In this document: positions 1 to 38,788 of the stretch, piece by piece
Numbering within the stretch: position 1 is the first letter of the stretch
How the letters are laid out: every line of letters starts with the position of its first letter
Assembly (NCBI RefSeq): GCF_900609055.1
Contig: NZ_UXAW01000062.1
Coordinates: 1-38,788, forward strand
DNA from: Pseudogemmobacter humi
GTDB taxonomy: Bacteria; Pseudomonadota; Alphaproteobacteria; Rhodobacterales; Rhodobacteraceae
DNA length: 38,788 nt
Direction of reading: 5' to 3'
The notes under the pieces: generated by a model
The model's database searches: none
What the model saw: the letters and a program-made list of their open reading frames with translations, nothing else
What the model was told of the DNA's origin: nothing
Position numbers and translations under genes: made by a program

Positions 1-43
1 TGTCGCGGGCGGTCAGGGTCGGGCGGGCGGGCAAGGGGTTCAC
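1..43 (-). CDS. Possible 5' end of a downstream gene (partial)
   Basis: On the minus strand a GTG at 43-41 overlaps the TGA (42-40) of the glycosyltransferase gene upstream of it. The same GTGA coupling is used elsewhere in this locus. The frame stays open to the window edge and would begin M-N-P-L-P-A-R-P-T-L-T-A-R-D. Only 14 residues are visible, so no family can be assigned. By position it would be another surface-glycan gene. It may equally be chance. Confidence 0.3.
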   Translation of the reverse strand, partial: MNPLPARPTLTARD

Positions 44-1293
44 GCGGGGCCGCTGACCTCATCGGGCAGCCCCCCCGACAAGCCAATGGCGGCGCGGAAA
101 TGGCTGGCAAGCCGCGCGGCCTCGATGTCGATATCGTGCTGTTCCAGCACGGCGGCGCGCGCCTCGTGGCCCATCCGCGCCAGCACATCGACCGGCACCG
201 CGGCGAAATTGCGGATCGCCTGGGCGAGGGCGCGCGCATCGCCCGCGGGCACCAGCCAGCCGGTGCCGGAGGTGACCAGTTCGGGAACCCCGGCGATGGC
301 GCTGGCGATCACCGGGCGGCCGGCGGCGAAAGCCTCCATCACCACCATCGGCAGCCCCTCGGCGAAAGAGGGCAGCACCAGCGCATGCGCCCGCGCCAGA
401 TGATCGCGCACCCCGGTCTCGTCCAGCCAGCCGGTGAGGGTGACGCGCTCTGACAGCCCTGCCGCCGCGATCTGCGCTTCCAGCGCCGGGCGCAGATCGC
501 CGTCGCCGATCAGCGTCAGATGCAGATCGGGCAGCGCGGCCAGCGCCATCGCCTCGATCAGCAGGGGAAAGCCCTTCTGTTCCGACAGCCGCCCGATGGC
601 GACCAGATGGCGCGGCCCCTCGCGCAGGGGCGTGGGGTCGGGGAAGCGCCAGGGCTCGATCCCGCAATGGACGACATGCAGGCTGGGCCAGTCCGCCAGT
701 CCCGACCAGCGGCAAAGCTGCGAGCGCCCGAAGGACGAAATCGCCACCGAGAAATCCGCCCGCGCGATCTTTTCGCCTAAGCTATGCGCCCGCGGCGCGT
801 CGAATTCCTCGGGGCCGTGGGTGGTGAAGGAGAACCCGAGGCCGCCGATCTCGGCCGCCAGCATGGCGACAGTGGCGGAATTGGTGCCGAAATGAGCGTG
901 GATATGCGGCAGACGCAGCTCGTGGCAGCGCCGGGCAACCTCGGCACCCTCCAGCCAGTAGACCAGATGCCTGAGCCGCCCGCCGGTCCCCGGCGCGCCC
1001 CCGGCACCGCGCGCGCCGCAGGAGAGTGCCAGCCGGAGCGCCCGCCAAGCGCTGCGGGGCCTGCGGGCCACGAAGGGCAGGGCGTTGCGGGCCAGCCGCC
1101 ACAGCCCCTGTTTCAGCAGATGCTCGGTGCGGGTGTCCTCGGCGATATCGGCGGCATCGACCAGCCGCTCGCGGTCCGAGCGCATGGCGAAACGATGCAC
1201 CTGCCAGCCCATCCGTTCCAGCGCGTGGATCTCGCGCCGGATGAATGTCTGCGAGGGCAGAGGATAGCTGTTGACCAGATAGGCGAGTTTCAT
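40..1293 (-). CDS. Glycosyltransferase family 4 (GT-B fold)
   Basis: This 417-residue protein is a retaining GT-B glycosyltransferase that should transfer a nucleotide-activated sugar to a lipid-linked glycan at the cytoplasmic face of the inner membrane. It starts with M-K-L-A-Y-L-V-N-S-Y-P, typical of colanic-acid/WcaL-type GT4 enzymes. The C-terminal half has the nucleotide-sugar-binding Rossmann region, with a G-R-L-S-E-Q-K-G-F motif and the EX7E signature in E-G-L-P-M-V-V-M-E-A. The frame is open upstream of the ATG at 1293, antisense to the flippase gene. The family-typical N-terminus and the end of homology-like sequence place the start at 1293. It is divergent from the flippase gene, with 147 bp between them. 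Donor and acceptor sugars cannot be read from sequence. The family call is firm; the specific role is inferred from the neighbours. Confidence 0.9.
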   Translation of the reverse strand: MKLAYLVNSYPLPSQTFIRREIHALERMGWQVHRFAMRSDRERLVDAADIAEDTRTEHLLKQGLWRLARNALPFVARRPRSAWRALRLALSCGARGAGGAPGTGGRLRHLVYWLEGAEVARRCHELRLPHIHAHFGTNSATVAMLAAEIGGLGFSFTTHGPEEFDAPRAHSLGEKIARADFSVAISSFGRSQLCRWSGLADWPSLHVVHCGIEPWRFPDPTPLREGPRHLVAIGRLSEQKGFPLLIEAMALAALPDLHLTLIGDGDLRPALEAQIAAAGLSERVTLTGWLDETGVRDHLARAHALVLPSFAEGLPMVVMEAFAAGRPVIASAIAGVPELVTSGTGWLVPAGDARALAQAIRNFAAVPVDVLARMGHEARAAVLEQHDIDIEAARLASHFRAAIGLSGGLPDEVSGPA

Positions 1294-1440
1294 GAACAGG
1301 GCGCGGCAGCGGATCGGAGGGCAGGATCGGGCGCGCGCCGGGACGTTGCAAGCGCAAAGCCGGGCGGTGCGCGAGATCGGATTGCGGCCGTTGCATCCTC
1401 GCCGTAGCTTGCGGCACGCGAGAGGCGGGAAAGGAAGCCG

Positions 1441-2790
1441 ATGACAGAGGTTCAGACCGGGGGAGGCGGCCTGTTCCGCCGGGCGCTCGGCGGCGGGGCG
1501 GTGGTCGCGGGGGCCTATGCGGTCTCGCAATTCGCGCGGCTGGTGTCGAACCTGATCCTGACGCGGCTGCTGTTCCCCGAAGCCTTCGGCATCATGGCTC
1601 TGGTCTTCGTGGTGCTGCAAGGGCTGCAACTGTTCTCCGACGTGGGGATCGGCCCGGCGATCACCCGCAGCGCGCGGGGTGACGATCCGGCTTTCCTGAA
1701 CACCGCCTGGACGATCAACGTGGTGCGCGGCGCGGCGCTCTGGCTGATCGCCTGCGCGCTGGCCTGGCCGGTGGCCTGGTTCTACGCCGAGCCCTCGCTG
1801 GCAGCCCTGGTGCCGGTGGGCGCGCTCACGTTGCTGATCGGCGGGTTCTTTCCGACGCGGATCGACACCGCCAACCGGCATCTGCTGCTTGGCCGGGTGA
1901 CGCTGCTGGATCTGGCCTCGCAGCTGATCGGCATCGTGGTGATGATCGCCCTCGCGCTGGCGACCGGCTCGATCTGGGCGCTGGTGATCGGCACGGTCCT
2001 GGGCGTGCTGGCGAGGCTGGTCCTGTCCTGGATGTTCCTGCCGGGCGAGGCCAACCGCTTCCACTGGGAGCGCGGCGCGTTGCAGGAGCTGGTGCATTTC
2101 GGCAAATGGATCCTCGTCTCCACCGCCTGCGGGTTCCTGTTGTCGCAGGGCGACAAGGCGATCCTCGGCGCATGGCTGACCATGGGGGAACTGGGCCATT
2201 ACAACATCGGCTTTTTCCTCGCCTCGTTTCCGGTGCTGATGGCGGCGGTGGTGAACGGGCGGATCATGATCCCGCTCTACCGCGATCATCCGCCCGGGAG
2301 TTCGCCCCTGACCGACCGCCGGCTGCGCCTTCTGCGCTACGGGCTGTCGCTGACGACGCTGGTGATGCTGGCGGTGATGGCGGTCAGCGGCGATCTGCTG
2401 GCGCGGATCCTTTACGATGCGCGCTATCACGATGTGGGGATCATCATCACCGCCGTCGCGCTGTCGCAGATGCCGGGCGTGGTGGGGCTGACCTACGACC
2501 AGGCCGCGCTGGCCGCGGGGGACGGGCGCGGGTTCTTCCTGCTCCAGGCCGCGCGGGCGGCGTTGCAGACCGGGGCGCTGCTTGCGGGCACCTGGTATGG
2601 CGGCCTTGGCGGCGCGCTGCTCGGCCTTGGAGCGGCGCTGGCGCTGGCGCATCTGCCCGTCATCGCGCTGGCGCGAAAGCACCGTGCCTGGGACCCGGGC
2701 CACGATCTGATCGCGGGCGGGCTTGCGTTCGTGCTGATCGCCGGTATCAGCTTCTGGCGATGGGATGAACTGGCCGGATTGTTCCGCTGA
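1441..2790 (+). CDS. Wzx-like oligosaccharide flippase (MOP superfamily)
   Basis: This 449-residue integral membrane protein probably flips undecaprenyl-diphosphate-linked oligosaccharide repeat units across the inner membrane. The N-terminus has the pattern of the polysaccharide-biosynthesis branch of the MOP superfamily (G-A-Y-A-V-S-Q-F-A-R-L-V-S-N-L-I-L-T-R-L, then L-F-P-E-A-F-G-I-M-A-L). About a dozen hydrophobic segments follow along its whole length. The length fits the family (roughly 420-500 residues). The ATG at 1441 follows an AAGGAAG ribosome site at 1431-1437. The rhamnose operon begins 20 bp after its stop, so it probably leads a flippase-rfbCBDA transcript. The family is clear; the exact cargo is inferred. 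Confidence 0.9.
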   Translation: MTEVQTGGGGLFRRALGGGAVVAGAYAVSQFARLVSNLILTRLLFPEAFGIMALVFVVLQGLQLFSDVGIGPAITRSARGDDPAFLNTAWTINVVRGAALWLIACALAWPVAWFYAEPSLAALVPVGALTLLIGGFFPTRIDTANRHLLLGRVTLLDLASQLIGIVVMIALALATGSIWALVIGTVLGVLARLVLSWMFLPGEANRFHWERGALQELVHFGKWILVSTACGFLLSQGDKAILGAWLTMGELGHYNIGFFLASFPVLMAAVVNGRIMIPLYRDHPPGSSPLTDRRLRLLRYGLSLTTLVMLAVMAVSGDLLARILYDARYHDVGIIITAVALSQMPGVVGLTYDQAALAAGDGRGFFLLQAARAALQTGALLAGTWYGGLGGALLGLGAALALAHLPVIALARKHRAWDPGHDLIAGGLAFVLIAGISFWRWDELAGLFR

Positions 2791-2810
2791 TCCCGAGGAG
2801 AGTGCCGAGT

Positions 2811-3374
2811 ATGCAGACCGAACCGACCGCCCTGCCCGAAGTGATCCTCGTGACACCGCCGCGCTTCGGCGATGCCCGTGGCTGGTTTTCCGAGACCTTC
2901 AACGCGGCGCGGATGTCTGCGGCGGGGCTGGATGCGCCTTGGGTGCAGGACAACCACTCGTTTTCCGCCGCGCAGGGCACGTTGCGCGGGCTACACTACC
3001 AGGCGCCGCCCCGCGCCCAGGACAAGCTGGTGCGCTGCTCGCGCGGCGCGATCCTCGACGTGGCGGTGGATTTCCGCGCGGGCTCGCCCCGGTTCGGCAA
3101 ATGGGTGGCGGTGGAGCTGTCGGCGGAAAACGGCCGGCAGCTTTTGATCCCGAAAGGCTTCCTGCACGGTTTCGTCACCCTGACCCCGGATACCGAAGTG
3201 CAATACAAATGCAGCGATTTCTATTCGCCCGAACATGACGGCGCGGTCCGCTGGGATGACCCTGAGATCGGCATCGACTGGGGCGTCGCCGCGCCGGTCC
3301 TGTCCGACAAGGACCGCGCCGCGCCCTTGCTGCGCGATGCGCCGCGCCCGTTCCTCTGGGAGGGGGCCGCGTGA
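2811..3374 (+). CDS. rfbC: dTDP-4-dehydrorhamnose 3,5-epimerase
   Basis: RfbC/RmlC converts dTDP-4-dehydro-6-deoxy-D-glucose to dTDP-4-dehydro-L-rhamnose, the third step of dTDP-L-rhamnose synthesis in the cytoplasm. The 187-residue cupin has the signature R-G-L-H-Y-Q with catalytic His62, the F-S-E-T-F strand near residue 26, and I-P-K-G-F-L-H-G-F around 113-121. Its length matches the family (about 180-190). A GTG three codons upstream (2802) is in frame, but the AGGAG at 2796-2800 is only 1 nt from it and 10 nt from the ATG at 2811, so 2811 is chosen. The stop overlaps the GTG start of rfbB, so the two genes are translationally coupled. Confidence 0.95.
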
Positions 3375-4420
3375 AGATCCTTGTGACCGGAGGGGCGGGG
3401 TTCATCGGTTCCGCCGTGGTGCGGCTGGCGGTCTCGCGCGGGCATAGGGTGGTCAACCTCGACGCGCTGACCTATGCGGCTTGCCTCGAAAACGTCGCCC
3501 CCGTGGCGGACAGCCCGCTCTACGCTTTCGAGCATGCCGACATCCGCGACCGCGCGGCGCTGGACCGGATCTTCGCCGCGCACCGCCCCGATGCGGTGAT
3601 GCACCTGGCGGCGGAAAGCCATGTCGACCGTTCGATCGACGGGCCCGGCGATTTCGTCGAGACCAATATCACCGGCACCTACAACATGCTGGAAGCCGCC
3701 CGCGCCTTCTGGACCCGCGAGGGGCGGCCGGCGGGGTTCCGCTTCCACCATATCTCGACGGATGAGGTGTTCGGCTCACTGCCCGCGGACCCTGCGGTGA
3801 AGTTCACCGAGGATACGCCCTACGATCCGCGCTCGCCCTATTCGGCGTCGAAAGCGGCGTCGGACCATCTGGTCCGGGCGTGGCACGAGACCTACGGCCT
3901 GCCGGTGGTGCTGACGAATTGCTCGAACAATTACGGCCCGTATCACTTCCCCGAAAAGCTGATCCCGGTGGTGATCCTGAACGCTCTGGCCGGCAAGCCG
4001 CTGCCAGTCTACGGCACCGGCGCGAACATCCGCGACTGGCTTTACGTCGAGGATCACGCCGACGCGCTTTTGCTGGTGGTCGAGAAGGGCGCTCTGGGCC
4101 GCAGCTACAACATCGGCGGCGAGAATGAACGCACCAACCTGGATCTGGTGAAGGCTCTCTGCGCAATCCTTGACCGCAAACGGCCCAAAGCCGCGGGCAG
4201 CTACGCAGATCAGATCACCTTTGTCACTGATCGCCCCGGCCATGATGCGCGCTATGCCATCGACCCCGGGCGCATCCGCGAGGAACTCGGCTGGCGTCCC
4301 TCGGTCACGGTCGAGGAGGGGCTGGAGCGCACCGTTCAGTGGTATCTCGACAATGAGGTCTGGTGGCGCCCGCTGCTCGCGCGCAAGGGCGTGGGCGAGA
4401 GGCTGGGGGTCAAGGCATGA
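3371..4420 (+). CDS. rfbB: dTDP-glucose 4,6-dehydratase
   Basis: RfbB/RmlB is the NAD-dependent extended SDR enzyme that turns dTDP-glucose into dTDP-4-dehydro-6-deoxyglucose, step two of the rhamnose pathway. Visible motifs are the nucleotide-binding G-G-A-G-F-I-G at 7-13, the catalytic T130-D131-E132 triplet that marks RmlB among SDRs, and the YxxxK pair Tyr157/Lys161. The 349-residue length is normal. Translation starts at GTG 3371, overlapping the rfbC stop by four bases (GTGA), and ends overlapping the rfbD start (ATGA). The four rhamnose genes therefore form one tightly coupled operon. Confidence 0.96.
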
Positions 4421-5262
4421 AGCTCATGGTGTTCGGCAGGACCGGCCAGGTCGCGACGGAACTGGCGCGGCGCGCGCCGGAGGCGCGGTTCCTCGGCCGC
4501 GACGTGGCGGATCTCATGGACCCCGCCGCCTGCGCCGCCGCGATCCGGGCGCAGCGGCCCGATGCGGTGATCAACGCCGCCGCCTGGACCGCGGTGGACA
4601 AGGCCGAGGCTGACGAGGCCGCGGCGACCGTGGTGAACGGCGAGGCCCCCGCCGCCATGGCCCGGGCCTGCGCGGACCTCGGCATCCCCTTCCTGCATGT
4701 CTCGACCGATTACGTCTTCGCCGGCGAGGGCGAGGCCCCGTTCCGCCCCGAAGATCCGGTCGCGCCGCTCGGCGCCTATGGCCGCTCCAAGCTGAAAGGC
4801 GAGGAAGGCGTGCGCGCGGCCGGGGGGGCGCATCTGATCCTGCGCACCTCCTGGGTGTTCTCGGCCCATGGCGCGAATTTCGTGAAAACCATGCTGCGGC
4901 TCGGGCGCGAGCGCGAGGCGCTGAACGTGGTCGCCGACCAGCACGGCGGCCCGACCCCGGCCGCGGCCATCGCCGATGCGCTGCTGAGCGCCGCCGCGCA
5001 GATGGCTGCGGGCGCGCCCGGCGGGACGCATCATTTCTCGGGCGCCCCTGACACGACCTGGGCGGATTTCGCCGCGGCGATCATGGAGCAGGCGGGGCTC
5101 TCCTGCCGCATCGACCGGATCGCGACCGCCGATTACCCGACGCCCGCGCGCCGCCCGCTGAATTCGCGGCTGGACTGTTCCGCGCTGGAAGCGGCGTTCG
5201 CGATCCCCCGTCCCGACTGGCGGCAGGGTCTGGCTGAGGTGGTGAAGGAGTTGACGGTATGA
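4417..5262 (+). CDS. rfbD: dTDP-4-dehydrorhamnose reductase
   Basis: RfbD/RmlD reduces dTDP-4-dehydro-L-rhamnose to dTDP-L-rhamnose with NAD(P)H, the last step of the pathway. The 281-residue SDR has the N-terminal dinucleotide-binding pattern G-R-T-G-Q-V-A, the S-T-D-Y-V-F motif at 96-101 and the catalytic pair Tyr121/Lys125 in Y-G-R-S-K. An in-frame start 18 codons upstream lies inside rfbB. The ATG at 4417 is preferred because it overlaps the rfbB stop (ATGA) and gives the normal N-terminus M-K-L-M-V-F-G. It ends overlapping rfbA by four bases. Confidence 0.95.
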
Positions 5263-6137
5263 CGCGCAAAGGGATCATTCTGGCTGGCGGATCGGGCACC
5301 AGGCTTTACCCGATCACCATGGGCGTCTCGAAACAGCTTCTGCCGCTCTACGACAAGCCGATGATCTATTATCCGCTCTCGGTGCTGATGCTGGGGGGCA
5401 TCCGCGAGATCGCCATCATCACCACGCCCGAGGATCAGTGCCAGTTCCAGCGGCTGATGGGCGACGGCAGCCAGTGGGGGCTGCGGCTGGAATGGATCGT
5501 CCAGCCCTCGCCCGACGGTCTCGCCCAGGCCTATCTGCTGGCGGCTGATTTCCTTGCCGGGGCGCCCTCGGCCATGGTCCTGGGCGACAATATCTTCTTC
5601 GGCCACGGCCTGCCCGATGTGTTGGCGCAGGCGTCAGTGCGCGAGCACGGCGGCACGGTCTTCGGCTATCACGTCGCCGACCCCGAGCGTTACGGCGTGG
5701 TGGATTTCGACGAGAACGGCAATGTCCGCGCCATCGTCGAGAAACCCGCGCAGCCGCCGTCGCATTTCGCCGTGACCGGGCTTTATTTCCTCGACGGCCG
5801 CGCGCCCGAACTGGCGGCGCGGGTGAAGCCTTCGGCCCGGGGCGAACTGGAGATCGCCGATCTGCTGGAGATCTACCGCGCCGAGGGCAGCCTCAGGGTC
5901 GAACGGATGGGCCGCGGTTATGCCTGGCTTGACACCGGCACCCATGCCAGCCTGCTGGACGCGGGGAATTTCGTGCGCACGCTGACATTGCGCCAGGGCC
6001 TTCAGGTCGGCTCGCCCGACGAGATCGCCTTCCGCCAGGGCTGGATCAGCCGCGAGGCGCTGATCGGGCGGGCGAAGCTGTTCGGCAAGAACGATTACGG
6101 CCGTTACCTCGCCGGACTGGACGACGATCCGGTCTGA
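5259..6137 (+). CDS. rfbA: Glucose-1-phosphate thymidylyltransferase
   Basis: RfbA/RmlA makes dTDP-glucose from glucose-1-phosphate and dTTP, the first and usually feedback-regulated step of dTDP-L-rhamnose synthesis. The 292-residue protein has the nucleotidyltransferase signature G-G-S-G-T-R-L-Y-P at 10-18, then S-K-Q-L-L-P-L-Y-D-K-P-M-I-Y-Y-P, which is diagnostic of the short RmlA class. It is the last gene of the overlapping rfbCBDA set. A palindrome-rich spacer follows it. The enzyme call is very secure. That rhamnose enters the local glycan is inferred from clustering with the flippase and glycosyltransferases. Confidence 0.96.
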   Translation: MTRKGIILAGGSGTRLYPITMGVSKQLLPLYDKPMIYYPLSVLMLGGIREIAIITTPEDQCQFQRLMGDGSQWGLRLEWIVQPSPDGLAQAYLLAADFLAGAPSAMVLGDNIFFGHGLPDVLAQASVREHGGTVFGYHVADPERYGVVDFDENGNVRAIVEKPAQPPSHFAVTGLYFLDGRAPELAARVKPSARGELEIADLLEIYRAEGSLRVERMGRGYAWLDTGTHASLLDAGNFVRTLTLRQGLQVGSPDEIAFRQGWISREALIGRAKLFGKNDYGRYLAGLDDDPV

Positions 6138-6185
6138 CGCCCGCGCTAAACATTTGTTAACCGGTAGGCGTCAAATTCCAAAAAT

Positions 6186-6228
6186 ACATTGGGCAATGTT
6201 TTGTTTTCCGGCACAATGGCGGAAAACA
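6186..6228. promoter_or_regulatory. Cluster of two perfect inverted repeats before a small gene
   Basis: Between rfbA and the next small gene lie two adjacent palindromes. The first is ACATTG-gg-CAATGT (6186-6199). The second is TGTTTTCCG (6202-6210) with CGGAAAACA (6220-6228), separated by 9 nt. Neither is followed by a T-run, so they look more like operators or an mRNA structure than an intrinsic terminator. An AT-rich GTTAAC-containing stretch sits just upstream. Function is inferred; no known regulator site was recognised. Confidence 0.45.
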
Positions 6229-6252
6229 GAACACAATGGGGCGCAGGGGCGG

Positions 6253-6423
6253 ATGCTGGCAGGAAAGATTTTCGTTTCGATTGTCGTGGCGGCGGTGTCG
6301 CTGGCGGTTTCGGTCCTGACGGGCCAGCCGCCGCTGGCCTGGCCTTTCGCTTACAGCCTCGCGGGGGTGGTCAGCCTGCTCGCGCTGGTGTTGATGCAGA
6401 TCCGGCAGCACAATCCGGCCTGA
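6253..6423 (+). CDS. Small two-helix membrane protein, unknown function
   Basis: This 56-residue hydrophobic protein starts M-L-A-G-K-I-F-V-S-I-V-V-A-A-V-S-L and appears to have two membrane helices, about residues 5-22 and 31-49, with a short charged tail. The frame is open for another 33 codons upstream. The ATG at 6253 follows an AGGGGCGG purine-rich site and begins directly with a membrane helix, whereas the upstream extension covers the palindromes at 6186-6228. It lies between rfbA and the exoY-like gene on the same strand. I do not recognise a family. A helper of the glycan machinery is possible from context only. Confidence 0.5.
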   Translation: MLAGKIFVSIVVAAVSLAVSVLTGQPPLAWPFAYSLAGVVSLLALVLMQIRQHNPA

Positions 6424-6829
6424 GCGGCGTCCCGCCGGGTTGTCGCTCCTTTGGAAACCCGGAGCCGCCGGTCTCTGCGGCGTCGCTGTCCGGGGTGGGG
6501 CGGCCGCCACCGCGAATCATGCCTCGCCTCTAAGGCGCGCAGAGGTTTCGCGCGCAATCCTCGGTTGTTTTGGCGCCGCACGGTAAGATCCCATTGCATT
6601 GCTATGGCAAAATTCGATTTGGATGATGGCGGAATTGTGGTGAACGGGTGGTGTCTCCCATAGCCCGGCCCAGGGCGATCCGCTAGAATCCCCGATGGGG
6701 CCATTCGGTAAGAGTTCTGATCATGTATGATAATTTTCATCCGGCGGGTGTGCGGAGGGTGGCAGGCTCGCGCCCTTGTCATGGGTGCGCGGCCGTGAAA
6801 TTGCCACATTTGTTGATCGGCCGCTGACA
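6424..6829. other. 406-bp intergenic region before the exoY-like gene
   Basis: No convincing coding frame was found. The stretch becomes less GC-rich toward its right half. It contains GGAATTGTGG at 6631-6640, a motif whose core GAATTGTGG recurs upstream of the PKS gene (13750-13758). It also contains a TATGATAAT-like -10 element (6726-6734) with only a weak -35 (TTCGGT, 6704-6709), about 95 nt upstream of the chosen start. It probably carries the promoter and regulatory leader of the initiating glycosyltransferase gene. Confidence 0.4.
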
Positions 6830-7549
6830 ATGTCGGTCATCATGAACGAACAGACCAAGGCCGGCGGGCAGGTCCGTGTCCAGGCGGTTCCGATGCCGCT
6901 GAGCCCGCCGGAGCGCGGGCTGGTGCGGGTGCCGCGGCGCGGCGGGGTCTACCGCAATGTCTTCAAACGCGCCTTCGACATCCTGGCCATCCTCGCGACG
7001 CTGCCGGTGGTGGTTCCGGTGATCCTCGGCCTTGCCGTGATCGTCGCGCGTGAGGGCGGGCGCCCGTTCTACAGCCAGCTTCGGGTCGGTCGCGGCGGCA
7101 GATCCTTTCGGATGTGGAAGCTGCGCTCGATGGTGACCGATGCCGATCAGCGGATGGAAGCCTATCTCGAAGCCAATCCCGAGGCGCGGGCGGAATGGGA
7201 CAGGACGCAGAAGCTGCGCAACGATCCGCGCATCACCCGATTCGGTCATTTCCTGCGCCGCTCGTCGCTGGACGAACTGCCGCAGCTCTGGAATGTGCTG
7301 CGCGGCGACATGAGCCTGGTCGGCCCGCGCCCGATGATGCTGAACCAGCGCGAGATCTACCCGGGCAAGGCTTATTACGCCTTGCGCCCCGGGGTGACGG
7401 GCTATTGGCAGACCGCCGGGCGCAACCGCACCAGCTTTGAGGCGCGGGCGGAATACGACGCGATCTATGACGAGAACCTGACGCTGGCGACCGATCTCGG
7501 CATCCTCGCCCGCACCATCACCGTGGTGCTGAAAGGCACCGGCTGCTGA
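6830..7549 (+). CDS. ExoY/WcaJ-type initiating phosphoglycosyltransferase
   Basis: This monotopic bacterial sugar transferase would start each repeat unit by moving a sugar phosphate from a UDP-sugar to undecaprenyl phosphate. It has the N-terminal K-R-A-F-D-I-L-A-I-L region leading into one membrane helix (about residues 45-65). It then has the family blocks R-M-W-K-L-R-S-M, S-S-L-D-E-L-P-Q-L-W-N-V-L and G-D-M-S-L-V-G-P-R-P, and the C-terminal R-P-G-V-T-G-Y-W-Q block. At 239 residues it resembles ExoY/Pss-type single-domain enzymes rather than the long WcaJ/WbaP forms. In-frame alternatives are TTG 6776 and ATG 6842. ATG 6830 is chosen, but no strong ribosome site decides between them. The sugar (galactose or glucose) cannot be told from sequence. 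Confidence 0.92.
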   Translation: MSVIMNEQTKAGGQVRVQAVPMPLSPPERGLVRVPRRGGVYRNVFKRAFDILAILATLPVVVPVILGLAVIVAREGGRPFYSQLRVGRGGRSFRMWKLRSMVTDADQRMEAYLEANPEARAEWDRTQKLRNDPRITRFGHFLRRSSLDELPQLWNVLRGDMSLVGPRPMMLNQREIYPGKAYYALRPGVTGYWQTAGRNRTSFEARAEYDAIYDENLTLATDLGILARTITVVLKGTGC

Positions 7550-7551
7550 GA

Positions 7552-7571
7552 CGGGGGCGGACGTGCCCCCG
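7552..7571 (+). terminator. GC-rich hairpin just after the exoY-like gene
   Basis: CGGGGGC (7552-7558) and GCCCCCG (7565-7571) form a 7-bp stem with a 6-nt loop, starting 2 nt after the stop codon. No T-run follows. It could be a weak terminator or a 3' stabilising hairpin. Confidence 0.5.
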
Positions 7572-7858
7572 CGGCGCGGGGCTCGCAGCCACTGACGGCG
7601 ATCTCGCCGGCACGACCCAGACCACCCGTCGCCGACAAGGCTTTCCCTTCGTTCACAGTCGCGGACAGGGGAGCAGTTTTCAGATCGTCTGTGCCCGGGC
7701 TTGCTGCCGGGGATTTGCCACCGCCCGCAGGCTGGCATCCGGTCATGATACCGGCAGGCAGAGTCACTCCCGTTGTGATCTCCTGCCGTCAGACGCAGGC
7801 GGAGCCCCGCCGCGCTCAGGGGCGGCGCGCGGGTTTCCGGCCGGAGCGCGTGACAGGC
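7572..7858. other. Convergent intergenic spacer
   Basis: Spacer between the plus-strand exoY-like gene and the minus-strand Wzz-like gene, both of which end here. The plus-strand frame that runs through it is an antisense shadow of the Wzz-like gene. Only weak short inverted repeats are visible, such as CCGGT/ACCGG near 7740. I see no gene. Confidence 0.5.
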
Positions 7859-9115
7859 TCAGCCGCCCACCGCCAGCCTGCGCCGGGTCTTGCCTTCGCT
7901 CAGATCCAGTTCGGGAATGGCGATGATCGGCCGCAGCCCCAGTTCACGCTCCATCTGCGCCGAGGTGCGGATCACCGGCCGCATCAGATCCAGCAGGAAG
8001 CCGAGCACCAGCCCGAAAAGCCCCCCCGCCAGCGCGCCCGCCAGCACCAGCATCCGGCGCTTCGGGCCGGTGGGATGCTCGGGCGTCAGCGCGCGGTCGA
8101 GTATGGCGAAACGCTCGCCCTGCTGCAATTCGGCCAGCCGCAGCGCCGATTCCGCCTCGGCCAGCGCGCTGTTGGTGGCGTCGAAATTGCGCTTCATCTG
8201 TTCGAGACTGCGCTCCAGATCCGCCAGGTCGCGCTGCACCGCGGGCACCCCGGCCAGCGCGGTCTGCAATCCCTCGCGCTGCGCCGTCATCGCGCTCTTT
8301 TGCAGGTTCAGCGTCGCGGCCAGGTCGTCCAGCTCGCGCAGGCGCTGGCGGTCGGTCGGGCGCAGATTCTCGCGCTGGCTCAGCTGGCGGCGTTCCTCGG
8401 CCAGCGCCACCAGTTGCTGATCCAGCGCGCGGATATCGTTGCCGATGGCGACCAGCTCTTCCTGGATCGCTCCGGTCGAGGGCGGCAGGGAATTGGCGTG
8501 AGTGCCGCGGAAGGCGGCGATCCGGGCCTCTTGCCCGCGGATTTCCGCCTCGATCGCGGCCAGTTTGCCGGCATGGAAGGCGTGGTTGTCGCGCGCCCGG
8601 GTAATCTGGCCCGAGGCCGACATGTCCAGCACGCTTTGCGCCAGATCGTTGGCGATGCGGGCGGCCAGCACGGCATCGGTGAAGGTGACGTTGATCACGA
8701 TGGCCGAAACCGGCACCGCAAGGCCGTAGGTCGGCTCGCCGGTGCCATGGATGGTGTGGAAGCCGATGGCCTCGCGCAGGATCTGCACCTTTTGGTCGGT
8801 GGACAGCGCGGGCTGATCGGCGAACAGGCCGTGACGTTCCGCGATCGCGATCAGGTTCTGCCGCGTGGTCAGCCGGTGGCGCACCGATTGCAGCATCTGG
8901 AGCGCCTCGGCCCCCGGTCCCGCATCCGGGGTCAGCGCGGCGCCGCTGACCTGGGCGCCCTGCACCTCGATCGAGGCCGAGGCGGTGTAAAGATGCGGCC
9001 GTTGCAGCGCATACAGCGCGGCGAGAAGGGCACAGAGGCACATCGTGCCGAGGATGACCCTGTGGCGGCGCCAGAAGAAGGCGATCAGATCGCCGAGGGT
9101 CTGGATATGGCCCAT
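7859..9115 (-). CDS. Wzz/GumC-like polysaccharide co-polymerase
   Basis: This inner-membrane chain-length determinant is expected to work with a Wzy polymerase to set polymer length and feed export. The 418-residue protein has a first membrane helix at about 17-40, a long periplasmic region rich in heptad-like Leu/Ala/Glu (coiled coil, about 170-320), and a proline-containing P-E-H-P-T-G-P-K-R approach to a second helix. A short cytoplasmic tail follows. This is the PCP family layout. The frame is open farther upstream into the next gene. The ATG at 9115 is chosen because it overlaps the preceding gene's stop (TGATG) and begins with the usual short cytosolic segment. The kinase-like domain often fused to such proteins in proteobacteria is a separate gene here. 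Confidence 0.9.
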   Translation of the reverse strand: MGHIQTLGDLIAFFWRRHRVILGTMCLCALLAALYALQRPHLYTASASIEVQGAQVSGAALTPDAGPGAEALQMLQSVRHRLTTRQNLIAIAERHGLFADQPALSTDQKVQILREAIGFHTIHGTGEPTYGLAVPVSAIVINVTFTDAVLAARIANDLAQSVLDMSASGQITRARDNHAFHAGKLAAIEAEIRGQEARIAAFRGTHANSLPPSTGAIQEELVAIGNDIRALDQQLVALAEERRQLSQRENLRPTDRQRLRELDDLAATLNLQKSAMTAQREGLQTALAGVPAVQRDLADLERSLEQMKRNFDATNSALAEAESALRLAELQQGERFAILDRALTPEHPTGPKRRMLVLAGALAGGLFGLVLGFLLDLMRPVIRTSAQMERELGLRPIIAIPELDLSEGKTRRRLAVGG

Positions 9116-10059
9116 CAGCGTTTCCCCCGGGCCGGGCGGGGCTGCGGATCCTGGGCGCGGTTCAGGACCACCGCGAGCAGCGGAATCCGCCCCTCGAACA
9201 GCCGCTCGCAGGCGGTGATCTCGGCGGGCGTGGTCCTCGTGCCGTCCACCACCAGCAGCACCGCGTCGACCCTGCCCGCGAGCGAGATCGCATCGTCCGA
9301 GGTCAGCGCGGGCGGCGTGTCGAAAATGATCATGTCGGGTTGCAGCACCTCGCCCATGGCGCGGAGCGTGTCGGCGACCTGGGGGTCTTGCAGCGTCTCG
9401 GCGGCGCGGGAGACCGGCGCCCCGTTCAGCGCCAGCGCCAGATTGCCGCCGATGCGGCGGAACTGCGATTCCAGCGGCTGCTCGCCCATCAGGAAATCGA
9501 GCAGCGGCTGCGCGTCGGTCTGGCCGAACAGGTCCGCCAGTTTCGGTTCGCGCAGGTCGAGATCCATCAGCACGGTGCGGCACGAGGGCAGCCGGCCGAG
9601 CGCCAGCGCCAGATTGGCCGCGACGAAGCTCGCACCGCAGCCCGGGCCGGGCGAGGTGACGGCAAGCCGGTTCCAGCCCTCTTTCGTCATGGCCTGGGCG
9701 ATGCGGGTGCGCAGCATGTCGAAAATGCGGGTCGCCGGGTGCTGTTCCGCTTTTGGGAACAGACCGTTTCGGGCCAGCCGGTCGGGGTTTACCTGCACCT
9801 CGCCAATCGATTCCCACACCCGCGAGGGGTTGGGCGCGGCGAAGTTTTCCGGCGCCAGCATGATCTCGCGTCCGGTGCGCTGGTCCAGCGTCACGGCGGA
9901 TTCGATGCGCGGATGGCCGGGGCGGAACAGCGAGACATAGCCCGGCCGCACCGCGCTGCGGGATTTGCTGCCGGGGTCGCCTTTTCCGCCTGACATCAGG
10001 GGAAGTCCTTCATCCAGGTGAGTTTTTCCGGTGGAGCCCAGGATCTCGTGGCGGCTCAT
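9115..10059 (-). CDS. CpsD/ExoP-type ATPase-like protein with degenerate Walker A
   Basis: This 314-residue protein matches the cytosolic BY-kinase-like partner of Wzz/GumC proteins, which normally autophosphorylates on tyrosine and controls polymer length. After about 105 poorly conserved residues it has T-S-P-G-P-G-C-G-A-S (135-144), where the invariant Walker A lysine should be. Position 143 is Ala, encoded by GCG at 9633-9631. The A' motif L-M-D-L-D-L-R-E-P (Asp166, Asp168) and Walker B I-I-F-D-T-P-P (Asp247) are kept. The C-terminus ends in R-A-R-G-K-R without the usual tyrosine cluster. It may be a regulatory pseudokinase or use an altered ATP site. ATG 10059 is preferred; an upstream ATG at 10134 is possible. 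It is coupled to the Wzz-like gene by TGATG. Confidence 0.85.
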   Translation of the reverse strand: MSRHEILGSTGKTHLDEGLPLMSGGKGDPGSKSRSAVRPGYVSLFRPGHPRIESAVTLDQRTGREIMLAPENFAAPNPSRVWESIGEVQVNPDRLARNGLFPKAEQHPATRIFDMLRTRIAQAMTKEGWNRLAVTSPGPGCGASFVAANLALALGRLPSCRTVLMDLDLREPKLADLFGQTDAQPLLDFLMGEQPLESQFRRIGGNLALALNGAPVSRAAETLQDPQVADTLRAMGEVLQPDMIIFDTPPALTSDDAISLAGRVDAVLLVVDGTRTTPAEITACERLFEGRIPLLAVVLNRAQDPQPRPARGKR

Positions 10060-10309
10060 GGTTCGTTCTGACCCCGACAAAAGGCGCCGCAACGCGCCGC
10101 ACAGAGAAGACACCTCCCGCCGGATGGCGGGCATGACGCCGGAGATTGCCGGAAACGGCGCCCGGGCGCAGCGGCCCGCGGCATCGGTTTTCCGGTCGTT
10201 CCGGGCCCCCGCCCGAGGATCATCGGATAGCAGATCGCGCGCGGAAAATAAAGTCTGCGCATGGGGTTGAGGCCCCCCGGCGCCCCCCGACCTCCTTGGC
10301 TCGCGGGCT

Positions 10310-10338
10310 TTGACAGCCGGGGTCCGGGGGCGTTAGCT
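10310..10338 (+). promoter_or_regulatory. Predicted sigma-70 promoter giving a leaderless mRNA
   Basis: A perfect -35 TTGACA (10310-10315) and a -10-like TTAGCT (10333-10338) are separated by exactly 17 nt. The ATG of the GT2 gene at 10346 starts 7 nt after the -10. Transcription would begin at or next to the start codon, and no Shine-Dalgarno sequence is present. Confidence 0.6.
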
Positions 10339-10345
10339 GGCGGGC

Positions 10346-11341
10346 ATGAGCGCGCTTTCCTCTTCCCCGCCCCCCGTGGTCGATGCCCCTGTGGTCGATG
10401 CTGTGGTGATCGGCCGCAACGAGGGGCTGCGGCTCCTGGCCTGCCTCGCCTCGCTGCAAGGAAGGGTGCGCCGGGTGGTCTATGTCGACAGCGGTTCCAC
10501 CGACGGATCGGCGGCGGCGGCGCAGGCGGCGGGGGCCGAAGTGGTGGCGCTGGACATGCGCCGCCCCTTCACCGCCGCGCGGGCGCGCAATGCGGGGCTG
10601 GCGGTGCTGGAGGCGGCCCGCCCGCGCGCGGATTACGTCCAGGTCCTCGATGGCGATTGCGAGATGCGGCCGGGCTGGATCGCGGCCGCGCTGGCGGCTT
10701 TCGCGGCGCATCCCGGTGCGGTGGTGGTCTGCGGCCGCAGGCGCGAGCGGCAGCCGGAAGCCTCGGTCTGGAACCGGCTTTGCGACCGGGAATGGGACAC
10801 GCCCCCGGGCGAGGCGCGGGCCTGCGGCGGCGATGCGCTGATGCGGCTTGGCCCGGTGCTGGATGCGGGCGGCTACCGCGAGGATCTGATCGCGGGCGAG
10901 GAGCCGGAACTGTGCCTGCGCCTGCGCCGCGCCGGAGGCCAGATCTGGCGGATCGACGCCGAGATGACGCTGCATGATGCGGCGATGACCCGGTTTTCGC
11001 AATGGTGGCGGCGGTCGCGGCGCGCGGGCCACGCTTTCGCCGAAGGGGCGGCGCTGCATGGCGGCGCGCCCGAGCGGCACTGGCGGGCCGAGACGTGGCG
11101 TGCGCTGCTCTGGGGCCTCGGTCTGCCGCTGGCGGCGGTGGTCCTCGGGCTGATCCATCCGCTGGGCTGGCTGGTGCTTGCGGCCTGGCCTTTGCAGGTT
11201 CTGCGGCTGACGATCCGCTGGCGCGATCCGCAGGCGGCGTTCTTCACCGTGCTGGGCAAGATCCCCGAGGCGCTCGGCGCCCTCGGCTACTGGCGCGACC
11301 GGCTGCGGGGCCGCAGGCGTGGGCTGATCGAATACAAGTGA
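10346..11341 (+). CDS. Glycosyltransferase family 2 with C-terminal membrane helices
   Basis: This inverting GT-A glycosyltransferase of 331 residues probably adds one sugar to the lipid-linked repeat unit. The N-terminal half has V-V-I-G-R-N-E-G (about 20-27), V-Y-V-D-S-G-S-T-D-G-S (about 44-54) and the metal-binding D-G-D motif in Q-V-L-D-G-D-C-E-M. A G-E-E-P-E-L-C-L-R-L-R-R segment, corresponding to the acceptor-side ED motif, follows. A hydrophobic stretch near residues 250-290 suggests membrane attachment. It is transcribed away from the Wzz/CpsD pair and converges with the WecG-like gene after 2 bp. Sugar specificity is unknown. Confidence 0.9.
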   Translation: MSALSSSPPPVVDAPVVDAVVIGRNEGLRLLACLASLQGRVRRVVYVDSGSTDGSAAAAQAAGAEVVALDMRRPFTAARARNAGLAVLEAARPRADYVQVLDGDCEMRPGWIAAALAAFAAHPGAVVVCGRRRERQPEASVWNRLCDREWDTPPGEARACGGDALMRLGPVLDAGGYREDLIAGEEPELCLRLRRAGGQIWRIDAEMTLHDAAMTRFSQWWRRSRRAGHAFAEGAALHGGAPERHWRAETWRALLWGLGLPLAAVVLGLIHPLGWLVLAAWPLQVLRLTIRWRDPQAAFFTVLGKIPEALGALGYWRDRLRGRRRGLIEYK

Positions 11342-11343
11342 CG

Positions 11344-12090
11344 CTAGCGCCGCCGCAGCGCGCGCAAAGCCTCGCCCGGCAGGATGGCGGCGCAGGCGGC
11401 ATAGCGCGGGATCAGCCGGCGCGGCGAGGACAGCGCCCGCCACAGCCATTCCAGCGCCAGCGCCCGGATCCATTGCGGCGCGCGGCGCTGGTGGCCTGAC
11501 AGGAACTCGACCCCGGCGCCGACCGAGGCGAAGCCGAGCTGCGGCGCCAGCCGCCGCCCGAGCGCAGCGAGGCGCTCCTGCTTCGGTGCCCCGAGGGCGA
11601 TCAGGCACAGGCCCGGCCCCAGTTCCGCCAGCCGCGCCAGCGCGGCCCGCGCCGCCTCGCCTTCGGGATCGAACCCCATCGGCGGCGCGATCAGCAGACC
11701 CTGGCGCCAGCCCGGAATGCGCCGCGCGAGGTCCGCGCTCGCCGCGTCCAGCGCCTCTGCGCTCGCCCCCAGCATCGAGACCGGCAGGCCCGCCTGCGCC
11801 GCCGCCTCGCACAGCGGCAGCACCAGATCCGAGCCGGGCATCAGCTCCACCGGCTGCCCGGCCAGGCGCGACAGCCAGACGATGGGATTGCCGTCGGCCA
11901 CCACCATGTCCTGGGCGGCATAGGCGGTGCGGAACCCCGGGTCGCGGTGCAGCTTGACCAGGTGATCGAGGTTCAGCGTCGCCAGCGCGAAGCCCTCGCC
12001 CCGCGCCAGACGCGCGGAAACCCCGGCCAGAAGATCCGGCCGGGCGGCATGGGTGATCGCAATTTCTGTCGTCCCGACCCTGAACCGCAT
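11344..12090 (-). CDS. WecG/TagA/CpsF family glycosyltransferase
   Basis: This 248-residue enzyme belongs to the WecG/TagA/CpsF family, which transfers N-acetylmannosaminuronic acid, ManNAc or related sugars to lipid-linked acceptors. Visible family features are the N-terminal A-T-L-N-L-D-H-L-V-K-L block, V-V-A-D-G-N-P-I-V-W-L-S-R (the conserved D-G-x-P motif), the L-G-A-S-A-E segment, and C-L-I-A-L-G-A-P-K-Q-E near residues 165-175 (the G-x-P-x-Q-E signature). The start at 12090 follows a GGGGG-rich ribosome site. A longer in-frame start at 12150 would overlap the region upstream of the Wzy-like gene. It is divergent from that gene. Confidence 0.9.
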   Translation of the reverse strand: MRFRVGTTEIAITHAARPDLLAGVSARLARGEGFALATLNLDHLVKLHRDPGFRTAYAAQDMVVADGNPIVWLSRLAGQPVELMPGSDLVLPLCEAAAQAGLPVSMLGASAEALDAASADLARRIPGWRQGLLIAPPMGFDPEGEAARAALARLAELGPGLCLIALGAPKQERLAALGRRLAPQLGFASVGAGVEFLSGHQRRAPQWIRALALEWLWRALSSPRRLIPRYAACAAILPGEALRALRRR

Positions 12091-12241
12091 CCGGCCCCCT
12101 TTCGCGCAGAGCCTACCCGGCAGAGCCGGCGAAATCGACCGCCCCAGCATGGCAACAGAATGTTTCCCGCTGCGCGCCGGCGTGACGGGCCGGCGAGATC
12201 CGTGCTATCCCAAGGCCTGTCGCCGCCCGGATGAGACCGCT

Positions 12242-13645
12242 TTGGACATCACCCCCACCCCGATCGCCTGGATCGCGCTGCTGGCCTGGCCCGCGGTGGT
12301 CTGGGTGCTTTACGACCGGATGGGGCCGGGGCGCGCGCTGATCTGGTCGGTGCTGGGCGCCTATATGTTCCTGCCGGAGCTGTTGCGGCTCGATCTGCCG
12401 ATGCTGCCGGATTTCGACAAGCATACTTTGCCCGCGCTGGCGGCGGCGGTGATCTCCTGGCGCAGGCTGGGCCGGACGCTGCCGGTGCTGACCGGCAGCC
12501 GGCTGACCACGTTTCTGATCGGGCTGTTCGTGATCTCGCCCTTCGTCACGGTTCTGGGGAACACCGATCCCATCGTGCTGCGCCCGGGGCTGGAGGTGCC
12601 GGGCCTGCGCGCCTACGACAGCCTCGCCACGGTGGCGATGCAAGGGCTCTATGTCCTGCCGCTGTTCCTCGCGCGGCGCGATCTGGCCAGCCCCGAGGCC
12701 CTGCGCGACCTGCTGATCGCGCTGCTGACCGGCGGGCTGCTCTATACGCTGCCCCTGCTGATCGAGGCCGAGCTGTCGCCGCAGCTTCACACCTGGATCT
12801 ACGGCTATTTCCAGCACGATTTCGCCCAGGCCCTGCGCTTCGGCGGCTTCCGCCCCTTCGTCTTCATGCCGCATGGGCTGTGGGTGGCGTTCTTCATGCT
12901 GTGCTGTCTGATGGCCTCGGTGGCGTTGCTGAGGATGGGTCCGGCGCCGCGGCGGCCTGCGCTGCTGCTGGTGTTCCTGCTGTTTTGCGCGTTGCTGGTG
13001 ATCTGCAAATCCTTCGGCCCGCTGGCCTATGCGCTGCTGGCACTGCCGCTGCTGTTCGTCGCCACCCCGCGCCAGCAGGTGCTGATCGCGGCGGGGCTGG
13101 CGGCGATGGTGATGCTCTACCCGCTTCTGCGGGGCGCCCATCTGGTGCCGGTGCAGAGCATCGTCGATTTCGCCGCCCGGCTGAGCGAGGAGCGCGCGCT
13201 TTCCTTCCACTTCCGCCTGACGAACGAGGATGCGCTGCTTGCGCGCGCGGCCGAGCGGCCCCTGTTCGGCTGGGGCGGCTACGGGCGGGGCTTTCTCTTC
13301 AACATCGAGACCGGCGCCCATCTGACCATCGCCGACGGCGCCTGGATCATCCAGATCGGCGCTTATGGCTGGCTGGGCTACCTGGCCGAATTCGGCCTGT
13401 TGTGCCTGCCCCTGTGGCTGATGGCGCGCGAGGCGCTGGTCCGCGGGGCGCGGATCGCGCCGCAGGCGGCGGCGCTGGCGCTGATGCTGGCGTTCAACCT
13501 GGTCGATCTTTTGCCCAATGCCACGCTGACGCCTTTGACCTGGCTGATCGCCGGGGCGGTGCTGGGCCATGCCGAGGCTTTGAGCGCGGCGCGGCGGGCG
13601 GTGCCGCAAGCCGGGGCTGCGGCCGGGCGCCGCACCGTGATCTGA
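12242..13645 (+). CDS. Wzy/O-antigen-ligase-like polytopic membrane protein
   Basis: This very hydrophobic protein has about ten membrane helices and a larger extracytoplasmic loop after the middle. That is the layout of O-antigen polymerases (Wzy) and WaaL-type ligases. A loop segment with F-H-F-R-L-T-N-E-D-A-L-L, followed by F-G-W-G-G-Y-G-R-G, resembles the conserved H...GWGG-type loop of ligase/polymerase-domain proteins. The start is uncertain. TTG 12242 begins directly before the first helix (M-D-I-T-P-T-P-I-A-W) and gives 467 residues. ATG 12149 would add 31 polar residues. The frame also runs back to 12053, overlapping the divergent gene. As the only such protein in the window it is the best candidate polymerase. 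Confidence 0.82.
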   Translation: MDITPTPIAWIALLAWPAVVWVLYDRMGPGRALIWSVLGAYMFLPELLRLDLPMLPDFDKHTLPALAAAVISWRRLGRTLPVLTGSRLTTFLIGLFVISPFVTVLGNTDPIVLRPGLEVPGLRAYDSLATVAMQGLYVLPLFLARRDLASPEALRDLLIALLTGGLLYTLPLLIEAELSPQLHTWIYGYFQHDFAQALRFGGFRPFVFMPHGLWVAFFMLCCLMASVALLRMGPAPRRPALLLVFLLFCALLVICKSFGPLAYALLALPLLFVATPRQQVLIAAGLAAMVMLYPLLRGAHLVPVQSIVDFAARLSEERALSFHFRLTNEDALLARAAERPLFGWGGYGRGFLFNIETGAHLTIADGAWIIQIGAYGWLGYLAEFGLLCLPLWLMAREALVRGARIAPQAAALALMLAFNLVDLLPNATLTPLTWLIAGAVLGHAEALSAARRAVPQAGAAAGRRTVI

Positions 13646-13749
13646 GCGGGGATCTGAACGGGGTCTGAGCGCCCGCGATTGTCGCCTCACAGCGTCCAGT
13701 GGCAGGCGAAAGCGGGCGGCGCGGACAACCCTGGGGCGGGTAATCCCCT

Positions 13750-13796
13750 GAATTGTGGCGGGATTGCGGCATTTCCCCCGGCATTGTCGCCAATGC
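13750..13796. promoter_or_regulatory. Inverted repeat and shared motif upstream of the PKS
   Basis: The 270-bp spacer before the PKS gene contains GAATTGTGG (13750-13758), the same nonamer found before the exoY-like gene. It also contains a perfect palindrome GCATTG-tcgc-CAATGC (13781-13796), whose ATTG/CAAT core resembles the palindrome at 6186-6199. It may be a shared operator; the regulator is unknown. No strong -35/-10 pair was found, although a TAGATT at 13851-13856 could serve as a -10. Confidence 0.35.
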
Positions 13797-13915
13797 GGAC
13801 AAGAAGCCGCGCCGGGGGCTTGCGGGGTAGGACCGGGGCGCGATTCAGGCTAGATTCCGCGGATGCGGCAGGGGCTCCGGCGATGACCGCCGGACAGCCT
13901 CGGACCCGGGACGAT

Positions 13916-16900
13916 ATGATGAGTGATCAGACGCACGACCCTTCCGGCCTGACTGCCACCGACATCGCCATTGTCGGCATGGCGGCGCATCTGCCGGGGG
14001 CGGCGGATATCGGCGCCTATTGGCAGAACCTGAAAGCCGGGGTCGAATCGATCCGCGTCCTGACCGAGGCCGAGCTGCTGGCGGCTGGCGAGAGCCCGCA
14101 GACCCTGCGCCGCCCGAATTACGTGCCCGCCGCCGCGCCGCTCGACGGGTTCGAGACGTTCGATGCGGATTTCTTCGGTTTCTCGCCGAAAGAGGCGGCG
14201 ATCCTCGATCCGCAGCACCGCCAGTTCCTGGAGGTCGCCTGGGAGGCGCTGGAAAACGCCGGCCACCCGCCCGAGGGCTTCCCCGGCGCGATCGGGGTCT
14301 GGGCCGGCTGCGGCATGGGGTCTTACTTTTACTTCAACCTCTGCTCGAACCGCGATCTGGTCGAACAGACCGGCATGTTCCTCTTGCGCCACACCGGCAA
14401 CGACAAGGATTTCCTCGCCACCCGGGTCAGCCATATCCTCGATCTGCGCGGGCCTTCGGTCAACGTCCAGACCGCCTGCTCCACCAGCCTCGTCGCGGTG
14501 CATTACGCGGCGCAGGCGCTGCTTACGGGCGAATGCGACATGGCGCTGGCGGGCGGCGTGACCATCGAACTGCCGCACCGCCGCGGCTATCTTCACCAGG
14601 AGGGCGAGATCCTGTCGCCCGATGGCCATTGCCACGCTTTCGACCACCGGGCGCAGGGCACGGTGTTCGGCTCGGGCGCGGGCTGCGTGGTGCTGCGCCG
14701 CGCCACGGATGCCCTGCGCGACGGCGACCATATCTGGGCGATTATCAAGGCCAGCGCGATCAACAACGATGGCGCGGCGAAGGCGGGCTATCTGGCGCCC
14801 TCGGTCGATGGCCAGGCCGCCTGTATCGCCGAGGCGCAGGCGCTGGCGGGGATCACATCCGACACGGTGAGCTATGTCGAATGCCACGGCACCGGCACCT
14901 ATCTGGGCGATCCGATCGAGGTGGCGGCGCTGACCCAGGCCTTCCGCGAGAGCGCGGATGCCAAGGGCCATTGCCGGATCGGCTCGGTCAAGACCAACAT
15001 CGGCCATCTCGACACCGCCGCCGGGGTGGCGGGGCTGATCAAGGTGGCTTTGTCGCTGCATCACCGCGAACTGCCGCCGAGCCTCGGCTATGAGGCGCCG
15101 AACCCCGCCATCGACTTTGAAAGCTCGCCGTTCCTCGTGAACGACCGGCTGACGCCGTGGCAGGCGCCGGTCCTGCGCGCCGGGGTCAATTCGCTGGGCG
15201 TCGGCGGCACCAATGCCCATGCGGTGCTGGAGGAAGCCCCCGCCCGCGCGGCCGCCGAGGACAGCGACTGGCCGTTCCAGCCCATCGTGATTTCCGCGCG
15301 CAGCAAAGCGGCGCTCGACGCCCAGGCCGCGCGGCTGGCGGCGCATCTGCGCGCCCACCCGGAGCAGCCGCTGGCCGATGTGGCTTTCACGCTGAAGGAA
15401 GGCCGCCGGGCGTTCGGGATGCGCCGGGTGCTGGTGGCACGCTCGCATGCCGAGACCGCCGACCTGCTGGAAGGCGCCAATCCGCGCCTCGTGTTCAGCC
15501 ACGACCATCTCAGCGAGGCGCCCGGTGTCGTCTTCATGTTCCCCGGCGGCGGGGCGCAATATGCCGGCATGGCGCGCGATCTTTACGAGACCGAGCCGGT
15601 GTTCGCCGACTGGATCGACCGCGGCCTTGCCGTGCTGCAACCGAGGCTCGACTACGATCTGCGCGCGCTCTGGCTGCCCGCGAAGGGCGAGGAGGCGGCG
15701 GCAGAGGCCGCGCTGAAACGCCCCTCGGTGCAATTGCCGCTGATCATGATCGTGGAATATGCGCTGGCGAAGCTATACGAGGCCTGGGGCGTGACGCCGG
15801 AAATCCTCGTCGGCCATTCGATGGGCGAGAACACCGCCGCCGCTTTGGCCGGGGTGATGTCGTTCGAGGATTGCATCGGCCTTGTCCATCTGCGCGGGCG
15901 GCTGTTCGACACCGTGCCCGCGGGCGGGATGCTGTCGGTGCCGCTGCCGGAGTCCGATCTGGCGCGGTATTGGGCCGGGGATCTCGACATGGCCTCGGTC
16001 AACGCGCCGGGGCTCTGCGTGGTCTCGGGGCCGGATGCGGCGCTGGACGCGCTGGCGGCGCGGCTGGCGGCGGATGAGATCGAGACGCAACGGATCGCCA
16101 TCGACATCGCCGCCCATTCGCGGATGCTGGAGCCGATCCTCGCGGCTTTCGGCGACTATCTGCGCGGGATTTCTCTGAACCCGCCGCGCATCCCGATTGT
16201 GTCGAACCGCTCGGGCCGGGTGCTTACCGATTCCGAGGCGACAAGCCCCGACTATTGGGTCGCGCATCTGCGGGGCACGGTGTATTTCCGCGACTGCCTT
16301 ACGACGCTGACCGAGGTGCCGGGCCGGGTTTACGTCGAGATGGGGCCGGGCCGGGCGCTGTCCTCGCTGGCGCAGGCCAACGGCGTGGCTGCGGGCTGTG
16401 TCGTTCCCGCTCTGCGCCACCCCGGGCAGGAGGTGGGCGACGATGCCTGGCATGTCGCCAGCATCGCCCGGCTCTGGGCCTGCGGCGTGGCGGCGGACTG
16501 GTCGCAGATCTGGGGCGGGCGGACGCGCAACCGCGTGCCGCTGCCGGGCTACGCCTTCCAGCGCAAGCCCTGGTTCATCGAGCCGGGCCGCACCGCGGTT
16601 GCCGCGCCGGATGAGCCCGAGCGGAGCGACGATCTCACCGCCTGGGGCTGGAAGCCGCATTGGAAACCCGCCCCCGCCGGTTTCGACATCGAGGATCTGG
16701 CGGAAAGCCCGCCGGAGACCTGGCTGATCTTCGCGGATGCGGCAGGGCTTTGCGGGGCTGCGGCGGAACGGCTGGCGGCGGTGGGCCATCGGGTGATCCG
16801 GGTGCTGCCGGGCGATACTTTCGCGCGCATGGGCGAGGAGCGCTATACGCTGGCGCCCGAGCGGGGGCGCGAGGGTTATGACCTCTTGATCCGCGATCTG

Positions 16901-19900
16901 GCGGGGCGGGGGCTGGTGCCCTCGCGCATCCTGCACGGCTGGCTGGTGACGAAAGACGAGAGCTTCCGCCCTGGCTCGAGTTTCGGGCATCGCAACCTGG
17001 AACAGGGGTTCTGGTCGGTGCTGTTCCTGTTGCAGGCGCTGGCCGGGGAAAACCTCGCCCGCGATCTGAAGATCACCGTGCTGACGAATGGCGCGGCGCA
17101 GGTCAGGGCCGAGACTTTGACCTGGCCGGGGAAGGCGATGGTCATGGGCCCGGTGCGGGTGGCGCCGCGCGAGTTTTCCGGCGTGGAAGTGTCGGCGCTG
17201 GATCTGGAACTGCGCGACCCGGCGCGGCTTGCGGGTTTCGTGCTGGAAGAGGCGCTGGCCGATGGTTCTGCCGTTGCCGCGCTGCGCGGCGAGCGGCGCT
17301 ATGAGCAGGGGGTGAAGCCCGCACCGCTGCCCGAGGAGCGGCTGGACCTGCCCGAGGGCGCGCATGTGCTGATCACCGGCGGCTTCGGCGGCATCGGGCT
17401 GACGCTTGCCGAGGATCTGATCCGCCGCCATCGGGTGAAGATCACCCTGATCGCCCGCGGCGCGCTGCCCGAGGGTGCGGCCCGCGCGGCCTGGCTGGCG
17501 GGCCATGCGCCCGACGATCCGGTCTCGCGCCGCCTTATGGCGCTGGCGCGGCTGGAGGCTCTGGGCGGCGAGGTCCATGTTGCGCGCGCCGATGTGGCCA
17601 ATCTGTTCGAGATGCAGGCCGCGCGCGACGAGGGGATGCGCCGCTTCGGGCCGGTTCATGCGGTGATCCATGCCGCGGGCGTGGTCGCCGACGGGCCCCT
17701 GATGGTGAAACCAGCGGCCGAGGTGGAAGAGGTTTTCGCGCCGAAGCTGCACGGGACCGAGGTGCTGGACCGGCTGTTCCCGGACGGGTCCATCGCGCTG
17801 ATGGTGCTGTTTTCCTCGACCTCGGCGCTGACCGGCCCGGCGGGGCAGGTCGATTACGTGGCCGCGAACGAATATCTCAACGCTTATGCGAAGGCGCGCG
17901 CCGGGGGCGCGACGCGGGTGGTGGCGCTGAACTGGGGGATCTGGCAGGGCGTCGGCATGGCGGCCGAAAACCTCGCCGACCGGCTGGGCCGGCCCGAGGC
18001 GCCGCGTCTGCCGGTCGCCCGGCCGATGCTGACGGAGGCCGGGTTCGACGCGCGCGGCAACCGGGTGTTTTACGGCGAGTTTTCCACCCGGGACTGGCTG
18101 TTCGACGGCCATCGCACGGCAGAGGGCCAGGCTCTGCTGCCGGGCACCGGCTATCTGGAACTTGCCGCCGAGGCCTGGGCGGAACAGGGCGAGGCGGGCG
18201 GGTTCGAGCTGCGCGATCTGACCTTCTTCCGCGCGCTGGATCTGGCCGAAGGAGAGCGCCGCGCGGTTCGGGTGCGGCTGAGCCGCACGGGCGAGGGCTA
18301 TGGATTCGAGGTGCAGTCGCAGGTGACGGTGGCCGGGCGGACCGGCTGGCAGACCCATGCCAGCGCGCGCCTCTTGCCGCAGGACGCGATCCCGCCGGGG
18401 ATCGACCCCGGCAGGATCGCGGCGCGGCTGCGCGCGCCCGAAACCGGCCAGGGGCTCGCCAGTCCTCAGGAGAGATTCCTCTCCTTCGGCGCGCGCTGGC
18501 GGGTGCTGCAATCGCGCGCGTTCGGCGAGGGCGAGGGGCTCGCGCGGCTCACGCTGCCCGCGGCGTTCCGCGCCGAGCCGGGCGAGGGCTGGCTGGCGCA
18601 TCCCGCGCTGATGGATCTGGCGACCGGCTGGGCGATGGAGCTGATCCAGGGCTACCGGCCGGACCGGCTCTGGGTGCCGGTGAGCTACGGCAGCGCCAGG
18701 GTTTACGGGCCGGTGCCGGCCGATCTGGTCAGCCATGTCAGGAGCGCCGCGCCGAACAGCCTGGACAAGCCGACGGCGGTGTTCGACATCACGCTGGCCA
18801 CGCCCGGGGGCCGGGTGGTGGCGGAGATCAGCGGCTTCACCATCCGGCGGCTCGACGGGGCGCTGACCTTCCCGCCGCCCGATCCGCGCGGGCTGGAGAG
18901 CGAGGCGGCTCAGGCAGAGCTCTCGCCCGCCGAGGAGCGGCTGGTCGCCGCCTTCCGCCAGGGCATCCGCCCCGCCGAGGGGGCCGAGGCTTTCGGGCGC
19001 GCGCTGAACGCGGGGCTGTCGCAGATCGTGGTCTCCTCGCTCGACCTGCCGGCGCTGATCCGCCAGGCGGGCGCGCCGCAGATGCGGGCCGGGAGCCAGG
19101 CCTTCGAGCGGCCCGAGTTGGAGAATGATTACATAGCCCCTCGCGACGACATCGAGCGCAGCCTCGCGGGCTTCTGGCAGGAGCTGCTCGGGGTGGGTCA
19201 GGTCGGCGTCGAGGACAGTTTCTTCGACCTCGGCGGCCACAGTCTGATCGCGGTGCGGCTGTTTGCCATGGTCAGGAAAACCTGGGCGGTGGATTTCCCG
19301 ATCTCGGTCCTGTTCGAGGCGCCGACCGTTGCCGCCTGCGCCGCGATGATCCGCGAGGCGGCGGGGATCGGCGAGGACAGCGCGGCGCAGGCGCCCGCGA
19401 AACCCGCCCGCCGCTTTACCCATCTGGTGCCGATGCACCAGGGCGAAGGGGGCGCCGGGACGCCGTTCTTCCTGGTGGCCGGGATGTTCGGCAATGTGCT
19501 GAACCTGCGGCATCTGGCGCAACTGGCAGGACACGACCGGCCGTTCTACGGCCTCCAGGCCCGCGGACTTTACGGCGAGGACAGACCACATGACAATTTC
19601 CCCGGGGCCGCGCGCGATTACATCGCCGAGCTGCGCCAGGTGCAGCCGCGGGGGCCGTATCTTTTGGGCGGCTTCTCGGGCGGCGGGCTGATCGCCTGGG
19701 AGATGGCGCGGCAGCTGGAGGCGGCGGGGGATGAGGTGGCGCTGCTGGTGCTGCTGGACACGCCCTTGCCGATGCGGCCCGCGCTTTCGCGCCGCGACAA
19801 GGTGCTGATCAAGCTGGCTGAGCTGCGCGCGCGCGGGCCGGGCTATCTGGCCGAATGGGCGAGGAACCGCTGGGAATGGGAGAGGCGCGGGCGCCACGCC

Positions 19901-20248
19901 AGGCCGGAGACCGCGGAAACCGGCTTTCACAACTCGGCGATCGAGGCCGCCTTCCGCGCGGCGCTGCCGGGCTACCGGATGGAGCCGCGCGCAGGCGCGA
20001 CGGTGCTGTTCCGCCCGCCGCTCGATCTGCGCTGGAAGGTGTCGGGCGGGCGTTATGTGTCCGCAGCGCGGGAATATGTCTTTGCCGACAACGATCTGAC
20101 CCGCTTCGCGCCGGCGTTGCAGGTGATCGAAGTGCCGGGCGATCACGATTCCATGGTGCTGGAGCCGAACGTCCGGGTGCTGGCGGCGCGGCTGAAGGCG
20201 CTGATCGCGACGGACGAGACCCCGGCCTTCGCGGCGGCGGCGGAGTGA
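13916..20248 (+). CDS. Type I polyketide synthase, KS-AT-KR-DH-ACP-TE
   Basis: This single-module PKS of 2110 residues is expected to extend a carrier-bound acyl starter by one (methyl)malonyl unit, reduce it, optionally dehydrate it, and release it. The KS triad is Cys188 (T-A-C-S-T-S), His324 (H-G-T-G-T) and His364 (N-I-G-H-L). AT has Ser635 in G-H-S-M-G-E and His734 in I-A-A-H-S, instead of the usual HAFH or YASH. KR binds NADPH at G-G-F-G-G-I-G (1155-1161) and keeps Ser1301, Tyr1314 and Asn1318. DH follows, with His1399 and Asp1567. ACP has Ser1776 in D-L-G-G-H-S-L. TE has Ser1921 in G-F-S-G-G-G and His2077. DH after KR is not the usual order. ATG 13916 is used; 13919 and 13883 (with AGGGG 8 nt upstream) are alternatives. 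The next gene starts 4 bp after the stop. Confidence 0.93.
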   Translation: MMSDQTHDPSGLTATDIAIVGMAAHLPGAADIGAYWQNLKAGVESIRVLTEAELLAAGESPQTLRRPNYVPAAAPLDGFETFDADFFGFSPKEAAILDPQHRQFLEVAWEALENAGHPPEGFPGAIGVWAGCGMGSYFYFNLCSNRDLVEQTGMFLLRHTGNDKDFLATRVSHILDLRGPSVNVQTACSTSLVAVHYAAQALLTGECDMALAGGVTIELPHRRGYLHQEGEILSPDGHCHAFDHRAQGTVFGSGAGCVVLRRATDALRDGDHIWAIIKASAINNDGAAKAGYLAPSVDGQAACIAEAQALAGITSDTVSYVECHGTGTYLGDPIEVAALTQAFRESADAKGHCRIGSVKTNIGHLDTAAGVAGLIKVALSLHHRELPPSLGYEAPNPAIDFESSPFLVNDRLTPWQAPVLRAGVNSLGVGGTNAHAVLEEAPARAAAEDSDWPFQPIVISARSKAALDAQAARLAAHLRAHPEQPLADVAFTLKEGRRAFGMRRVLVARSHAETADLLEGANPRLVFSHDHLSEAPGVVFMFPGGGAQYAGMARDLYETEPVFADWIDRGLAVLQPRLDYDLRALWLPAKGEEAAAEAALKRPSVQLPLIMIVEYALAKLYEAWGVTPEILVGHSMGENTAAALAGVMSFEDCIGLVHLRGRLFDTVPAGGMLSVPLPESDLARYWAGDLDMASVNAPGLCVVSGPDAALDALAARLAADEIETQRIAIDIAAHSRMLEPILAAFGDYLRGISLNPPRIPIVSNRSGRVLTDSEATSPDYWVAHLRGTVYFRDCLTTLTEVPGRVYVEMGPGRALSSLAQANGVAAGCVVPALRHPGQEVGDDAWHVASIARLWACGVAADWSQIWGGRTRNRVPLPGYAFQRKPWFIEPGRTAVAAPDEPERSDDLTAWGWKPHWKPAPAGFDIEDLAESPPETWLIFADAAGLCGAAAERLAAVGHRVIRVLPGDTFARMGEERYTLAPERGREGYDLLIRDLAGRGLVPSRILHGWLVTKDESFRPGSSFGHRNLEQGFWSVLFLLQALAGENLARDLKITVLTNGAAQVRAETLTWPGKAMVMGPVRVAPREFSGVEVSALDLELRDPARLAGFVLEEALADGSAVAALRGERRYEQGVKPAPLPEERLDLPEGAHVLITGGFGGIGLTLAEDLIRRHRVKITLIARGALPEGAARAAWLAGHAPDDPVSRRLMALARLEALGGEVHVARADVANLFEMQAARDEGMRRFGPVHAVIHAAGVVADGPLMVKPAAEVEEVFAPKLHGTEVLDRLFPDGSIALMVLFSSTSALTGPAGQVDYVAANEYLNAYAKARAGGATRVVALNWGIWQGVGMAAENLADRLGRPEAPRLPVARPMLTEAGFDARGNRVFYGEFSTRDWLFDGHRTAEGQALLPGTGYLELAAEAWAEQGEAGGFELRDLTFFRALDLAEGERRAVRVRLSRTGEGYGFEVQSQVTVAGRTGWQTHASARLLPQDAIPPGIDPGRIAARLRAPETGQGLASPQERFLSFGARWRVLQSRAFGEGEGLARLTLPAAFRAEPGEGWLAHPALMDLATGWAMELIQGYRPDRLWVPVSYGSARVYGPVPADLVSHVRSAAPNSLDKPTAVFDITLATPGGRVVAEISGFTIRRLDGALTFPPPDPRGLESEAAQAELSPAEERLVAAFRQGIRPAEGAEAFGRALNAGLSQIVVSSLDLPALIRQAGAPQMRAGSQAFERPELENDYIAPRDDIERSLAGFWQELLGVGQVGVEDSFFDLGGHSLIAVRLFAMVRKTWAVDFPISVLFEAPTVAACAAMIREAAGIGEDSAAQAPAKPARRFTHLVPMHQGEGGAGTPFFLVAGMFGNVLNLRHLAQLAGHDRPFYGLQARGLYGEDRPHDNFPGAARDYIAELRQVQPRGPYLLGGFSGGGLIAWEMARQLEAAGDEVALLVLLDTPLPMRPALSRRDKVLIKLAELRARGPGYLAEWARNRWEWERRGRHARPETAETGFHNSAIEAAFRAALPGYRMEPRAGATVLFRPPLDLRWKVSGGRYVSAAREYVFADNDLTRFAPALQVIEVPGDHDSMVLEPNVRVLAARLKALIATDETPAFAAAAE

Positions 20249-20252
20249 GGCG

Positions 20253-21239
20253 ATGGCGCGGCTTCTGAGCGTGATCCTGAACTGGCGCACGCCGGAGATG
20301 ACGCTCCGCGCGGCCGAGGCTGCGCTGGCGGCGCTCGACGGGATCGGGGGGGCGCTGACCATCGTGGACAACGATTCCGGCGACGGGTCGTATGAACGTC
20401 TGAGTGCCGAAGTCGCCGCCCGTGGCTGGGACAAGGGCGCGCATCCGGTGCGGGTGCTGCAATCGGGGCATAACGGCGGTTTCGGGGCGGGGAACAATTT
20501 CGGCATCCGGGCCGGACTGCCCGGCGGCGAGCGGCCGGATTACGTCTATGTGCTGAACTCCGACGCCTTCCCGGCCCGGGACGCGATCCGCATCCTGCTG
20601 GATCATCTGGAGCGCCACCCGCAGACCGGCTTTGCCGGCAGCCATATCCACGGCGAGGACGGCGCGCCGCATCAGACCGCCTTTCGCTTTCCCTCGGTCG
20701 CGGGCGAGTTCGAGGCGCATCTGCGGCTTGGCCTCGTCTCGCGCTGGCTGGCGGGCAGCGTGGTGCCGCTGCCGGTCCCGGTAGAGACCACAAGGGTGGA
20801 CTGGCTGGCCGGCGCCAGCCTGATGATGCGGATGGATGTGCTGGACCGGATCGGCCTGTTCGACGAGCGGTTCTTTTTGTATTTCGAGGAAACCGACCTC
20901 TGCCGCCGTGCCGCGCTGGCCGGCTGGCCCACCGATTACCTGCCCGCAAGCCGGGTCGCGCATATCGGCTCGGTCTCGACGGGGATGAAGACCTGGAGCC
21001 GGATCCCCGGCTTCTGGCTTGATTCGCGGCTGCATTATTTTGCCAAGAATCACGGGCGCGGTTACGCCCTGGCCGCCACCGCCGCCGCTGTGCTGGCGGG
21101 CGCTTTGTGGCGGGCGCGGCTGATGATCCAGCGCAAGGACAGAGGCGATCCGCCGCGCTATCTGCGGGACATGCTGAACCATCATATCCGCCGCGGGTTT
21201 CGGATGATTCCCGCAGCCAGCCGAAAGGGGCGATCATGA
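20253..21239 (+). CDS. Glycosyltransferase family 2, rhamnosyltransferase-like
   Basis: This 328-residue GT-A enzyme resembles WbbL-type rhamnosyltransferases. It has V-I-L-N-W-R-T-P (about 7-14), [23 protein letters not shown], the metal-site region Y-V-L-N-S-D-A, and the acceptor block [17 protein letters not shown]. The L-N-S-D variant and the NGG-F-x-x-GNN motif are typical of this subgroup, which commonly uses dTDP-L-rhamnose. It lies inside the PKS/NRPS operon, 4 bp after the PKS and overlapping the NRPS start by ATGA. It may glycosylate the polyketide-peptide product, or couple that product's operon to the glycan locus. Both are inference from position. Confidence 0.9.
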
Positions 21240-24200
21240 GCCTTTCCGCCATTCTCATCGGGAACGAGACGCTGACCAGCCAGTGCGGCGCCTTCTGGCT
21301 GTCGCGCGGGCATCGCATCGCGGTGGTGGTCAGCGAGGCCGCGCCGGTGCGGGCCTGGGCCGCCGCCGAGGGCCTGCCGGTCGCGGATTACGGGCCGGAT
21401 CTGGCGGAACGGCTGCCGGGGGCGGACTGGCTCTTGTCGGTCGCCAATCTGGCGGTGCTGCCCGTGGCGGTGCTGGCGAAGGCCGTGCGCGGCGCGGTGA
21501 ATTTCCACGACGGGCCGCTGCCGGAACATGCCGGGCTGAACGCGCCGGTCTGGGCGATCCTGGCCGGAGAGCCGCGCCATGGTGTGACCTGGCACCTGAT
21601 CGAGGGCGGTCTCGATCGCGGCCGGATCCTGGTGGAACGCAGGTTCGACATCGCCCCGGATGAGACCGCGCTGACGCTGAACACCCGCTGTTTCGAGGCC
21701 GGGCTGGAGAGCTTCCCCGAAGTGGTGGCGCAACTGGAATCCGGCCCGCAGCCGCGCGCTCAGACGGGCGAGGGGCGGCTGCATCTGCGATCCGAGCGCC
21801 CGCCCGCCATGGGCCGGATCGACTTCGCCCGCCCGGTGGCAGAGGTGTTGCGGCTGGTGCGCGCGCTGGATCACGGGCGCTATGCCAACCCGGTGGCCAC
21901 CGCGAAGATCGACACCGGAACGCGGGTTTTGAACGTGGGCAGCGCGGCGCGCGCCGAGGGCGCGGGGGCGCCGGGGGCGGTGCTGGCGGCCTCGCCCGAG
22001 GGGCTGGTGGTGGCCTGCCTCGATGGCGCGGTGCGGCTGAGCCGTCTGACCTGCCAGGAAAAGGGCGGTGTGGTCTGCCCCTCGACCGTCGCCGCAGCGG
22101 CGTTGCCGCTCCTGAGCGCGGAGGAAGCCGCGCGGCTGACCCTGGCCTCGGCGGCGGCCGCAAGGGCAGAGCCTCGGCTGCACCGGCTGCTTGCCGATCC
22201 GCAACCGCTGGCGCTGCCGACGGCGCAGACCGGCGAGGCGGCGGAATGGTGGAAGCTCGGCCTTGCGCTGACCGATCTGCCGGTGCTGGCTTTGGCTGCG
22301 CTTCGTGCTTTCGGGGCGGATGGTGGCGATCTTGCCCGGGCGGTGCCGGGCCTGCCCGGCTATCTCTCGGCATGGGAGCCGGTGCGGGTGGAGCCCGGCG
22401 CGACGGTTGCGGCGGCGCGTGAGACGCTTGGCGCGAGCCTGGCCGCGCCCGGGACCGGCTGGCCGCTGGATCTGATGAGCCGCGACCGGGCGCTCGCTGC
22501 GCTCGCGGTGCCGGCGCTGGCGCTTTCCGGCGCGGGCCCGGTGCAGGGCAGCGCGCTGACGCTTGCCCCCGGCGCGCTGCATTTCGACGCGAGCCGCATC
22601 CCGCCCGAGACCGCGCAGGCGCTGGCGACCCGGATCGACTGGCTGGCGGCACGGATCGAGACGGCGGGGTATGCGAGGCTGGCCGAACTGCCCGCCCTGA
22701 CCCCGGCCGAGCGCGATTTCGTGCTGAATCGCGTGAACGACACCGCGCGCGAGCATGACCGGACCGCCCTGATCCATACCGCTTTCGAGGCCCAGGTCGC
22801 GCGCACCCCCGACGCCCCCGCGCTGGTCTATGAGCGCGAGGTGCTGAGTTACGCGGATCTCAATGCCCGCGCCAACCGTGCCGCCCATGTGCTGCGCGGG
22901 ATGGGGGTGGGACCGGGGATGCCGGTCGGGCTGGCGACACGGCGCGGCCCCGATCTGGTGGTGGGCGCGCTTGCGATCCTCAAGGCGGGCGCGGCTTACG
23001 TTCCGATGGACCCGGCCTATCCGGCGGAACGCCTCGCGCTGTTCGCCGAAGACAGCGCCGCGCCGGTGATCGTGACGCAAAGCGACCTGATCCCCGCGCT
23101 GCCCGAAGGGGTGGCGAAGCTGGCGCTGGACGCCGACCCGCGCCTTGCCGCGGCCCCGCAGACCAACCCCGACAGCGGCGCCGGCCCCGGGGATCTGGCT
23201 TATATGATCTATACCTCGGGCTCGACCGGGCGGCCCAAGGGGGTGATGGTCGAGCACCGCAACGTGGCGAACTTCTTCGCCGGGATGGACGAGCGCCTCG
23301 GGACCACGCCCGGCACCTGGCTTGCGGTGACATCGCTGTCCTTCGACATCTCGGTGCTGGAACTGTTCTGGACGCTTTCGCGCGGCTTCCGGCTGGTGAT
23401 CTCGTCGGATGAGAACCGGGCTCTGGTCTCGGCCGGGCGGATCACGTCCGAGCAGAAGATGGATTTCTCGATCTATTACTGGGGCAACGACGATGGCCCC
23501 GGCCCGCGGAAATACCACCTGCTGCTGGAGGGCGCGCGCTTTGCCGATCAGAACGGCTTCCGCGCGGTCTGGACGCCCGAGCGGCATTTCCACGCTTTCG
23601 GCGGCCCCTATCCGAACCCCGGCGTGACCGGCGCGGCGGTGGCGGCGGTGACAAAAAACATCGACGTGCGGGCGGGCTCGGTCGTGGCACCCCTGCACCA
23701 CCCGGCCCGGATCGCCGAGGACTGGGCGGTGATCGACAATCTTACGAACGGCCGCGCGGGCCTTGGCTTCGCCAGCGGCTGGCATCCCGACGATTTCGTG
23801 CTGCGCCCGGAGAACGCGCCGCCGAACAACAAGGCGGCGATGTTCGATGCGATCACCCAGGTCCGCGCGCTCTGGCGCGGCGAGGGGGTCGATTTCCCGA
23901 AGGGCGACGGGTCGACGTTCACCGTGCGCACCCAGCCCCGCCCGGTTTCCGCCGAACTGCCGGTCTGGGTGACGACCGCCGGAAACCCCGAAACCTGGCG
24001 CGAGGCGGGCCTTGTGGGCGCCAATGTGCTGACGCATCTTCTGGGCCAGTCGGTCGAAGAGGTGGCGGGGAAGATCCGTCTCTACCATGCCGCCCTGCGC
24101 GAGGCCGGGCATGACCCCGCGGATTTCACCGTGACGCTGATGCTGCACACCTTCCTCGCGGCCACGCGCGACGAGGCGCGCCGCCTGGCCGAGGGGCCGA

Positions 24201-25744
24201 TGAAAGCCTATCTCGCCTCGGCCGCCGGGCTGGTGAAGCAATATGCCTGGGCCTTCCCGGCGTTCAAGAAACCGGCGGGCGTGGCGCATCCGATGGACAT
24301 CGACCTGACCGCTTTGTCGGAGGAGGAAAGCGCCGCGATCCTCGATTTCGCCTTCCAGCGTTATTTCGAGGATTCGGGCCTGTTCGGCACGGTGGAGGAT
24401 GCGCTCTCGCGGGTGGAGCAGCTCAAGGCCATCGGTGTGGGCGAGGTGGCCTGCCTTGTGGACTACGGCATCGCGCCCGAACTGGTGCTGGAGGGGCTGA
24501 AGCCGCTGGCCGAGGTGGTGCGGCTTGCGAACAGCGGCGGGCTGGCCGAGGATGATTTCTCGATCGCGGCGCAGATCCGGCGCCATGGCGTCACCCATCT
24601 GCAATGCACGCCCTCGCTGGCGCGGATGATCCTGATGAACGAGGACAGCCGCCGGGCGCTGTCGCGGCTGGACACGATGCTGGTCGGCGGCGAGGCGCTG
24701 CCGGGCGCTTTGGCCGCCGATCTGAACCGCGCGGGCGTCGGGCGGCTTCTGAACATGTATGGCCCGACCGAGACGACGATCTGGTCCTCGGCCGAGGAGG
24801 TGACGGTGGCCGATCCGGTGGTCAACATCGGCAGGCCGCTGGCGAACCAGTTCCTCTATGTGCTGGATGAGGGCGGCGCGCCGGTGGCGCCCGGAACGCC
24901 CGGCGAGTTGTGGATCGGCGGCGAGGGGGTCACCCGGGGCTACTGGAAGCGGTCCGATCTGACCGACGAGCGGTTCGTTCCGAATCCGTTCCACGGTGGC
25001 CGGATGTATCGCAGCGGCGATCTGGTGCGGCTGCGCGCCGACGGGCGGCTGGATTACATCGGCCGGGCCGACCAGCAGGTCAAGCTGCGCGGCTACCGGA
25101 TCGAGCCGGGCGAGATCGAGGCGGTGCTGGAGGAACAGCCCGGTGTCACCCAGGCCGTGGTCATGGTGCGCGAGGACAGCCCCGGCGATCCGCGGCTGGT
25201 GGCCTATACCACCGGCACGGCAGAGGAATCCGCCCTGCGTGCGGCTTTGGCGGCGGAACTGCCCGCCCATATGCTGCCCGCGCATTACCTCCGGCTGGAG
25301 CGGTTCGCGCTGACGCCGAACCGCAAGGTGGACCGCAAGGCCCTGCCCGCGCCCAATGCGCAGCCGGTGGCGGAGGCGGTCTTCGCCGCGCCCGATACCG
25401 GCATCGGGCAAGAGATCGCGCAGATCTGGGCCCGGGTGCTGGGCGTGCCACGGGTTGGCGCGAAGGACAATTTCTTCGCGCTCGGCGGCCATTCGCTGCT
25501 GGCGGTTCAGGCGCATCGCGAGATCCGCGAGAAGCTGCCGCAGGCGAAGATCTCGATCACCGACATCTTCCGCTTCCCGGTGCTGGAGACGCTGACCGCC
25601 CATATCGCCGGACCGCAGGCGGCGGCGGTGCTTACGCCTTCTGCGCCGCAGGTGTTCCGCCCGGCGCCGGGGGGCGAGGGGCTGGACGATGCCATGTCGC
25701 GCCGCCGGGCGATGCGGCTGGCGCGGCGCGGCGTGGATGCCTGA
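21236..25744 (+). CDS. NRPS starter: formyltransferase-A(embedded FMN monooxygenase)-T
   Basis: This 1502-residue starter protein begins with a formyltransferase domain (about 1-300) bearing Asn89, His91 and Asp127, spaced as in Met-tRNA formyltransferase. Residues about 310-500 have no HHxxxDG, so no working condensation domain is visible. The adenylation domain has A3 T-S-G-S-T-G near 661 and A4 at D704. A luciferase-like FMN monooxygenase (about 738-1100, MupA/Atu3671-type) then interrupts it, and it resumes with A5 N-M-Y-G-P-T-E at 1173 and the A10 Lys1364. T-domain Ser1420 is in G-G-H-S-L. The by-eye specificity residues D704, I705, L708, Q1123, L1149, G1151, M1174, I1182, W1183 and K1364 nearly match the glycine code. 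There is no thioesterase. ATG overlaps the previous stop (ATGA). Confidence 0.93.
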
Positions 25745-26342
25745 GGCGGGCGCGGCCCTCGCGGCGCTGGCGGGCGGCTGGCTGCCGGGCTGCGCGGTCG
25801 CCTGGGCCGACCCCGCGCGGGCGTATCCGCTGCTGCCGGGCGAGGATGTGACCGGCATGGTGCCCAAACGCGCGGCGGAGTTCTCGGCCGGGCGGCATGC
25901 GGCGCGGCTGGCGCTCGGCGCGGCGGTGGCGATCCCGAAAGGGGAAGACCGCGCGCCCGTCTGGCCCCGGGGCGTGGCGGGGTCGATCACCCATGCGGGC
26001 GGCGTCTGCCTTGCCGCCGTGTCGCACGAAAGGCGCGGGATCGGGCTGGATCTGGAGCCTTTGCGGGCATTGGGGCCGGAACTGACCGCGCTGATCCAGA
26101 ACGAGGACGACCGGATGGAGGATGCGGGCGATCCGGGCCTGTGGCTCTTTTGCGCCAAGGAAGCGGTCTACAAGGCGCAATATCCGCTGACCCGCCGCAT
26201 TCTCGGCCCCGAGGCGCTGGCGGTGACGATCCGGGGCGGGCATCTCACCGCGCGTTCGCGCGAACCTTCCGCGCAAGGCGGGCAGATCGCCGGGCGCATC
26301 GGGGTTTGCGCGGGCTACGTCCTCGCCGTCGCCTGGCTGTGA
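25737..26342 (+). CDS. Sfp/EntD-type 4'-phosphopantetheinyl transferase
   Basis: This enzyme moves phosphopantetheine from CoA to the conserved serines of carrier domains, here most likely Ser1776 of the PKS and Ser1420 of the NRPS. The 201-residue protein has the family motifs [10 protein letters not shown] (44-53), G-S-I-T-H-A-G-G (82-89), the Mg-binding G-L-D-L-E-P (Asp105, Glu107), and F-C-A-K-E-A-V-Y-K (138-146, with Glu142 and Lys146). ATG 25737 lies 8 bp inside the NRPS end and is taken as the start; an in-frame start at 25689 would lie further inside the NRPS. Its coupling to the NRPS makes the cluster self-sufficient for carrier activation. Confidence 0.93.
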
Positions 26343-26443
26343 ATCTTCGCCGACCGCGACGATTTGCCGCGACACGGGTGAATCCCGCGCTAATATCCCG
26401 CCCGGGAACGGTGCCGCGACTTCTGCGGGGCCGGGAGGGAATG

Positions 26444-26662
26444 ATGAAGAAACTGATCGCGATTGTCTGCGTCGTCAGCTGGTCGGGCTTCTGGGCCTTC
26501 GGCTATCTGGCGATTTCGGCCGGGGTCGAAGAGACCGGCCAGATCGCCACGGCGATGATCCTGGCCGCGCTCGGCCTGTTCACCGGCCTTTTCACCTATC
26601 TGAAACTGGCGCGGGCCAGCGACCCGGGTCGCTGGCGTCATGTCCGCCAGTCGGGCGGCTGA
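26444..26662 (+). CDS. Small membrane protein, unknown function
   Basis: This 72-residue protein has two predicted membrane helices (about 3-24 and 35-53) and a basic C-terminal tail. It begins M-K-K-L-I-A-I-V-C-V-V-S-W-S-G-F-W-A-F-G. The GGAGG at 26434-26438 is 5 nt from the ATG at 26444 and only 2 nt from the adjacent in-frame ATG at 26441, so 26444 is chosen. It lies 101 bp after the PPTase gene and is probably a separate unit, or the tail of that operon. No family is recognised. Confidence 0.65.
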   Translation: MKKLIAIVCVVSWSGFWAFGYLAISAGVEETGQIATAMILAALGLFTGLFTYLKLARASDPGRWRHVRQSGG

Positions 26663-26806
26663 CCCTGCCGCTGACCGACCGGCGTTTGTGAGATGTGCCG
26701 GGTCCGGTGACCGGCGGCCCTTCCCGCCTCTGGCGGGCGCAAGCCGGAAAGCGCGGTCCGGTATTCAGGCGCAGCTCTGTATTGCGCAACATTGGCGCCG
26801 CGAAAC

Positions 26807-26836
26807 ATCCCCCCGGAGGTGCTCCCCGGGGGTGAT
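26807..26836. terminator. Bidirectional hairpin between convergent genes
   Basis: ATCCCCCCGG (26807-26816) pairs with CCGGGGGTGAT (26826-26836), with one bulged base. It lies between the small membrane gene (ends 26662) and fdsD (ends 26851). On the minus strand the stem is followed by a short T-rich GTTTCG. It is a likely terminator of the formate dehydrogenase operon, although the T-run is weak. Confidence 0.5.
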
Positions 26837-26850
26837 ACGCTGCGGCGCTG

Positions 26851-27075
26851 TCAGGCGGCGGCGGTGGGGCGGCGGATCTTCTCAGCCGCCTCTACCACCA
26901 GAGGGCGGAAGCCAGCCGCGCCGGAATCCAGCAGTTCAAAGAACTGGCGGCGCATCCGGGGTTCCCAGAAGTCGTTGATATGGCTGGAGATACCCTCGAT
27001 GCCCTCGGCTTTGGGCTTGGTTTCCATGAACATGGAAATCTGGTTCGCCATACGGACGATCTTTTCAGCGGACAT
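26851..27075 (-). CDS. fdsD: Formate dehydrogenase delta subunit
   Basis: FdsD is a small protein needed for active NAD-dependent molybdenum formate dehydrogenase. In Rhodobacter capsulatus and Cupriavidus it is encoded at the end of the operon. This 74-residue version starts M-S-A-E-K-I-V-R-M-A-N-Q-I and has the typical F-F-E-T/M-type helix followed by G-I-S-S-H-I-N-D-F-W-E-P-R-M-R near the middle. Its start overlaps the end of fdhD by 11 bp. It is the last gene of the minus-strand operon, followed by the hairpin at 26807-26836. Confidence 0.9.
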   Translation of the reverse strand: MSAEKIVRMANQISMFMETKPKAEGIEGISSHINDFWEPRMRRQFFELLDSGAAGFRPLVVEAAEKIRRPTAAA

Positions 27076-27874
27076 GGCTTTCCTCGGTGACCAGGCGGTC
27101 TGAATGGGTGAAAAGCTCGAACCGTTCGGGACGGGCGAGCGCGATCAGGGTGATGCCCAGCCTTTCGGCAAGGGCGACGGCATCGGCGGTGGGGGCGGAA
27201 ACCGCGATCAGGACCGGGGCGCCGATGGCCGCGACCTTCTGCACCATGTCGATCGAGACACGGCTGGTCAGCACCACCGCGCCCTCGGGGTGGGGATGGC
27301 GCACCAGATGGCCCGCCAGTTTGTCGAGCGCATTGTGGCGCCCCACATCCTCGCGCGCGGCGAAGAGGCCCGCCGGGGTCCAGAACCCGGCGCAATGCGC
27401 GGCGCGGGTCAGGTCGTGAAGCGGCTGATGCGCGGGCAGCGCGGCGATGGCCTCTTTGACCTGGGCCGGCGTCATGCGGAACGCAGACGGCGGCACCGGC
27501 GGCAGTTCGCGCAAGGCCTGGTCGATGGAATCGATGCCGCAAAGGCCACAGCCCACCGGACCGGCCATGGTGCGGCGGCGGTCCTTCAGCCGGGCCTCGG
27601 CCGTATCGGCCAGCCAGGTCTGCACGTCGACCCCGCGCTCGCCCCGCACCACCGCGATCTCTTCGATCTCGGCGGGCGTGGCGATGCCTTCGGTCAGCGC
27701 GAAACCGTAAGCGAAATCTTCCAGATCCGCGGGCGTCGCCATCATCACCGCCTGGGTGGTGCCGTTGAACGACAGCGCGACCGCCCGCTCTTCGGGCAAT
27801 ACGCGCTCCCCGGTTTCGATTTCATACCGCGCCCCGAAGAAGAGGCGCGGTATGGGCCTTGCGCCCTCGGTCAT
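27065..27874 (-). CDS. fdhD: Formate dehydrogenase accessory sulfurtransferase
   Basis: FdhD (FdsC in the fds nomenclature) passes sulfur from a cysteine desulfurase to the bis-MGD molybdenum cofactor before insertion into the formate dehydrogenase alpha subunit. The 269-residue protein has the sulfur-carrying motif G-C-G-L-C-G, with Cys109 and Cys112. The FdhD blocks F-N-G-T-T-Q-A-V-M-M-A-T-P, A-R-E-D-V-G-R-H-N-A-L-D-K and T-S-R-V-S-I-D-M-V-Q-K are also present. It starts 15 bp after the fdsA stop and overlaps fdsD, consistent with one operon in the order G-B-A-C-D. It should act in the cytosol. Confidence 0.95.
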   Translation of the reverse strand: MTEGARPIPRLFFGARYEIETGERVLPEERAVALSFNGTTQAVMMATPADLEDFAYGFALTEGIATPAEIEEIAVVRGERGVDVQTWLADTAEARLKDRRRTMAGPVGCGLCGIDSIDQALRELPPVPPSAFRMTPAQVKEAIAALPAHQPLHDLTRAAHCAGFWTPAGLFAAREDVGRHNALDKLAGHLVRHPHPEGAVVLTSRVSIDMVQKVAAIGAPVLIAVSAPTADAVALAERLGITLIALARPERFELFTHSDRLVTEESHVR

Positions 27875-27889
27875 CGCGAGATCCCCCGC

Positions 27890-30802
27890 TTACTCGGCGG
27901 CGGGCAGGATACGGCGCGACAGGGTGGCCTGGGCGGCATATTCCTCCTGCCATTCCGACGGCCCGTTGGAGGGGCTGATCTGCACCGCCGTCACCTTGTA
28001 TTCCGGGCAGTTGGTGGCCCAGTCCGAGAAGTCGGTGGTGATGACATTGGCCTGGGTGTCCGGGTGGTGGAAGGTGGTGTAGACCACGCCGGGCGAGACC
28101 TTGTCGGTGATATCGGCCCGCAGGGTGGTCGCCCCGGCACGGCTGGCCAGCCGCACCCAGTCGCCCTGGCGGATGCCGCGGTTCTCGGCGTCGTGCGGGT
28201 GGATCTCCAGCACGTCTTCGGGATGCCAGGCCACGTTGGCGGTGCGCCGGGTCTGGGCGCCCACGTTGTATTGCGACAGGATCCGGCCGGTGGTCAGCAG
28301 CAGCGGGAACTTCGGCCCGGTCTTCTCATCCGTCGCCACATATTCGGTGCGGATGAACTTGCCCTTGCCGCGCACGAAGCCGTCGACATGGACCAGCGGC
28401 GTGCCTTCCGGCGCCTTCTCGTTGCAGGGCCACTGAACCGAGCCCATGGTCTCGATCTTCTCGAAGCTCACCCCGGCGAAGCTGGGGGTGGTCATCGCGA
28501 TCTCGTCCATGATCTGGCTGGGATGGGTGTAGGTCCAGGGCGCGCGGCCCTGATCTTCCAGCATCCTGTTGGCGAACATCTGGGTCACTTCCCAGTCGGC
28601 ATAGCCCTGTTTCGGCGCCATGACCTTGCGCACCATGTTGATGCGGCGCTCGGCGTTGGTGAAGGTGCCGTCTTTCTCCAGGAAGGACGAGCCGGGGAAG
28701 AACACATGGGCGTAATTCGCGGTCTCGTTCAGGAACAGGTCGTGCACGATCACGCATTCCATCGCCGCAAGGCCGGCCGCGACGTGATGGGTGTCGGGGT
28801 CGGATTGCAGGATGTCTTCGCCCTGGCAGTAGAGGCCCTTGAACGTGCCCTCGACCGCGGCATCCAGCATGTTGGGGATGCGCAGACCGGGTTCCGGGTC
28901 GATCTGCACGTCCCAGAGGTTTTCATAGATCGCGCGGACCTCGGGGTTCTTGACGTGGCGATAGCCCGGCAGTTCATGCGGGAACGAGCCCATGTCGCAG
29001 GAGCCCTGGACGTTGTTCTGCCCGCGCAGCGGGTTCACGCCGACGCCAGGCCGGCCGATGTTGCCGGTCAGCATGGCGAGGTTGGCGATGCCGATCACCG
29101 TGGTCGAGCCCTGGCTGTGCTCGGTCACGCCGAGGCCATAGTAGATCGCCGCATTGCCGCCGGTCGCGTAAAGCCGGGCCGCCGCGCGCACTTCGGTGGC
29201 CGGAACGCCGGTGAGGGCCTCGATCGCCTCGGGGCTGTGACGCTCGTCGGCGACGAATTCCATGTAATCCTGGAATTCGTCCCAGTCGCAGCGGGTGCGG
29301 ATGAACTCTTCGTTGTAGAGCTTTTCGGTCACGATCACATGCGCCAGCGCGGTGACGATGGCCACGTTGGTGCCGGGTTTCAGCGCCAGGTGATGGGCGG
29401 CCCGGTAATGCGCACCTTCATACATCTCGGTGCGGCGCGGGTCGATCAGGATCAGCTTCGCGCCCTGGCGCAGCCGCTTTTTCAGCCGCGAGGCGAAGAC
29501 CGGATGGCCGGAATGCGGGTTCGCGCCGATCACCAGCGCCACGTCGCAATGTTCGACCGAGTCGAAATCCTGCGTCCCGGCCGAGGTGCCGTAGGTCTGG
29601 CCGAGCCCGTAGCCGGTGGGCGAATGGCAGACCCGGGCGCAGGTGTCGGTGTTGTTGTTGCGGAACACCGCGCGGGTCAGCTTCTGAACCAGGTAGGTCT
29701 CTTCGTTGGTGCAGCGCGACGAGGTGATCACACCGACCGACTGACGGCCGTATTTTTCCTGGATCGCCTTCATCCGGCCTGCGGCGAAGTCCATCGCCTC
29801 GGTCCAGGACACCTCTTTCCACGGATCGTTGATCGAATCGCGGATCATCGGGTTCAGGATCCGGTCCTTGTGGCTGGCGTAGCCATAGGCGAAGCGGCCC
29901 TTGACGCAGGAATGGCCGCGGTTCGCCTTGCCGTGTTTGTAGGGCACCATCCGCACCAGCTCGTCGCCGCGCATCTCGGCCTTGAACTGGCAGCCGACGC
30001 CGCAATAGGCGCAGGTGGTGATCACGCTGCGCTCGGGCGTGCCGATGTCGAACACCGATTTCTCGATCAGCGTCGCGGTCGGGCAGGCCTGGACGCAGGC
30101 GCCGCAGGACACGCAGTCCGACGCCAGGAAGTTGTCCTCACGCACCCCGGCGTGAACCCGCGAATCCCAGCCCCGGCCCTCGATCGTCAGCGCGAAAGTG
30201 CCCTGGACTTCCTCGCAGGCGCGCACGCAGCGGTTGCAGACGATGCACTTCGACGGGTCATACGAGAAATAGGGGTTGGAATTGTCCTTCGGCAGCCATT
30301 CGGCATTGGCCGCGCCGGAGGTGTTCTTGGCGCTGAAATGGTTCGCCAGCACACCGCCCTCGGGCGCCTCATAGCGCACGTCGCGCAGACCCACGGCGCC
30401 GGCCATGTCCTGAAGTTCGCAATCGCCGTTCGCCGCGCAGGTCAGGCAGTCCAGCGGGTGGTCCGAAATGTAAAGCTCCATCACCCCGTTGCGCAGCTGC
30501 TTGAGCTTGCTGGTCTGGGTCTTAACGCTGATCCCGGGCGCGACCGGCGTGGTGCAGGATGCCGGAGTGCCGTTCCGGCCCTCGATCTCGACGAGACAGA
30601 GACGGCAGGAGCCGAAGGCTTCCAGATTGTCGCTGGCACAGAGCTTCGGCACGGTGATGCCGATCTCGGCCGCGGCGCGCATGATCGAGGTGCCCTCGGG
30701 CACGGTGACCTCGAACCCGTCGATGGTCAGGGTGATCAGGGTCTTCGACTTCGACGCGGGCGTGCCCATGTCGCGGTCGTCGGGGATAATGAAGTCTTTC
30801 AT
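27890..30802 (-). CDS. fdsA: NAD-dependent formate dehydrogenase alpha (catalytic Mo) subunit
   Basis: FdsA oxidises formate to CO2 at a bis-MGD molybdenum centre and passes electrons through iron-sulfur clusters to FdsB/FdsG, which reduce NAD. The 970-residue protein begins with a NuoG-like [2Fe-2S] domain (C-R-L-C within F-G-S-C-R-L-C), then the His/Cys [4Fe-4S] segment H-P-L-D-C-L-T-C-A-A-N-G-D-C. Two ferredoxin-type clusters follow (C-I-V-C-N-R-C-V-R-A-C and C-V-S-C-G-A-C-V-Q-A-C-P), then the Mo-domain cluster C-A-Y-C-G-V-G-C. The Mo ligand is Cys392, followed by His393, in C-A-R-V-C-H-S-P-T-G. It is cytosolic, with no Tat signal. Hairpins at 30855-30901 separate it from fdsB. Confidence 0.97.
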   Translation of the reverse strand: MKDFIIPDDRDMGTPASKSKTLITLTIDGFEVTVPEGTSIMRAAAEIGITVPKLCASDNLEAFGSCRLCLVEIEGRNGTPASCTTPVAPGISVKTQTSKLKQLRNGVMELYISDHPLDCLTCAANGDCELQDMAGAVGLRDVRYEAPEGGVLANHFSAKNTSGAANAEWLPKDNSNPYFSYDPSKCIVCNRCVRACEEVQGTFALTIEGRGWDSRVHAGVREDNFLASDCVSCGACVQACPTATLIEKSVFDIGTPERSVITTCAYCGVGCQFKAEMRGDELVRMVPYKHGKANRGHSCVKGRFAYGYASHKDRILNPMIRDSINDPWKEVSWTEAMDFAAGRMKAIQEKYGRQSVGVITSSRCTNEETYLVQKLTRAVFRNNNTDTCARVCHSPTGYGLGQTYGTSAGTQDFDSVEHCDVALVIGANPHSGHPVFASRLKKRLRQGAKLILIDPRRTEMYEGAHYRAAHHLALKPGTNVAIVTALAHVIVTEKLYNEEFIRTRCDWDEFQDYMEFVADERHSPEAIEALTGVPATEVRAAARLYATGGNAAIYYGLGVTEHSQGSTTVIGIANLAMLTGNIGRPGVGVNPLRGQNNVQGSCDMGSFPHELPGYRHVKNPEVRAIYENLWDVQIDPEPGLRIPNMLDAAVEGTFKGLYCQGEDILQSDPDTHHVAAGLAAMECVIVHDLFLNETANYAHVFFPGSSFLEKDGTFTNAERRINMVRKVMAPKQGYADWEVTQMFANRMLEDQGRAPWTYTHPSQIMDEIAMTTPSFAGVSFEKIETMGSVQWPCNEKAPEGTPLVHVDGFVRGKGKFIRTEYVATDEKTGPKFPLLLTTGRILSQYNVGAQTRRTANVAWHPEDVLEIHPHDAENRGIRQGDWVRLASRAGATTLRADITDKVSPGVVYTTFHHPDTQANVITTDFSDWATNCPEYKVTAVQISPSNGPSEWQEEYAAQATLSRRILPAAE

Positions 30803-30854
30803 CTGGCGGTCTCCCGGCTGGGAATGGCTGTCACTGCGGCGGAGCGGGGCTGAA

Positions 30855-30901
30855 CCCGGATTTTTTCAAAAATCCGGGCAAAATTCTTTGAAGAATTTTG
30901 C
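30855..30901. repeat. Two perfect back-to-back hairpins between fdsB and fdsA
   Basis: The first stem is CCCGGATTTTT (30855-30865) with AAAAATCCGGG (30868-30878). The second is GCAAAATTCTT (30878-30888) with AAGAATTTTGC (30891-30901). Each has an 11-bp perfect stem and a 2-nt centre, and they share one base. They fill most of the 106-bp gap in an operon whose other junctions are overlaps or at most 15 bp. They are AT-rich at the tips, unlike the surroundings, and may be a dispersed palindromic repeat or an RNA processing/stability element. Confidence 0.75.
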
Positions 30902-30908
30902 GGGTGGT

Positions 30909-32429
30909 TCATTCCGCGGCCTCCCGCGCTTGCGAGGTGAAGTCGTCGGGGAAATGGGTCAGCGCCGACATCACCGGATAGGGGGTGAAACCGCCGAGCG
31001 CGCAGAGCGAGCCGGATTTCATCGTCTCGCACAGGTCGGTCAAGAGCGGGATCGCCGAGGAATCGCCCTGGGCGATGCGGTCCAGCGTCTCGACGCCGCG
31101 CACGGCGCCGATCCGGCAGGGGGTGCATTTGCCGCAGCTTTCGATGGCGCAGAATTCCATGGCGAAACGCGCCATGGCCATCATGTCCACGGTGTCGTCG
31201 GCGACCGTCAGACCGGCATGGCCGATCAGCGCGTTCTGCCCGGCATATTCCTCATAACCGAAGGGCGTGTCGAACTGGCTCACCGGCATCCAGGCGCCGA
31301 GCGGGCCCCCGACCTGCACCGCCTTGACCGGGCGGCCCGAGGCCGTGCCGCCGCCGATCTCGTTGACGATCCGGTCGAGCGTCAGGCCGAAGGCGATCTC
31401 GTAAAGCCCGCCGCGCTTGACGTTCCCGGCGATCTGCAACGGAATCGTGCCCTTCGAGCGGCCGATGCCGAAGCCGGCGTAATGTTCCGCGCCGCGCTCC
31501 AGGATCACCGGCACGGTGGCCAGCGAGATCACGTTGTTCACCACGGTCGGCCGGCCCATGAAGCCTTGCAGCGCGGGCAGCGGCGGCTTGGCGCGCACCG
31601 TGCCGCGTTTGCCTTCCAGGCTGTTCAGCAGCGCGGTTTCCTCGCCGCAGACATAGGCCCCGGCGCCGACGCGCAGTTCCAGCTCGAACGCCTTGCCCGA
31701 GCCGAGGATGTTCTGGCCCAGAACCCCCTCGACCCGTGCGACGGCGATGGCCGCGGCCATCACCTCGTTGGCGTCGGGATATTCCGAGCGCGAATAGATA
31801 TAGCCTTTGGTCGCGCCGACCGCGATTCCGGCGATGGCCATGCCCTCGATCAGGGTGAAGGGGTCGCCCTCCATGATCATCCGGTCGGCGAAGGTGCCCG
31901 AATCGCCCTCGTCGGCATTGGCGACGATGTATTTCAGCGGCCCGGGCGCGTCATGGACGGTTTTCCACTTGATCCCGGTGGGGAAGCCCGCGCCACCGCG
32001 GCCGCGCAGGCCCGAGTTCAGCACTTCCTGCACCACTTCGGCGCCGGTCATCGACAGCGCGCGCTCAAGCCCCTTCAGGCCGCCATGGGCGCGATAATCG
32101 TCCAGGCTGAGCGGATCGACGATGCCGCAGCGCTGGAAGGTCAGCCGGGTCTGCGCCTTCAGCCAGGGCAGTTCCTCGGTCAGGCCCAGGGACAGCGGCC
32201 CGCCGTCGAAGATCTGCGCCACGTCTTCCGGCGTCATCGGCCCGAAAGCCGCGCGGCCCTGACCGGTTTCCACCTCGACCAGCGGCTCCAGCCAGATCAT
32301 GCCGCGGCTGCCGTTCCTCGTGATGGTGACATCGATGCCGCGCCGGGCGGCCTCGGCCTCAACCGCTTTGACAACTTCGTCAGCGCCCAGGGCTTTCGCG
32401 GCGGCGTCGCGGGGAATCCAGATCCTCAT
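30909..32429 (-). CDS. fdsB: NAD-dependent formate dehydrogenase beta (FMN, NADH) subunit
   Basis: FdsB carries FMN, the NAD-binding site and a [4Fe-4S] cluster. It corresponds to NuoF of complex I with an N-terminal ferredoxin-like extension. In the 506-residue protein the FMN/NADH-binding glycine-rich motif G-R-G-G-A-G-F-P-T-G is at 143-152. The C-terminal cluster ligands are Cys432, Cys435 and Cys438 (E-S-C-G-K-C-T-P-C) and Cys476. The start at 32429 overlaps the fdsG stop (TGATG). An upstream in-frame extension lies inside fdsG and is not used. It should dock with FdsG and FdsA in the cytosolic complex. Confidence 0.96.
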   Translation of the reverse strand: MRIWIPRDAAAKALGADEVVKAVEAEAARRGIDVTITRNGSRGMIWLEPLVEVETGQGRAAFGPMTPEDVAQIFDGGPLSLGLTEELPWLKAQTRLTFQRCGIVDPLSLDDYRAHGGLKGLERALSMTGAEVVQEVLNSGLRGRGGAGFPTGIKWKTVHDAPGPLKYIVANADEGDSGTFADRMIMEGDPFTLIEGMAIAGIAVGATKGYIYSRSEYPDANEVMAAAIAVARVEGVLGQNILGSGKAFELELRVGAGAYVCGEETALLNSLEGKRGTVRAKPPLPALQGFMGRPTVVNNVISLATVPVILERGAEHYAGFGIGRSKGTIPLQIAGNVKRGGLYEIAFGLTLDRIVNEIGGGTASGRPVKAVQVGGPLGAWMPVSQFDTPFGYEEYAGQNALIGHAGLTVADDTVDMMAMARFAMEFCAIESCGKCTPCRIGAVRGVETLDRIAQGDSSAIPLLTDLCETMKSGSLCALGGFTPYPVMSALTHFPDDFTSQAREAAE

Positions 32430-32896
32430 CAGCGCAGCCCCCCCAGAATCGCATCCAGTTTCGCCTCGTCGACCCGGCCGACGACCTTGCCGTCCACCAT
32501 GGCCGAGGGCCCGCAGGCGCACAGGCCGAGGCAGAAGATCGGCTCCAGCGTGATCTTGCCGTCGGGCGTGGTCTCGTGCCAGTCGAGGCCCAGTTTCTCA
32601 CGCGCGTGTTTCGCCACCCGGTCGGCGCCCATCGACTGACAGCTTTCCGCCCGGCACAGTTTCAGCACATGCTGCCCGGCAGGCTTCGAGCGGAAATCGT
32701 GGTAGAAGGTCATCACCCCGTAAGCCTCGGCCTTCGAGATGTTCTGATGTTGCGCGATCTGCGGCAGCGCCTGTTCCGGGACATAGCCGAAGCTTTCCTG
32801 CACGTCGTGCAGGATCGGGAGCAGCGCGCCCTCGGAGTCCTTGTGGCGTGCGAGGATCTCTTCGACACGAGTGGCGATATCGACGGAATCAAGCAT
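32429..32896 (-). CDS. fdsG: NAD-dependent formate dehydrogenase gamma subunit
   Basis: FdsG is the NuoE-like [2Fe-2S] subunit of the formate dehydrogenase. The 155-residue protein has the helical N-terminal domain with G-A-L-L-P-I-L-H-D-V-Q-E-S-F-G-Y, and the thioredoxin-like domain with cluster ligands Cys81, Cys86, Cys122 and Cys126 (C-R-A-E-S-C and C-L-G-L-C). The frame extends 18 codons farther upstream. The ATG at 32896 is chosen because it follows an AAAGG ribosome site, gives the family-typical N-terminus, and leaves the promoter region free. It is the first gene of the fdsGBACD operon, 102 bp from the lysR stop. Confidence 0.95.
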   Translation of the reverse strand: MLDSVDIATRVEEILARHKDSEGALLPILHDVQESFGYVPEQALPQIAQHQNISKAEAYGVMTFYHDFRSKPAGQHVLKLCRAESCQSMGADRVAKHAREKLGLDWHETTPDGKITLEPIFCLGLCACGPSAMVDGKVVGRVDEAKLDAILGGLR

Positions 32897-32922
32897 GGCG
32901 GGCCTTTTGCTAGCGTTCTCCA

Positions 32923-32950
32923 AAGATAGGCGCTGCGATAGGCAGATCAA
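32923..32950 (-). promoter_or_regulatory. Predicted fds operon promoter
   Basis: Read on the minus strand, a -35-like TTGATC (32950-32945) and a -10-like TATCTT (32928-32923) are 16 nt apart. The predicted transcript would start near 32917, about 20 nt before the fdsG ATG. Two CTATC half-sites, the complements of GATAG at 32937-32941 and 32925-32929, fall in the spacer and over the -10. That suits activation or repression by the adjacent LysR-type regulator. Confidence 0.45.
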
Positions 32951-32967
32951 TACAAAATGACCGTTGT

Positions 32968-32988
32968 TTGATAGGAGTTTTCTATCAA
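32968..32988. promoter_or_regulatory. Putative LysR-type regulator recognition site
   Basis: A perfect 7-bp inverted repeat, TTGATAG (32968-32974) and CTATCAA (32982-32988), is separated by 7 nt. It contains the T-N11-A pattern of LysR-family sites. Its centre lies about 60 bp upstream of the predicted fds transcription start, the usual place for a LysR recognition site. It is 10 bp from the lysR stop codon. Confidence 0.65.
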
Positions 32989-32998
32989 GCCCCCGAAA

Positions 32999-33889
32999 TC
33001 AGGCCCCGCGGATCCGATAGCGCTGCGCTTCCTCCATCAGCGCGGCGATCACCGGGGTCTGCGGATCGCGCCGGGCCGAGATCAGCCCGACAATATGTTC
33101 CACCTCGGGGCCGATCAGCGGCACCGAGGCCAGGCGCCCGCCGATGGCGAAGATATCGGCCAGCCGTTTCGAGACGATCGAGCACCAGCCCCCGCCCAGC
33201 ACATGGCTGACCAGCACGATGGTGGAATTGGATTCCACATTGGCCGAGGTCAGCGCGCCCGCATCGGCAAGGTTCTGATCGACGATCCGGCGGTTCTGCA
33301 TGTCCGAGGTCAGAAGGCACAGCGGCTCGGTCGCGGCCTCGGCCCAGGTGATGCTCTCGCAACTGGACCAGGGCGAATCCGGCGTGCAGATGAAACGGTA
33401 GAATTCGGTATAAAGCGGGGTCTGGGCGACCCGGCCCAGGGGCTCGTTGTCGAGATAGGTGATCCCGGCGTCGAGATCGAGGCTTTCGATCCCGTTCAGG
33501 ATCTCGGCCGAGGTGCGCGACAGGATCGACAGCGTGACATTCGGATGGCGGGCGAGGAAGGGCCGGGTCAGTTCCGCCACCATCGGGAGCGCTGTGGGGA
33601 TGACCCCCATCCGCAGATGGCCCGACAGCCCCGAACGCGCCACCCGCATCTCGTCGCGCAAAGCGCGCACGTCGCCGACGATCTTCAGCGCGCGCTCCAG
33701 CACCCTTGTGCCCTCGGGCGTCAGCCCCTGGAAGCGCGAGCCGCGATGGACGAGCTGCACGCCGAGTTGCTCTTCAAGCTGGCGGATCGCCGAGGAAAGC
33801 GAGGGCTGCGTCACCCCGCAGGATTCCGCGGCGCGGCCGAAATGGCGTTCTTTGGCCAAAGCGATGAACATCTGGAGCTTGTCGATCAT
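32999..33889 (-). CDS. LysR-family transcriptional regulator, likely of the fds operon
   Basis: This 296-residue LysR regulator has the N-terminal winged helix-turn-helix (E-R-H-F-G-R-A-A-E-S-C-G-V-T-Q-P-S-L-S) at about 14-32. The linker helix and two-lobed effector-binding domain follow. It precedes fdsG in the same orientation, with the GATAG/CTATC sites between. It therefore probably controls formate dehydrogenase in response to formate or a related metabolite, as LysR-type FdsR does in Cupriavidus; that extension is inference. The start ATG 33889 gives the standard M-I-D-K-L-Q-M-F-I-A-L. The 27-codon upstream extension is low-complexity Arg-rich sequence and is rejected. Confidence 0.93.
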   Translation of the reverse strand: MIDKLQMFIALAKERHFGRAAESCGVTQPSLSSAIRQLEEQLGVQLVHRGSRFQGLTPEGTRVLERALKIVGDVRALRDEMRVARSGLSGHLRMGVIPTALPMVAELTRPFLARHPNVTLSILSRTSAEILNGIESLDLDAGITYLDNEPLGRVAQTPLYTEFYRFICTPDSPWSSCESITWAEAATEPLCLLTSDMQNRRIVDQNLADAGALTSANVESNSTIVLVSHVLGGGWCSIVSKRLADIFAIGGRLASVPLIGPEVEHIVGLISARRDPQTPVIAALMEEAQRYRIRGA

Positions 33890-34037
33890 GCGCCAACCCT
33901 GCCGCGCGCGCGGGCCGCGCGCAAGCCCCGCGCCCCTGCGTCTCAGGCGGCCTTCGGCGGGGATATTCAAGGCAGGATGAAAATCCCTCGCCCCTGCCGG
34001 TCCGGTCGTTTGCTGCGCCCGGCGGAAGCCTCCGGCG

Positions 34038-34102
34038 GGGATATTTAAGAGACAGAAAATGACAGAGCCGGTCCAGGTTCATTTTCTGTCCTTAAATATC
34101 CC
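34038..34102. repeat. Long near-perfect hairpin
   Basis: The 25-nt arm at 34038-34062 (GGGATATTTAAG then AGACAGAAAATGA) pairs with the 24-nt arm at 34079-34102, with only one extra base in the left arm. The loop is 16 nt (34063-34078). It lies between divergently transcribed genes, so it is not needed as a terminator. It looks like two REP-like units facing each other. Confidence 0.8.
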
Positions 34103-34175
34103 GGGGGAGTCGCGGAACGCGACGGGGGCAGGGCCCCCTCTTTTGGCACCAGCCAGAGGCGAAGCAACCGCGCTC

Positions 34176-34203
34176 TTGCCGTGGCGGGGGCAAAGGCTTA
34201 GCT
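34176..34203 (+). promoter_or_regulatory. Predicted promoter for the S49 peptidase gene, leaderless
   Basis: TTGCCG (34176-34181) and TTAGCT (34198-34203) are separated by 16 nt. The ATG at 34211 is 7 nt after the -10, the same -10 sequence and spacing as before the GT2 gene at 10346. No Shine-Dalgarno is present, so a leaderless transcript is likely. Confidence 0.5.
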
Positions 34204-34210
34204 CTGGCGC

Positions 34211-35005
34211 ATGATGCGGTTCATCCCTTTCATCCCCAAACCGGCCACGGTCGCGGTGATCCGGCTCCAGGGCCAGATCGGCGCGGGCGGGCGGGCGCTG
34301 AACGATGCCGGGCTCGCCCGGGTGATAGAGCAGGCTTTCGTGCGCGGCAGGCCCGCGGCGGTGGCGCTGGTGATCAATTCGCCCGGCGGCTCGGCCGCGC
34401 AATCCAGTCTGATCGCCGCGCGGATCCGGCGGCTGGCCGACGAGAAGAAGATCCCGGTCCATGCCTTCGTCGAGGATGTCGCCGCCTCGGGCGGCTACTG
34501 GCTGGCCTGCGCCGCCGATGAGATCTGGGTGGACCCGAGTTCCATCCTCGGCTCGATCGGGGTGATCTATTCGGGTTTCGGGCTGAGCGATCTGATCGCG
34601 CGTCACGGGGTCGAGCGGCGCGTTCATACCGCCGGGCGCTCGAAGAGCTTCGCTGATCCGTTCCGCCCGGAAACCCCCGGGGATGTGGAGCGCATCCATG
34701 CTTTGCTGGCGCCCCTGCACGAGAATTTCATCGCCTGGGTGAAGGCGCGGCGCGGCGCGCGGCTTGCGGAGGGCGCCGATCTGTTCAACGCCGATATCTG
34801 GGTGGGCGAGGGCGCGGTGCGGCTTGGCCTCGCGGATGGCGTGGCGCATCTGAAACCGAAGCTGAAAGAGTTCTACGGCGAGAAGGTGCGGCTGGTGTCT
34901 TACCAGCGCCGGCGCGGTCTCCTGGGCCGCTTCGGGCTGAACCTCGCCGATACCGCGCTGGCGCTGGCGGAGGAGCGTGCCCTCTGGGCGCGTTACGGGC
35001 TTTAG
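34211..35005 (+). CDS. S49 family serine peptidase, SohB/SppA-like
   Basis: This short S49 (ClpP-fold) peptidase uses a Ser/Lys dyad and probably degrades signal peptides or damaged membrane proteins. The 264-residue protein has I-N-S-P-G-G (56-61), the catalytic Ser93 in D-V-A-A-S-G-G-Y-W, the G-S-I-G-V-I block and Lys145 in A-G-R-S-K-S-F. The Ser-Lys spacing of 52 equals that of single-domain SppA (Ser147/Lys199 in Bacillus). No clear signal peptide or membrane helix is visible, so it may be cytosolic or peripheral. The next small gene begins at the base following its TAG stop. Confidence 0.92.
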   Translation: MMRFIPFIPKPATVAVIRLQGQIGAGGRALNDAGLARVIEQAFVRGRPAAVALVINSPGGSAAQSSLIAARIRRLADEKKIPVHAFVEDVAASGGYWLACAADEIWVDPSSILGSIGVIYSGFGLSDLIARHGVERRVHTAGRSKSFADPFRPETPGDVERIHALLAPLHENFIAWVKARRGARLAEGADLFNADIWVGEGAVRLGLADGVAHLKPKLKEFYGEKVRLVSYQRRRGLLGRFGLNLADTALALAEERALWARYGL

Positions 35006-35170
35006 ATGCTCTGGAAAATCATCATCCTGTTTCTCTGTGCCATGGCGCTGGTCGCGATGATCGGCAAGCTGGTGTTTCCGGGCAAGGCGCGGCGCAAGGC
35101 GACATGCAGGGCCTGCGGGCGGCCTCTGATCGGGCGCGGCCCCTGTGCCTGCGGAAAGGGCAAGGCATGA
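35006..35170 (+). CDS. 54-residue membrane protein with Cys-rich tail
   Basis: A short gene sits between the peptidase and the SDR gene. It encodes one membrane helix (M-L-W-K-I-I-I-L-F-L-C-A-M-A-L-V), a basic stretch, and a C-terminal C-R-A-C-G-R-P-L-I-G-R-G-P-C-A-C-G motif. Its CxxC and CxC pairs look like a small zinc ribbon. The start codon follows the previous stop immediately (TAGATG), and its TGA overlaps the SDR ATG (ATGA). It is therefore translated as part of a tight three-gene operon. Function is unknown. Confidence 0.75.
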   Translation: MLWKIIILFLCAMALVAMIGKLVFPGKARRKATCRACGRPLIGRGPCACGKGKA

Positions 35171-35943
35171 CGGCGGCTCTGGTGACCGGCGCAGGAAAGC
35201 GGCTTGGCCGGGCCATGGCCTTGTATCTGGCAGGGCGCGGCTACGACGTGGCGGTGCATTACGCCGGATCGCAGGAGGGGGCCGAGGGCGTGGTGGCCGA
35301 AATCGCCGCCCTGGGGCGGCGCGCGGTGGCGCTGCGGGCCGATCTGCTGGAAGAGGCCGAGACCCAGGCGCTGATCGGGCGGGCGCAGGACGCGCTCGGG
35401 CCGCTGACCGTGCTGGTCAACAATGCCTCGATCTTTGAATACGACCGGATCGAGACCGCCACCCGCGAAAGCTGGGACCGCCACATCGGCTCGAACCTGC
35501 GCGCGCCCTATGTGCTGACGCAGAACTTCGCCCGGCAATGTCCGCCCGCGCTCCGCGACGCGGCGGGCGAGATCATGGCCTCGGGGCTGATCGTCAACAT
35601 GCTCGACCAGCGGATCTGGAAGCTGACGCCCGAGTTCTCGACCTATACGATCGCCAAGATGGGGCTCTGGGCGCTGACCCGCACCGCGGCCCAGGGCCTG
35701 GCGCCGCAGATCCGGGTCAATGCCATCGGCCCTGGCCCGACCCTGCGCGGCGCGCGGCAGAGCGAGGACCATTTCGCCCGCCAGCGCGCCAACACCATTT
35801 TGCAGCGCGGCGCGAACGAGAGCGACATCCTGGCGGCGCTTGGATTTTTCCTCGACAGCCCATCGGTCACCGGCCAGATGATCGCCGCCGACGGGGGGCA
35901 GCACCTGGGCTGGAAGACGCCCGACGTGCTGGGAACAGAGTGA
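35167..35943 (+). CDS. SDR oxidoreductase, pteridine reductase/FolM-like
   Basis: This 258-residue short-chain dehydrogenase has the T-G-A-G-K-R-L-G cofactor motif (7-14) with the Arg expected in NADPH-using pteridine reductases, and N-N-A-S at 85-88. The usual catalytic Ser is replaced by Asp147, 13 residues before Tyr160, with Lys164 following. Asp-Tyr-Lys in this spacing is the triad of PTR1-type pteridine reductases. Reduction of a dihydropterin (dihydromonapterin or folate-related) is therefore more likely than a generic alcohol dehydrogenase role. The ATG at 35167 overlaps the upstream small gene's stop. A frame running in from 35104 lies inside that gene. Confidence 0.88.
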   Translation: MTAALVTGAGKRLGRAMALYLAGRGYDVAVHYAGSQEGAEGVVAEIAALGRRAVALRADLLEEAETQALIGRAQDALGPLTVLVNNASIFEYDRIETATRESWDRHIGSNLRAPYVLTQNFARQCPPALRDAAGEIMASGLIVNMLDQRIWKLTPEFSTYTIAKMGLWALTRTAAQGLAPQIRVNAIGPGPTLRGARQSEDHFARQRANTILQRGANESDILAALGFFLDSPSVTGQMIAADGGQHLGWKTPDVLGTE

Positions 35944-36271
35944 ACGCGCGGAAGTTGTCCACTTCGGGCCGGGGCTTCACGGTTGTGTTACGAAAAGGCC
36001 TGATTTCTCAACGCCTTGACGAATGCATAAAAATCTTTCCTTTTAGATCAACTGCTTGGGAAACTGCACAAAAAACAGGCAAACCGGCGAGGTCAGCCGA
36101 AATCAAGGGAAAATCGGCGATCACGAAAGTTTCTCCGCAGGGTTATCCACAGAAACGGTGGACTTCTTCCCTCTTGCCCCGGCCCGTGGTTCATTGCAGC
36201 CGGAGCGGCAGAATCGCGATGCGCCGGATCCGTCTTTTCCCTCTTCTCAGCCAGCCGCCCGGCCTCTCGTC
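35944..36271. other. Lower-GC spacer with DnaA-box-like sites upstream of uvrC
   Basis: This 328-bp spacer is clearly less GC-rich than the rest of the window, especially about 35980-36075. It carries a perfect DnaA box TTATCCACA (36143-36151), a 7/9 match TTGTCCACT (35955-35963), and a GTGGAC on the other orientation (36158-36163). The uvrC frame is open back to 36056, but the family-like protein starts at 36272. The spacer may hold the uvrC promoter, a DnaA-regulated site, or a replication-related element. No gene is seen. Confidence 0.5.
36143..36151 (+). promoter_or_regulatory. Perfect DnaA box
   Basis: TTATCCACA matches the consensus DnaA-binding 9-mer exactly. It lies in the AT-richer spacer upstream of uvrC, with weaker neighbours at 35955-35963 and 36158-36163. 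Confidence 0.6.
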
Positions 36272-38125
36272 ATGACCAGCAGGATCCGCACCGGATATGA
36301 GGTGATCCAGGACTATCTGAAGCTGCTTGACGGCAGCCCCGGGGTTTACCGCATGCTCAATGCGCAGTCCGAGGTGCTTTATGTCGGCAAGGCGCGCAAT
36401 CTGAAGGCGCGGGTGTCGAACTACGCCCGGCCGACCGGCAATTCGATCCGCATCCAGCGGATGATCGCCGAAACCGCCTCGATGATGTTCCTGACCACCC
36501 GGACCGAGGTGGAGGCGCTCTTGCTGGAGCAGAACCTCATCAAGCAGCTCAAGCCGCGCTACAATGTGCTGATGCGGGACGACAAGTCCTTCCCCTATAT
36601 CCTGATCGGCAAGGCGCATGACTTCCCGCAACTGAAGAAGCACCGCGGCGCGCGGAAAGAGAAGGGCAGCTATTTCGGCCCCTTCGCCAGCGCGGGGGCG
36701 GTGAACCGCACGCTGAACCAGTTGCAGAAGGTGTTTTTGCTCAGGAACTGCTCGGACAGCATGTTCGCCAGCCGCACCCGGCCCTGCCTGCAATATCAGA
36801 TCAAGCGGTGCGCGGCGCCCTGCGTCGGCAAGGTGGGCGAGGCGGAATATGACGCGCTGGTGCGCGACGCCGAGCGGTTCCTGTCGGGGAAATCCTCGGC
36901 GATCCAGAGCGAACTGGCCGCCGGGATGCAGAAAGCCTCGGACGAGCTGGAATTTGAGCGCGCGGCGGCCCTGCGCGACCGGATTCAGGCGCTGACCGCG
37001 GTGCAGACCTCGCAGGGGATCAACCCGCGCGGTGTCTCCGAGGCCGATGTGGTGGCGCTGCATCTGGAGCACGGCCAGGCCTGCGTGCAGGTGTTCTTCA
37101 TCCGCGCCAACCAAAGCTGGGGCAACCAGGATTTCTATCCCCGCACCGGCTCGGGCGCGGATGAGGCCGAGATCATCGAGGCCTTCCTCACCCAGTTCTA
37201 CGACAACAAGGAGCCGCCGCGGCTGCTTCTTCTCTCGCATCCGCCCGAGGATGCCGATCTGGTCGCGCGGGCGCTGTCGGAACGCGCCGGGCATAAGGTG
37301 GAACTCGCGGTGCCTTTGCGCGGCGAGAAGGCCGAATTGGTCGAGAATGCGGCGCGGAACGCCCGCGAGAGCCTTGCGCGGCGGATGTCGGAAAGTGCGA
37401 CGCAGCGCCGGCTGCTCGACGGGCTGGCTGAGGCCTTCGGGCTGGAAACCGCGCCCGAGCGGATCGAGGTCTACGACAACGCCCATATCCAGGGCGCGCA
37501 TCCGGTGGGCGGCATGATCGTCGCCGGGCCCGAGGGTTTCCTGAAATCGCAATACCGCAAGTTCAACATCAAGGGCGAGGCCGGCGCCGCGGGCGACGAT
37601 TTCGGCATGATGCGCGAGGTGATGCTGCGCCGGTTCGAGCGGCTGATGCGCGAAGACCCCGAGCGCCAGTCCGAGACCTGGCCGGATCTGTTGCTGATCG
37701 ACGGCGGGGCTGGCCAGGTCTCGGCGGTGATGGAGATCCTGCGCGATCTGGGGGTCGAGGATATCGCCGTGATCGGCGTGGCGAAGGGGATCGACCGCGA
37801 CCACGGCAAAGAGGAATTCCACCGCCCCGGCCAGCGCCCCTTCGCGCTGCAAAGGAATGATCCGGTGCTGTATTTCATCCAGCGTTTGCGCGACGAGGCG
37901 CATCGCTGGGCGAACGGCGCGCATCGGGCGAAACGGGCGAAGACGGTGGGGGCGACGCCTCTGGACGAAATCCCGGGCGTGGGCGCGGCCAGGAAACGCG
38001 CGCTCTTGCAGCATTTCGGCTCGGCCCGGGCGGTCAGCCGCGCGGCGCTGCCGGATCTGATGGCGGTCGAGGGGATTTCCGAGGCGATGGCGGAAACCGT
38101 CTATAATTTCTTCCACCGCGAATAG
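36272..38125 (+). CDS. uvrC: Excinuclease ABC subunit C
   Basis: UvrC makes the 3' and 5' incisions around DNA lesions after UvrA/UvrB recognition in nucleotide excision repair. The 617-residue protein has the N-terminal GIY-YIG nuclease (G-V-Y-R-M-L then L-Y-V-G-K-A-R-N-L), the Cys-rich R-C-A-A-P-C region, and the UvrB-binding UVR domain near 200-235. The RNase H-like 5' nuclease has acidic residues in E-V-Y-D-N-A-H and L-L-I-D-G-G-A-G-Q. The C-terminal helix-hairpin-helix pair (I-P-G-V-G) completes it. The frame is open upstream to 36056. ATG 36272 is chosen for its short family-typical N-terminus; earlier starts would add a low-complexity, Pro-rich segment. Confidence 0.96.
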
Positions 38126-38140
38126 GGCCGGTTCAGGAGG

Positions 38141-38159
38141 CCGGGGGCTTCGCCCCCGG
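38141..38159 (+). terminator. GC hairpin after uvrC
   Basis: CCGGGGG (38141-38147) and CCCCCGG (38153-38159), plus the closing C-G pair around TTC, form an 8-bp stem 15 nt after the uvrC stop. No T-run follows, and the next gene starts 33 bp later. It may be a weak attenuator or a dispersed GC palindrome rather than a true terminator. Confidence 0.4.
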
Positions 38160-38192
38160 ACCCCCGGCGTCCCCGCATGAAGGAGAGGGCCG

Positions 38193-38788
38193 ATGCGGTT
38201 TCTGGATTTCAGCTCCTGGCAGGGCGTGCTGACCACTTTGGGCGGGCTGGTGCTGGTGACTCTGCTGGGCGTCGGGATCCGCATCCTGATGATGCTGACG
38301 ATCCAGCAACGCCAGCAGCGGATCAACCGCCAGATCAACGAGCGGCTGCGCACGCTGATCGCCGCCTACAAGGTGCTGGGCGGTTCTTTCACCGGCACGC
38401 TGACGGTGGACCCGACCCATCTGCGGGCTTTGCGCGAGCGGCTGACGGCCGAAGGCGCCGATCCCGCGCGGATCGAGACCGAGGGCCAGCACCAGGAGCG
38501 CGCGCGCCAGATGCGCGACGCGGTCGAGGCGGCGCTGGCCGATATCATCCTGCTCGGCACCGCCGAACAGGTCGCCATGGCCGCAGCGGCGGCCCGCGAC
38601 ATGGCTTCGGGGCGCCCGGTGGCAACGGCGGAACTGGTGGTCTCGCTGCGCGGCTATATCCGCGCGGCGCTGGACCTGGAGCCGGTGCCCGGCGACGTGG
38701 AAATCCCGCTGCAAGGCCCGACCCGGCCGGGGCAGGGCGGCAAGGGCGGTGCCAGAAGTGGCGGGCGTTCGGGCGGTGGTGGTGAGGG
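38193..38788 (+). CDS. Membrane-anchored protein, unknown function (3' end missing)
   Basis: A strong AAGGAGAGG ribosome site (38180-38188) precedes ATG 38193. The protein starts M-R-F-L-D-F-S-S-W-Q-G-V-L-T-T-L-G-G and has one N-terminal membrane helix (about 11-36). A charged, helical cytoplasmic-type region follows, rich in Arg, Gln and Glu. The visible end is a low-complexity Gly/Arg/Ser tail. The frame is still open at the window end (198 complete codons). I do not recognise the family. It follows uvrC on the same strand and may be co-transcribed with it. Confidence 0.75.
   Translation, partial: MRFLDFSSWQGVLTTLGGLVLVTLLGVGIRILMMLTIQQRQQRINRQINERLRTLIAAYKVLGGSFTGTLTVDPTHLRALRERLTAEGADPARIETEGQHQERARQMRDAVEAALADIILLGTAEQVAMAAAAARDMASGRPVATAELVVSLRGYIRAALDLEPVPGDVEIPLQGPTRPGQGGKGGARSGGRSGGGGE

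Follow-up and report, generated by a model that had tools for sequence, protein, structure and literature searches.

What does a nonribosomal peptide synthetase (NRPS) start when it carries a formyltransferase at its N terminus and a monooxygenase inside its adenylation (A) domain, and where does the product go? The question is raised by a reading frame at 21236..25744 (+) of the window, the whole 38,788-nucleotide stretch of Pseudogemmobacter humi DNA that we analysed. An earlier note had read this frame as a formyltransferase-A-T starter that loads, formylates and oxidises glycine, possibly to an N-hydroxyformamide chelating group. Our analysis points instead to a two-protein system of NRPS and polyketide synthase (PKS) that would build an N-formyl-alpha-hydroxyglycyl starter and whose product would most likely go to exopolysaccharide in Alphaproteobacteria and Myxococcota. 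We put the probability of this reading at roughly 0.58.

The domain anatomy of the 1502-residue protein, observed in domain and fold searches, is near certain: formyltransferase (FT), half a condensation (C) domain, an A domain interrupted by a luciferase-like monooxygenase (LLM), and a carrier (T), or FT - half-C - A(LLM) - T. The FT (residues 1-276; 21236..22063, +) is identified by domain match, alignment and fold, and has the triad Asn89/His91/Asp127 proposed earlier. It is followed by the C-terminal half of a C domain (residues 277-505; 22064..22750, +) and by the first part of the A core, motifs A1-A4 (residues 510-735; 22763..23440, +; PF00501 at 517-728 and a Foldseek match to 1amu). 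Next comes an FMN-dependent LLM of the MupA/Atu3671 type (residues 741-1097; 23456..24526, +), inserted between A4 and A5 as the earlier note had it. The luciferase fold that the note placed at about 738-1100 is indeed there, as seen from the TIGR04020 match (469.8 bits), the match to 6ket (E 6e-99) and the structure comparison with 6ket (TMt 0.90). The protein thus has a TIGR04020-type LLM inside the A domain at the A4/A5 boundary, the mark by which we recognise a glycine A domain interrupted by a monooxygenase (MOX). The second part of the A core with the A subdomain, motifs A5-A10 (residues 1104-1370; 24545..25345, +; domain search and alignment), and the carrier (25409..25606, +; PF00550 at 1392-1457) complete the protein. 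Ser1420, already named as the carrier serine, is kept in 60 of 61 aligned sequences from the window's family, the remaining row having a gap. A motif scan of the NRPS for HH...D[GA] found none, which agrees with the reported absence of a catalytic HHxxxDG, and of a full upstream C domain only the C-terminal half is present. With an N-terminal FT bearing the Asn-His-Asp triad, A and T in cis and no catalytic C motif, the protein has the anatomy of an N-formylating NRPS starter, which supports that part of the earlier reading.

We analysed how far this architecture extends. Among 295 genomes of Rhodobacteraceae, the window's family, each from a different genus, an LLM match (E<=1e-60) was found in 107, the window's own counted, and an FT match (E<=1e-25) in 105. 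Comparison of the lists by hand gave 102 genomes with both, 5 with the LLM only and 3 with the FT only. In four of the five LLM-only genomes the LLM lies near a contig edge, where the FT would be cut, and the fifth (G263) has a stand-alone LLM frame; one of the FT-only genomes has its match at a contig edge, and the other two (G085 and G097) have no LLM in the protein. In the window's order the FT was found in 159 of 390 sampled genomes and 65 of 139 genera. In its class, LLM matches at E<=1e-100 were present in 11 of 385 genomes, five of which, the window's among them, belong to its family. Sixty window-family loci were fetched, two of them from one genome. A second, broader LLM set, which overlaps with these in part, comprises 87 loci (75 FT-bearing and 12 FT-less, with the short loci L106-L115 left out); 80 of them are the best 80 of at least 559 matches, ranked by how closely they match alignment A1, which opens with Deinococcus and continues with three FT-bearing sequences; the FT-bearing share is biased for this reason. 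The FT-bearing loci of this set, from the best of at least 559, cover eight phyla (Pseudomonadota, Myxococcota, Acidobacteriota, Gemmatimonadota, Chloroflexota, Cyanobacteriota, Verrucomicrobiota and Nitrospinota), many of them as metagenome bins. In a quick tree of 55 rows chosen from 88, 35 FT-bearing rows (Alphaproteobacteria, Myxococcota, Acidobacteriota and others) form one clade with SH-aLRT 100, and the remaining FT rows are interspersed with FT-less ones. The FT needs at least three changes on the starred branches, and the tree thus does not show one FT origin.

The segment between FT and A (residues 277-505) has no Pfam match. A profile built from 75 relatives and the window matched the C-terminal half of the C domain (hhalign probability 98.9, E 3.2e-17, template columns 186-447 of 447), in contrast to four unrelated control profiles, which gave at most 0.6% against the same stub. 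The stub profile matched all 75 FT-bearing loci of the broader set (best of at least 559). Single-sequence searches were weak: hmmsearch of the window sequence alone against the C profile gave 2.8 bits, and, of 76 stub segments, 74 were reported and 20 exceeded 10 bits, some spanning only part of the half, while no shuffled segment did so. The half-C claim therefore rests on the profile-profile comparison. The predicted model of the N-terminal part, including the half-C region, is confident, and all 50 rows retrieved with it by VIA-align are formyltransferase-fold chains. The N terminus of the Deinococcus LLM protein reached an hhalign probability of only 6-9 against the C or stub profile. In five FT proteins lacking the LLM, the stub profile matched the FT-to-A gap in four (L220, L222, L223 and L224) and the full C profile in three (L220, L222 and L224; columns about 186-437). 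Proteins of Rhizobium jaguaris, Bradyrhizobium barranii and Sinorhizobium meliloti have the half-C by the C profile and one from Streptomyces by the stub profile only; in a second Streptomyces protein (L221) neither profile matched the gap. Since the half-C occurs without the LLM too, FT - half-C is a broader starter architecture. Judging from these alignments, the FT appears to occupy the place of the catalytic HHxxxDG half of the C domain.

The ten-residue code of the window A domain, taken from residues 704-1364 by a mapping that we take to follow the GrsA positions, is DILQLGMIWK. It reads DILQ[LMFY]GM[IV]WK in 61 window-family sequences (one row lacks the last position) and D-I-L-Q-x-G-M-[IV]-W-K in all 75 FT-bearing loci of the broader set. 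Position 322 is Met in each of these 75 and in 11 of the 12 FT-less LLM A domains, the other having Val (L139), all within the best of at least 559. The earlier note had called the code near-glycine because of a mismatch at position 322. Glycine is supported, but the mismatch is no near-miss: the accessible text of PMC12283262 gives DILQLGMIWK for every one of the four glycine domains with a MOX among 2051 A domains surveyed, and the window code is the same. Met322, thus, accompanies the LLM insertion. That source places such insertions generally between A8 and A9 and, against other sources, terms the MOX reaction beta-hydroxylation. Glycine is likely to be the substrate, with N-formylation.

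The starter NRPS and the PKS next to it form a conserved pair. By domain search the PKS (13679..20248, +) is KS-AT-KR-DH-ACP-TE; its frame opens at a TTG at 13679, and the real start is probably near 13916. The gene order is PKS, GT2 glycosyltransferase (20253..21239, +; domain search), NRPS and 4'-phosphopantetheinyl transferase (PPTase; 25689..26342, +; PF17837/PF01648). When the window was aligned with 55 of the 60 window-family rows (those above 1900 aa, five short rows being dropped), 12 of 13 PKS catalytic positions were invariant in 56/56 sequences, and the TE His was present in 55 with one gap. A PKS homologue lies in all 60 window-family stretches, a GT2 homologue in 55, a PPTase homologue in 49 and a flippase homologue in 26. 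In the broader set (best of at least 559) a KR-DH PKS was found within the stretch at 63 of the 75 FT-bearing loci, and 7 of the 12 stretches without it are loci shorter than 17 kb.

Upstream of the PKS the window encodes a Wzy/O-antigen-ligase-like membrane protein (12053..13645, +; a weak match, PF04932 E 6.7e-4, under the cut-off), a WecG/TagA/CpsF glycosyltransferase (11344..12150, -; TIGR00696 over the cut-off), another GT2 glycosyltransferase (10346..11341, +; domain search), a polysaccharide tyrosine autokinase-like protein (9115..10332, -; below cut-offs) and a WbaP-like undecaprenyl-phosphate sugar transferase (6734..7549, +; below the cut-off). These are preceded by dTDP-rhamnose-type genes (2769..6137, +; rmlC 2769-3374, rmlB-like 3371-4420, rmlD 4363-5262 and rmlA-like 5259-6137) and a Wzx-type flippase (1441..2790, +; domain search). 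By the predicted functions of its genes, the locus around the PKS-NRPS pair is an exopolysaccharide locus. Of the ORFs scanned in the window, none was recognised as a flavin reductase.

We compared this setting across loci by counting six polysaccharide classes within the stretches (homologues of the flippase, sugar transferase, kinase, WecG, Wzy and Wza); sequences of the window and of L099-L101 served as queries, and distant homologues may escape these counts. At least one class was present in 54 of 60 window-family loci against 1 of 20 control stretches from window-family genomes, and in 50 of 75 FT-bearing against 0 of 12 FT-less LLM loci of the broader set (best of at least 559). Two or more classes were found in 29 window-family loci and 30 FT-bearing loci of the broader set (best of at least 559), and in no FT-less locus or control. 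Among the same best of at least 559, each of the three Myxococcota FT-bearing loci has at least one class, and none of the eight from Chloroflexota, Gemmatimonadota, Cyanobacteriota, Verrucomicrobiota, Nitrospinota and Acidobacteriota has any of the six; the gammaproteobacterial loci L127 (4.7 kb) and L137 likewise have none of them. The FT-less Deinococcus locus (L103) has none of the six classes, yet is surrounded by annotated polysaccharide genes, and in L120, L122 and L125 two hydrolase genes in tandem show similarity, below the cut-offs, to the exosortase-A-associated pair. The two-protein cassette thus seems older than the polysaccharide link, or more loosely tied to it. A polysaccharide role in Alphaproteobacteria is a fair bet.

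From the observed anatomy, conservation and gene neighbourhood we infer the chemical steps, their order, the product and its role as follows. The A domain would activate glycine and load it onto Ser1420, the FT would formylate the amine with formyl-tetrahydrofolate as donor, and the LLM within the A domain would hydroxylate the alpha carbon of the carrier-bound N-formylglycine. The known glycine MOX cases act on a peptide-acylated nitrogen and a starter has no peptide, so the formyl group may be the substitute: it would take the peptide's place as the N-acyl group and keep the alpha-hydroxyglycine from ammonia loss. Because the NRPS has no recognised acceptor domain and the PKS has KS and TE, the NRPS would act first and the PKS second. 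The KS would accept the N-formyl-alpha-hydroxyglycyl unit and extend it (malonate is assumed), KR and DH would reduce and dehydrate the product, and the TE would release or transfer a short acyl unit, for example 4-formamido-4-hydroxycrotonyl. In Alphaproteobacteria and Myxococcota this unit would most likely join the exopolysaccharide pathway.

Natural variants bear on this route. In L217 (from G085) there is no LLM and A4 is joined to A5 by a short linker; the code is DILQLGLIWK, the glycine code cited in the earlier note. The FT triad and the PKS KS, AT, ACP and TE residues are kept, but the PKS lacks the DH and has other residues in place of the KR Ser and Tyr. This single case, the only informative LLM-less relative, fits the LLM oxidation and the reductive steps belonging to one route, and offers a natural comparison for it. 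The other LLM-less copy, L216 (from G097), is dead or dying. Gone as well are its FT triad and carrier Ser and, in a PKS interrupted by a stop, the Cys and both His of the KS, the Ser and His of the AT and the Tyr of the KR; what it retains are the carrier and TE residues of the PKS and an A code, DILQMGMIWK. L043 keeps the LLM and has changes at FT residues H91 and D127; a second copy in the same genome (L098) has an intact triad. The same FT is also found in NRPSs without the LLM. Two of the 12 FT-less loci (best of at least 559), L103 and L122, pair an LLM-bearing A domain with a KR-DH PKS, and so the FT is not required for the NRPS-PKS pair. This counts against the idea of protection by formyl and slightly lowers our confidence in the favoured reading as a whole.

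Where the LLM oxidises was judged from its relatives, as described in the accessible parts of the sources. MupA hydroxylates the carbon alpha to the carrier thioester in vitro (PMC10952193). The glycine MOX of myxothiazol and melithiazol carries out alpha-hydroxylation and then cleavage (PMC11342130, PMC10204066), whereas in solanimycin the alpha-hydroxyglycine is retained (PMC10204066). Alpha-hydroxylation was proposed for PuwE by its authors (PMC4219810) and for a TIGR04020 LLM in a PKS (PMC8739492). The family precedent is the carbon next to the thioester, which favours N-formyl-alpha-hydroxyglycyl-S-carrier over an N-hydroxyformamide chelator; by this analogy, alpha-carbon hydroxylation is more likely than any other oxidation. 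Flavin N-oxidation to a metal-binding N-hydroxyformamide, which the earlier note suggested and which draws on one glycine module bearing both a flavin monooxygenase and a formyltransferase, was not borne out. Relatives of the LLM oxidise the alpha carbon (PMC10952193, PMC11342130, PMC10204066, PMC4219810, in their accessible parts), the neighbours of the NRPS gene are exopolysaccharide genes, and the window ORFs scanned included no recognisable siderophore or TonB gene. We consider it very improbable, and set the siderophore reading aside on the relatives' chemistry and the gene neighbourhood. The same chemistry lends something to another route, in which alpha-hydroxylation is followed by formamide loss, as with MtaG, and a glyoxylyl-S-carrier primes the PKS, the formyl being a disposable amine cap. 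The MOX in the glycine A domains of myxothiazol and melithiazol is described so (PMC11342130, PMC10204066), and the code is identical to that of the published MOX-glycine domains (PMC12283262). However, alpha-hydroxyglycine persists in solanimycin B (PMC10204066), and the glyoxylate of myxothiazol and melithiazol is freed by a terminal TE at the chain end and not at a starter (PMC11342130), all according to the available text of these papers; cleavage at the starter is thus unlikely.

The formylation step has its own precedents in the accessible text of PMC4504003, which recounts formylation of a carrier-bound amino acid by LgrA and describes CongA, in which formyltransferase, A(Gly) and PCP make up a starter that feeds a PKS; with OzmO it is the nearest formyl-glycine precedent. 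CongA would also suit an oxazole starter of the conglobatin/oxazolomycin kind, where a 5-substituted oxazole arises by extension and ring closure of the N-formylglycyl unit and the LLM acts later. In the motif scan, however, the SGG[KR]DS motif of the CongE/OzmP-type ATP pyrophosphohydrolase (SGGKDS) was absent from the window and the loci scanned, the one hit (L168) looking like low-complexity sequence, and the retained KR and DH residues would remove the keto group that the ring requires. We therefore rejected this route as quite improbable. It is rather more conceivable, at about one chance in three, that the starter chemistry is as proposed and the product is free and diffusible, the exopolysaccharide setting reflecting genomic clustering or a product that regulates the matrix. 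Several relatives from groups other than Alphaproteobacteria and Myxococcota (L116, L117, L120, L122, L124 and L125) have genes for transport, NRPSs or exosortase-type hydrolases nearby, and no acyltransferase joining the PKS product to a sugar was identified. Against a free metabolite stand the excess of polysaccharide classes in window-family loci over controls and the GT2 homologue that accompanies most of them.

If the N-formyl-alpha-hydroxyglycyl route holds, it provides a starter that shields a normally unstable alpha-hydroxyglycine by formylation, with a formyltransferase in place of the catalytic half of a C domain, and ties NRPS/PKS chemistry to polysaccharide. Over a third of the sampled window-family genomes, each another genus, encode the starter NRPS, with a PKS homologue at every locus fetched. 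We would go further only tentatively, and with considerable doubt: exopolysaccharides carrying an assembly-line non-sugar unit of N-formyl-alpha-hydroxyglycine plus PKS extension(s) may be a widespread class, the carbinolamide serving as a masked aldehyde that cross-links the matrix. Formamide loss would then produce a reactive 4-oxocrotonyl group, and at least eight phyla would share FT - half-C - A(LLM) - T as a starter dedicated to alpha-hydroxyglycine. This would also be, to our knowledge, the first NRPS/PKS route to decorate a Wzx/Wzy-type polysaccharide.

Our literature search, which most subscription papers lay beyond, found no description of FT and LLM in one NRPS, and the accessible text of PMC4359443 mentions no cluster of the window type. 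The sole mention found merely lists such genes: Inhi_1972 and Inhi_1974 of Phaeobacter inhibens, given as Roseobacter-clade PKS and NRPS genes in the available part of PMC4062626 (citing Martens 2007), which says nothing of their domains, of a formyltransferase or monooxygenase, or of polysaccharide. Their spacing fits PKS-GT2-NRPS, and a Phaeobacter MAG locus (L173) has PKS, GT2, LLM-NRPS and PPTase with an incomplete FT; we infer that the two genes are members of the window type. RkpA/WcbR is, like the window PKS, a type I PKS amid polysaccharide genes; it is compared by description only, and the accessible text of PMC3908369 mentions no NRPS starter.

The glycine modules of myxothiazol, melithiazol, solanimycin (SolF) and the crz-like Serratia/Pseudomonas clusters likewise contain a flavin monooxygenase, described as inside the A domain for myxothiazol, melithiazol and the crz-like clusters (PMC11342130, accessible part). 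These modules are likened to the window by such descriptions, the insertion point and TIGR04020 membership being established for the window NRPS only. They act late, on peptidyl-glycine, whereas the window NRPS is a starter with an FT instead of the catalytic C half and with a PKS partner. MupA gives the LLM subfamily its name, and 6ket, the structure matched above, is the PuwE domain; alpha-hydroxylation of carrier-bound acyl thioesters is reported for MupA and OocM (PMC10952193) and proposed for PuwE (PMC4219810), in the parts of these papers available. MupA and OocM act in trans and the PuwE domain lies between PKS and NRPS modules, in contrast to the window LLM inside its A domain. CongA, with OzmO/rhizopodin in the same group, shares the formyltransferase, glycine A domain and carrier feeding a PKS, and the accessible text of PMC4504003 mentions no monooxygenase in it. 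LgrA of linear gramicidin synthesis, whose structure is solved, is an FT-A-T starter like the window NRPS, but it has no LLM, and its FT match ends near 173 with A beginning near 206, so that a half-C would not fit between them. FT - half-C - A(LLM) - T is thus a new combination of known parts, and it is real and conserved.

The genes that adjoin the locus, encoding FdhD, a formate dehydrogenase alpha subunit, a NuoF-like protein and a LysR protein, lie at 27065-33970 on the minus strand, and homologues of the first three occur in the same order at two related loci (L050 and L053). A second genome from the window's genus (G938) gave no formyltransferase match, so that even among members of one genus the cluster has a patchy distribution.

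Two loci carry family copies with replaced catalytic residues. At L216 (G097:C17:143000-162900) a flippase gene and a kinase gene adjoin the NRPS/PKS pair, in which catalytic residues of the formyltransferase, the NRPS carrier, KS, AT and KR are replaced; the NRPS lacks the luciferase-like monooxygenase (LLM), and an in-frame stop lies inside the PKS. The adenylation code is intact, however, and the frames are still long. Judging from the sequence, the L216 pair would be either a decaying copy or a pseudoenzyme. At L043 (G126:C6), His91 of the formyltransferase is changed to Phe and Asp127 to Ser, with the LLM retained, while a second family copy in the same genome (L098) has an intact formyltransferase triad.

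Three loci (L120, L122 and L125) carry a tandem hydrolase pair resembling exosortase-A-associated hydrolases 1 and 2 (TIGR03100/TIGR03101; scores below cut-off). L120 and L122 also have shorter PKS frames, of roughly 1920-1940 aa, that probably contain no TE.

A stand-alone LLM frame of 363 residues, flanked by a PKS frame and NRPS frames, was seen at L219 (G263:C63) as part of another cluster. On a plasmid of Nostoc sp. C052 (L105), an LLM-interrupted adenylation module, which also has an FkbM-type methyltransferase match, adjoins a type I PKS gene. The glycine adenylation module of a Deinococcus actinosclerus plasmid (L103) is interrupted by an LLM but has no formyltransferase, and neighbours a KR-DH PKS and genes annotated as polysaccharide; no domain was assigned to the N-terminus of this protein. 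Four loci on rhizobial and Streptomyces plasmids (L220, L222, L223 and L224) encode starters with a formyltransferase and a C-terminal half of a condensation domain, without an LLM; among plasmid records of Sinorhizobium, formyltransferase matches are frequent, being present in 87 of 162.
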